Shown: positions 1 to 42,687 of the stretch, piece after piece
How the letters are laid out: every line of letters starts with the position of its first letter
How positions within the stretch are numbered: the first letter of the stretch is position 1
Virus record (IMG/VR): IMGVR_UViG_3300032282_001355
Location: 1-42,687 of that record
DNA: 42,687 bases
Origin: a virus
Direction: 5' to 3' (one strand)
Position numbers and translations under genes: made by a program
The notes under the pieces: model-generated
Databases searched by the model: none
What the model was told of the DNA's origin: nothing
Seen by the model: only the letters and a program-made list of their open reading frames with translations

Positions 1-6
1 AGCCAT
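1..6 (-). CDS. Start of next head gene (partial, probably major capsid protein)
   Basis: On the minus strand an ATG at 6-4 followed by GCT gives the first two codons (Met-Ala) of a gene that continues past the left edge. It is preceded by the Shine-Dalgarno-like AGGGAG at 22-17, ten bases upstream, immediately after the stop of the decoration-like gene. The order scaffold, small structural protein, decoration-like protein suggests that the major capsid protein follows, but this is inference from gene order only. No protein sequence is available to confirm it. Confidence 0.45.
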
Positions 7-23
7 TTTTTACATGCTCCCTA

Positions 24-686
24 TTAGAGGCCAGTCGGGTTGTTGTAAGCGTGACCGCCCAACACCGTCGAACCGGCGTCAACGTACGGAGCGTTGAACT
101 TCACGATTGCTTCGGGGTAGTAGACAGTGCTGCTATACGTAAACGCCGTATCCTGAATTACATCAACGATGCGGAGCGGAAGCGAGCGCGTGACTGCAAC
201 CGAGGTGATCAACGCACCCTGCTGCGAATCGTTCGTCGTCGTGTTCAGCGTGTTAGCAACCAACGCTACGTTGGTACCAATATCGCTATACACAAAGCCG
301 CTCGTCGAAGACACAACGGTGCCCGATTCAACACCAGCAATCTTGAACAGGGTATCCGGATCGTCAACGATGTACGCCGTAATAAACGTACCGGACTTTA
401 CCGAAGTGCCCGAAATCCAAGCCTGCGAGTAGGTCGGTTGACCCGTCACGTTGGAAACGAACGTGCAGCCCAAGAACACACCAGCAAAGCCGGTCGCCGG
501 GGGAGTCGTGGTTTCCGTGCAGACAACAATGGTGCCGTCCGAAGCGAACTTCACCGGGTCGCCGTATCCGATGCTACCAGCACCAGAAGCGATACGACGT
601 TGGCGAGTCGATCCGGCAAACACCTGCCCACCGATCAAATTGATCGGCTTCAAGCCGTACGGCTTGTCAACAGTAGGATATGCCAT
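24..686 (-). CDS. Virion structural protein, decoration-like
   Basis: A 220-residue protein rich in Thr, Ser, Val and Gly with no charged helices, looking like a beta-rich virion component. It starts MAYPTVDKPYGLKP, an opening I recall from head-module proteins of uncultured marine phages. The start is well placed: TTGGAGTAACAA lies directly before the ATG, the same start context as its late-operon neighbours. It sits after the scaffold and the 149-residue protein and before the presumed capsid gene, so a head decoration or capsid-stabilising role is the best inference. No catalytic motif, signal peptide or membrane segment is visible. A minor tail or head-completion protein cannot be excluded. 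Confidence 0.6.
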   Translation of the reverse strand: MAYPTVDKPYGLKPINLIGGQVFAGSTRQRRIASGAGSIGYGDPVKFASDGTIVVCTETTTPPATGFAGVFLGCTFVSNVTGQPTYSQAWISGTSVKSGTFITAYIVDDPDTLFKIAGVESGTVVSSTSGFVYSDIGTNVALVANTLNTTTNDSQQGALITSVAVTRSLPLRIVDVIQDTAFTYSSTVYYPEAIVKFNAPYVDAGSTVLGGHAYNNPTGL

Positions 687-703
687 TTGTTACTCCAAAA
701 AAG

Positions 704-1153
704 TTATTTGCCTTTACCGAACGAGGTAGTGGACTTGCGTTCATTGAACAGCGGCATCCGTTCGTCGTTCAGCCTCATGAAGTTGTTGTCTACAGACTGA
801 ATCTGAGCTTGAGCTTGGCGTTGATAGTATTCATCACGCTGCTTCATTAACTCAGCCGGAGCCTTGCAGAGCAACAACCCGCCGATCTCAATGTTGCCTT
901 TAAAGCGACTATTGGGATCAGCTTGCATCATCAATTTGGGTTGATCTTCGGCCTTTACAGGCTCCCAACCTTCCCGGAATTTTGCGGAAGTATTTGATGG
1001 GTCAGCCGTACCCATGATACTGGTCCGAATCCACCGGAACACCCAACCTTCCTGCGGCTCCGGTTCAGGGAGCGTTTGGGGCGGGGTCCAGCTTTGTTTG
1101 CGCTGCGCTGATTCTCGATTTTCGAGTTCACGTGCGAGTCTATTGTCAGCCAT
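704..1153 (-). CDS. Head-module protein of unknown function
   Basis: A 149-residue protein I do not recognise by function. The N-terminal 35 residues are polar and proline-rich (PPQTLPEPEPQEGW). The middle holds an aromatic/basic stretch (VFRWIRTSIMG), and the C-terminal half is helical and rich in Gln, Arg and Asn, ending in a basic tail. It starts two bases after the scaffold stop, with GGAGAGTAAC just upstream of the ATG, so it is translated within the late operon. Its place between scaffold and decoration-like gene suggests a virion or assembly role. It could be a minor head protein or a second assembly factor. Confidence 0.6.
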   Translation of the reverse strand: MADNRLARELENRESAQRKQSWTPPQTLPEPEPQEGWVFRWIRTSIMGTADPSNTSAKFREGWEPVKAEDQPKLMMQADPNSRFKGNIEIGGLLLCKAPAELMKQRDEYYQRQAQAQIQSVDNNFMRLNDERMPLFNERKSTTSFGKGK

Positions 1154-1154
1154 T

Positions 1155-2117
1155 TTAGTTACTCTCCAGTTTCATAAGTTCGCGTGCGTACTGCTCATTA
1201 CTCAGACCTAGCCGTTTGGCTAGAGCTACTTGAGTTGGTGTCAGACGGATTTGGCGAGGTGCAGTAGACCTCGTAACCGGAGCCACTACATTGGCTGGTT
1301 TTGTGCGAGCAGGCTTTTCTTCCTGCTTCGTTTGAGTCGGCTCTTCTTCCTCGAAATAATCGGGGAAGCGCTTCTTCATAGTCGCATTGACTCGGTCGTA
1401 GTAATCATCGCTACGCGGATCAACTCCGGACCGGACTAGTTTTTCATGCAGTCCCAAAGCGAGGGCAGTCATCTCCTCGTCTGTGCCGAACCATGGATTC
1501 TTTTCTCTCCATGCCTCTGCCTTCGGGTCAACCGTAGGCGCGGGTCTCGGCGCTTGGTACTGTTGTTGAGGTTGTACACTGCTCTCTTCCTCTTGTAAAG
1601 AGGGGCGAAAGCCTTCGTATTGCTTAATTTTAAGCTTGGCCTCGGTCAACGCTTCCTGTGCATCCGTGATCTTGTCGGCATCACCAGCCTCATAAGCCTG
1701 TTTGAGCCGCTCTTTGGCCACGTTTAGATCGTTGTTCGCTGCCTTGGTTACTTCGTTGAAATACGCCTTTTCGCCGTTCCCAAGTCGTTGTTTTAATTGG
1801 CGATTTTCATGTTCGCGCTGTTCCGCAAACCGAAGGGCTTCTTCCTTTTCACGAAATGCCGTTTCTTTGGCTCGACGCTCGTCGTGCCAAACCTTTTTCA
1901 TCTGAGATAGGCGCTTTTTGACCTTGTCGGAATAATCCTCAAGATCGTCCTTCTCAAGTTCGTCCACCACCTCTTTGGGGAGCGGGGTACGGCCTCGGTC
2001 TTGCGGCGGGGTATCGTCCTCAATTTGAATATCAAACTTTTCATCACCCCCGGTTTCGGCGACGGCTTTCTCGGCCTCCACCTCGTCGGGGAACTTAAAT
2101 TCCGTTTGCTCAGTCAT
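1155..2117 (-). CDS. Capsid scaffold-like protein
   Basis: A 320-residue, highly charged, mostly helical protein. Residues 1-60 are very acidic. Residues about 60-170 form a long coiled-coil-like Lys/Glu/Arg/Gln stretch. Residues 175-200 are a Gln/Pro-rich linker, residues 200-260 include a compact segment (KNPWFGTDEEMT), and the C-terminal end is basic and helical (TPTQVALAKRLGLSNEQYA). This make-up, and a place between portal/co-chaperonin and capsid genes, is typical of phage scaffolds, which shape the procapsid and are then expelled; basic C-terminal helices bind the capsid shell in several known scaffolds. The start has AAGGAGTAACAA before the ATG. No protease domain is visible in it. 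Confidence 0.72.
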   Translation of the reverse strand: MTEQTEFKFPDEVEAEKAVAETGGDEKFDIQIEDDTPPQDRGRTPLPKEVVDELEKDDLEDYSDKVKKRLSQMKKVWHDERRAKETAFREKEEALRFAEQREHENRQLKQRLGNGEKAYFNEVTKAANNDLNVAKERLKQAYEAGDADKITDAQEALTEAKLKIKQYEGFRPSLQEEESSVQPQQQYQAPRPAPTVDPKAEAWREKNPWFGTDEEMTALALGLHEKLVRSGVDPRSDDYYDRVNATMKKRFPDYFEEEEPTQTKQEEKPARTKPANVVAPVTRSTAPRQIRLTPTQVALAKRLGLSNEQYARELMKLESN

Positions 2118-2127
2118 TTGTTACTCC

Positions 2128-2505
2128 TTATGCGCGACGGATTCCACGGGGGTCATCGACCACCGCTTCGACCGTGTCGTCGTTGATGATGCGGAACTCC
2201 CGACCGTGGATGACCACGCGGGTGCCCGAGTAGGGGCGGGTCAGAACAAAATCACCTTCCTTGCACCAAGGGCCAGTGGGGAAGCGATCTTTATCTGCGT
2301 AGGCCAATTCACCAAGCTTCACTACGAAAAGAACAACGGTAGTAAGTTCTTCCGTGCGCTTCGTATCTTCTGCTTTGATTAATCCGCCTTCGTACTCTTC
2401 TTCTACATGAGGCACCGCACACAGAATGCGATAGCCTTTTGGCACGGGAAGTTGCGATGCTTTCTTCGCCTCTTCCTGTGTCTTCTCGACATCAATATTA
2501 CTCAT
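2128..2505 (-). CDS. GroES-like co-chaperonin
   Basis: A 125-residue protein with a GroES fold signature. Residues about 22-30 (PKGYRILCA) match the first strand, a flexible segment follows (EEEYEGGLIKAEDTKR, the position of the mobile loop that contacts GroEL), and the C-terminal part (RPYSGTRVVIHGREFRIIND) corresponds to the barrel end. Phage GroES-like proteins (such as T4 gp31) team with host GroEL to fold the capsid protein. The start MSNID was chosen because its ATG overlaps the stop of the preceding gene (ATGA at 2505-2502); the open frame extends 24 codons further upstream but inside that gene. It sits directly before the scaffold, consistent with a capsid-folding role. Confidence 0.72.
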   Translation of the reverse strand: MSNIDVEKTQEEAKKASQLPVPKGYRILCAVPHVEEEYEGGLIKAEDTKRTEELTTVVLFVVKLGELAYADKDRFPTGPWCKEGDFVLTRPYSGTRVVIHGREFRIINDDTVEAVVDDPRGIRRA

Positions 2506-2690
2506 TCTTCTTCCATCCTTTTTGCAAGGTCTTTGATGTAACTTGATGCGAGGTCGAGACCCTGTAACGCCCCGCATAGTCTCTTGTACTCACCTTCGTC
2601 CAATTTGCCTTGGATGAGGTTTTCCACGATCAGGTTGCGCTCTTCCTTGATTTTTGTGGCAAGGTATTCCAGAGCGTTTGAATACGACAT
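2502..2690 (-). CDS. Small helical head-module protein
   Basis: A 62-residue protein, almost entirely helical (EYLATKIKEERNLIVENLIQ...), ending in a charged tail MEEE. I do not recognise a function. The start is supported by AAGGAG eight bases before the ATG. It lies between portal and co-chaperonin, 3 bases from the portal stop, and overlaps the next gene by four bases (ATGA), so it is translationally coupled. Small helical proteins at this place are seen in related environmental phages. A portal- or scaffold-associated role is only a guess. Confidence 0.6.
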   Translation of the reverse strand: MSYSNALEYLATKIKEERNLIVENLIQGKLDEGEYKRLCGALQGLDLASSYIKDLAKRMEEE

Positions 2691-2693
2691 GAA

Positions 2694-5249
2694 TTACTCC
2701 TTCTTTTTTGGCTTCTCCGATTTCTGGTTGGCCTGATTTTGCGTGGCAGTGCGTTGGATATCTGCTGCCTCTTTGGCCTTGCCGATCTCGACGCCAATCT
2801 TGACGCCATCACGACGCTGTTCAGCCTTGTGCTTCTCAATGTCCACACCAAGACGTGCGGCCTCAAGCTGCTGACGCCCAGCAATCTCTGCTTTGCGTAG
2901 CTCCATCTCGTCTTCCTTCGCGGCAGCGTCCATGAGGTCTTTTTGCTGCTTGCGTTGGATTTCGGCCTGCTTGATCTGTGCATCCATCTGCACTTGCTGT
3001 TGTTTGGTCTGCGCTTGAAGCTGCTTGATCTGCAAATCCATCTGCTGCATTTGGATGAGCGGGTCTTGCGCTTGCTGTGCGGCTTGCTGCATTTGCGCTT
3101 CGGCTTGATCCTTTTGAAGGACACGGGCTGCTGCGGCTGCAGATATTTGTGCGAGTTGAACTTCCAACTCGGGCGGTAGATCGTATTCGTCCGTATCGTT
3201 TTGCGGGAGCGGCGGGAGGCTGACCCCCAACTGCTTCTCGATTTCGCGACGGTATTGGAACGCCGTGTGCTCCATGATGTGGGCTTGGATCGCCGCCATC
3301 ATTTCTTGTGCCTTCGGATTCTGCCCCATGACCTGCATCATCTTCGGGTCTTGCATCAGTGCCATGTGCACAGCAATGTGGGCTTCGTGATCTTGGTAAA
3401 TGAATGCCTTGAGCGGCTTACCCGTCATGACATCCATGTTCTCCGTGACCGGATCACGCGGCTTTTGATCATCCGGTGACGGCACGATCTTCTCAGCGTT
3501 CTTCACGCCAAGCGTTTCAATCATCTGGCGGTGCAAGTACGGCAGGTCATAAAGCTGCGGCGCGGTCTGACTGAGTTGCAACACCGCTTGGTACTGCACA
3601 ACCTTTTGACTCATCGTAGCCGCGTTCGGATCGGCGACCGGGATCACATCCACGTTGTCGTAGTCCGACTTCTTGGCTTTCTTGCTGCCAATCTCAGGCT
3701 CGTACGAATATTCTTCCGGAGTGTTGTCACGGATGATTGCAGCGAGGAGTTTGAACTCCTGCTTCATCGCGTAGTACACGCGAGCCTGCACTGCCGTCAT
3801 AACCTTCAGCACGCGCTCAAGCACGGCAAGCGTTGTACCCACCGGAGCCTGCGAGGACATATCGCTGATCTTCAAGTCCGACACCGCAGCGAAGCGGCGT
3901 CCGTCCTCGACCACTTTGTCCATCAACTGAGCCAAAGTCTGGCTCGGTTCTTTGTATGGCAGCGGCAGGATGTTGTCGCGGATCGCGCCACTCGGCACGT
4001 CTACGTCGCGGAACTCGCCCGGAGCAATCGGAGTATCGTCGCCTTTGATTCGCAGTCCGCGAGATTTGAGACCGCCCGGTAGATTGCTGAGCGTTCCCGC
4101 GTCGATAAGCTGTCGTAGAAGTGACGTGGCAGCTTTGCTATGGCCTCCAATGAGGTGGATAAGTCCGAAATAATAAAAACCAAATCCGGGGATGTATCCG
4201 TAGTGGACGAAGTGCTGTCGCTTCTCTTTGAGCTTGTCGTCTTCTCGCCAGTTGCGTCGAATAGCGAGAATCGTTCCTGTGCCTTTCTCAATCGTGACGA
4301 CGTACGGAAGGGCGATTCCTGTTTCATTGTTTTGTTTATCCACATCCGGATAACCCGGCAAGTCAATGTTGACGTGCATCTCAAGCAACTGGAACCGGTC
4401 GTCCATGCTTGCGCTGAAGCCTTGATCCTCTGCCTTCTGCTTCTCCACCTCGTCCATGACGCGCATCGGCTCGCCAAGATCAATATCGCGGTAGAAGCCT
4501 GCATATTGCAGCTTGATCAACTCATTTTTCGTCTTGCGCATGCGGTGCGTGACGCGATCCGCTGTCTTCAAATTCGATGCGCCATACGGCACGATGATGT
4601 CTTCGGCTGCGATATACACCGCCGTTTGACGGTTCAGGCTCGGGTCGAAGTACACCTTCTTGAAAGCGTTGCCGGACAAGGCAAGAGATAAGAGGAGACG
4701 CTCGTGCTCCGGGCGATACTCCTGCATCACCTCGGTCAACTCGTAGTTCATATCATCAGCCACGCGAATGGCCGAGTCTTTCTTCTCCGGGGTTTCCTTG
4801 CCAATGATCTTGGTCTTGACCGGACCCATCGCCGGGAAGACTTCCATGATCGTTTCGGACTGGAACTTGACTGCGCTCTCCATCAAGAGCGGGTGGAATA
4901 CACCGCACGCACCCGGCCACGGTTCCGTACGCTCTTCATATCGGATGCCAAGAATCTTCAAACCCTTGACGTACGTGTCGAGCCAATCTTTGCGGCTGGC
5001 TAGGTCTTGCTCATAGTGACCAATCAAATCACCGGCAAGAGTCTGCAACTCAGTTTCGCTCATGAACTCGGCGAGGTTCGCGTCGAAGTCTTCCGCACGC
5101 GGCTCTTGTTTGGAGAGGCTAATCGCCACGCCGTCCATGTTGATATCAACCGACTCCGGATCTTCGATTACGATCTCCATGGCGGGTTCTTCACCGGCCA
5201 ACGCCTCCAAGCCTTGGGGCGCTTCGTATAACGCTTTGTCGATAGCCAT
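2694..5249 (-). CDS. Portal protein (P22-type)
   Basis: An 851-residue portal protein, the dodecameric ring at the head vertex through which DNA enters and leaves. Residues about 60-130 (LIGHYEQDLASRKDWLDTYV, then PWPGACGVFHPLLMESAVKF) match the N-terminal stem/wing region of P22-like portals. The central part (YIAAEDIIVPYGASNLKTADR) and residues 400-560 (DKVVEDGRRFAAVSDLKISD) form the clip and crown region. Residues about 690-840 form a long Gln/Ala/Lys coiled coil, corresponding to the C-terminal barrel helix of P22-type portals. The start has AGGAAG upstream, and the ATG overlaps the previous stop by one base (TAATG). At 851 residues it is longer than the roughly 725 of P22, mainly in the coiled-coil tail. 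Confidence 0.88.
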   Translation of the reverse strand: MAIDKALYEAPQGLEALAGEEPAMEIVIEDPESVDINMDGVAISLSKQEPRAEDFDANLAEFMSETELQTLAGDLIGHYEQDLASRKDWLDTYVKGLKILGIRYEERTEPWPGACGVFHPLLMESAVKFQSETIMEVFPAMGPVKTKIIGKETPEKKDSAIRVADDMNYELTEVMQEYRPEHERLLLSLALSGNAFKKVYFDPSLNRQTAVYIAAEDIIVPYGASNLKTADRVTHRMRKTKNELIKLQYAGFYRDIDLGEPMRVMDEVEKQKAEDQGFSASMDDRFQLLEMHVNIDLPGYPDVDKQNNETGIALPYVVTIEKGTGTILAIRRNWREDDKLKEKRQHFVHYGYIPGFGFYYFGLIHLIGGHSKAATSLLRQLIDAGTLSNLPGGLKSRGLRIKGDDTPIAPGEFRDVDVPSGAIRDNILPLPYKEPSQTLAQLMDKVVEDGRRFAAVSDLKISDMSSQAPVGTTLAVLERVLKVMTAVQARVYYAMKQEFKLLAAIIRDNTPEEYSYEPEIGSKKAKKSDYDNVDVIPVADPNAATMSQKVVQYQAVLQLSQTAPQLYDLPYLHRQMIETLGVKNAEKIVPSPDDQKPRDPVTENMDVMTGKPLKAFIYQDHEAHIAVHMALMQDPKMMQVMGQNPKAQEMMAAIQAHIMEHTAFQYRREIEKQLGVSLPPLPQNDTDEYDLPPELEVQLAQISAAAAARVLQKDQAEAQMQQAAQQAQDPLIQMQQMDLQIKQLQAQTKQQQVQMDAQIKQAEIQRKQQKDLMDAAAKEDEMELRKAEIAGRQQLEAARLGVDIEKHKAEQRRDGVKIGVEIGKAKEAADIQRTATQNQANQKSEKPKKKE

Positions 5250-6145
5250 TAGATCATCTTCCTATAATGGGTCGTGTTTTCGATTGAGCCGCCTGCGGCT
5301 TTCTTCTGCTCAACTTCTTTCGCTCGCGCCTCAGCCCTCTTAATGGCTTTTTCATTCGTGCCATAAAGACGCCGTAACAATCCTTTCTCTTCTGCAAACA
5401 GCGGATCAGGCAAGTCCGTACGCCCGACAAACGAAAGGTATGGGAGTTCTGCACGTTCCTGTATCGTGCCTTTGGTCAACTTGGTAGCCGACTTCTTATA
5501 CGGATCTTCGTACCGCTCACCCTTAATGTAATCAACGGGGTGACTTAAAAACTCGCGAGCCTCGCCTTGTTCACCACGGTTTATGTTCTGGTGGCGGGAT
5601 ATGATTCTGCTTTCCAAACCGCTGATCGGCATGTTTTCTAGTACGCGCTTCTCACGTATTTCAAACGGTAGTTCTTTTCCCGCCTCACCGTATATCTTTT
5701 CATACAAAGACTGAATGTTATTCGCGTATTGGTAGGCCGAAGTTGAGTGCATCAAATCAGCCATACGGTTTGCTATTTCGTCGTGAATCTTATTGTGACG
5801 AAACTCATGGGCGTAGACTTGAGGGGTAGCACCTGCACCAATACCGAAAACATACTTTGAGGGGTCATATCCTTGCAGCGCACCAAGCCCCATCTGTTTT
5901 TCTACGACTTTATTACGGCGCTCCGCTGGGACTTCACCAATATTCATGCCCAAGGTTGAGTATGTGCTTTTAGGTTGGTATGCGTTACTAAAGTCATATG
6001 CAACATTACGATCCACTTCGCCTACATAAGGCGCGCCAATTTTTGCCCGTACCTTGGCTTCAAACTCAGGGTCGCTCAACTCAATCCGGTTACCATACCG
6101 GTCAAGTTCTTCAATAAGCCCCATCGGGTCATGTCTACGCGGCAT
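5249..6145 (-). CDS. HExxH zincin-like protein between terminase and portal
   Basis: A 298-residue protein with a clear zinc-protease-type motif, HEFRH at residues 113-117, in a segment (QVYAHEFRHNKIHDEIANRM) that looks like the active-site helix of a zincin. Further acidic/His residues (HDE at 121-123) could supply the third metal ligand. The C-terminal 40 residues are strongly basic. The start MPRRHDP was chosen because GAGAGGGG lies nine bases upstream and the ATG overlaps the terminase stop (TGATG). It sits between large terminase and portal, so a virion-associated or maturation role is plausible. I do not recognise the family; the motif could also be structural. No secretion signal is visible. 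Confidence 0.6.
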   Translation of the reverse strand: MPRRHDPMGLIEELDRYGNRIELSDPEFEAKVRAKIGAPYVGEVDRNVAYDFSNAYQPKSTYSTLGMNIGEVPAERRNKVVEKQMGLGALQGYDPSKYVFGIGAGATPQVYAHEFRHNKIHDEIANRMADLMHSTSAYQYANNIQSLYEKIYGEAGKELPFEIREKRVLENMPISGLESRIISRHQNINRGEQGEAREFLSHPVDYIKGERYEDPYKKSATKLTKGTIQERAELPYLSFVGRTDLPDPLFAEEKGLLRRLYGTNEKAIKRAEARAKEVEQKKAAGGSIENTTHYRKMI

Positions 6146-7656
6146 CAGTAAAACCCCTCTCGCCTGTGGCTCTTGAACCACTTCGTCGGTTCTGGTTCGT
6201 CATTTGGTAGTCGGATAAACCCACCCTGTCTGAAACGCAAGAGGGCCAAGGTGGTCGAGTCCACCAAGTCGTCATGGGTGCCAGCGGGGAAGTCGTTGCA
6301 CTCCTCCACTACCTCCCACGCCCAGCGTCGGTCAGGAACCCAGACTATACCTGAACTAAACAAGTCCGAAACAGCGTTTACACGACTGATCTTGTCTTGG
6401 CCCTTGCTTGGTGTGAACTCTGATAAAGGCACTCCCATACGACGCATCTCTTGGTAGAGCGCCGCGCCGTTGGATTTCTTTTCAACAATGAACGTGTCCG
6501 GGTTCCATTCTTTGTACTGCTCCAACACCATTGCCTTCAATTCGGGGAACTCCAGCCTCTCTTTAATACTGTTCAACAGGATGATGTTGTAGTTCTTGGT
6601 GTGCTCATTCAGGAACACACCCCACGTGGTGAGGGCGTTGTAGTCCGACCGGTTGGATTTCTCTTGGGCAGCGTCGAGGCTCATGATGATGTGCTCGCAC
6701 GCCGGGGGGTTCTCTGCCTCCCAAACTTGCCACCATTCACGCTTAATTAGTGCGCCTTCTTCTGAGGTCGGCTCCTGCATGTACTGGGCTTGCCAGTACC
6801 GCACGTCCATACTGGCCTTCTTCGCCAGCAACTCTTCAATACCCCAGAAGTCAGGCCAAAGCGGTTTGTCGTTGAGGATGGCGGGGAACTCCACGATCTC
6901 CCACTGATCTGCCTCCTCGTTCTTGGTCATGTGGTCAATGATCTTGCCGGTCAAATCCATCTTCGACCACCGCGTCATCACGACAATGATCGCGCCACCC
7001 GGCATCAATCGCTGGACTGGGCCTGACTGGAACCATTCCCATGCGGGTTCAAATACGTCAGCACGGCCTTGCTTAGCTTCCTGTTCTGAGTGTGGATCGT
7101 CAATAATAAAGAGATCGGCACCTCGACCAGCGAGAGCACCGCCCACACCAATAGCGAAATACTCCCCGTTAAAATTAGTACCCCAACGAGAAGCACTTTT
7201 AGAATCAGCCTGCAAAGAGACATTAGGAAAAACGTCATGATAACTCTCCGACCCGACCAAGTTTCTGACCCGACGACCGAAGTTGACGGCCAAGTCAGCC
7301 GTGTGCGAGGCCATAATGACCTTCTTTTGCGGGAACTTCCCGAGGAACCAAGCCGGAGCGAGGTAGGAAATCATCTCCGATTTACCGTGCCGGGGAGCGA
7401 TATTCACGATAACTCGCTTCTTCTTCCCGTTGGCGATGTCTTCAAAAATCCCGGCAAGTTTTCGGTGGTGTGGCCCTACCTTGTACCCCGGATAGACGTG
7501 ACCAATGAAGTCAAGGAATGAATCTTTGCCCTTGGCCTGCGTAACTTGGGCTTGATACGTCTTTAATAGCTCAGCAACACGCCGTTTTTCCTTCTCCGGC
7601 ATCGTGGGAAGGGCGGCACGCAGCTTTTGCAGGTGATTTTCAGTGAGGTTCAGCAT
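6145..7656 (-). CDS. terL: Large terminase subunit (packaging ATPase-nuclease)
   Basis: The 503-residue motor protein that cuts concatemeric DNA and pumps it into the procapsid. Visible motifs are Walker A PRHGKSE (88-94), Walker B LFIIDDP (182-188), and the coupling motif VVMTRW (225-230). The C-terminal RNase H-type nuclease has acidic residues at D328 (MSLDAA), E392 (FIVEKKSNG) and D462-D463 (THDDLVDS). The start MLNLTENH is preferred because family members begin near this helical segment; it overlaps the small-terminase gene by 17 bases and has no strong ribosome binding site, so the start is less certain than the identity. It overlaps the next gene by one base. Length is normal for the family. 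Confidence 0.93.
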   Translation of the reverse strand: MLNLTENHLQKLRAALPTMPEKEKRRVAELLKTYQAQVTQAKGKDSFLDFIGHVYPGYKVGPHHRKLAGIFEDIANGKKKRVIVNIAPRHGKSEMISYLAPAWFLGKFPQKKVIMASHTADLAVNFGRRVRNLVGSESYHDVFPNVSLQADSKSASRWGTNFNGEYFAIGVGGALAGRGADLFIIDDPHSEQEAKQGRADVFEPAWEWFQSGPVQRLMPGGAIIVVMTRWSKMDLTGKIIDHMTKNEEADQWEIVEFPAILNDKPLWPDFWGIEELLAKKASMDVRYWQAQYMQEPTSEEGALIKREWWQVWEAENPPACEHIIMSLDAAQEKSNRSDYNALTTWGVFLNEHTKNYNIILLNSIKERLEFPELKAMVLEQYKEWNPDTFIVEKKSNGAALYQEMRRMGVPLSEFTPSKGQDKISRVNAVSDLFSSGIVWVPDRRWAWEVVEECNDFPAGTHDDLVDSTTLALLRFRQGGFIRLPNDEPEPTKWFKSHRREGFY

Positions 7657-8197
7657 TTTTTGCCGGGGTTTCGCCGACAACCGCGTATTCAATACCCTCA
7701 AGCACCGATAAAAGCTCCTTTTCGACCTCCTCAATCGGCTTGATGACGTGTGTCACCTCGCTTCGCTTCTTGAATGCGTCGATTCCGTCCACTTCGCCCA
7801 ATGTTTTGAGCGCAGAGATGCGAGTTTTGAGGTCGTCGGCTTGTTCCGCAGCTTCAAAAAGCTTGTTGACGACGTAAAGTTTGAGGTCGGACAGTTCTTT
7901 AACGATGGAGTGGTTGTACCGCGCAGCTAAACCCGCATAAAACGCGATGGTTTCGTTCGGATACTTCTCAAAATCAGGCCGGACATTTGGGTTTTGCACC
8001 ATCTCGCGAGCCAAACTGATGGCGCTCTCAGCATCTTCTTCGCTAGGCGCAATTGGCTGACCTGTCAAGTCAGAAAAAAACTTGATGGTGTTCGCCCGCA
8101 TCTGCAATTCTTCGGCGGGCGTGAGGTCAGGCAAGGCATCAGCCATGCTTGCTGGCAGTGGAACGGACTCTTCTATGTCAGGGACTAGTACATCCAT
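7640..8197 (-). CDS. Probable small terminase subunit
   Basis: A 185-residue, acidic, helical protein directly upstream of the large terminase, the usual place of the small subunit that recognises viral DNA and starts packaging. Residues about 60-120 (EKYPNETIAFYAGLAARYNH and following) and 125-165 are amphipathic helices suited to a ring-forming oligomer. No clear helix-turn-helix is visible, so the assignment rests on position, size and recollection of similar proteins next to terminases in uncultured phages. The start MDVLVPD at 8197 is chosen over an upstream ATG at 8224 because a good -10 box (8209-8204) lies between them and would start transcription at 8197. No Shine-Dalgarno precedes either start. 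Confidence 0.55.
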   Translation of the reverse strand: MDVLVPDIEESVPLPASMADALPDLTPAEELQMRANTIKFFSDLTGQPIAPSEEDAESAISLAREMVQNPNVRPDFEKYPNETIAFYAGLAARYNHSIVKELSDLKLYVVNKLFEAAEQADDLKTRISALKTLGEVDGIDAFKKRSEVTHVIKPIEEVEKELLSVLEGIEYAVVGETPAKNAEPH

Positions 8198-8203
8198 GCG
8201 TGC

Positions 8204-8232
8204 AATATACAGAAATGTTGACATGGAGCCAA
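8204..8232 (-). promoter_or_regulatory. Candidate leftward late promoter
   Basis: On the minus strand TTGGCT (8232-8227), a 17-base spacer, and TATATT (8209-8204) form a sigma70-like promoter. Transcription starting seven bases past the -10 box would begin exactly at the A of the ATG at 8197, giving a leaderless message for the small-terminase candidate. This is the only obvious start point for the leftward head operon in the window. The -35 match is partial. Confidence 0.4.
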
Positions 8233-8404
8233 ATTGATGGGTGGGGTGTGCAGGGTTAGCCTGCCGGGAGGCCGCGTGCAGCCAGACGTTTGCTGCTTGT
8301 CCACTAGCGCGGAGATTGCCTTAGAAATGCGGGGTAAAATTCCCCTTCAGCTTCCTGCTAGACACTGCGGGCGCACCCCGCCAGACACCGACTAAAATCA
8401 TACC
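8233..8404. other. Divergent intergenic control region
   Basis: Non-coding DNA separates the leftward head operon from the rightward arm. It holds a GGGG-TAAAATT-CCCC hairpin at 8331-8345, an 11-base sequence (AAATGCGGGGT, 8325-8335) that recurs after the next gene at 9100-9110, and the -10-like box of the rightward gene at its right end. No open reading frame with a ribosome binding site was found in it. Confidence 0.5.
8393..8398 (+). promoter_or_regulatory. Candidate -10 box of the amidotransferase gene
   Basis: TAAAAT at 8393-8398 lies so that transcription seven bases downstream would begin at the A of the ATG at 8405. No defensible -35 box is seen 16-18 bases upstream, and there is no Shine-Dalgarno before the ATG. 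Together these suggest a leaderless message, mirroring the gene on the other side of the intergenic region. Confidence 0.3.
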
Positions 8405-9037
8405 ATGCGACCCACCATCGGCCTCTTCCACAAGCACCCCCATGCCTCGGCCCACTGCTGCGTAGGAATGCTCAAGGCGCTGAGTGAATCGTTCCGGGTA
8501 GAACTGCTGGAACCCAAGGACTGCACCTACCGCAAAATGAGATCAATGCAGATCGTGGCGTTTCCCGGCGGGGTTGGCGAAGCTGACGAATGGTCAAAGA
8601 TTTTCCACGATGCGGTCGCGGACGTGCGTCTATTTGCTCACAAAGGCGGCGTCTATTTGGGTATTTGCATGGGTGCGTACTGGGCGGGGCCGGGGTACTT
8701 TGACCTGATTCCGGGCCTAGAAATACAGCAATATATAAAGAGTCCGGGGGCTGAAATCAGACGCTCTTATGCCACGACGGCGGAGGTGGACTGGATGGGA
8801 ACCCGGGAAAAAATGTTCTTCTGGGATGGCCCAGTCTTTAACGAAGTCGGCACGGTGGTGGCCCGGTATAAATCGGGGGGCGTGATGGCGTTGCAGAAAA
8901 ACAACATTGGGCTGATCGGATGCCACCCGGAGTCCCAGCAGGATTGGTACACCAAGAAGTATATGCGGGGTCGGTGGCACGGTGGACGGCACTGGGAACT
9001 GCTCACGGAGTTTACCCGGGAAATAATAGGTACTTAG
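8405..9037 (+). CDS. BPL_N-type glutamine amidotransferase-like protein
   Basis: A 210-residue protein with the class I glutamine amidotransferase-like fold found in the N-terminal domain of some biotin-protein ligases (BPL_N). The nucleophile elbow is GICMGAYW with Cys88, and the partner His174 and Glu176 lie in GCHPES, so the Cys-His-Glu triad is complete. Residues 52-57 (AFPGGV) fit the oxyanion region. No biotin ligase domain follows. Such stand-alone proteins occur in several environmental phages; the substrate is unknown, with base or peptide modification being possible. The gene is isolated, with about 200 and 425 non-coding bases on either side, so it looks like a moron. The ATG has no ribosome binding site. 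Confidence 0.72.
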   Translation: MRPTIGLFHKHPHASAHCCVGMLKALSESFRVELLEPKDCTYRKMRSMQIVAFPGGVGEADEWSKIFHDAVADVRLFAHKGGVYLGICMGAYWAGPGYFDLIPGLEIQQYIKSPGAEIRRSYATTAEVDWMGTREKMFFWDGPVFNEVGTVVARYKSGGVMALQKNNIGLIGCHPESQQDWYTKKYMRGRWHGGRHWELLTEFTREIIGT

Positions 9038-9246
9038 GTACCATCAAGGGGGGCCTTTCTATATGAAGGGGGGTGGGGGTCACCTAGCCAGATTTTGAAA
9101 AATGCGGGGTTATTTGTGCGCATTCAAATGTACGATGCCAACGCGGGACTCCTAACTGTATAGCGCCCTCCCGCCCCCCAGTGGGGTCGCGTCCGCCACG
9201 TTTTGCTATGCGCATTCCGCGCCATGCGGAATTGTTTACGCCACAG

Positions 9247-9263
9247 CGTTACAAATTGTAACG
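9247..9263. promoter_or_regulatory. 17-bp palindromic operator, copy 1
   Basis: CGTTACAAATTGTAACG is a perfect 17-bp palindrome around a central A. It is the leftmost of seven copies of CGTTACAAnTTGTAACG confined to 9247-14441. It lies about 125 bases upstream of the promoter at 9387. Confidence 0.7.
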
Positions 9264-9302
9264 ACGACCACGCCACACCAAAGAATTCCCAAAGAATTCC
9301 AG

Positions 9303-9319
9303 CGTTACAAAGTGTAACG
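9303..9319. promoter_or_regulatory. 17-bp palindromic operator, copy 2
   Basis: CGTTACAAAGTGTAACG differs from the perfect palindrome at one base. It lies 40 bases after copy 1 and about 70 bases upstream of the promoter at 9387, so the pair could bind a dimer of dimers. Confidence 0.65.
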
Positions 9320-9386
9320 ATACGCGCTAGGCCGCACGTGATCGCGCGCCGCAATACCGCGCGACTAGGCCGCGCGCAACCGACAC

Positions 9387-9414
9387 TTGACACCCGCTGA
9401 GCGTCATGTAGAAT
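9387..9414 (+). promoter_or_regulatory. Promoter of the Ala/Lys-rich gene
   Basis: TTGACA (9387-9392), a 16-base spacer and TAGAAT (9409-9414) form a strong sigma70-like promoter. Transcription would begin near 9421, about 40 bases before the ATG at 9463, which has GAGG at 9449-9452 as ribosome binding site. Two copies of the palindromic operator lie upstream. Confidence 0.6.
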
Positions 9415-9462
9415 TGTCCATGCGATCGACGTGATCGCCTACTAACTTGAGGACTTGCAAAG

Positions 9463-10179
9463 ATGAAAACGACATACAAGACATTCGAAGCGCGCGTGAA
9501 AGCCGGTCTCGCTGGTGAGGCTAAACTCGCGGACATCGAAGCCGACATTCTCGCGGCGGACTTGCTACCGCTGGCCAATTCGAAGGGCGTGATTGATACC
9601 AAGTCGCCCGGCTTCAAGGCCTTGCAGGGCCGCGCCTACAAAGTCGCGAGCGCGTGGTACACGAGTGAAGCGCGCGTCATTGACGGGAAGGTGTACGAGC
9701 CCACCGCGCTCAAGCAGGCGATTGATAAGAAAGGTACGGCGCACCCGGCGCGCGACGGCGCGCTTTCGGGTATTCGCGTGAAGGCCTTCCGCTGGACGGG
9801 CAAACTGGTCAAGGCGCATGAGGCCGCGCAGAGCGCAATCGTCGCGGCGCAGAATGGCGCAGGGCGCGCCACGTCCGGCAAGGTAGCCGTCGCGCTAAAA
9901 CGCAGCAAGGCCGCGAAGGGCAAGGCCGCGAAGGGCAAGGCCGCGTATGCCATCATCGATGCTAGCCAGTCCGTGCCGGAATTAATCGACGCACTAGGCA
10001 AGGCTCTGGCCGCGCTCAAGCCGCAGGCGCGCATTGTGGCCGCAACTAATCTGGTCGCGACGGCGCAAGGCTGGGTGAACCAAGCGCGCACCGAAATGGA
10101 CGGGAAGCCGCGAGTCACCGCGAAGCCGACGAAGCGCGCGAAGGCCGCGACGCAAGCCGCACCCGCCGCCGTCCAATAA
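9463..10179 (+). CDS. Ala/Lys-rich basic protein of unknown function
   Basis: A 238-residue protein, strongly basic and very rich in Ala and Lys. Residues 1-120 look like a folded domain (WYTSEARVIDGKVYEP, RVKAFRWTGKLVKAHE). Residues about 143-160 carry the repeat KAAKGKAAKGKAA, like histone H1-type tails, and the C-terminus is another Lys/Ala/Pro tail. Binding to nucleic acid is therefore likely but unproven. The DNA is visibly richer in GC (many CGCG steps) than the genes around it, suggesting recent transfer. It has its own promoter (9387) and intrinsic terminator (10209-10236), making a one-gene unit. GAGG ten bases upstream supports the start. I do not recognise the family. Confidence 0.6.
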   Translation: MKTTYKTFEARVKAGLAGEAKLADIEADILAADLLPLANSKGVIDTKSPGFKALQGRAYKVASAWYTSEARVIDGKVYEPTALKQAIDKKGTAHPARDGALSGIRVKAFRWTGKLVKAHEAAQSAIVAAQNGAGRATSGKVAVALKRSKAAKGKAAKGKAAYAIIDASQSVPELIDALGKALAALKPQARIVAATNLVATAQGWVNQARTEMDGKPRVTAKPTKRAKAATQAAPAAVQ

Positions 10180-10208
10180 ACAATCCCGCGCCACACGGCG
10201 CAACCTCG

Positions 10209-10236
10209 AAGCCCCGCGCGAGCGGGGCTTTTTTTT
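10209..10236 (+). terminator. Rho-independent terminator
   Basis: AAGCCCCGC, loop GCGA, GCGGGGCTT form a nine-pair stem (10209-10230) followed by a run of T to 10236. This textbook intrinsic terminator closes the one-gene unit that starts at 9387. Confidence 0.9.
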
Positions 10237-10275
10237 GTCCGCGCGATTCACACCGCATCGCATGGCCGCGATGCG

Positions 10276-10312
10276 CGAAGCCAGTCACTGCGAAGCCAGT
10301 GACGAAGCCAGT
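10276..10312 (+). repeat. Three direct repeats CGAAGCCAGT
   Basis: CGAAGCCAGT occurs at 10276-10285, 10291-10300 and 10303-10312, spaced 15 and 12 bases. The middle copy also takes part in a CACTG/CAGTG hairpin. The spacing near one or one and a half helical turns would suit protein binding. Confidence 0.65.
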
Positions 10313-10332
10313 TCCCACTGCCCAAAGCCCTT

Positions 10333-10351
10333 TTTGTGCCATTGGCACAAA
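10333..10351. repeat. 19-bp perfect palindrome TTTGTGCCA-T-TGGCACAAA
   Basis: TTTGTGCCA (10333-10341) and TGGCACAAA (10343-10351) form a perfect palindrome around a T. The half-site recurs as an iteron across the next 370 bases. Confidence 0.75.
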
Positions 10352-10352
10352 C

Positions 10353-10721
10353 TTTGTTCCACGAAACTACATTAGCGACACAAGATAGAGCGTTGAAATC
10401 ATTGGAAAAAAACGACTTTGTTCCGTTGTTCCAGTATTTTCAGCATAGGGGGCTAGGAAAGCGTGGCCGATAGCCGGGTAAGGCAACGGAGCGCGGATAG
10501 TAAAAATTTCAAAAAACCCACCGTACCCTCTCAAAATCACTGGAACAACGGCACAAACGGTATAACTATTAATTCTTCTTTATATCTTTATGTATACTAC
10601 TAACTAATATAATCAATAACTTATCTATCTTTTTCTTTTCTTCGCACACGGAATCGCACCTCGCATTTTGTGTCAGATGTAAAGAAAACCCGGCACAAAC
10701 CGTGGCACACGTGGCACAAAA
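10353..10721. repeat. Iteron array TTTGTKCC
   Basis: Forward copies are TTTGTTCCA (10353-10361), TTTGTTCCG (10417-10425) and TTGTTCCAG (10426-10434). Reverse-strand copies are CTGGAACAA within 10540-10551, GGCACAAAC (10550-10558), GGCACAAAC (10692-10700), the shorter GGCACAC (10704-10710) and GGCACAAAA (10713-10721). The pair 10417-10434 and 10540-10557 forms an 18-base inverted repeat with one mismatch. The array surrounds the AT-rich tract at 10559-10640. Confidence 0.6.
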
Positions 10722-10728
10722 CCCCCGG

Positions 10729-10745
10729 CGTTACAACTTGTAACG
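10729..10745. promoter_or_regulatory. 17-bp palindromic operator, copy 3
   Basis: CGTTACAACTTGTAACG has perfect eight-base arms around a central C. It lies 73 bases upstream of the -35 box at 10819; copy 4 lies downstream of the same promoter, so the two bracket it. Confidence 0.7.
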
Positions 10746-10818
10746 ATAGATTCGATACGTTCTATACGACGCCGACACAAATACCGTGAAAAAACGAACC
10801 CGAGTTGTGTACCGCCTA

Positions 10819-10847
10819 TTGACACTCGTGTTCAGATAAGTTAACAT
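10819..10847 (+). promoter_or_regulatory. Early promoter A
   Basis: TTGACA (10819-10824), a 17-base spacer and TAACAT (10842-10847). The whole stretch from CTATTGAC to about 40 bases further is closely repeated at promoter B (13356), including CTCGTGTTCA in the spacer and GTGG...GGACA downstream. Transcription would begin near 10854. Confidence 0.65.
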
Positions 10848-10896
10848 TGCTCTCGTGGTGTGGACATATTTATACGACGCCACTTGTTTAACCCGG

Positions 10897-10913
10897 CGTT
10901 ACAACTTGTAACG
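10897..10913. promoter_or_regulatory. 17-bp palindromic operator, copy 4
   Basis: CGTTACAACTTGTAACG in the untranslated leader downstream of promoter A, ending nine bases before the ribosome binding site GAGAGG at 10923-10928. Confidence 0.72.
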
Positions 10914-10936
10914 CTACCAACCGAGAGGACATGACG

Positions 10937-11749
10937 ATGGTCAAGATGAAGCAAAGCAATGGCCGTGTGATCTACGAGGGGCCGTCACAACTCGACGGTA
11001 ACCCAATCGTGGTCATCGCCATTGGGTTCAAGACAGGCTCATCAAACCGCAAGACCGGCAAGATGATTCAAACCTACATCATGCGCGCGGACTCGCTACC
11101 CACCGAGGCCGTACAGAGTGGTGACGACTTTTCTATATGTGGCAACTGCATCCATCGGGGTAAGACTGTACGGTCTGCGTCCGGCGAGACCCGCAACGTG
11201 GGTCGCACGTGCTACGTCAACCTAGGCCAAGGTCCGCTCGCAGTCATGCGGTCATACCTACTAGGCAAGTACCCGGCATGGGACGGTACCGGCGTCAACG
11301 GTCAATTTGTCCGCATCGGCACGTATGGTGACCCTGCCGCAGTACCCACTTATGTATGGGACGAGTTGCTACGGGACGCATCCGGCCACACGGGATACAC
11401 GCATCAATGGCAAGACCCACGTTTCGCTTCACTGCGAACATTCTGCATGGCATCGGTGGACTCGCCCGAGGAGGCAGCATCGGCACACGCCAAAGGGTGG
11501 CGCACATTCCGTGTCGGTATGCCCAACCACGCACCACAGACTCCCAAGGTCGAGGCGTTGTGTCCGGCATCAGCCGAGGCCGGTCGCAAGTTGGACTGCG
11601 CGCGGTGTCTTGCCTGCTCCGGCGTATCGGGTAGTGACGGGTCACATCGACGCGGTTCGATCTACATCCCTGCGCATGGCGGGTTCGCAGTCATGGCCAA
11701 CATCAACAAACGAGCAGCGTTACAAGTTGTAACGGGAGGTGTGCGATGA
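10937..11749 (+). CDS. Conserved Cys-rich phage protein, unknown function
   Basis: A 270-residue protein with conserved Cys and His (ICGNCIHRGKT near residue 67, GRTCYVNLGQGP near 90, ALCPASAEAGRKLDCARCLA near 215) and the motif RIGTYGDPAAVP near residue 126. From memory this matches a widespread phage family of unknown function, which I believe is catalogued as DUF7227; this was not checked. The Cys clusters suggest a zinc or Fe-S site. The ATG at 10937 was preferred over 10931 because GAGAGGACnnnACGATG is repeated before the gene at 14462, where the second ATG position is used. It is the first gene after promoter A and overlaps the next gene by four bases. A copy of the palindromic operator lies inside its 3' end. 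Confidence 0.6.
   Translation: MVKMKQSNGRVIYEGPSQLDGNPIVVIAIGFKTGSSNRKTGKMIQTYIMRADSLPTEAVQSGDDFSICGNCIHRGKTVRSASGETRNVGRTCYVNLGQGPLAVMRSYLLGKYPAWDGTGVNGQFVRIGTYGDPAAVPTYVWDELLRDASGHTGYTHQWQDPRFASLRTFCMASVDSPEEAASAHAKGWRTFRVGMPNHAPQTPKVEALCPASAEAGRKLDCARCLACSGVSGSDGSHRRGSIYIPAHGGFAVMANINKRAALQVVTGGVR
11718..11734. promoter_or_regulatory. 17-bp palindromic operator, copy 5 (inside a gene)
   Basis: CGTTACAAGTTGTAACG is a 17-bp palindrome inside the last codons of the Cys-rich gene, touching the ribosome binding site GGGAGG (11734-11739) of the gene at 11746. Keeping the palindrome within coding sequence argues that it is functional. Confidence 0.68.
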
Positions 11750-12048
11750 AGTATTGGGATCACGTTGTGTGGATGGCGTGGTTGGGTCGTACTGATCATG
11801 CGTCACCACGTTATCACCCGGCTAAAGCAGCACGGATCTATGCACGGTTCACGCCCAACATCGAGCGAGCGCAAAGGTACGTGACTGCCGAGAACATGGT
11901 GAGACGGCACAAGTATTCATCTTATTCGGCGTATCAACGGGCAGTAGACCATGCCTTTTCGTACTCAACTGATGCATGGCAGCACCAGTATTGGTTGGAC
12001 GTGGGCACGGTGGTATTAAAAATTCAACGAGAGGAGGACAAGCGATGA
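11746..12048 (+). CDS. Small protein of unknown function
   Basis: A 100-residue basic, aromatic-rich protein (many Trp, Tyr, His and Arg; YWDHVVWMAWLGRTDH at the start, WQHQYWLDVG near the end). I do not recognise the family. It overlaps the upstream stop (ATGA, 11746-11749) and has GGGAGG as ribosome binding site, with operator copy 5 directly before it. It overlaps the next gene by four bases, so the set is translationally coupled. No catalytic or membrane motif is visible; the Trp/Arg-rich make-up would suit nucleic-acid binding. Confidence 0.55.
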   Translation: MKYWDHVVWMAWLGRTDHASPRYHPAKAARIYARFTPNIERAQRYVTAENMVRRHKYSSYSAYQRAVDHAFSYSTDAWQHQYWLDVGTVVLKIQREEDKR

Positions 12049-12263
12049 ACCAAGCAACCCAAACTCAACCCGAGCAACTCGTGCTCGACCTGTTCGATAG
12101 GCAGTACCTTGCCTTGCAGAAAGAGGCAGTTGATCTGTCGATCTGCGAGCGGTGGTCGATCCGTGATATCGCCATCAAGTTAGGTGTGCCCGAGAAGTTC
12201 GTGAAGGATTCGCTGCACGAGTTTCTGTCCGGCGATTGCAACGATTACTTTGTAGGAGAGTGA
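12045..12263 (+). CDS. Small helix-turn-helix-like protein
   Basis: A 72-residue protein. Residues about 38-64 (ERWSIRDIAIKLGVPEKFVK) have the pattern of a helix-turn-helix: a helix, a turn at Leu-Gly-Val, and a recognition helix. The start is at the ATGA overlap with the upstream stop, preceded by GAGGACAAGCG, the early start context. It lies in the operon controlled by the palindromic operator, so it is one of the candidates for an operon regulator. It has no second domain for dimerisation that can be seen. Confidence 0.6.
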   Translation: MNQATQTQPEQLVLDLFDRQYLALQKEAVDLSICERWSIRDIAIKLGVPEKFVKDSLHEFLSGDCNDYFVGE

Positions 12264-12264
12264 G

Positions 12265-12516
12265 ATGAGTAATAAAACTTGGATGCACAGAGCAGCCTAC
12301 GCAGTCATGCGTAAGGACACGTGGAACGATGGGCAGGGGTACGACAGCGACTATCCTGTCGAGGGCGTGTTTCTTTCGCGTGATGCTGCGGAGTGGTATG
12401 CCGCAGGGTTGATCAACGATATGCGCAAGACAGACGAGTACGATGACCTTTTAGATGACGAGTTGTTTGAGGTTCGTGAGGTTCAATTGGTAACCGCATT
12501 GGGCGAGGAGGTGTGA
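12265..12516 (+). CDS. Small acidic protein of unknown function
   Basis: An 83-residue protein with an acidic C-terminal half (KTDEYDDLLDDELFEVREVQ). The N-terminal half carries YPVEGVFLSRDAAEWYAAGL. Unrecognised. GGAG lies eight bases before the ATG, and the gene starts one base after the upstream stop. The charge pattern resembles small phage proteins that mimic DNA, but that is only an impression. Confidence 0.55.
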   Translation: MSNKTWMHRAAYAVMRKDTWNDGQGYDSDYPVEGVFLSRDAAEWYAAGLINDMRKTDEYDDLLDDELFEVREVQLVTALGEEV

Positions 12517-12517
12517 G

Positions 12518-12688
12518 ATGAGTAAGCAAAAAGTGTTGGAGTTGACCAAGAAAATCCATGCCTATGCCAACAAGGCAGAGCGGCCCGAGGATTACTTGTT
12601 TGACCCCAAGGTCAATAAGGCACGGTTTGTCCCGCCACGATTCCCGTTGACGTGGAGCGAGTGGCTGAAGCAGAAGAAGGAGGGCTGA
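12518..12688 (+). CDS. Small basic protein
   Basis: A 56-residue open frame starting MSKQKVLELTKKIHAYANKA and ending WSEWLKQKKEG. GAGGAGG lies about eight bases before the ATG, the gene starts one base after the upstream stop, and the next gene begins two bases after its own stop. This tight packing supports a real gene despite its size. It is rich in Lys and Pro, with a helical N-terminus. Function unknown. Confidence 0.6.
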   Translation: MSKQKVLELTKKIHAYANKAERPEDYLFDPKVNKARFVPPRFPLTWSEWLKQKKEG

Positions 12689-12690
12689 TC

Positions 12691-13128
12691 ATGCAGACCT
12701 TTCTACCATCACCATCGTACGACGAGTCCGCTCGTCTGCTCGACTACAAACGGCTAGGCAAGCAGCGGGTGGAGACCAAGCAAATCCTGCTCGCACTGGG
12801 TAAGACAACGGGCGGGTGGGTCAACCACCCTGCCACCAACATGTGGCGCGGTCACGAGGTCAGCCTGTGCCAGTACGGTCTCGCCATGTGTTGGGAGTGG
12901 CAACGACGTGGGTACAAGGACACGCTGATGGACTTCTTTGCCGAGGCACTGCATCAGTACCAGTCTGATGGTCGCACGTTCATGCCGCCACCGTGGCTAG
13001 GCGAGGAGGAAGTTCATGCGTCACACCGTAGCAACTTGCTGCGGAAAGACCGGGATTTTTATTCTAAGTACGGATGGGCAGAGTCTGATGATCTTCCCTA
13101 CGTTTGGCCAAGCCTATCGAGAAATTAA
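12691..13128 (+). CDS. MSMEG_6728-type / pyrimidine-dimer DNA glycosylase-like protein
   Basis: A 145-residue protein that closely follows, from memory, the bacterial MSMEG_6728 family (annotated as pyrimidine dimer DNA glycosylase or endonuclease V-like). Characteristic stretches are SARLLDYKRLGKQRVE (residues 12-27), WVNHPATNMWRGHE (about 42-55), GLAMCWEWQRRGYKDT (about 60-76) and HASHRSNLLRKDRDFY (about 110-125). The family is thought to excise damaged bases, as T4 DenV does, and would act on phage or host DNA after ultraviolet damage; activity for this branch is not established. AGGAGGG lies before the ATG, which starts two bases after the upstream stop. The length is normal for the family. 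Confidence 0.75.
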   Translation: MQTFLPSPSYDESARLLDYKRLGKQRVETKQILLALGKTTGGWVNHPATNMWRGHEVSLCQYGLAMCWEWQRRGYKDTLMDFFAEALHQYQSDGRTFMPPPWLGEEEVHASHRSNLLRKDRDFYSKYGWAESDDLPYVWPSLSRN

Positions 13129-13130
13129 TT

Positions 13131-13340
13131 ATGCCGAGTAAAACATTAGACACGAGACGAGTACCGCCACGCGGCAAGTTCACCGGGTTCCGCTACCTGT
13201 CCAACGAGGAACTACGCATGACCGGCAAGGAGTGGAACGAACTAGCCGAGCAGAAACGGTTCGCATGGAAACGGGTGGGCGACCCTCGCGAAGGATGCAA
13301 AGACTTGTGTGGTGGAGGGTATGAGGTTTGGATTGACTGA
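13131..13340 (+). CDS. Small basic protein of unknown function
   Basis: A 69-residue protein (MPSKTLDTRRVPPRGKFTGF..., ending GGGYEVWID). It carries two Cys near the end (CKDLCGGG) and a helical centre (NEELRMTGKEWNELAEQKRF). The start at 13131 lies two bases after the upstream stop but has only a weak ribosome binding site. Last gene before promoter B, so it closes the first early operon. Function unknown. Confidence 0.5.
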   Translation: MPSKTLDTRRVPPRGKFTGFRYLSNEELRMTGKEWNELAEQKRFAWKRVGDPREGCKDLCGGGYEVWID

Positions 13341-13355
13341 CTTGTCGGTAGCCTA

Positions 13356-13384
13356 TTGACCCTCGTGTTCAACTTTGTTAACAT
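13356..13384 (+). promoter_or_regulatory. Early promoter B
   Basis: TTGACC (13356-13361), a 17-base spacer and TAACAT (13379-13384). It is a near copy of promoter A at 10819, sharing CTATTGAC, CTCGTGTTCA and GTTAACAT. Transcription would begin near 13391, and operator copy 6 lies in the leader. Confidence 0.65.
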
Positions 13385-13429
13385 ATGTCCTGTGGTTGGG
13401 ACAATCGTTTGATTGATTTAATTCACGTT

Positions 13430-13446
13430 CGTTACAAGTTGTAACG
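13430..13446. promoter_or_regulatory. 17-bp palindromic operator, copy 6
   Basis: CGTTACAAGTTGTAACG in the leader of the gene at 13471, ending about eleven bases before its ribosome binding site GGAGGA. Confidence 0.72.
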
Positions 13447-13470
13447 ACAATTATTTAGGAGGACTGAACG

Positions 13471-14379
13471 ATGACTGTCGAATTATCAACACCGACTCAC
13501 ATCACAACCCTGCGTGACTGCGCCATGCAGTGCAACCTAGAGGTGCGCATGTGGGTGGGTACTGTGCAAGACGATCAACTCAGTGACGAGGTCACCGAGT
13601 CCAAGCAAGCCGAGCGTGGCAGTGCCAAGGTCATCAAGAACCTGCTCGCGTCATGCCATGAGCATACGCTTGTCAAACGGTACCGCTCGTTCGCGTACAA
13701 CTGGTTCAAGCAACGCTCGTATCCGTACGTGGGATCGACGGGACTCGTGTCGAACTACGGCATACCCAAGATCATGAACGAGTTCGATAACGAGATTAAG
13801 CCGGGCTACATGGCGACGGTGAATCCGTTCCTGCTTGCCTACGCTGATCTGCGCGCTAACTACGCATTCAAGATGCAGGGCAACATGTACAACGCATCGG
13901 ACTATCCCGAGGTCGATGAGATTCGCGACAAGTTCAGCATCAACTTGTATATGCAGCCCATCCCGAGTTCGGACTTCAGTCAACGCATCAGCGCGGACAT
14001 TGCCGAGCAGTTGAACATGCATTACTCACGCCAAGCCGAGCGGTTCATACGTGAGACGGGCGAGCGTCAGTTGGCACAACTGGCCAAGGTGATGCAGTCG
14101 ATCTCGCACTGCTGCGAGGTGGACATCAAAGAGACGGCGACGGGCGAGACTAAGGTCACGCGCCGTAGGTTGCACGAGTCTACGTTGGAGCGCGCGATTG
14201 AATACTGTGATTCGTTCAAGTACTTCAATCCATCCGGTGATGCACGGTTGGAAGGCATACGTGCAGACTTGGAGCGTGTGTTGCAGGGCGTGGACATCAA
14301 GACCCTGCGTGACTCCGACTCGCTACGTGCGACGGTCAAGTCTGATGTCGATGACATCATGAAGCGGTTCGGACTTTGA
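13471..14379 (+). CDS. DUF3150-like partner of the AAA+/VWA pair
   Basis: A 302-residue, mostly helical protein with no catalytic motif visible. It resembles, from memory, phage and plasmid proteins of the DUF3150 type, which are often found beside a MoxR/CobS-like ATPase and a VWA protein, as here. Features include GSAKVIKNLLASCHEHTLVK near residue 50, a Tyr/Asn-rich centre, and C-terminal helices (RADLERVLQGVDIKTLRD). The start has GGAGGACTGAACG before the ATG, the early start context. It is the first gene after promoter B. It could be an adaptor or substrate of the ATPase; this is inference from gene order. Confidence 0.5.
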   Translation: MTVELSTPTHITTLRDCAMQCNLEVRMWVGTVQDDQLSDEVTESKQAERGSAKVIKNLLASCHEHTLVKRYRSFAYNWFKQRSYPYVGSTGLVSNYGIPKIMNEFDNEIKPGYMATVNPFLLAYADLRANYAFKMQGNMYNASDYPEVDEIRDKFSINLYMQPIPSSDFSQRISADIAEQLNMHYSRQAERFIRETGERQLAQLAKVMQSISHCCEVDIKETATGETKVTRRRLHESTLERAIEYCDSFKYFNPSGDARLEGIRADLERVLQGVDIKTLRDSDSLRATVKSDVDDIMKRFGL

Positions 14380-14424
14380 TTGTTGAAATTTTTATTTGTT
14401 TAGTCTTTGTCTTATTCACCACTT

Positions 14425-14441
14425 CGTTACAACTTGTAACT
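14425..14441. promoter_or_regulatory. 17-bp palindromic operator, copy 7
   Basis: CGTTACAACTTGTAACT matches the operator except for the last base. It lies in the 82-base gap before the AAA+ gene and ends seven bases before the ribosome binding site GAGAGG. No convincing promoter is seen in this gap, so the site may act on readthrough transcripts or on an unseen promoter. Confidence 0.66.
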
Positions 14442-14461
14442 ACAACTGAGAGGACACTACG

Positions 14462-15577
14462 ATGAGTGCTATTTCTTTGCGTCGGACGTTGGACATCAAC
14501 GCAGTTACCCGGTTGGTCGCACTGACACCGGGCGTGACTAAACTCCTGCTCTCCGAGCCGGGGTGTGGCAAGACGAGTGTGCTGCGTACCGTGGCCGAGT
14601 ATCACGGTGACAAGTGGCGGGACATCAAGGATCGTTACCCGACTGACAAGTTTCAGTACGTGTACATCGATGCGCCCAACACGCGAGACGGTGACTTGTT
14701 CCTCAACTACCCGGACAAGGACACCAAGACGTTGGAGCAGTGGGTCACTTCGCTGATCGACTTCAACGACCCGCGACCCAAGGTGATCTTGGTTGACGAG
14801 GCACTGAAGGTGCTGCGCTACAACAAGCCGCTCTTCACTCGCCTGTTCTTGGAGTACTGCGTCGGCAATCGCAAGTTACCCGAGAACAGCATCGTGTTGG
14901 CTACGTCTAACAACTCCGGCGAGGGGTTGGGTGATTCGCTTGGCGCGCACGAGGCTGACCGCATCACCGTGATCAACATGGCCAAGCCTAGTGCAGACAA
15001 CTGGGCAAATGGTTGGGCATCGAACAACGGTATCAGTTCGATCACCCGTGCATGTGTGCGCATGAACCCGCGTGTCATGGCGAGTTACATGGACGGCGTG
15101 ACTACCAAAGATAACCCGTACATCTACCACCCCAAGACTAACCCGACATCGTTCGTCTCGCCGCGCTCGCTCGCACTGATGGATGTGTATGTGCGTAATC
15201 GTGCGGTGCTTGGAGAAGATGTGACTGCTGCTGCGATTGAGGGTACGACGAACCCTGCGTTCGCTCAGTTGTTGTCATCGTTCATTGCACTGGAGAAGGA
15301 ACTGATCGACCCACGCAAACCGTTGACTGATGGTGAGAACACTCCGTTACCTACTAACCCTGCGGCGTTGCTCATGCTGATGTACAACATGGTCGATATC
15401 ATTGAGACGCAGGACGAGATGACCAACGCTATTACGTACGTCACACGTGCAGAGTCACGTGACATGCAGTCAGTGTTCATGTCGATGCTCGCGGACAACA
15501 ATCGCACAACCAAGTTGGGTGCGATGAACGCCAAGGTCAAAGACTGGATGGTCAAGAACCACCGGATCGCACGGTAA
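14462..15577 (+). CDS. AAA+ ATPase, MoxR/CobS-like
   Basis: A 371-residue AAA+ ATPase. Walker A is SEPGCGKTS (31-39) with Lys37, Walker B is KVILVDEA (107-114), and a sensor-1-like stretch follows (SIVLATSNNSGEG, near 143-155), then an arginine-rich C-terminal lid region. MoxR/CobS-type ATPases form rings that act with VWA-domain partners to remodel proteins or insert metals, and the VWA partner is the next gene, 10 bases away. The start has GAGAGGACACTACG before the ATG. Related CobS-like genes are known in some T4-like cyanophages. The target in this phage is unknown. Confidence 0.75.
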   Translation: MSAISLRRTLDINAVTRLVALTPGVTKLLLSEPGCGKTSVLRTVAEYHGDKWRDIKDRYPTDKFQYVYIDAPNTRDGDLFLNYPDKDTKTLEQWVTSLIDFNDPRPKVILVDEALKVLRYNKPLFTRLFLEYCVGNRKLPENSIVLATSNNSGEGLGDSLGAHEADRITVINMAKPSADNWANGWASNNGISSITRACVRMNPRVMASYMDGVTTKDNPYIYHPKTNPTSFVSPRSLALMDVYVRNRAVLGEDVTAAAIEGTTNPAFAQLLSSFIALEKELIDPRKPLTDGENTPLPTNPAALLMLMYNMVDIIETQDEMTNAITYVTRAESRDMQSVFMSMLADNNRTTKLGAMNAKVKDWMVKNHRIAR

Positions 15578-15587
15578 GGGAGGCAGC

Positions 15588-16838
15588 ATGAATACCGCTA
15601 TGAAATTAGATGCGCCGGTTGATATCTCGCGACTGCGCGACCGACTGACCAAGGCACACGTCAAGTTGATCACGCACCCCGAGACACAGTTGTATGCAGG
15701 TGTGTTCTTGATGGGCAAGAGTGAGATCGTCGAGGGCGTACCGACTGCGTACACCGATGGCATCAACAAGGTGTACGGCGCAGAGTTCTGTGCGTACCTC
15801 ACCAAAGATTCGCAGTTGCGTTATGTGGTCATGCATGAGAACGGTCACATTGCTCTGCGTCATCTGCCCCGTCACCGTGACTTTTGGGAGGAGGATGCAC
15901 AGTGCGCGAACATGGCCGCTGACTACGTGATCAACGGTCTGATCGAGGAGTTCAAAGACAAGACGTTGTGTGAGCAACCGCCTGCACCGTTCACTCCGCT
16001 CTACGATCCGATGTTCAAGAATTGGTCGTTCGGCGAGGTGTATCGCTACCTGCGCAAGGAGAAGCAGGACGAGCAACAAGGCAAGCAGGATGGCGACGGC
16101 AAGGGCGATGGCAAGTTCAGCCAACGTGGCGGTGCGCTTGATGAGCATGACTTGTCCAAGATCAAAGACATGACACCCGAGCAGCAGAAGGAAGTCATGG
16201 ACCGTGTGGCACAGGCACTGGAGCAGGGCGGCATGCTTGCCGGGATGTTCGGTAAACCCGTGCCGCGCATTGTGTCGGATGCTCTGACACCCAAGGTCAA
16301 TTGGGCTGACGAGTTGCGTGAGTTCGTCAACAACATGACGCAGGGCAGGGACGATGACTTGTCACTGCGTCGGTTCGACCGACGTTGGTCATCACTCGAC
16401 ATCATCATGCCGGGTTCGATTGCTGAGACTGTCGGCGAGATTGTGTGGATGAGTGATACGTCGGGTTCGATTGATGACAAGCAGAACGCTGAAGCAATGT
16501 CAGAGTTTTGCAGTCTCGTGAAGACGATTCAGCCCGAGCGTGTGCGCATGATTTGGTGGGATCACATGGTACATGCCGAGCAAGTGTTCACGCCCGATGA
16601 GTACGACAACATTGCTAGCGCACTCAAGCCGGTGGGTGGTGGCGGGACTCGCGTCTCGTCATGCTCCGAGTACTACCACAAGCAGGGGCTGAAGGCAGAC
16701 TGTGTGGTGGTGTTCACGGATGGCTACGTCGAGAAGAACATCGACTGGCAGAACATGCCGCCGACATTGTGGGTGGTGACGCAGAACAAAGAGTTCGATG
16801 CACCGACTGGCCGCATCGTTCAGTACTACAACGACTAA
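15588..16838 (+). CDS. Metallopeptidase-VWA protein (DUF2201/CobT-like)
   Basis: A 416-residue two-part protein. Residues about 70-120 hold a zinc-protease motif HENGH (83-87), followed by ADYVIN, the usual place of the third metal ligand in DUF2201-type putative metallopeptidases. A charged Gln/Lys/Gly-rich linker covers 155-180. The C-terminal VWA domain (about 283-416) has a complete metal-ion adhesion site: DTSGS (290-294), Thr354 in GGGT, and Asp378 in FTDGY. With the AAA+ gene just upstream this forms a MoxR/VWA pair. GGGAGG precedes the ATG. The protease motif is intact, so proteolysis is possible, but no substrate can be named. Confidence 0.75.
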   Translation: MNTAMKLDAPVDISRLRDRLTKAHVKLITHPETQLYAGVFLMGKSEIVEGVPTAYTDGINKVYGAEFCAYLTKDSQLRYVVMHENGHIALRHLPRHRDFWEEDAQCANMAADYVINGLIEEFKDKTLCEQPPAPFTPLYDPMFKNWSFGEVYRYLRKEKQDEQQGKQDGDGKGDGKFSQRGGALDEHDLSKIKDMTPEQQKEVMDRVAQALEQGGMLAGMFGKPVPRIVSDALTPKVNWADELREFVNNMTQGRDDDLSLRRFDRRWSSLDIIMPGSIAETVGEIVWMSDTSGSIDDKQNAEAMSEFCSLVKTIQPERVRMIWWDHMVHAEQVFTPDEYDNIASALKPVGGGGTRVSSCSEYYHKQGLKADCVVVFTDGYVEKNIDWQNMPPTLWVVTQNKEFDAPTGRIVQYYND

Positions 16839-16854
16839 TTTCGAGGACACAACG

Positions 16855-17847
16855 ATGACAACTTCATACAACATATTCCACGAGAGCGTCCCGGTGAGTG
16901 AGCGCACGACACTGATGCGCTCCGACTTGTACCGTCCGACGTTGCGTATATGCACGACGAGCAAGATCGTGGTGAGTCATGTCGAGCCGACGCTCGACAA
17001 TCGTGGGCTGATTGTGACGCTGATGCTGAACACGGGGTTCCCGGTGCTGATACTGACGCATGCGGATGGACACTTCTATGCGGCTACGACAGACAGTTGC
17101 AACACCATGTCATCCACAACGGTATGCGACACGATCAACCCGATGTACATGGTGAAAGCACTGTACAAGTCCGTCAAAGGCGCGGAAGACTTTGCGTCAG
17201 TAATGAACTACGCGAACACGATTGTCGAACAGATGATGGTTGACTTGGGCAGACACACGTTCAATGCCATCGTGGGCGAACGCAAGATATCCATGCAGTA
17301 CCCACCGTTCTTGGACAATGCCACGTTGGGAGCGTTGGTCGAGGTGTTCTTTGGTGAACGCAACGCCATTGATCTGCCGATAGAACAACGTCAAGTACTA
17401 GAGTCGATACGAGCCGAGCGCAATCAACGTGTGGCGAACCTGCGGGACGTAACTGATCGGATGGTTGAGATGCTCAATCCGAACAAATTGATGGTTACGT
17501 ACCTGCCCAAACATGGTTATACCGTGCAACAGTTGAGTATGCCGAGGGACTTCCACGAGCCGTTTGTTAATTCGAAAGCGGTCGCGCGGGATAGTATCAA
17601 GCAGGTCACGCCCATAACATTCTGTCGTAAGTTGGAAGACTTACCGGCGGACATGTACGACCAAGTTTTAGGTTCGCTGACGCTAGCCAAGATGCACTTG
17701 CTTAGTCGCTATCCCGAGTTAGCACAGACAATTAGCCCCGAGCCGCACGACAAACTTATCCACTCGATCAGACCAATTGTGTCGCAGGAACTGAGTGCTG
17801 TGGTTGAGTCGCACCATGACCGCCGTTCTATTGTGATGTCTGTATGA
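16855..17847 (+). CDS. Protein of unknown function, AAA+/VWA operon
   Basis: A 330-residue protein I do not recognise. The N-terminal 80 residues are beta-rich (RGLIVTLMLNTGFPVLILTH), residues 95-190 are mixed, and about 190-225 are a helical Arg/Glu stretch (RQVLESIRAERNQRVANLRD). No catalytic motif is seen. The start MTTSYN was chosen because CGAGGACACAACG lies just before its ATG, the same context as the other early genes; the frame stays open further upstream but overlaps the VWA gene. It follows that gene by 16 bases and overlaps the next by four, so it belongs to the same operon. Confidence 0.6.
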   Translation: MTTSYNIFHESVPVSERTTLMRSDLYRPTLRICTTSKIVVSHVEPTLDNRGLIVTLMLNTGFPVLILTHADGHFYAATTDSCNTMSSTTVCDTINPMYMVKALYKSVKGAEDFASVMNYANTIVEQMMVDLGRHTFNAIVGERKISMQYPPFLDNATLGALVEVFFGERNAIDLPIEQRQVLESIRAERNQRVANLRDVTDRMVEMLNPNKLMVTYLPKHGYTVQQLSMPRDFHEPFVNSKAVARDSIKQVTPITFCRKLEDLPADMYDQVLGSLTLAKMHLLSRYPELAQTISPEPHDKLIHSIRPIVSQELSAVVESHHDRRSIVMSV

Positions 17848-18119
17848 GAACCGTGCGTCTTGAGTTACTGATCAGCGGTAGTTACCGGGTTAAGTATCAC
17901 AAGATGACCCGGTACTACAACGACGATACGTTGCCGGATGGGATCAAGCACCCGCTAGGTATGCTGATGTTTGGGGCTAGGGACAGATCAATAGGACAAG
18001 TTGTTCAGCATCCGTTCATACCATTTGACGCGGATCGCGCGTTTCTTCTGCGGGTGGATGACGATACGGCGCGGACTATGTTTGGAGATAAGATCGATGA
18101 CACCCGAAGCCAAGGTTAA
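17844..18119 (+). CDS. Small protein of unknown function
   Basis: A 91-residue protein (MRTVRLELLISGSYRVKYHK... ending DKIDDTRSQG) with a beta-rich opening and an acidic end. Unrecognised. It starts in a four-base ATGA overlap with the preceding gene and its last 23 bases overlap the VRR-NUC gene. The overlap on both sides supports coupled translation, but coding potential of the last stretch is less sure. Confidence 0.55.
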   Translation: MRTVRLELLISGSYRVKYHKMTRYYNDDTLPDGIKHPLGMLMFGARDRSIGQVVQHPFIPFDADRAFLLRVDDDTARTMFGDKIDDTRSQG

Positions 18120-18381
18120 AGCCAAGGTTAAAAAGATTCTTAATGAAATGGGCGCGTACTACACGATGCCAGTTACAGGAGGATACGGGAACAGTGGGGT
18201 GCCCGATTTTGTTGGGTGTTTGCGCGGTAAATTTTTTGGTGTAGAGTGTAAGGCGAACGGTGGTAAGCCCACCGCATTGCAATTAAAGAATCTCGATGAC
18301 ATTCGTAAAGCGGGTGGCATCGCATTAGTAATCGATGAAACAAACGTAGAGAACCTACGCAAGGAGTTGAGTAATGAGTAA
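18097..18381 (+). CDS. VRR-NUC domain nuclease
   Basis: A 94-residue stand-alone VRR-NUC nuclease of the PD-(D/E)xK superfamily. Key residues are Glu4 near the N-terminus, Pro36-Asp37 (GVPDFVG), Glu50-x-Lys52 (GVECKA) and Gln62 in the following helix (TALQLKNLDD). Phage VRR-NUC proteins cut branched or damaged DNA and are common in replication/recombination modules. The start MTPEAKVKAK was chosen because GGAG lies nine bases upstream (18084-18087) and the domain begins right there; the frame is open further upstream. It overlaps the genes on both sides, by 23 and 8 bases. The length is normal for the stand-alone form. Confidence 0.85.
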   Translation: MTPEAKVKAKVKKILNEMGAYYTMPVTGGYGNSGVPDFVGCLRGKFFGVECKANGGKPTALQLKNLDDIRKAGGIALVIDETNVENLRKELSNE

Positions 18382-18835
18382 GTCAGCAAAGATTCGTAAG
18401 TTGATTGAGGAAGGACTAGACAACGCTACGATCGTTAAAAAGTTAAAGGTGAATGTGAATCTCATTCACCAAGTGCGTTGGCAGATGAAGAACGGCAGGC
18501 AGGCAAAGAAAGCCGTATCGACTAGCCGCAAGGAAGTATTGAATCGCACGATGCCGAAGAAGCCATCGAAGATCATGATGTCGGTGACTGAAATGAATAC
18601 GGCGTTGGATGCGTTGGGAATTAGCAAGAAGCCCGACCTTGTAAACAACCCACCGCATTACAAAGTTGGTGGCATCGACACGCTCGACTTCATCGAAGCC
18701 AAAGATTTGAATTTCCGATTGGCCAACGTCATCAAGTACGTTGTTCGTGCCGAGAAGAAAGGCAATCCGTTGGAAGACTTGAAGAAGGCACAGTTCTATC
18801 TCAATCGTGAAATCACAGTACGGGAGAATGCGTAA
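18374..18835 (+). CDS. HTH plus DUF3310 (SaV-like nucleotide kinase) protein
   Basis: A 153-residue fusion. Residues 1-40 look like a helix-turn-helix (IRKLIEEGLDNATIVKKLKV, then NVNLIHQVRWQMK). Residues 88-150 are a DUF3310 domain: VNNPPHYKVGGIDTLDFIEA followed by NVIKYVVRAEKKGNPLEDLK. DUF3310 proteins in phages are called SaV-like and were proposed to be nucleotide kinases, though the small domain lacks a P-loop and its activity is uncertain. AAGGAG precedes the ATG, and the gene overlaps the VRR-NUC gene by eight bases. The N-terminal DNA-binding-like part is unusual and could link it to regulation. Confidence 0.75.
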   Translation: MSKSAKIRKLIEEGLDNATIVKKLKVNVNLIHQVRWQMKNGRQAKKAVSTSRKEVLNRTMPKKPSKIMMSVTEMNTALDALGISKKPDLVNNPPHYKVGGIDTLDFIEAKDLNFRLANVIKYVVRAEKKGNPLEDLKKAQFYLNREITVRENA

Positions 18836-19197
18836 TGGACATGATATTGAAGCGAACGCTAGCCGCGTTAACTGGATTGAAAGCCGAGTACATCATCGTC
18901 CTGCCGGATGGTACGAAGTACGAGCGTGGTAGTTTGAAGTTGCAGGAGCAGAAGGCAGACCCGAATCGCCGCAAGCGTGGCGCGGTACATCCGATTGGCT
19001 CCATCAAACAGTACTACTGGCCGTTCATCAAAGACCTTCAGCCGGGGCAGATTGTCGAGGTGCCGTTTGATAAATACGGTGGAACGCTTTTGGTGAGCGG
19101 GATCAGTTCCTACGCCACACGTATTTGGGGTAAGCGAAGCACCATGACATTGCAGAACAGTAAGAAGCAGGTGGTCGAAGTACTGAGGGCTTACTGA
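18835..19197 (+). CDS. Protein of unknown function
   Basis: A 120-residue basic protein. Residues 18-35 (AEYIIVLPDGTKYERGSL) and 75-95 (IVEVPFDKYGGTLLVSGI) are beta-rich; the end contains ATRIWGKRSTMTLQNSKK. The make-up suggests a small beta-barrel or DNA-binding fold, but I do not recognise it. It starts in a one-base TAATG overlap with the DUF3310 gene and ends in an overlap with the 42-residue frame downstream. Confidence 0.55.
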   Translation: MDMILKRTLAALTGLKAEYIIVLPDGTKYERGSLKLQEQKADPNRRKRGAVHPIGSIKQYYWPFIKDLQPGQIVEVPFDKYGGTLLVSGISSYATRIWGKRSTMTLQNSKKQVVEVLRAY

Positions 19198-19325
19198 TGT
19201 TCCGGTGGATGCTTTTCTTGTTCGACATTTGGCGTAAGTTGGACAAGGAGAAACGAGAGGAGTGGAGATATGTTGCCGCTCCGCCTAACTGGAAATGTCG
19301 GCGTGGTGGGCAAGATTATTTATGA
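19197..19325 (+). CDS. Very small protein
   Basis: A 42-residue frame, MFRWMLFLFDIWRKLDKEKR..., with a short hydrophobic/aromatic N-terminus and a charged remainder ending GGQDYL. It starts in the TGATG overlap with the upstream stop and ends in an ATGA overlap with the glycosyltransferase gene (19322-19325), so it bridges two genes exactly. That arrangement supports translation, at least as a coupling peptide. The N-terminal stretch is too short for a sure membrane segment. Confidence 0.5.
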   Translation: MFRWMLFLFDIWRKLDKEKREEWRYVAAPPNWKCRRGGQDYL

Positions 19326-20515
19326 CAGAACACAAAAGCATACATGACGCTGGTAACTACATCTTCAACGAAGGGTTGAAGCGAGCGAGCGATGACAAGT
19401 TCGATGAGGCGATTGGTGTATACAACAACCTCATTGATTTGTTCCCGCTGATTCCCGCCGCACTCAATCAACGTGGACGTTGCAACTGGGAGATGCATCG
19501 TTGGGACGAAGCCCTGCGTGACTTCAACGAAGCCGCAAGACTGTCCCCCGGTAATCACGATGTCGCTTGGACACTTGGATTGATGAACCTTCAGTTAAAC
19601 AATTTCAAGGAAGGTTGGGCAGGATACGAGCGCCGTTGGGCGAGCGATGCGTTCAAGTCGGGGAGACTGCGCACGTCCAAGCCGCAGTGGGACATGGACT
19701 CAAATGCCAAGAAGGTATTGGTGTGGTGTGAGCAAGGCATCGGCGATCAAATCATCTACTCATCCTTGCTCAATCGTCTGCGTGACGATGTCGAGGTAAC
19801 GGCGATGGTTGATGCTCGGTTGGTTGGCCCACTCTCGCGTGGGCTTCCGGACATCAAGTTCATATCGCATGACACCAAGATTAGTATGGATGAGCATGAT
19901 GCTCACATTCCCATAGCGTCACTCGGCAGTTACTTCATCCATTCATTGGATGACATCGAATGCCTTGCATCACGTAACTACATCAAGGACGACTGGCGCA
20001 GGACGGCGCAGGTGCTACGTGATCACAACTTGATGGACGAGGACTACGTGGTTGGCTTGTCATGGAACAGTACGGCCAAGGTAGTCGGGGAACACAAGAG
20101 TTGTACGTTGAAAGACTTGGAACCTGTATTGGAATGGGGCGCGAAGAACAACGTGAAATTCTTGTCGCTTCAGTATGGCAAGGCGCAGGACGATGCCAAC
20201 GCATATCCGCAGATCATTCAGCCGCAGTACATCGATACGTTCTTTGACTTGAATGGCGTGTGTTCCATGCTCTACTGCTGCGACCAAGTTGTATCCGTGA
20301 GCAACGCCAACGTGCATTTGGCAGGAGCGATGGGAGTCCCCGTGCATCTGCTTGATGCGAACAAATTGTGGTACTGGAATAACCGCAGGGGTAGGCAGAA
20401 CCTGTGGTATCCGTCCGTCAAAATTTATCCACGCGAACACATGCTTGCGCCGTGGGACAAACAGATCGCAGAAGTACTAACCGAATTGGAGACTCAACAT
20501 GAATATCAAGGCTAA
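19322..20515 (+). CDS. TPR-glycosyltransferase
   Basis: A 397-residue protein. Residues about 10-105 form two to three tetratricopeptide repeats (NYIFNEGLKRASDDKFDEAI, then RWDEALRDFNEAARLSPGNH). The linker GWAGYERRWASDAF leads into a GT-B-type glycosyltransferase domain resembling the GT9/GT41 group: VLVWCEQGIGDQIIYSSLLN (132-151), GLSWNSTAK near 246, and VSVSNANVHLAGAMGVPVHL near 332-351, the nucleotide-sugar site. Such enzymes add sugars to proteins or lipopolysaccharide. A phage copy might alter host surface, virion proteins or DNA. The start MTEHKS overlaps the small upstream frame (ATGA). No signal peptide; likely cytoplasmic. Confidence 0.78.
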   Translation: MTEHKSIHDAGNYIFNEGLKRASDDKFDEAIGVYNNLIDLFPLIPAALNQRGRCNWEMHRWDEALRDFNEAARLSPGNHDVAWTLGLMNLQLNNFKEGWAGYERRWASDAFKSGRLRTSKPQWDMDSNAKKVLVWCEQGIGDQIIYSSLLNRLRDDVEVTAMVDARLVGPLSRGLPDIKFISHDTKISMDEHDAHIPIASLGSYFIHSLDDIECLASRNYIKDDWRRTAQVLRDHNLMDEDYVVGLSWNSTAKVVGEHKSCTLKDLEPVLEWGAKNNVKFLSLQYGKAQDDANAYPQIIQPQYIDTFFDLNGVCSMLYCCDQVVSVSNANVHLAGAMGVPVHLLDANKLWYWNNRRGRQNLWYPSVKIYPREHMLAPWDKQIAEVLTELETQHEYQG

Positions 20516-20771
20516 CTTGGAACCCGTCGAGGGGCAGACCGAAGCATACTTGGAGATACCCGAAGAACACCGCCGCCCCGTACCCACGCAAGAACTTGTA
20601 TGGTGCAAGATCAGCGAGGCTGGTGAGTTAGAGATCATTCGTTGGGACATCATTGATGTATACGCTTCTCAGTATGACGAAGACAAAAATGCTCGGGACC
20701 AGACGCGGGTACTTTGCAAGTTGCTGACCTTGGTGCGAGACCAAGTGCGCAAGGAGGCCGGGCGTGAGTAA
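20499..20771 (+). CDS. Small protein of unknown function
   Basis: A 90-residue acidic protein: YLEIPEEHRRPVPTQELVWC, then GELEIIRWDIIDVYASQYDE, then a basic helical tail. Unrecognised. GGAGACTCAAC precedes the ATG, and it overlaps the glycosyltransferase end by 17 bases and the next gene by eight. Confidence 0.55.
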   Translation: MNIKANLEPVEGQTEAYLEIPEEHRRPVPTQELVWCKISEAGELEIIRWDIIDVYASQYDEDKNARDQTRVLCKLLTLVRDQVRKEAGRE

Positions 20772-20973
20772 AGAAGAACGTCACCGCATTTACGAGTACG
20801 CGATGGATCGGAAGAACCGTGAGATTGAGGAACTCAATCAGAAGATTCTCGATATGCAAGTTGAGCGCGGTCAGCATGATGCCAAAGTAATCTTGGCAGA
20901 GATCGTGTTGTTCATACTTGGTATTTTTGTGGGTGTGATACTCATGAAGCAGTACGGTTGGAGGTTGATGTGA
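20764..20973 (+). CDS. Small coiled-coil/membrane protein
   Basis: A 69-residue protein with a charged, coiled-coil-like N-terminal 40 residues (EERHRIYEYAMDRKNREIEE) and one C-terminal membrane segment (VILAEIVLFILGIFVGVILM) followed by KQYGWRLM. It starts with GTG, supported by AAGGAGG six bases upstream. With the charged part at the N-terminus it would be a tail-anchored inner-membrane protein. It pairs with a second small membrane protein, so a lysis role (holin- or spanin-like) is possible but the topology is not that of a classic i-spanin. Confidence 0.6.
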   Translation: MSKEERHRIYEYAMDRKNREIEELNQKILDMQVERGQHDAKVILAEIVLFILGIFVGVILMKQYGWRLM

Positions 20974-21140
20974 ATGTCAAAGAAGTACGCCCGGAATTGG
21001 CGATTGCGCTGGTCGGGCTATTGGTTGGAGCGTGGTTTGGATACCTACTTGCGCAACGGACTGCCCAAACTCAAGCCATTAAAAACGATTGTGCTCACTA
21101 TGACACGAAGACGGGCGAGTTCACGTGGGGCAACCAATGA
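20970..21140 (+). CDS. Small single-pass membrane protein
   Basis: A 56-residue protein with one membrane segment near the N-terminus (ELAIALVGLLVGAWFGYLLA) and a polar C-terminal tail with one Cys (NDCAHYDTKTGEFTWGNQ). The GTG at 20970 is chosen because GGAGG lies six bases upstream and the start overlaps the preceding stop (GTGA). The likely topology is N-in with the tail in the periplasm. It forms a pair with the gene at 20764. No lipobox is visible, so it is not a typical o-spanin. Confidence 0.55.
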   Translation: MNVKEVRPELAIALVGLLVGAWFGYLLAQRTAQTQAIKNDCAHYDTKTGEFTWGNQ

Positions 21141-21364
21141 TAACCGGCAGGGGTAACACCCGCCTCACGTACGAGCAGTACAAGGAAGCGAAGCGGTGTT
21201 ACGAGATTTTATGTGCAACGCCGAAGATGAACCAACTTGCAAAGCAGTGGGGCATCAGACGAGAAACTCTTGTAGCAACAGTACGCCGTGGGATTAAACA
21301 GTACGATCAGAGAGCGGAAAATGAATCAAGGTCGCAAACCAAAGTTAACGCTAGAACAGTATAA
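21137..21364 (+). CDS. HTH-like small protein, paralog 1
   Basis: A 75-residue basic protein with a helix-turn-helix-like pattern: TYEQYKEAKRCYEILCATPK, then MNQLAKQWGIRRETLVATVR, then RGIKQYDQ. The next gene encodes a clear paralog with the same order of motifs. The start MITGRGN lies in an ATGA overlap with the upstream stop. It overlaps the paralog by 44 bases. It may be a small DNA-binding regulator; the target is unknown. Confidence 0.6.
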   Translation: MITGRGNTRLTYEQYKEAKRCYEILCATPKMNQLAKQWGIRRETLVATVRRGIKQYDQRAENESRSQTKVNARTV

Positions 21365-21557
21365 GCGTGCGATTGAATGCAAACGAGTTCTTGCGGAGAC
21401 ACCCCGATTGGTTGACTTAGAAGCGCAATGGGGGATGAAACATAACACTCTTTCACACATAGTGCGTCAAGGTATTAAACAGTACGACTACATCATTATG
21501 AAAGAGAACGCTGATAAGAAACGAGCACTACGCGAAGCACGAAGGACGGATAAATAG
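21321..21557 (+). CDS. HTH-like small protein, paralog 2
   Basis: A 78-residue protein paralogous to its upstream neighbour: TLEQYKRAIECKRVLAETPR, then LVDLEAQWGMKHNTLSHIVR, then QGIKQYDY. It begins MNQGRKPK, an AT-hook-like opening, and ends in a basic tail (KKRALREARRTDK). GAGAGCGG precedes the ATG at 21321. The stop overlaps the GTG start of the HNH gene by one base (TAGTG). The two copies probably arose by tandem duplication and then diverged, suggesting a heterodimer or different targets. Confidence 0.62.
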   Translation: MNQGRKPKLTLEQYKRAIECKRVLAETPRLVDLEAQWGMKHNTLSHIVRQGIKQYDYIIMKENADKKRALREARRTDK

Positions 21558-21946
21558 TGTCTCCGTACAAAGACGAAGAGACTCGCAAGCAAAAGCATAA
21601 AGAGTATTCAAAAAGGTGGTACGAAAAGAACAAGGCTCTTGTAGCCAAGCGGGGCAAGAAGAGGAAGAGTGAATACCGCGCAAAGTGGTTGGAGTACAAG
21701 GCAACAAAGTCATGTACCAAGTGTGGAATATCACACCCTGCCTTGCTCGACTTCCATCACGTCATACGGATAGATAAAAGATCGATTCCTAAATTAATCA
21801 ATCGCAGACAGTACGCAATGGCGATACGCGAAGCGGAAGAAAAGTGCATACCGCTTTGCGCCAACTGTCACAGGCTACTGCACTGGAAGGAACACAAAAG
21901 GAGACTTCTATGGAACCGGGTGATTGGCAAAAAGAAGACATACTAG
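21557..21946 (+). CDS. HNH endonuclease
   Basis: A 129-residue HNH nuclease. A zinc ribbon is formed by CTKCG (residues 53-57) and CANCH (near 101-105). The core HNH motif runs from LLDFHHV (near 63-69) through the conserved Asn/His of CANCHRLLH. The N-terminal 45 residues are a very basic helix likely to bind DNA. It starts with GTG, in a one-base overlap with the upstream stop, with AAGGACGG before it. Such small nucleases in phages act as free-standing homing endonucleases or in packaging; there is no intron nearby. Confidence 0.8.
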   Translation: MSPYKDEETRKQKHKEYSKRWYEKNKALVAKRGKKRKSEYRAKWLEYKATKSCTKCGISHPALLDFHHVIRIDKRSIPKLINRRQYAMAIREAEEKCIPLCANCHRLLHWKEHKRRLLWNRVIGKKKTY

Positions 21947-22143
21947 AAGTCTTGTCATGGTGTGATGACGCCGCCGATGACATGGACACTATTACAACTG
22001 AACTTGAATTTATTGTGGTGAGTCAGTTGTTGAAGCGTTGTGCTAATGAGATCAAGCATCTGCGTCATGAATTGAAGGAGTTGAAGCATGGCAAAAATCG
22101 TAAAGGCTCGCACATGCGTCGAGTGCAAAAGGGCGTTCGCTGA
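21910..22143 (+). CDS. Small helical protein
   Basis: A 77-residue protein, acidic at the N-terminus (EPGDWQKEDILEVLSWCDDA) and basic and coiled-coil-like at the C-terminus (RCANEIKHLRHELKELKHGK). AAGGAGA lies eight bases upstream of the ATG. It overlaps the HNH gene by 37 bases and the zinc-finger gene by 56. Unrecognised. Confidence 0.55.
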   Translation: MEPGDWQKEDILEVLSWCDDAADDMDTITTELEFIVVSQLLKRCANEIKHLRHELKELKHGKNRKGSHMRRVQKGVR

Positions 22144-22294
22144 TCCGGAATCAATACGCACCCATCGATTTAAATTTGGTGGTTGCAGATCAGACGAGGG
22201 GCTACTTGCTAATGGCTACACGCTGACTAGCAAGGGATGGAAACGGGAAAAAAGAAAGGCAGGACAAGATGGCATTCGTTACTCTGGATTTTGA
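22088..22294 (+). CDS. Small zinc-finger-like protein
   Basis: A 68-residue basic protein with a finger-like pattern CVECKRAFADPESIRTHRFK followed by FGGC: two Cys spaced by two, then His and Cys, enough for one zinc site. AAGGAG lies upstream of the ATG. It overlaps the end of the preceding gene by 56 bases and the start of the polymerase by 26, more than usual here, but the finger pattern supports it. A DNA-binding accessory of the polymerase is possible. Confidence 0.6.
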   Translation: MAKIVKARTCVECKRAFADPESIRTHRFKFGGCRSDEGLLANGYTLTSKGWKREKRKAGQDGIRYSGF

Positions 22295-24116
22295 AACGTA
22301 CTACGCCAAGGACTTCAGTCTTACTAGGCTGACTACGGAAGAGTACGTCAATGATGCACGGTTCCAAGTGATAGGCGTGGGCATCAAGATCAACGACGGG
22401 GAGACCCGTTGGTTCGCTGATAACATCAAGGAAGAACTGGACAAGATTGATTGGGCTAACTCAGCCCTGCTTTGCCACAATACACAGTTTGATGGGGCGA
22501 TCCTTGCGTTCAAGTACGGGATCGTTCCTGCATATTATCTTGATACGTTGTGCATGGCTCGCGCTATTCACGGCGTTGATGCAGGTGGCTCGTTATCTGC
22601 ACTAGTCATTCGTTACAACTTGGGTGAAAAAGGTACGGAGGTTGTCAATGCGTTGGGTAAGAGACGGGAAGACTTTACGCCGGAAGATTTGGCGAAATAT
22701 GGAAGTTATTGCATTAATGACGTTGACCTTACTTATGCTCTTTTTTGCCGCCTTGTTGATGATTTTCCAAAGTCGGAACTGAATTTGATCGACATGACGT
22801 TGCGGATGTACACGCAACCTACTTTGTACGTGAATGATGCACTACTTGTTGATCGACTTGAGGAAGTAAAACGCGAGAAGCAGACCCTGCTTGGCGGGTT
22901 GAAGCAACGGTTGAACTGCGAGGACGAGGAAGCCGTACGCAAGAAGTTGTCGAGCAACCCACAGTTTGCCGCCATACTGGCTGACCTACATATACCAGTT
23001 CCCATGAAGATAAGCCCTGCCACGGGGAAGGAAACTTTTGCGCTCGCAAAAAACGACGAAGGGTTCATCGCGCTGACCGAGCATGAAGACCCGTTTGTTC
23101 AACAACTGTGTGCAGTACGGTTGGGCACCAAGTCCACCATCGAGGAGTCGCGTATTGAACGGTTCATTGGTATTGGTGAACGCAACAAGGGGTTACTGCC
23201 AATCCCGTTGAAGTACTACGGGGCGCATACTGGGCGTTGGGCAGGATCGGATTCGGTCAACTTCCAAAACCTGCCTAGCCGGGACAAGAAGAAAAAGACA
23301 CTGAAAAATTCCATCACAGCGCCACCGGGTCATTTGATCATCAACTGTGATAGTAGTCAGATTGAGGCACGTGTACTTGCGTGGCTTGCTGGACAGAAAG
23401 ATGTCACCGAGCAGTTCCGCAAGGGCGAGGACGTGTATTCCATATTTGCGTCCAAGATTTATGGCAAGCCAATCAGCAAGGCCAACCCCGTGGAACGCTT
23501 CGTGGGCAAGACTTGTATCCTTGGACTAGGCTACGGGACCGGTGCTATGAAGTTGCGTCACACTCTCAAGACCCAACCGCCCGGTGCGGACATTGACGAG
23601 GATGAAGCCAAGCGCATTGTGTCGGTGTATCGATCAGAGAACGACAAAGTTCCCGAGTTGTGGGGTGAATGCGACCGTGCGTTACAACACCTTGCCAGTT
23701 GGCCGAACGAGACGCATGACTATACGCTTGGCCAGTGGAACTGCGTTTGGATAACGCCGGACGGTATAAAACTACCCAACGGACTGTCCCTGCGTTATCC
23801 GAACTTGCGTATGCATGAGGGTAAATTCATCTACGACTCGCGACGTGGAGTTGTGAATATTTGGGGCGGGGCGATGGTGGAGAACATAGTCCAAGCCTTG
23901 GCACGGATCATTGTGGGCGAGCAGATGCTAACTATCCGCGAACGCTACCGGCCTGTGCTGACCGTACACGATGCCGCCGTAGTTGTGGTGCCAAAGAAGG
24001 ATATTGAGCAAGCCGTTGAATTTGTTACACAAGTCATGTCTACTCCTCCTAATTGGGCGGTTAATCTGCCCGTAGCCTGTGAAGCCAAATATGGGGAGTC
24101 GTATGGCGAATGTTAA
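22269..24116 (+). CDS. polA: Family A DNA polymerase with 3'-5' exonuclease
   Basis: The 615-residue replicative DNA polymerase. The exonuclease has all motifs: TLDFET (5-10), CHNTQFD (69-75) and YCIND (147-151). Polymerase motif A is INCDSSQIEAR (358-368). Motif B is RFVGKTCILGLGYG (410-423), with Leu at the position equal to Phe762 of E. coli Pol I. Motif C is TVHDAA (565-570), with Ala in place of the usual Glu; the catalytic Asp568 is present. Leu762 enzymes are abundant in marine viruses and were proposed to be slower, higher-fidelity polymerases linked to less virulent lifestyles. Length is normal for phage enzymes lacking the 5' nuclease. It overlaps the next gene by 14 bases. Confidence 0.92.
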   Translation: MAFVTLDFETYYAKDFSLTRLTTEEYVNDARFQVIGVGIKINDGETRWFADNIKEELDKIDWANSALLCHNTQFDGAILAFKYGIVPAYYLDTLCMARAIHGVDAGGSLSALVIRYNLGEKGTEVVNALGKRREDFTPEDLAKYGSYCINDVDLTYALFCRLVDDFPKSELNLIDMTLRMYTQPTLYVNDALLVDRLEEVKREKQTLLGGLKQRLNCEDEEAVRKKLSSNPQFAAILADLHIPVPMKISPATGKETFALAKNDEGFIALTEHEDPFVQQLCAVRLGTKSTIEESRIERFIGIGERNKGLLPIPLKYYGAHTGRWAGSDSVNFQNLPSRDKKKKTLKNSITAPPGHLIINCDSSQIEARVLAWLAGQKDVTEQFRKGEDVYSIFASKIYGKPISKANPVERFVGKTCILGLGYGTGAMKLRHTLKTQPPGADIDEDEAKRIVSVYRSENDKVPELWGECDRALQHLASWPNETHDYTLGQWNCVWITPDGIKLPNGLSLRYPNLRMHEGKFIYDSRRGVVNIWGGAMVENIVQALARIIVGEQMLTIRERYRPVLTVHDAAVVVVPKKDIEQAVEFVTQVMSTPPNWAVNLPVACEAKYGESYGEC

Positions 24117-24762
24117 ATGGTCGTTCTCAAGTCTCAAGCAGTTCACTAACTGCCCTCGCCAGTATTACGAGGTCAAAGTTCAACGGAACTATGAGATCAG
24201 AGAGACCGAGCAGATCAAGTACGGAAAGGAAGTGCATAAAGCACTTGAAGACTACGTACGCGATGGCACCCCACTTGCCAAGAACTACATGCGGTTCAAG
24301 GTTATGGTTGACCCGTTAGTCTCCATGGGCGGAGACAAGTACGTTGAGTACAAGATGGCATTGACTAGTGATTATGAGAAGTGTGATTTCGATGCACCAA
24401 ACTACTGGGTGCGCGGCATCACTGACTTACTGATAGTAGACAAGGACGTGGCGTTCATCATCGACTACAAGACCGGCAGTGCTAGGTATCCCGATCCCAA
24501 GCAGTTGAAGTTGATGGCGTTGATGACATTCGTGTACTTCCCCGAGGTTGATAAGATCAAGGGCGGCCTGCTGTTCTTGCTTCATAACTCTTTCGTGGCT
24601 GATGTTTATTACCGAAAAGATATAGAAGCACTTCAGGCCGCTTTCCAGTCTGACCTTTTTCGTTTAAACCATTCGTACCAAAGTGATACGTGGCCCGCCA
24701 ACCCCACACCGTTATGCGGGTGGTGTCCGGTGCGTACATGTGAATTCCAAAAGGAGCGGTAA
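24103..24762 (+). CDS. Cas4/RecB-like PD-(D/E)XK nuclease
   Basis: A 219-residue nuclease. Catalytic residues visible are His45 (GKEVHKALE), Asp108 (GITDLLIV) and Asp121-x-Lys123 (IIDYKTG), with Gln134 further on. Cys17 (NCPRQYY) and Cys205, Cys208 and Cys213 (LCGWCPVRTC) form the four-Cys pattern that holds a 4Fe-4S cluster in AddB, Cas4 and related nucleases. It would resect DNA ends in recombination-dependent replication. The start MANVKWS was chosen because GGGGAG lies five bases upstream. It overlaps the polymerase end and is followed by an HNH-like gene. No CRISPR components are near. Confidence 0.86.
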   Translation: MANVKWSFSSLKQFTNCPRQYYEVKVQRNYEIRETEQIKYGKEVHKALEDYVRDGTPLAKNYMRFKVMVDPLVSMGGDKYVEYKMALTSDYEKCDFDAPNYWVRGITDLLIVDKDVAFIIDYKTGSARYPDPKQLKLMALMTFVYFPEVDKIKGGLLFLLHNSFVADVYYRKDIEALQAAFQSDLFRLNHSYQSDTWPANPTPLCGWCPVRTCEFQKER

Positions 24763-24763
24763 A

Positions 24764-25018
24764 ATGCCTTACGTAAACAAAGTAAGACCATACAAGAAAG
24801 AATACAAACAGCAAGTCGAGCGTGGCGAACACGAAAACCGTATGGAGCGGCAACGTGCTCGACGTTCGTACGACAAGCGTGGCATCGACCGCGAAGGTAA
24901 AGACATTGCGCACGTCAAAGCATTGTCAAAAGGTGGTAGCAATGCTACGGGCACACGGCTAGAATCGCCGTCAAAGAATCGTTCGTTCCGTCGCAAGTCG
25001 AACGGGGCAATGAAGTGA
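24764..25018 (+). CDS. Small HNH-like protein
   Basis: An 84-residue, very basic protein. The core DIAHVKALSKGGSNATGTRL and the following SPSKNRSFRRKSNG match, from memory, short phage HNH-type proteins with the pattern D-x-x-H...GG-x-N...N-R-S. The N-terminal half is a basic helical arm (RPYKKEYKQQVERGEHENRM). AAGGAGCGG lies before the ATG, one base after the Cas4-like gene's stop. It probably cuts DNA or binds junctions. It is the last gene before the structured non-coding stretch. Confidence 0.65.
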   Translation: MPYVNKVRPYKKEYKQQVERGEHENRMERQRARRSYDKRGIDREGKDIAHVKALSKGGSNATGTRLESPSKNRSFRRKSNGAMK

Positions 25019-25048
25019 CTTCACACAAGGCATGAGTGTGTAGGAGGA

Positions 25049-25175
25049 AGGGAAGCAACCCACCACTTTTCGCTTCCCTCGCGTTTCATCACCGCGTAAC
25101 CATGCCTGCTAGGATCGTGTAATAACCTTTGGTTAGTCCTCCGCGAGTCCTAGCCGACTGACCCCCGTAAGGGGT
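25049..25175 (+). ncRNA. Structured non-coding element before the helicase gene
   Basis: The 176-base gap between the HNH-like gene and the helicase gene holds three strong predicted hairpins. The first is AGGGAAGC/GCTTCCCT (25049-25056 with 25072-25079). The second is a seven-pair closing stem GCTAGGA/TCCTAGC (25108-25114 with 25148-25154) enclosing TAACC-TTT-GGTTA (25123-25135). The third is ACCCC/GGGGT (25161-25165 with 25171-25175). The third lies 20 bases before the helicase ATG. This could be a leader, an RNA-processing site or a small RNA. None has a T-run like a terminator. Confidence 0.45.
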
Positions 25176-25194
25176 TTAACCAATTGAGGATACG

Positions 25195-26832
25195 ATGCAA
25201 GTAGTAGAAGACAAAGCACTCCAACTCACTCTTCCTGCGCCACTCGCGGAGAAGTCAGTTGAGATGATTGAACGATGCAAGGTCGTGCAAGACCTCGGCA
25301 CCCGCAAGAACATCGTGGTGTATTGGGATTACGAAGAGTCGTGCGCTCTCGCCAACATCATTGATCAAGTGCAACCTAGTGCGGCGTTGCCCGAAGTAGT
25401 GTCGCCGATCTTGCGTGACTACAACTGGCCGGGTGTGTTCAAGCCGTTCAATCACCAAAAGGATACGGCATCGTTCCTGTCGCTACGGCGCAGGGCGTTT
25501 TGCTTTAACGAAGCCGGGACGGGCAAGACATCTGCGGCGATTTGGGCGGCTGACTACTTGATGAATATTGGCGAGATCAAGCGCGTGCTTGTGATATGTC
25601 CGCTCTCAATCATGCAATCAGCGTGGCAAGCGGATGTATTCAAGACTGCTATGCACAGGACGTGTGGTGTGGCGCATGGCACCACGGATAAAAGGCAGAA
25701 GATTATCAACGGCACGTACGAGTTCGTGGTGATCAACTTTGACGGAGTGCATACGGTATTTGATGCGATCTCCAAGGCTAACTTTGATTTGATCATCGTG
25801 GACGAAGCCAACGCTTACAAAACGACAAGTACTCGGCGCTGGAAAACGCTTGCAAAGTTAATCCGTGCAGATACACGTTTGTGGATGATGACCGGTACGC
25901 CTGCGGCGCAATCACCAATTGATGCGTTCGGCCTAGCACGTTTAATTTCACCGGAGCGCGTCCCGAAGTACACAGGAGCATGGCGTGACCGCGTGATGCA
26001 CCAACTGTCTCGGTTTAAGTGGATACCTAAAAACAATTCTACGCAACAAGTACACGAAGCGTTGCAGCCAGCAATCAGGTTTACTAAAAAAGAGTGTCTC
26101 GACCTACCGGATGTTGTATACCAGACAAGAGAAGTTCCACTGTCCGCCCAGACACAAAAGTATTACAACACCTTGAAAAAGCAGTTGTTGATCGAAGCGG
26201 CGGGTGAACAGATCAGTGCAGTCAACGCAGCGGCTAGCCTAAATAAGTTGCTACAAATATCTGGTGGTGCGGTATATACAGATAAACGTGAGGTCGTGGA
26301 GTTTGATATTAGGCCTAGACTGAACGCACTTGCTGAAGTACTTGATGAGACGCTTAACAAAGTGGTAGTGTTCATACCGTTCATTCATACGATTGAAGTC
26401 GTTTCAAAATTTTTGAACGACAACCACATCACTGCGGAGATCATTCAAGGTAGCGTTTCGGCAGGGCAACGGTCACAAATCATCAAGCGGTTCCAAGAGC
26501 AAACGGACCCGCGAGTTTTGATTATCCAACCGCAGTCTGCCGCACACGGAATTACCTTGACTGCCGCTGATACAGTGGTATTTTGGTCGCCTGTAATGAG
26601 CGTGGAGACTTATCTCCAGTGCATTGCACGTATCGATCGGGTGGGTCAAAAAAATAGTATGACGGTGGTGCATCTGCAAGGTTCGGATGTCGAACGCAGG
26701 ATGTACTCTATGCTTCAAGGAAAGGTGGATACCCACCTAAAGTTGACTGATTTGTATAAACAAGAGTTGGAGGACGAAGATGTCAGTGGATACGGAAGAA
26801 GTGGTGAAAGCGTATTTGGCGATCCGGAGTGA
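25195..26832 (+). CDS. SNF2/DEAD-type superfamily 2 helicase
   Basis: A 545-residue ATP-dependent helicase or translocase. The N-terminal lobe has the Q-like motif KPFNHQKDTA (83-92), Walker A NEAGTGKTSAA (105-115), DEAN in place of DEAD/DEAH (203-206) and motif III TGTP (233-236). The C-terminal lobe has VVFIPFIHTIEVVSKFL near residue 384, an IQGSVSAGQR motif IV region near 418, and motif VI QCIARIDRVGQ near 478. It resembles SNF2-like and UvsW-like phage helicases, which remodel forks and recombination intermediates. GAGGATACG precedes the ATG. The end overlaps the next gene by 53 bases. Confidence 0.88.
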   Translation: MQVVEDKALQLTLPAPLAEKSVEMIERCKVVQDLGTRKNIVVYWDYEESCALANIIDQVQPSAALPEVVSPILRDYNWPGVFKPFNHQKDTASFLSLRRRAFCFNEAGTGKTSAAIWAADYLMNIGEIKRVLVICPLSIMQSAWQADVFKTAMHRTCGVAHGTTDKRQKIINGTYEFVVINFDGVHTVFDAISKANFDLIIVDEANAYKTTSTRRWKTLAKLIRADTRLWMMTGTPAAQSPIDAFGLARLISPERVPKYTGAWRDRVMHQLSRFKWIPKNNSTQQVHEALQPAIRFTKKECLDLPDVVYQTREVPLSAQTQKYYNTLKKQLLIEAAGEQISAVNAAASLNKLLQISGGAVYTDKREVVEFDIRPRLNALAEVLDETLNKVVVFIPFIHTIEVVSKFLNDNHITAEIIQGSVSAGQRSQIIKRFQEQTDPRVLIIQPQSAAHGITLTAADTVVFWSPVMSVETYLQCIARIDRVGQKNSMTVVHLQGSDVERRMYSMLQGKVDTHLKLTDLYKQELEDEDVSGYGRSGESVFGDPE

Positions 26833-27175
26833 ACGCGAGCGCGTTCTCCGTGAATACGAAGTCCAAGACGCCAAACTCAAAGAAGACTTGAGAAAGTTGG
26901 AAGCCGTGTTGCTCGACGTGTGCAACACGATCAACGCAGATAGCATCAAGACAAGCCTTGGTACTGTCATGCGCAAGATGAATGAACGCTACACGTGTAG
27001 CGATTGGGATAACTTCAAACAGTTCGTGCTTGATAACGAGGCTCTTGAATTGTTTGAGAAACGAATTCACCAAGGCAACTTCAAGCAGTTCATGGAAGAC
27101 CATGAATCAGATGGACTGCCTCCCGGTGTAAGTGTGATGCGCGAGTTCGGCATCACGGTTCGCAAAGCAAGTTAG
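26780..27175 (+). CDS. Helical protein of unknown function
   Basis: A 131-residue protein. Residues 10-45 form a coiled coil (LAIRSERERVLREYEVQDAK and on). Residues 55-85 include SIKTSLGTVMRKMNERYTC, and the end has GLPPGVSVMREFGITVRK. GGAGGACGAAG lies before the ATG, the early start context. It overlaps the helicase end by 53 bases. I recall similar short proteins beside replication helicases in environmental phages but cannot give a function. Confidence 0.6.
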   Translation: MSVDTEEVVKAYLAIRSERERVLREYEVQDAKLKEDLRKLEAVLLDVCNTINADSIKTSLGTVMRKMNERYTCSDWDNFKQFVLDNEALELFEKRIHQGNFKQFMEDHESDGLPPGVSVMREFGITVRKAS

Positions 27176-27206
27176 TAGGGTAAGTTTGGTAAGTAAGGAG
27201 AAACCC

Positions 27207-28049
27207 ATGAGTAATATTATTGCGTCAATCAAGAACGACCTCGCCGTAATCAGCGGCTTGGACGAAGATACACTGGCAGTTGCGGGTAATACCGCGAGTA
27301 GTAGCAAGCGCATCTCCATCAAGGGTGGTGTGTTCCGCAAAATTGCCAACGGCAAAGAAGTTGGTGCCATTGAAGATCGCCACATGAACGTGATCTTTGT
27401 GAAGATGGCACACGCCCCGAGCCGTACCCTGTATACGGGTGGCTACAAGGAAGGCGAGAAGTCGGCTCCGACCTGCTGGTCGAATGATTCCAAGACTCCG
27501 GATGCGGAGGTCAAGAACCCGCAAGCGACTGCGTGTGACAAGTGTCAGTTCAGCGTGAAGGGTTCGGGTCAAGGCGGTAACGGCACTGCGTGTCGTTTGT
27601 CGTGGCGTACGGCAGTCGTACTGCCCAACGATGTGAAGGGCGACGTGATGCAGTTGGTACTCCCGGCTACGTCAGTGTTCGGCAAAGAAGACAGTGGCAA
27701 GTGGCCGTTCCGTGAATACGTGAAGATGCTTGCTAACCACAACATTTCGGCTGGACGTGTCGTGACCAAGATGCAGTTTGACACGAAGAGTCCGGTGCCC
27801 CGTGTTCTGTTCTCGCCTGTGTCGGGCATCAATCCGGATGACTTGGATGCACTTGCATCGCAGTCGAAGACCCTCGCCGCTGAAAATGCCATCAAGTTGA
27901 CGGTGTATCAGCAGGATGAGGAAGGCAAGGAAGCCACTCCGGAAGTTGCTGCCCCCGTGGTTGCGCCGAAAGTGCGGGACAAGAAACCCGCCGCCCCTGC
28001 TCCGACTGGAGACGTGGCCGACGTGATCAAGGAATGGTCGAAGAAGTGA
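27207..28049 (+). CDS. Conserved phage protein, candidate ssDNA-binding protein
   Basis: A 280-residue protein. A beta-rich N-terminal half (SKRISIKGGVFRKIANGKEV, near 33-52; RHMNVIFVKMA near 58) is followed by a four-Cys zinc-site pattern: Cys90 in APTCWSN, ACDKCQFS near 111, and TACRLSW near 128. The C-terminal 55 residues are a Pro/Ala linker and a helical end (DVADVIKEWSKK). Position between helicase-linked and primase genes, a beta-rich body and a flexible tail suggest a single-stranded DNA-binding protein. This is inference, and the tail is not the acidic tip typical of SSBs. TAAGGAG lies six bases before the ATG at 27207. Confidence 0.5.
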   Translation: MSNIIASIKNDLAVISGLDEDTLAVAGNTASSSKRISIKGGVFRKIANGKEVGAIEDRHMNVIFVKMAHAPSRTLYTGGYKEGEKSAPTCWSNDSKTPDAEVKNPQATACDKCQFSVKGSGQGGNGTACRLSWRTAVVLPNDVKGDVMQLVLPATSVFGKEDSGKWPFREYVKMLANHNISAGRVVTKMQFDTKSPVPRVLFSPVSGINPDDLDALASQSKTLAAENAIKLTVYQQDEEGKEATPEVAAPVVAPKVRDKKPAAPAPTGDVADVIKEWSKK

Positions 28050-28057
28050 GGTGAGCC

Positions 28058-28369
28058 ATGTCTCGGTCGTATGGTCATAAAATTTTGTTGACACTGCAAA
28101 AGGCAGACGGCGACCGACTTGGCGTGAAGTTGGGGAGGCTGTGTGTTGAAGCCAACCTCCCTGCTTCCTACGTTGCCAAAGCATTGGAAGTTTCTAGGAT
28201 CAGTCTTTACAACTGGTTCAAAGGCAAAGGTATACGCGAGGAAAAGCGGAAGGTCATTGAAGTATTCATGGACTTGGTCAACGAGGACATGAAGAACGGA
28301 ACACTTCCCGCCGCCAATGTGGTGTCTGCCAAACTTTATATCGAATCCATGATAGGGGTACCGATTTGA
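28058..28369 (+). CDS. Helix-turn-helix DNA-binding protein
   Basis: A 103-residue protein with a clear HTH: LGRLCVEANLPASYVAKALE (26-45) followed by VSRISLYNWFKGKG (46-59), the pattern of Cro/C1-like or resolvase-like DNA-binding domains. The C-terminal 40 residues are helical and could dimerise. GTGAGG lies upstream of the ATG. It is the last gene before the intrinsic terminator at 28388. It is the best-formed HTH in the window and so a candidate for binding the 17-bp operator, or an activator of late genes. Confidence 0.7.
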   Translation: MSRSYGHKILLTLQKADGDRLGVKLGRLCVEANLPASYVAKALEVSRISLYNWFKGKGIREEKRKVIEVFMDLVNEDMKNGTLPAANVVSAKLYIESMIGVPI

Positions 28370-28387
28370 ATTGATTGGTTGAGTTTG

Positions 28388-28415
28388 GCGGGAGGCAATC
28401 CCTCCCGCTTTTTTT
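28388..28415 (+). terminator. Rho-independent terminator
   Basis: GCGGGAGG (28388-28395), loop CAATC, CCTCCCGC (28401-28408) and a run of seven T form a strong intrinsic terminator. It ends the long early operon just before the primase-helicase gene, which must be reached by readthrough or antitermination, or by an unrecognised promoter. Confidence 0.9.
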
Positions 28416-28433
28416 ATCTCTGCGAGATTTGTG

Positions 28434-31283
28434 ATGATAAAACAATTTTACGAAAAGGCTTTACCTTCGCAGGGCGTTTACTGTGTAACCGGAATCTCCA
28501 AGGACGGCAAAGTCCAAAACCGGTTTGCGCAAACGCTTGATGAACTAGAGGACATCGTTGATGCGTTGAAGGACGAGGGCAAGAACGTATTCGTTGCCAT
28601 GAGTACGTTTACTGGTTATAGCCGCAAGGCTGACTCCGCTGCCTATGCACGATCCTTTTATATTGATCTTGATGTTGATCCGGAGCATCCGAAGAAGTAC
28701 TGCACCAAGGACGAAGCACTTGATGCGCTAGCGGACTTCATTCAAATCGTAAAACTGCCCCCACCCGTGCGAGTGGATTCGGGCGGTGGTATCCATGCGT
28801 ATTGGCTATTTGATCAAGACATTCCTATCCAAGAGTGGAAGCGGTATGTCACAAAATTCAAAGCATTATGCAACGACCATATAAAGATAGATAATAATGT
28901 TACGGGTGACGCCGCAAGAGTCTTGCGCACGCCTGAGACAATAAATTACAAGAACGACCAAGAACGTCCTACCAAGTTCTTGGATGAAGACTTTGGTCAG
29001 TATAGTTTCCAGCAGTTCAAGGAGTTCTTGGGCGAGGAAGCATCCGTTGAGGAAATCCTCGCGACCATTATTCCGGACTTGCCAGCGAAGCCCGACAACT
29101 TTGAATACGTTTTCTCCGACATTGCAGTCAAGAGTTTGCAAGGCAACGGCTGTAATCAGATCAAGAATATCCTCCTAAACCAAACCACAGTCGAAGAGCC
29201 GTTGTGGAGAGCAGGACTTTCGGTTGCCATACGTTGCGTGGACGGCGATACAGCCATTCATGCTATGTCCAATAAACACCCCGAGTATTCCCAAGAAAAA
29301 ACAGAGGCTAAAGCCCGTGAAACTCTCACCGCAAAATGGTCATATGGATGCAGTAAGTTCGCTGACCTTGACCCAAACGGATGTGAAGGATGTCAATTCC
29401 GAAACAAGTTCGGAAAATCTGGACCGATCCAACTTGGACGCAAACTCAAGGAGTCCCCGACAACCGAAGCGTTTAGTGAAGAGGACGCAATTCGGGTCAT
29501 GGAGAATCCCGAAGAAGTTCCGTTATTTCCTCTCAGCCTCGCCCCCTATGTACGAGGGCCAAATGGAGGAGTTTGGTGCAAACCCAAGACTGAGTTTGAC
29601 GAAGAAGGAAACCCCATAGAGAAGCAAGCCTTCCAATTGATTGAGTACGACTTCTTTCCGCTCAAGCGTATGAAGAGTCCGACTGATGGCGAGTGTTTGT
29701 TGATGCGATATATATCGCCGACTGACCCCGTCAACGAATTTTTATTTCCGATCAAGTATGCATACAAGACGGAAGAACTTAAAAGTATATTGCCCTTCCA
29801 TAGCGTTACGTTCCAACCGGCGTTGATAAAGTACATCTCGGATTACTTGATCAAGTGGAGCGACTACCTCAAGAAACAAAAGGCGGCAGAGATTATGCGG
29901 ATGCAAATGGGATGGGGAGAGGCGTACGACTACTTCGTAACCGGGGCAGTCGAGATCAGCAAAGACGGGCTACGTCCGTCCGCCGTGTCTCCCATGATTA
30001 AAAACTTTGCAAGATTTTTCCAACCTGCCGGAGACTACGAGGTTTGGAAGAAGTCGGCTAACTCATTCGACATCCCCGGCCTTGAGGTGCATGCCTTGGG
30101 ATTGTTGGCAGGATTTGGTTCGCCCTTGATGAGTCGTACGTCCACACCGGGATGCACGATCTCCTACTTGAGTCCGGATAGCGGCGTGGGCAAGACAGGC
30201 TCCATGTACGCAGGACTCAGCGTGTTTGGGCAACCGTATTACACCAGTCTGGCAGAAGGGTCTGCGACTGATAACGCACTGACGGGACGGTACCTCGCAA
30301 TTCGCAACATCATGTTTGGCCTTGACGAAGCGTCAAACGTAGATAACGAGGTACTGTCCCGTCTGCTCCATCGTATCTCAAGTGGTCGCGCCAAGTCACG
30401 TATGCAATCGTCCGTGAACGCAGAACGCGAGATTGAGCAAGGGGCGGCTTTGATTGCTGTGATGACTACCAACCAGTCGTTGTATGACAAATTGAAACAG
30501 GTCAAGAAACGCCCGGATGGTGAGATCGCTAGAACACTTGAGTTTCAACTTGAAATGCCGGAAGTATTTATCAACAACCCAAATTTGAGCCGTGAGATTG
30601 TTGATCCGTTTAACAAGAACTACGGACATGCTGGGCCGGAGTTCATCCAGTATTGCTTTACCAAGGGTGAGGATGCGGTTCGTAAGTGCATCGCCAAATG
30701 GGCAAAGCGGTTTGCGGAAGAATACGGTGCTAACCCTGCATACCGCTTTTACGAGAATATGATTGCTTGTTGCTTTGCCGGTGGTGAGTTGGCTATTGAA
30801 GCAGGCATTGTGAAGTTGGACTTGGAACGTATCTTCAATGTCGTCATCAAGGCGATGATCGATATCAGAACCAACGTGTTCAAATTGAATAACACCGACT
30901 ACAAGCAGTTGCTGGGTCAGTTCTTCAACAACAACTACAATGGCTTCTTGACGTTGAATGACGGCAAGGTTGTGACCGAACCCCGTGGTCCGAAGATCGT
31001 CGGGCGAATTGAAATCCAAACTGGGCTTCAGTACATCAGCGTGTCCGCAATTGAGGACTTCTTGTCTGCCCCCGGCATGCAAGTAAGCGTGTCCGCTGCC
31101 GAGAAGTCTTGGCTCAAGGCAGGGCTACTGGTTCAGCAATCAGATGGCAAACTAACCAAGAAGCAACGACTGACAACAGGCTGGAAGCAAGGCACCCACC
31201 AAAATGCCGTGGCTTGCTACGTGTTCAAAACAGAACTACCGGAAGACTTTTTTGATGGCTCTCGATCCAACCAAACTGATTGA
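28434..31283 (+). CDS. PrimPol-type primase-helicase
   Basis: A 949-residue replication protein. Residues about 55-190 form an archaeo-eukaryotic primase-type domain: FYIDLDVDPE (DxD motif, near 76-85), VDSGGGIHAYWLF (motif II, near 114-126) and GDAARVLRTPE (motif III, near 158-168). Residues 300-325 hold a zinc-finger-like cluster (GCSKFADLDPNGCEGC). The C-terminal part is a helicase/ATPase resembling DUF927: Walker A SPDSGVGKTG (580-589) and Walker B IMFGLDEAS (626-634). It would prime and unwind at the fork with the family A polymerase. ATG at 28434 is preferred; a GTG three bases earlier is possible. No clear ribosome binding site is seen. Confidence 0.85.
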   Translation: MIKQFYEKALPSQGVYCVTGISKDGKVQNRFAQTLDELEDIVDALKDEGKNVFVAMSTFTGYSRKADSAAYARSFYIDLDVDPEHPKKYCTKDEALDALADFIQIVKLPPPVRVDSGGGIHAYWLFDQDIPIQEWKRYVTKFKALCNDHIKIDNNVTGDAARVLRTPETINYKNDQERPTKFLDEDFGQYSFQQFKEFLGEEASVEEILATIIPDLPAKPDNFEYVFSDIAVKSLQGNGCNQIKNILLNQTTVEEPLWRAGLSVAIRCVDGDTAIHAMSNKHPEYSQEKTEAKARETLTAKWSYGCSKFADLDPNGCEGCQFRNKFGKSGPIQLGRKLKESPTTEAFSEEDAIRVMENPEEVPLFPLSLAPYVRGPNGGVWCKPKTEFDEEGNPIEKQAFQLIEYDFFPLKRMKSPTDGECLLMRYISPTDPVNEFLFPIKYAYKTEELKSILPFHSVTFQPALIKYISDYLIKWSDYLKKQKAAEIMRMQMGWGEAYDYFVTGAVEISKDGLRPSAVSPMIKNFARFFQPAGDYEVWKKSANSFDIPGLEVHALGLLAGFGSPLMSRTSTPGCTISYLSPDSGVGKTGSMYAGLSVFGQPYYTSLAEGSATDNALTGRYLAIRNIMFGLDEASNVDNEVLSRLLHRISSGRAKSRMQSSVNAEREIEQGAALIAVMTTNQSLYDKLKQVKKRPDGEIARTLEFQLEMPEVFINNPNLSREIVDPFNKNYGHAGPEFIQYCFTKGEDAVRKCIAKWAKRFAEEYGANPAYRFYENMIACCFAGGELAIEAGIVKLDLERIFNVVIKAMIDIRTNVFKLNNTDYKQLLGQFFNNNYNGFLTLNDGKVVTEPRGPKIVGRIEIQTGLQYISVSAIEDFLSAPGMQVSVSAAEKSWLKAGLLVQQSDGKLTKKQRLTTGWKQGTHQNAVACYVFKTELPEDFFDGSRSNQTD

Positions 31284-31467
31284 ACCGGAGTACATGCTTC
31301 CGTTTGAACAGATGAACGTGGGGGATAGTTTTTTCCTGCCCACTTTACGTCCGGCTGAAATGACGTATATCATTGACACACGGGCCAAGGTTGCCGGGGT
31401 GAAGGTCAAGTGTTACCCCGCGTCCAAGGATGGACACCTTGGTATCCGTGTATGGCGAATGCGTTAG
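31255..31467 (+). CDS. Small protein at the end of the early arm
   Basis: A 70-residue protein: MALDPTKLIEPEYMLPFEQM, then VGDSFFLPTLRPAEMTYIID, ending LGIRVWRMR. The pattern resembles small phage proteins with a DNA-binding-like beta fold, but I do not recognise it. The ATG at 31255 has GGAAG upstream and overlaps the primase end by 29 bases. Its stop TAG (31465-31467) overlaps the stop of the opposite-strand giant gene. Confidence 0.6.
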   Translation: MALDPTKLIEPEYMLPFEQMNVGDSFFLPTLRPAEMTYIIDTRAKVAGVKVKCYPASKDGHLGIRVWRMR

Positions 31468-34400
31468 TCTACGTCTGCCATGTACTTGTTCAACGACGCT
31501 CGCAAGTTGGACGGCAAGTAAAGGCCGTCAACGGCTTCCATGCCACGGCGTTGCCGTTCGCGGAACGAGGCCATGACCGACCTAGAGTCAATCCGGTACG
31601 TCGGGTTGGCCATGTTGAATTTGTCTATCGACTTGAATGCATCCGTGACTGCCTCGGAATCTCCGGCAGTGATTGCAGAGTACAAGTTTGATAGCAACGC
31701 GACTCGGCGGTTACGCAGTTTGTCGGATATGACGAACGTCGCACTGATACGTTCTTGCGTGGCGGCGAGTTCTGCCGGGGCAAAGCCGAAGACCTGCATA
31801 GCCGAATTCCACGTGCTGATGTCCTTCACCATCGGCAAACCGTTTTTGTTCAACGCGCCTTCCGTCGCATACCGCACTGCCTTGAGCGGATTACGTAGCG
31901 GAGCAGGTAGCATCGACTCCAATCCACGCCACACGTCGCCATCGGCAATCTTCTCAACCGCACGTACCTGCGCTTGAACCAAACCCATCGTCGGGCCAGC
32001 AACGCGCTCAACCATGTACATCGTGAAGCCGATATCTGCTAGCCGCTTCGGATCATCACGCCAGAACATATTGTTAAAACCGGTGCGGGACGCGATGTCT
32101 ACTTGCAGCATCGAATTTAGTGGGCCGCTCTTGCCTAATTGTCCAAGGCTATCCAGCACTTCCTGCTGCAAGTCATACGGCTCGTCATCGTCTCCCATCA
32201 GTGCCGCCGCCAAGGCTTCCGCCGCGCCGAAGAGCGGCATGCCTGCAATACCGGACACCATGTATGCACCCGCATAGACACCAAGCAACTGCTTACGGGC
32301 AATGGCTCGCTCTTCCGGAGTCGCGTCCACAATGTTCATGGCACGGCCAAACGCACGAGCCAAGTTGATGTTTTGCACCAAGGCGAATGTGCGGAAGGTC
32401 AAGAGCACACGACCCAGATTAGTTTGGTACCAGCGTGACGCTGCTTCGGGAAGAACAGTACCATTGATGTTGTTGTTCAGTCGGATGGATTCTTCGGCTG
32501 CAGTGAAGAAACTTTTACCCTTCTTGCGTGCCAGCATGAACGCCGCAAGCAACGTAGTCTCGCGGTTGAGTCGTTCTGAGTTCTTGAAAGTGTAGCCCAT
32601 GGCAAACTTGATTTTGTCCATGATGCTTTCATAGCCGCTGATTTTGGCGCGTTCGGCTTGACGCAGTTCCTGCTCTGCCGCTAGACCCACCACACCGCGC
32701 TTCTTGAGGTATTCAAAAAACCGCTTGTTCTCGCCAGTCGCGGCGTTGCCAAACGTGAAGTTGCCTTGCTCATCCACGCCGCCCTTGGCAAACATCTTCA
32801 TCGATTCAAGCATTGCACCCATGGCATTCATATAACCATAGCGGGCGCCCAGTGACGGTAGCGTCATCATGGGTAGAACAGTCGTATTGATCAGCGCAGA
32901 TGAGATGTTACCCGCGATACTGTAGACGTAGTTTGCCGACGCAAGTGCATTGACCCACGGAGCGTAACTTGGGTTGTAGGCAAAGTTGAGGCGTTGTCTA
33001 ATATCTTCTACGCCATCGAACACAGCTTTGGAGCTTAGCAGCTTACGGCCTTGTAACCTATTGGGAATATTGTTTTCCCTGAGATTGATCTCATACATCT
33101 TCGCCTGCTCGGCGATCTTCTTCATGGCATTTTCAATGGGCAGTGCGTACTTCAAGTTGCCCAACTGATAGGCCATTTTCGGCATGGTGCGTTCGTATAC
33201 AGCCAGCACGTCTTGGTCAAAGCCAAGCACGCCGAATTGCATCGCGCCATCTACTTCAAAGGTTTGGCGACTGCTGAGTTCCTGCCGCAACATGTTGGAG
33301 GGCAAGTACTGCAAGAAGGTGTCATACACACCGTCAATAACTTCTTTGCGGCTTTCCTCGGGCATGTCTTTGAGGCTTTCCTCAAGACGCGAGACTATCT
33401 GACCCAAGAAACCAACCGGCGGGGCACCTTTGTCTCTAAATTCCGATGGGCGCGTAGCACGTACGATACTGCCGGGTTTAGCACGGCCTTCTTCAAGTGC
33501 CTTCTTGATCGCGAGTTCACGTGCGGCTTGGTTCGGGAAAGACTCCTTTGACTGCCGTCCGTCAGTCGTTTCGTAGTACAACCAATGCTGACCTTCACCA
33601 CGCACAAGCGGGGCGTACATCGGTAGGCGTTCTTTCTCAAAGCGTTCGCGTAAATCGCGCACCACACCCATACCAAGTTGCCCGCCGTAGGTGTTGGCGA
33701 AGATGTCAAACTTCTTGTCCGCCATATCACGGTAGTCGGCAAACACACCAGACTTTTCATCTGCGCTCAGAATAGCGTTCTGGAAGTCAGTGGGCAGCGC
33801 GTAAAACTTTTTAGCAATGTCATATTGCTTCTGTTTGTTGGGAGACAGGCTGTCCCTACCATTCGCATCGCCTTCTGCGATTATGTTCTTCACTCGTTCA
33901 CTACGCACTTCCACTTGGAACAAGTTGATGTCGTTGACCACGTCCTTGTACTGGTCATACAGTTTTGGTTGCTTGCCTACAGTACGCGTGTACTTGCTAT
34001 GTCTCTCCGACGCAGTCTTCATCAAGTCCGTTGTATATGCCGCACGGTAACCCAAGAAGCGGTCGATCACACGCACTCGCGGTATGTACTTCTCAAGCAA
34101 CTCGGTAACTTGGGGAAGCGTGTAGGTCTTGTACTGAGCGCGCCGGGTAACCTCCGGCATCGTTGACAAGGCTTGCACAACGCCATTTCCCAAGGACTGG
34201 GACCACTCGGGCAGTTTTTCATTCTGCTCAAGCATGCCGCTCAGTACCTTGTTGTACTGCGACATTTGGAATCGGGGCGAAGCATTCGGCGGGGTGATCG
34301 GAGTCGGGTCAGTGCGGACACGCTCGGCGGCTTGAACCAATATCTGCGCGATATCGTTGTTGGAGTATTGTTTCACCACCCCAATCGACCGCAACCACTT

Positions 34401-36506
34401 GCGTACTAAAGCAGCAACACGGTTGAACGCGGCACGGATGCCGGGTTCCTTGATCGGCCCTGCTTCGGCTTTGCTTGCAAGGATTTCTTCGACGGCACGG
34501 ACAACACGGTCTGGGCCTTGATAAACATTAGCCGTGCGTGGGTCGTTTAAATACGTATTGGCTGCGGCTTTGATAGCCGTGTTGTTCTGATATATATCGT
34601 CAAGCGTCTCGTCAAGTTTAGTACGGAACAACGCACGGACACCGTAGTGTCCCAACGCTTCGTGGAACAAAGTAGAGCGCACGTCAGACGGCGACGATGC
34701 CTTGTCTGCCACAATGTACAAGTCGTTACCCGCCATCAAGCCACGAGCTTCTTTGTACTTTTCGTCACGGTATGGCGCGGGCAAGTCTGTGTAAGACGGA
34801 ACAACTTTAATGTTGGGTTTGTTGGCCCATCCTTCCGTCAGTTCATTGACCGCAGTCTCAACTTCCTTGGGAGGCAAGCGAACAACTTCGGTTGCTTCGG
34901 GTGCTGCGATGCGGGGGGCAGTTTGATACGCTTCAGTAGATTGTTCACGCGCAACCGGCATGGGCACTGAGGTTGCGCCCGTTTCGGATATGATTTTAGT
35001 AGGCCAACTTGCTTCGTAATCTCGTGCGTTCGGATCAACTTGCTCCGACCAGCGAATGTCACTACGAATGATGACCGGCATGGTCTGAAAGCCAGCCTCC
35101 TTCAACGCACGGGCGCGATGCCGACCTTCGTGGCCTTGGACCTTGAGGTCACCGTTTTCTGTCGTGTAAGCATTGAGAAAAGGAACTGAGTTAAACTTGG
35201 TCCCTTCTTGCAGAAGTTTTGTAACTTCTTCCTCTTTAATCTTCATCCTTCCCGGCTTCGCCAAAGCCAAGAAGTCATCAATCGGCATCTCAATTAATTT
35301 TTCACGACTCTTGTATTCCGGAACACTCGCCTTTTCAATTACGTCCGGATTGAACGCTTCAACGGCGGAGGATTTAGGTGCAGGCTCCTCAACGGGTTCA
35401 GCAACTTGTTCCCGCAAATCAATTTGCGGCTGAACCGCAACGGGTTCTAATGCAGGTTGAACTCCTTCCGTTCCCTCATCAGTCCGTCCAAGATCGCGGC
35501 TAGGAAGCACCACTCCTGTGCGTCCAAGTTCTTCAACATCTGGTCCTTCGGTTCCGATTCGTGATACAGGCAGTTCAGTGCCTCCTGTATCTGTTCCCGT
35601 GACAGTTTGTTCAGTACCAAGTCTTGTACGCTCACCTTCGCCTCCTGCCGGGGCCACACCACCACGAACGCGGCGTCCCAAGGCAAGGTCGGTAAGCCCT
35701 TGGACAAATGCGCCGACTCCAAATCCGTAGGTTCCTTCTTCTGCGGCTCCCTCAAAAACATCTTGGTCGGGGTTGTAGATTCCCTTTTCAATGAGGTTCT
35801 GCGTAATGTTTTGTGCCGCTTCTTGTGCAAACTCTTCTCCACCAGTCGCCGCAGCCCGTTTGACATACTCCAAGAGTAGTCCTTTTTCCTTCGCGGGGAC
35901 ACGCTCCAAGATGCGATCAGCAAACCGGAAAGCCGGTATAACGTCCATCAAACCGGGGATGACACCTAGAGCCGTGGCAAGCCCCCTGTCCTCCATACCG
36001 CCTTCTTGCTCAGCCCGTTGACGTGCCTCGCCTGCACCCGACGCAACCGCTAGCCCAGCCCCTGCTACGCGCCCAGCCATACCAAGAGGGCCAAGGGCGA
36101 AAAACGGCACGGTGGACCCTAGCGCCTCACCTGCCTTGCGTCCTATAGACTGTTCGTAGCCGGGTTCGGCAGCCAGCGCCTCACGAGCTGCGCCACTTAT
36201 TTCATCAATACGGCTGCGTACGGCTTGCTCTGCTTGATCCGGCAGGATAGCGGCAGCACCCGTGGCGGCGGTTTGCAACAACCCCATTGCACCGGACGGG
36301 ATGCCCTTGAGGACTTCCAACACCTCGCCCGAAATGGTGGTCTGCGGAACAGGCGGGGCGATTTGCGCGGTGGGAGCTTGGCCCCCAAATTGTTCCATGC
36401 CCGTACCAAGCAACTGCGACCGAATAATTTGCGCAGCCTGCTCCGGTGAAACGCCATCAGGAAACTCGACGCTACGCCCACCGGGAAGCTCAACGGTATA
36501 CGGCAT
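31464..36506 (-). CDS. Giant internal virion / polyvalent protein
   Basis: A 1680-residue virion protein. The opening (VELPGGRSVEFPDGVS) is typical of large internal virion proteins of environmental podoviruses. Residues 60-190 are Gly/Ala-rich and hydrophobic, able to enter membranes. Residues about 400-482 look like a ParB/sulfiredoxin-type domain with GHEGRHRARAL (458-468). Residues 613-624 hold a zincin-like LFHEALGHYGVR. The remaining thousand residues are mostly helical, and near 1400 a NLGRVLLTFRTFALVQN stretch resembles the PLxRFG-type region of polyvalent phage proteins. It probably is ejected with the DNA and acts on the host envelope or DNA. It is the last gene of the late operon. 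Confidence 0.72.
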   Translation of the reverse strand: MPYTVELPGGRSVEFPDGVSPEQAAQIIRSQLLGTGMEQFGGQAPTAQIAPPVPQTTISGEVLEVLKGIPSGAMGLLQTAATGAAAILPDQAEQAVRSRIDEISGAAREALAAEPGYEQSIGRKAGEALGSTVPFFALGPLGMAGRVAGAGLAVASGAGEARQRAEQEGGMEDRGLATALGVIPGLMDVIPAFRFADRILERVPAKEKGLLLEYVKRAAATGGEEFAQEAAQNITQNLIEKGIYNPDQDVFEGAAEEGTYGFGVGAFVQGLTDLALGRRVRGGVAPAGGEGERTRLGTEQTVTGTDTGGTELPVSRIGTEGPDVEELGRTGVVLPSRDLGRTDEGTEGVQPALEPVAVQPQIDLREQVAEPVEEPAPKSSAVEAFNPDVIEKASVPEYKSREKLIEMPIDDFLALAKPGRMKIKEEEVTKLLQEGTKFNSVPFLNAYTTENGDLKVQGHEGRHRARALKEAGFQTMPVIIRSDIRWSEQVDPNARDYEASWPTKIISETGATSVPMPVAREQSTEAYQTAPRIAAPEATEVVRLPPKEVETAVNELTEGWANKPNIKVVPSYTDLPAPYRDEKYKEARGLMAGNDLYIVADKASSPSDVRSTLFHEALGHYGVRALFRTKLDETLDDIYQNNTAIKAAANTYLNDPRTANVYQGPDRVVRAVEEILASKAEAGPIKEPGIRAAFNRVAALVRKWLRSIGVVKQYSNNDIAQILVQAAERVRTDPTPITPPNASPRFQMSQYNKVLSGMLEQNEKLPEWSQSLGNGVVQALSTMPEVTRRAQYKTYTLPQVTELLEKYIPRVRVIDRFLGYRAAYTTDLMKTASERHSKYTRTVGKQPKLYDQYKDVVNDINLFQVEVRSERVKNIIAEGDANGRDSLSPNKQKQYDIAKKFYALPTDFQNAILSADEKSGVFADYRDMADKKFDIFANTYGGQLGMGVVRDLRERFEKERLPMYAPLVRGEGQHWLYYETTDGRQSKESFPNQAARELAIKKALEEGRAKPGSIVRATRPSEFRDKGAPPVGFLGQIVSRLEESLKDMPEESRKEVIDGVYDTFLQYLPSNMLRQELSSRQTFEVDGAMQFGVLGFDQDVLAVYERTMPKMAYQLGNLKYALPIENAMKKIAEQAKMYEINLRENNIPNRLQGRKLLSSKAVFDGVEDIRQRLNFAYNPSYAPWVNALASANYVYSIAGNISSALINTTVLPMMTLPSLGARYGYMNAMGAMLESMKMFAKGGVDEQGNFTFGNAATGENKRFFEYLKKRGVVGLAAEQELRQAERAKISGYESIMDKIKFAMGYTFKNSERLNRETTLLAAFMLARKKGKSFFTAAEESIRLNNNINGTVLPEAASRWYQTNLGRVLLTFRTFALVQNINLARAFGRAMNIVDATPEERAIARKQLLGVYAGAYMVSGIAGMPLFGAAEALAAALMGDDDEPYDLQQEVLDSLGQLGKSGPLNSMLQVDIASRTGFNNMFWRDDPKRLADIGFTMYMVERVAGPTMGLVQAQVRAVEKIADGDVWRGLESMLPAPLRNPLKAVRYATEGALNKNGLPMVKDISTWNSAMQVFGFAPAELAATQERISATFVISDKLRNRRVALLSNLYSAITAGDSEAVTDAFKSIDKFNMANPTYRIDSRSVMASFRERQRRGMEAVDGLYLPSNLRASLNKYMADVD

Positions 36507-36513
36507 GGAAGTT

Positions 36514-38091
36514 TTACCCTATCGGGATCATTTGACCAGTTTGCATATCATATCGATATTTGGTGGCTCCAGCAGCAGGCTGTTCCGTTTCACTAGAAGC
36601 TAACCCCGCGCGAGCGTCGGCTTGCTTCATCAGTGCGTCCATTTGTGACTGTATCTGCGCACGCTTCTCGGGGTCTTTTTCAGCACCCAACTGCATCTCA
36701 AGCATTGGGTATGCCGAAGTAGAAAGTATACGCTCACGCAGTTGCGTCCTAGTGATAACCCGCTGTTCTTCACGGGATTGCTGCGTGGCTTCACGCTGGG
36801 CTTCAGCAACTTCGCGGGTAGCGGCAATCCTTTCACGGTCAGCCTTGAGTTGCTCTCTAATTTTGTACAACTCCAAAGCCTCAGCACGAGCTTCTTTGTT
36901 CAAGCCCATTGCAGTCTTGTAGTCACCTTCCTTCTCCATCTCAGCCGCTTCGTTCAGCTTAATCATGGACTCGCGAAGAGCGCGTTTGTTGGCGTTTAGT
37001 TCTTTGTTAATTGCACGCATGGCTTGCGTGCCGCTCATGGCACCTTCGGACAAGGCACCCAAGAACGTAGCACCGGGGCGCGATGCCGCTGCCGCCATCT
37101 TGAACCCAATCTCAGCAAACGCTAATTGCTTGTCGCGTCCATAGTTGTCAGCGATGCGCTTCTCTTCGTCGCTCAAATACTTTTTGTATTCTTCACGAGC
37201 CGCACCAAGTCCTTCGCGCTTACGGAAGTCACGCAACTTGCTGTATTGCTCTTCGGTAATATCTTTTTCCGGTGCAGCCGCAACTGCGCTACTAGCCGCA
37301 GCAGGCTTGGCAATTTTGCGCACGGGTTCACTTTTCGGCGGGGGAGGGACTTCTTGAACCGGAGCCGGTACTTGTGGCACAGGCTCTTCTACGCCAAACC
37401 CAGCCAATTTACGCTTACGGCGTGCGGCTTCTTTCTCTTCTGCCTCCAACGCACCACCAACTGCGCTGAGACCTTCGCTAGTTTTGCGGCGAATATCATC
37501 AATCTCGGCACGGGTAATGCCCACACGCTCCATGTACTGCTCAAGCCGCGAAGCGGTATCAACGTCTTTCTTGCTCAGTGCAAGCGCATACATGCGAGCC
37601 AAATCTTCTGGACTACCTGCTTGGCCAAACTTTTGAAGCATGGCAGGATCGCGTTGACCAAGCGAACCTTCTCCGTAAATCTCGGGAATGTTCAAACCAC
37701 CATCAGCAAACGCAACAATGCCGCCCACCGTGCCACCACCCGCAAAACTCGGGTTCTCCATCGGGCCAGCGTTCATGCCTCCCAAACCTTGTTCCATCGG
37801 AGGAGCCATGCCTTGTTGAGGCATACCCTGTCCTTGCTGCGGCATACCCTGCTGAGCCAGTGCATTGATCTGATCCCGCACGGTCGGCGGGTTCTGCGGA
37901 GGCTTGACTTGCTGTTCCTTCAAACGCTGGAACTGCTTCATCATCGCGTACAAATCAACAAGCGGAGCCACGCCGTCTTGCGCCATGCTCTTTACATAGG
38001 CAATTGCTTGATCGGGCGGCATGCCCTTGGCCATTTGTTGTTGAAGCGAGGCCATCATGGCCCGACCCGTACCGCTCACTGGACCGATCAT
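36514..38091 (-). CDS. Internal virion protein, helical
   Basis: A 525-residue protein. Residues 1-50 are helical, 60-110 are Gln/Met/Gly/Pro-rich (repeats of QQGMPQQGQG type), and residues 120-135 carry GGIVAFADGG, a motif shared with neighbouring virion proteins. Residues 235-275 are a Pro/Lys linker, and 290-480 form a long charged coiled coil (ADNYGRDKQLAFAEIGFKMA, REVAEAQREATQQSREEQRV). It fits the group of internal or ejection proteins. It lies seven bases before the giant protein and five after the next. AGGG upstream of the ATG is a weak ribosome binding site. Confidence 0.65.
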   Translation of the reverse strand: MIGPVSGTGRAMMASLQQQMAKGMPPDQAIAYVKSMAQDGVAPLVDLYAMMKQFQRLKEQQVKPPQNPPTVRDQINALAQQGMPQQGQGMPQQGMAPPMEQGLGGMNAGPMENPSFAGGGTVGGIVAFADGGLNIPEIYGEGSLGQRDPAMLQKFGQAGSPEDLARMYALALSKKDVDTASRLEQYMERVGITRAEIDDIRRKTSEGLSAVGGALEAEEKEAARRKRKLAGFGVEEPVPQVPAPVQEVPPPPKSEPVRKIAKPAAASSAVAAAPEKDITEEQYSKLRDFRKREGLGAAREEYKKYLSDEEKRIADNYGRDKQLAFAEIGFKMAAAASRPGATFLGALSEGAMSGTQAMRAINKELNANKRALRESMIKLNEAAEMEKEGDYKTAMGLNKEARAEALELYKIREQLKADRERIAATREVAEAQREATQQSREEQRVITRTQLRERILSTSAYPMLEMQLGAEKDPEKRAQIQSQMDALMKQADARAGLASSETEQPAAGATKYRYDMQTGQMIPIG

Positions 38092-38096
38092 ATTGA

Positions 38097-39389
38097 TTAC
38101 CCTGCCTGATTGAAGAGGCTACCAACGCCCACGGCGGTGCCTGCGATCTGACCAAACAAGTTACCCGGCTGCTGATAGAACGTCGAGGTCTGACCCGTCG
38201 CCGGGAGGCCACGCAAAATACCCATTCCAAACTCAGCCTGCTTGTACGGAAACTGCTGCTGGTTAATGAAGTCTTGGTACTGCTGGTTGAGCAACTGCTG
38301 ATTGAGAGCCTGCTGCTGACCACCCGCGCCAAGCAGGGCTTGGTTGATGCCCATGCCTTGTTGATAACCTTGCATACCGAGACCACCCAACGCACCTGCC
38401 GCAGCGAGTCGTTGTTGGATGCCTTGCAAGCCAAGCCCCGCACCAAACTGGCGAGACTGCTCACGAAGGTTCGCTCCGGCAAGACCATACTGAGCGCGAT
38501 TCGCCGCGCCTTGAAGCATGGCTTGGAGATTAGCCTGCCCCGAAGTCAGTCCAGCCTGCTGGTTAGCCAACGCAGCGTTGAGACCCATTTGCCCATACTG
38601 ACCAGCCATCGCTTGATTCAGTTGCTGAGCCTGTTGTTGTCGGGCTGCGTCTGCGTTGAACTGCCCCATGGCCTGTTCGTATGCTCTTTGCGAACCCTGC
38701 GATTGGATATCACCAAGTTGATTCATCAAATTACGCTGGGCTTCAGCCTGCACCAATGCCTCGCGGCTACCACCACGTGCACCAGCACGAATGCCTTGAG
38801 CCTGCAAACCCGGAATTTGGCGAGCGTAGTCTTGAACGGCGGCTTGCTTTTGACGCTCCACAACACCCTGCATGTAGGGTGACATGTAGTCCTGCATCGC
38901 ACCAAGACCGAAACGCTCTGCGCCAACACGCTCCATGCCAGTCGGGCCGGAGACACGTTCGGGCGCACCCATTTGGTAATCTTTGTCACCGTAGAAGTTG
39001 GTGGCATTACCGTAGGCATCATAGTTAACGCCTTTTGCAGCCGCATCAGCCTGCCGTGCTATGTCTGCCGCTTGACCGATCTCGGGCGAAATACCCATTC
39101 GGCGGTAGCGTTGGAATGCTGCTTCTTGGTCCGGAGAAAACTCAGCAACGCGCTGGCCCGGTACTAACTGTGGTTTGCCATCCGCACCTTTGATGATGTT
39201 TCCTTGCGCATCACGCTTGGGCACCATGTAGGGCTGATAACCTTGCGAGATAAGACCGGGAACAAAAGTGCCGTCTGGACCAACATCGCCAAATGTCTGC
39301 CCCAAAAGCTGGGCGGCGTATTTCTGCATCCACGCCGGGATGTTACTCGTGACTTGTTCAGCGTAAGCCGGATTCGTTGTAGTAGCCAT
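38097..39389 (-). CDS. Gln/Ala-rich internal virion protein
   Basis: A 430-residue protein. Residues 150-380 are extremely rich in Gln, Ala, Gly and Leu with irregular heptad-like spacing (QAQGIRAGARGGSREALVQA and so on), suggesting a long helical bundle that could line the ejection channel or act like a tape measure. The N-terminal 100 residues are mixed and carry LISQGYQPYMVPKRDAQGN. The C-terminal end (YQQPGNLFGQIAGTAVGVGS) is Gly-rich and hydrophobic. The gene lies in the set of large virion genes. No enzymatic motif is visible. Confidence 0.65.
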   Translation of the reverse strand: MATTTNPAYAEQVTSNIPAWMQKYAAQLLGQTFGDVGPDGTFVPGLISQGYQPYMVPKRDAQGNIIKGADGKPQLVPGQRVAEFSPDQEAAFQRYRRMGISPEIGQAADIARQADAAAKGVNYDAYGNATNFYGDKDYQMGAPERVSGPTGMERVGAERFGLGAMQDYMSPYMQGVVERQKQAAVQDYARQIPGLQAQGIRAGARGGSREALVQAEAQRNLMNQLGDIQSQGSQRAYEQAMGQFNADAARQQQAQQLNQAMAGQYGQMGLNAALANQQAGLTSGQANLQAMLQGAANRAQYGLAGANLREQSRQFGAGLGLQGIQQRLAAAGALGGLGMQGYQQGMGINQALLGAGGQQQALNQQLLNQQYQDFINQQQFPYKQAEFGMGILRGLPATGQTSTFYQQPGNLFGQIAGTAVGVGSLFNQAG

Positions 39390-39400
39390 GGTTGCTCCGA

Positions 39401-42400
39401 TTAAGCAGGCAAGAAGCGTTCGGCTTTGACGGCAGGAGCCTGACGGCTACGACCAGTACGAGCGCGACGAACTTGATCCATCATTCTGTAAAGCTTTTTC
39501 GCTCCAGCTTTAGTGGAGCCATTACCAAGATGCGACACCACATCGGCGGGGACGACAAACTCGCCATCTGCCAAAGCAGCACGTTGTGTAGCGCGACCAC
39601 GGATTACGGCAGGGATATCATCCGACATGCCATCACCGGGGCCATCAAGCAATTTACCACCAGCCTTGTATTCACCGGGGTACCCACCGGCAGCAAAGCC
39701 AAAGTTGTAGTTCTCGCCAATTGCACCGCCGTCAGCAAACTGCATTTCGCCGTAACCAAACGGATTATCGGCTTCAGGAATTCCGCCCACGCCTCTTCCA
39801 CCAGTTTGGGGAGATTGTGCAGGCTGATTTTTCATGTCTTCCGGTAACGCACCTGCATACACAGGTTTTTGACTGACAATCTTGAACTTACTGTCGTTCT
39901 TCACTTGAGCATTGCTGATGGGTTTGCCCTGCATGAAGTTATAAATAAGGTCAGTCATCATGTAATCTTGGACTCGTTTTGCATCGGGATGCGAAGGGCC
40001 AGAACCCATCTTATCGAGCCAAGGTTTGACGGTAGATTGGAAAATGTCTTGCGCCGATGCGCCTTCTTTAATTTTTCCGTCTTTGACTGCGCCATTAATG
40101 ACTTGAGTCATGTCGTAGACAAAATCTTCATTTCCGTTCTTACCGTACTTCTCAAGTCCGGGGAAATTATTTTTACTGGTGCGGTAGAAATTGATGAATC
40201 CTTCCGCAAGTTCAGCAGCAGGCGCAGAACCGAATCCACGGCCTTGATCAACCGCTCTCCAGTAATTGCGCAGCGGGATTTCACCCATCTCGCCTTTTTT
40301 GACAAATGTCGAACCAAGCGCAGCAAGTGCGGCTAACCCAAGCCCGATGGGATTCATGCCAAGTATTGGCGCAAGTCCAGACCCGGCTCCAGTAAGCGAT
40401 GCAATACCCGCTCCTGCACCGTAACCACCCAGTGCGGCTTGTCCCGCTTTACCTTGCTCAATGCCTTTGTACATGGTGTACAGGCCGAGCGCAGTTTGGG
40501 CACCGGGAATTAATTTACCGGAAAGGCTATCTGCCTTGAGCGACTTCACGACTTTGGGATCAAGCCCCATTTTCATGAGTTCATTCTCTGGCATCTGCAT
40601 TAATTGATCTGGTGTAAGCGCAGATAATCCAGCGGCTTGAATACCGGTTGCGCCTTGCAGATATGCAGGCAATGCACCGCCGCCTTGTTGAATAAGCCCC
40701 GCCCAAACGTTCGGGTCCACGCCCATATTTAAAAGAGTGTTCGGTGGCAACTGCGCGAGTTGTTCTGGAGTTAGTCCAGCGAGACTGCCCAAACCCGCAG
40801 CGGCACCTGTAGCCGCGCCAGTACCGGTACCCGTAGCAGCCCCACCTGTTCCAGTACCCCCAGTCGGAGGCGTTGTGGTTCCAGTACCACCAGTCGGAGG
40901 CGTTGTGGTTCCAGTACCACCAGTCGGAGGCGTTGTGGTTCCAGTACCACCAGTCGGAGGCGTTGTGGTTCCAGTACCCCCAGTCGGAGGCGGCGTGGTT
41001 TTACCAGCATTTAAGAACGGGCGATCAGCCCATTTAGCACCCGCAGAAATCCAATTTTTGAGTGCCGCAGCATTACCGGGCTGCATCAACCAATTGATAC
41101 CAACTTGCGTGGCAAGAAACCCGGCGATGTCACCAGCACCGCCACCAGAAGTTGTGCTCTCCGTATCAGTTCCCGTGGGCCAGCCACCATAAGGAGTACC
41201 GCCCGTGTATGGCGTATTCGTACCGCCAAGCCCTGCAACCATGCCATACGGATTGAACTCCGGATTCAACGCACGTTGATTGAGTTTTTGTACATATGCA
41301 TCGCCTTCAGCCACGAAAGGGTTAACCGCAGGCGGAGGAGTAGTAGCGGCCTTGTCTTTATCTTCTTGCGTCGTGGTTTCGCCGCCCGTTGCGAACTTTT
41401 CTTCGCCCGTGAACGGATCAATCTTTGGCTCATACCCGCCCACAAGTTCCCGTGACTGCGGACGGTTAATCGGCATCGGCGCGTAGCTGCTTTTAACTAT
41501 ATTAGCCAGTGGGTAGCTTTGATTTGGATATGGCATTTGCTGATTCATATACTGATCAGCCGGTTGCACCGGGCCACCCGTAGCAAACTTTTTAGTCGGG
41601 TCTAGCGGCACCATGCCTTTTGCCGTGCGCCGGTAGTATCTACCGGGCAACTGATACGGTTGGTTTGCCCCAGTGCCATACAACGGGTTCATTCCACCCG
41701 GAACATAAACGATATCCTCATTTGCACCGGGGATATTCAACGGCTTCGGTTCTTCAGCAAACGCGCCCATGACACCCATCAAGTTGGCATAGCGCCCCAA
41801 GCCACTACCCATGGCATCCATGAAGGCTTGACCACCTTCTTTGGTAGTCAATGCATTTTTTGCGCCTTGTAAATATGTGCTAAATCCAGACGGTTGCGGG
41901 GCAGCAGGAACCGGAAGTGGCGGAGCCTGCGTCACTGTCGGCACGGCACCGGGAATATTCACCATCGCCTGCCCAGTCAGCGAAGACGTGGCCGGAGTAC
42001 GTACCGCAGATAGCGGGAGATTCTGATTTACCGAGTCCGTCGAGAACGTGAAATTCGTATCTTTCAACCCACCGCTAGGTGCCGGAGCCGTCGTAACTTG
42101 CCCCGGTTGAGCCGCGCCAACAGGCTGTCCAGCAGCCGCCTTGAGACCCAAGGCGATATTGGCACCGCTATATGCGCCAAGACCTGCCGTGAGACCCTTC
42201 TTGAGGTCGCCTTCAATTAATCCATAACCAAGACCAACTGCCGTAGCCGCGCCAATTGAACTTTGAAATACGCCCATACCGCCCGGACCAAGCACGGCAC
42301 CAGCAATCATGGGTATAAGATTTTTAAGGAAGCCGAAACGCGGTTGACCCGTTACCGGGTCATATAAATCTTCTTCCGTAGCACCCTGCGCTCGTGCAAG

Positions 42401-42514
42401 AGCCTGCAATCCGCCCACTTCGCGGGGCGTCATATGAACAAGCATGGAATCTTCGTCCATACCTCGCGGAGAAGCGAGGGAGCCAATTCCTGCGTAAGCG
42501 GGTTGCATTTGCAT
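39401..42514 (-). CDS. Large Gly-rich virion protein with repeat and conserved C-terminal module
   Basis: A 1037-residue protein. Near the N-terminus is LVHMTPREVGGLQALA (25-40). Gly/Ala-rich hydrophobic segments span 60-130. FATGG occurs at 310-314 and 374-378. A ten-residue tandem repeat TTTPPTGGTG occupies about 505-554, encoded by 30-bp DNA repeats. More hydrophobic Gly-rich segments lie near 690-745. The C-terminal 90 residues carry DGPGDGMSDDIPAVIRG and ALADGEFVVPADVVSHLGNG, a module I recall from many environmental phage virion proteins. Likely internal virion or tail-hub protein. Ribosome binding site weak. It follows the partial tail gene by 15 bases. Confidence 0.65.
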   Translation of the reverse strand: MQMQPAYAGIGSLASPRGMDEDSMLVHMTPREVGGLQALARAQGATEEDLYDPVTGQPRFGFLKNLIPMIAGAVLGPGGMGVFQSSIGAATAVGLGYGLIEGDLKKGLTAGLGAYSGANIALGLKAAAGQPVGAAQPGQVTTAPAPSGGLKDTNFTFSTDSVNQNLPLSAVRTPATSSLTGQAMVNIPGAVPTVTQAPPLPVPAAPQPSGFSTYLQGAKNALTTKEGGQAFMDAMGSGLGRYANLMGVMGAFAEEPKPLNIPGANEDIVYVPGGMNPLYGTGANQPYQLPGRYYRRTAKGMVPLDPTKKFATGGPVQPADQYMNQQMPYPNQSYPLANIVKSSYAPMPINRPQSRELVGGYEPKIDPFTGEEKFATGGETTTQEDKDKAATTPPPAVNPFVAEGDAYVQKLNQRALNPEFNPYGMVAGLGGTNTPYTGGTPYGGWPTGTDTESTTSGGGAGDIAGFLATQVGINWLMQPGNAAALKNWISAGAKWADRPFLNAGKTTPPPTGGTGTTTPPTGGTGTTTPPTGGTGTTTPPTGGTGTTTPPTGGTGTGGAATGTGTGAATGAAAGLGSLAGLTPEQLAQLPPNTLLNMGVDPNVWAGLIQQGGGALPAYLQGATGIQAAGLSALTPDQLMQMPENELMKMGLDPKVVKSLKADSLSGKLIPGAQTALGLYTMYKGIEQGKAGQAALGGYGAGAGIASLTGAGSGLAPILGMNPIGLGLAALAALGSTFVKKGEMGEIPLRNYWRAVDQGRGFGSAPAAELAEGFINFYRTSKNNFPGLEKYGKNGNEDFVYDMTQVINGAVKDGKIKEGASAQDIFQSTVKPWLDKMGSGPSHPDAKRVQDYMMTDLIYNFMQGKPISNAQVKNDSKFKIVSQKPVYAGALPEDMKNQPAQSPQTGGRGVGGIPEADNPFGYGEMQFADGGAIGENYNFGFAAGGYPGEYKAGGKLLDGPGDGMSDDIPAVIRGRATQRAALADGEFVVPADVVSHLGNGSTKAGAKKLYRMMDQVRRARTGRSRQAPAVKAERFLPA
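40851..41000 (-). repeat. 30-bp tandem repeat inside the virion gene
   Basis: Four consecutive 30-bp units (40861-40980), each beginning CAGTCGGAGGCGTTGTGGTT on the plus strand, plus partial units on both sides. On the coding strand each unit encodes TTTPPTGGTG or a close variant. The units are almost identical, pointing to recent expansion or contraction. Confidence 0.9.
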
Positions 42515-42529
42515 AGTTACCCCAAGGGG

Positions 42530-42687
42530 TCAAGTAGACCTGATTATACTACCGGGAGTGGCAAGGTTTGACACCCACGTGACGGTTACGATAACGGACG
42601 GGATTTCGGGGATATTTCCCGACGCGGCAAAAGCAGCAAGGATCACGTTGGTATCCGAGGACTGCCAAGCAATCTCAAAATACTCCC
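42530..42687 (-). CDS. C-terminal part of a virion/tail protein (5' truncated by window)
   Basis: The minus strand is open from the right edge to a TGA at 42532-42530, giving about 51 residues: EYFEIAWQSSDTNVILAAFA, then SGNIPEIPSVIVTVTWVSN, ending IIRST. The pattern resembles, from memory, the C-terminal ends of virion proteins in environmental phages (S-x-D-T-N-V followed by P-S-V-I-V-T-V). It is probably a tail or neck protein read in the same late operon, with its start beyond the window. Confidence 0.65.
   Translation of the reverse strand, partial: EYFEIAWQSSDTNVILAAFAASGNIPEIPSVIVTVTWVSNLATPGSIIRST

Follow-up and report, generated by a model that had tools for sequence, protein, structure and literature searches.

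Three linked genes encoding a DUF3150-family protein (g1), a AAA+ ATPase (g2) and a metallopeptidase-VWA fusion (g3) are a core part of a large environmental phage group. We analysed them in a window of 42,687 nucleotides, positions 1 to 42,687 of IMG/VR virus record IMGVR_UViG_3300032282_001355, and followed them across environmental phage contigs and plasmids. The ATPase-VWA pair is already known, from N4 gp24/gp25 and from a jumbo-phage pair, and what is new here is g1. That the three proteins form one ATP-driven, MIDAS-targeted machine that remodels and clips its target, with a core role and with a target likelier to be a host or replication complex than the virion, is in our judgement about an even call.

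Genes, motifs and regulatory sites

A check of the open reading frames in the window placed g1 to g4 at the positions given in Table 1, all on the + strand and close together, with 10 nt between g2 and g3 and 16 nt between g3 and the start of g4.

Table 1. Features of the module locus in the window
Feature	Positions	Strand	Description
Promoter B	13352..13384	+	CCTATTGACCCTCGTGTTCAACTTTGTTAACAT, TTGACC - 17 - TAACAT; duplicate of promoter A (10815-10847); from promoter-like scan
Operator-like site before g1	13431..13445	.	Palindromic, GTTACAAGTTGTAAC
g1	13471..14379	+	302 aa; DUF3150-family; third component of module
Operator-like site between g1 and g2	14426..14440	.	Palindromic, GTTACAACTTGTAAC
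g2	14462..15577	+	371 aa; AAA+ ATPase, Midasin/MoxR/CobS class
g3	15588..16838	+	416 aa; DUF2201 metallopeptidase (HExxH) fused to VWA with complete MIDAS
g4	16855..17847	+	330 aa; no family match; same operon, lineage-specific
g5	17844..18119	+	91 aa; overlaps g4 by 4 nt

The g2 protein has a Walker A motif, SEPGCGKT (K37), and a Walker B motif, LVDE (D112/E113), both of which the initial annotation had described as intact; among 89 homologues G36, K37, D112, N150, R167 and R235 are 100% conserved and E113 95%. It belongs to PHROG 1297 (E 9.5e-29), and the best solved match of its family profile is Midasin (E 4e-35). With these Walker motifs and with its closest relatives in that class, g2 can be regarded as a MoxR/Midasin-class AAA+ ATPase. 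Pfam gave the general AAA family PF00004 alone above the cut-off for the window protein, and its relatives match AAA_5 above the cut-off and AAA_3 below it; because the window protein itself fails both, we name the class and no MoxR subfamily.

The HExxH motif of g3 reads HENGH (H83/E84/H87), and its MIDAS is full (D290, S292, S294, T354 and D378). Pfam identified both halves of the protein, DUF2201_N, a "putative metallopeptidase" (E 4e-22, 79.5 bits against a curated cut-off of 23.2), and the DUF2201 VWA domain (E 9e-16, 58.6 bits against 26.4), and the fold of the latter resembles the MIDAS domain of MDN1/Rea1, among other VWA structures. The intact HExxH and complete VWA metal site that had been proposed from the sequence were both found, and both are essentially invariant: across 92 homologues H83, E84, H87, H92, N108, D112, D290, S292, S294, G352, G353 and D378 are 100% conserved, and T354 and T377 99%. 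H92 and D112 are thus both candidates for the third metal ligand. The protein falls in PHROG 1314, and we rejected the label "HNH endonuclease" given to this family, since its domains are DUF2201_N and VWA.

The g1 protein of the window had no Pfam match of its own, PF11348 included. PF11348 is matched by 19 of 27 members of its family (E up to 1; the best, 1.1e-8, above the cut-off), and in a comparison of predicted structures its fold resembles a viral DUF3150 protein (E 5e-16), so that we accept the earlier description "DUF3150-like" at the level of the family. The AlphaFold model contains two 40-residue helices and small strands, and its mean pLDDT of 88.9 with a pTM of 0.54 means that the model is more reliable locally than in its overall arrangement; a fold search of the PDB matched no solved structure. 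Relatives were found by tblastn in three cyanophage records, all of the same length, and in 31 plasmids. DUF3150 was not mentioned in the literature that we searched, and the family appears to have been named but not studied.

The initial annotation had presented g1 to g4 as a four-gene set, which holds for g1, g2 and g3. We rejected g4 as a member because it has a single relative, at about 34% identity, in the nearest relative of the window, L015 (L172 is the same contig). It matched no family in Pfam or PHROGs. Identity between the window and L015 is 69% for g1, 67% for g2, 64% for g3 and 34% for g4; fast evolution is confined to g4 and g5, and the three module genes are strongly constrained. 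The g4 gene is linked to the operon and lies outside the conserved module. Its protein has 330 aa if translation begins at the start that has a ribosome site and 349 aa if it begins at an upstream ATG. A family of ~290 aa follows the module elsewhere; membership of g4 in it was not accepted (hhalign probability 22%), and g4 is unrelated to the MinM2 neighbours MM2_63/64. The g5 protein weakly matches the C-terminal part of the ~290-aa family, which lies downstream of the module in 85 environmental loci.

Promoter B is one of two exact copies, at 10815 and 13352, of a 33-nt pattern with sigma-70-like boxes, of which shuffled sequences contained none. The palindrome GTTACAAnTTGTAAC occurs in six exact copies (9248, 10730, 10898, 11719, 13431 and 14426) and a near copy (9304), and with up to three mismatches it has 11 matches across the window against 1.4 expected; the initial annotation did not mention the site on the g2 side. 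In the relative L015 a different palindrome, for example GCCTTACAAGTTTGTAAGGC, is present in six copies, two of them at the corresponding places ahead of g1 (L015:4839-4858, GCCTTACAAGTTTGTAAGGC) and g2 (L015:5809-5828), and a promoter repeat unlike that of the window in sequence stands at 2862 and 4771, one copy preceding g1. Places kept while the sequence has changed are as expected of a repressor-operator pair with altered specificity. Because they fall within the leader, downstream of the promoter, these sites may also act at the RNA level. Of the "operator-controlled early promoter B" claimed for this locus, the promoter and the operator-type sites are real, and "early" is a reading of the layout.

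Linkage in environmental phages and on plasmids

Scanning viral contigs with g3 as a single-protein query found nothing, and an alignment was needed as the query. In IMG/VR the g3 alignment then found at least 555 relatives and the g1 alignment at least 588. Among the matches listed, we counted loci with flanks of at least 4.5 kb in each direction: the three genes shared a strand and fell within 6.5 kb in all 34 loci selected with g1 and in 29 of the 32 selected with g3, and some contigs contributed to both counts. So that the module itself did not decide which loci were counted, we also selected loci by the neighbouring DNA polymerase (at least 7 kb upstream). The trio was present in 16 of 18, and the remaining two loci are cut off within the module; this count is valid for this phage group only, since the polymerase alignment was built from module-bearing phages.

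Four gene orders occur (g1-g2-g3, g2-g3-g1, g2-g1-g3 and g3-g2-g1), and mapping them on the g3 (VWA) tree needs 12 changes, compared to a mean of 28 after shuffling, which indicates that linkage has been kept and order has not. The initial annotation had called for a check of four-gene order across phages; linkage of g1 to g3 was borne out, a fixed order was not, and g4 is absent from the set. It had also named scattered genes or the loss of the HExxH and MIDAS residues as evidence against its proposal, and neither was found for g1 to g3. The recurrent phage neighbours of the module are VRR-NUC, DUF3310 and DNA polymerase. The window module lies on the + strand in a block of DNA-metabolism genes, with the head and packaging genes on the opposite strand. 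A narrow scan of bacterial genomes matched four contigs and found no host-chromosome origin; one of them, L173, was rejected as a chromosomal copy because it also carries the phage polymerase and VRR-NUC, and is a contig of phage origin within a MAG.

We read ten plasmid records around their g1 match. Genes for the ATPase, g1 and the VWA protein are side by side in eight of them (L010, L011, L013, L014 and L177-L180), the ATPase of L179 being split over two frames. On a Simplicispira plasmid (L009) the ATPase is ~3.5 kb away, and on a Manganitrophus plasmid (L012) g1 occurs with another AAA ATPase, DUF1257 and DUF2997, with no VWA gene near. A T4SS operon lies just downstream of the trio on seven Burkholderiaceae plasmids (L011, L013, L014 and L177-L180), which are related and do not represent seven independent events, and the adjacency could be incidental; in four of the seven (L013, L014, L177 and L178) the stretch fetched also shows PRTRC genes upstream. 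As in the window, all three genes of the Burkholderiaceae cluster are adjacent and on the same strand, whereas their order is ATPase-g1-VWA and the T4SS adjoins them. The two virion families searched, Terminase_6N and Phage_portal, were not found on six g1-bearing plasmids (L009-L014); these two alone do not rule out every phage-plasmid. No description of the plasmid ATPase-DUF3150-VWA cluster was found in the literature searched. A host-directed role is compatible with the occurrence of the trio on plasmids in which no phage head genes were detected.

Proposed mechanism and alternatives

The findings support a chaperone-like AAA+/VWA system with an intact protease-like motif and a DUF3150-type partner, as the initial annotation had proposed. 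The mechanism that we infer, including complex formation, peptidase activity, timing and target, would run as follows. The g2 ATPase would assemble as a ring, as other MoxR/Midasin-class proteins do, and g3 would serve as substrate adaptor, its VWA metal site gripping an acidic side chain of the target. ATP hydrolysis by g2 would pull or distort the gripped target, the HExxH domain of g3 would clip it, and g1 would join them as a third subunit, serving most likely as a scaffold or to recognise the target. Expression of the three proteins would start at a rightward promoter open to repression, together with genes of DNA metabolism, the machine would probably act early, and its target would be something that any DNA element meets on setting up in a cell, such as a host or replication complex.

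The main alternative, which we consider somewhat unlikely, is a chaperone-protease for virion assembly or maturation, which would remodel a structural protein, be it from the tail or portal or an internal one, and trim it. Such a role has been proposed for the pair found in jumbo phages of group 2.2, a MoxR protein with a vWA-metallopeptidase (PMC7824862), the p618/p892 pair of Acidianus two-tailed virus (ATV) is cited as acting in tail development (in PMC7824862 and PMC4660213), and the record of the PA5oct ATPase gp149 bears an "ESI-MS/MS" note that may mean it was found with virions. However, N4 gp24/gp25 are middle, not late, transcripts (PMC4193335), and the window module sits among DNA-metabolism genes on the strand opposite the head and packaging genes. 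The trio also stands beside a conjugation operon on conjugative-type plasmids, and neither terminase nor portal was detected on the six searched, which makes a host or replication complex a likelier target than a capsid or tail protein; together with the DNA-metabolism neighbours, this speaks more for an early target within the cell than for virion assembly.

An unlikely reading is counter-defence or host takeover, with a protease-like complex dismantling a host defence or regulatory complex. An operon with putatively repressible promoters in an early-type region, an intact peptidase motif in g3 and a trio common to phages and conjugative plasmids, which both face host defences, all agree with it. 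Counter-defence genes are usually patchy in distribution, whereas this module is near-universal in its phage group, which argues for a core job, and g1 to g3 are constrained with only g4 and g5 fast-evolving. The pair is likewise core in N4-like phages (PMC4193335), and the PADLOC defence families gave no convincing match (mad8 only, at the level of the P-loop, E 0.003). The host-protein destruction or counter-defence suggested by the initial annotation thus finds no specific support.

A further question concerns the HExxH domain, which could be a non-cutting fold in a pure remodelling ATPase. The vWA-fused peptidase domains of related ternary systems are often inactive (PMC7159879), and for the third zinc ligand of g3 there are candidates only. 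However, all 92 sequences keep H83, E84 and H87, and a purely structural zinc site would not require E84, so we think this improbable; the added invariant HExxH suggests that g3 also cuts the target that it grips. That the pair is a CobS/CobT- or CoxD/CoxE-like insertase loading a metal centre or cofactor into a phage enzyme is very unlikely: some bacterial systems use a MoxR-class ATPase and VWA partner in this way (listed in PMC7159879), but no metalloenzyme is consistently linked among the recurrent neighbours, and a pure insertase has no need of an invariant HExxH.

For the remodelling and clipping machine we can offer a wider reading, which we hold as rather doubtful: that the trio, core to a large group of uncultured phages and present on conjugative plasmids, remodels and clips a host or replication complex for the establishment of incoming DNA. 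If true, phages and conjugative plasmids would share a class of establishment factor. The plasmid copies provide an apparently virion-free setting in which to search for the target.

Comparison with known systems

The initial annotation knew of no assigned phage role for the four-gene set. The pair does have phage relatives, for one of which the virion-assembly role above has been proposed; for the other, N4 gp24/gp25, core in N4-like phages (Schitoviridae), the function is unknown (PMC4193335, PMC7650795). Like g2 and g3, the N4 proteins are an ATPase and a DUF2201 metallopeptidase-VWA protein in the same two-gene order, and they are homologous by profile, the window proteins falling in PHROG 1297 and 1314 and the same profiles finding linked homologues of both at N4 loci. 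Unlike g2 and g3 in the window, the N4-type pair can be separated by other genes. Searches of whole records found no g1, the DUF3150 gene, in N4, SABI, PJN101, phiFa, PA5oct or EC152 and found it in MinM2, so that the N4-type pair and the trio represent two forms of a single system. L005:6430-7731, considered as the VWA partner in PJN101, was rejected on alignment. The trio thus links the puzzle of N4 gp24/gp25, core and more than a decade without a function, to the DUF3150 family and adds a third component.

The jumbo-phage pair resembles g2 and g3 in the way the domains of its VWA protein are arranged and in having a MoxR-type ATPase linked to it (PMC7824862); a third gene has not been described for it, and the window module is linked to DNA-metabolism genes. 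ATV p618/p892, too, are a viral MoxR ATPase and a VWA protein that interacts with it, but they belong to an archaeal virus, are cited in connection with extracellular tail development and are described in the citing work as having no peptidase domain (PMC7824862). The MoxR-vWA conflict systems share a three-component logic built on MoxR and vWA, but are host-encoded rather than carried by phages or plasmids and have VMAP, FtsH or a beta-propeller as the third component (PMC7159879). No Pfam match to VMAP, FtsH or a beta-propeller was found in g1, the g1 family or g4.

CbbQ/CbbO and Midasin/Rea1 resemble g2 and g3 in combining a AAA+ ring with a MIDAS-bearing VWA domain that grips a target for remodelling, and differ from the module in lacking DUF3150 and in having known targets. 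We know of no metallopeptidase domain in either. The closest tested analogue of the proposed mechanism is CbbQ/CbbO, in which Rubisco is bound through an acidic residue by the MIDAS of the VWA domain and remodelled by the AAA+ ring. Mutating the CbbO MIDAS abolishes Rubisco activation, and the authors predict that similar pairs work likewise (PMC4660213).

Annotation of the metallopeptidase-VWA family

For the family of the module's third protein (g3), PHROG 1314 gives the name 'HNH endonuclease', which many phage records in RefSeq use too. Contrary to this name, its members, exemplified by N4 gp25, contain a DUF2201 metallopeptidase domain and a VWA domain, so that the name is apparently a misannotation that has been propagated.

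Coordinates of module-related features and other window genes
Feature	Record	Positions	Strand	Remarks
N4 gp25	L002 (N4)	4884-6026		g3 family
Trio ATPase	L179 (Paraburkholderia acidisoli plasmid)	5628-6874		split over two overlapping frames; no annotated CDS
DUF3150, AAA ATPase, DUF1257, DUF2997	L012 (Manganitrophus plasmid)	4836-7858		no VWA gene in set
SPFH/Band 7 gene	L004 (SABI)	960-1796		near ATPase
Hypothetical gene	L005 (PJN101)	6430-7731		near ATPase
~290-aa protein, example	L047	8021-8827		downstream of module
Operator palindromes	window	9248-14440
Operator palindromes	L015	1411-5828
Protein with a match to the phage co-chaperonin GroES family	window	2131-2577	-	phrog_3188, E 7e-9
1680-aa protein	window	31467-36506	-	phrog_10089, E 2e-59

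Operator palindromes and other genes of the window

The operator palindromes occupy syntenic places in the window phage and its nearest relative (L015), while their half-sites differ and their spacers comprise one versus two central bases, respectively. It is as if repressor specificity had been switched. Elsewhere in the window, the match of the 1680-aa protein to DarB-like antirestriction and giant phage proteins lies in its C-terminal third.

Module genes in other phages and plasmids

A family of ~290-aa proteins, with no PHROG match, lies downstream of the module in 85 environmental loci; among those phages it is a candidate for an additional module component. In EC152 (Vequintavirinae), no ATPase partner for the metallopeptidase-VWA gene was found within the stretch examined; a gene annotated as an anti-termination/anti-sigma factor lies close to it. 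By eye, the PJN101 hypothetical gene resembles the SPFH/Band 7 gene of SABI.

Among plasmids, the two-frame ATPase of P. acidisoli possibly reflects a frameshift, and the Manganitrophus set is a DUF3150 context other than the VWA-containing one. A 75-kb Acinetobacter baumannii record, pRBH2-3, was deposited as a 'plasmid'. Though filed as such, it is probably a phage genome, encoding an RNA polymerase, an AAA ATPase and a VWA gene and resembling an N4-type phage.
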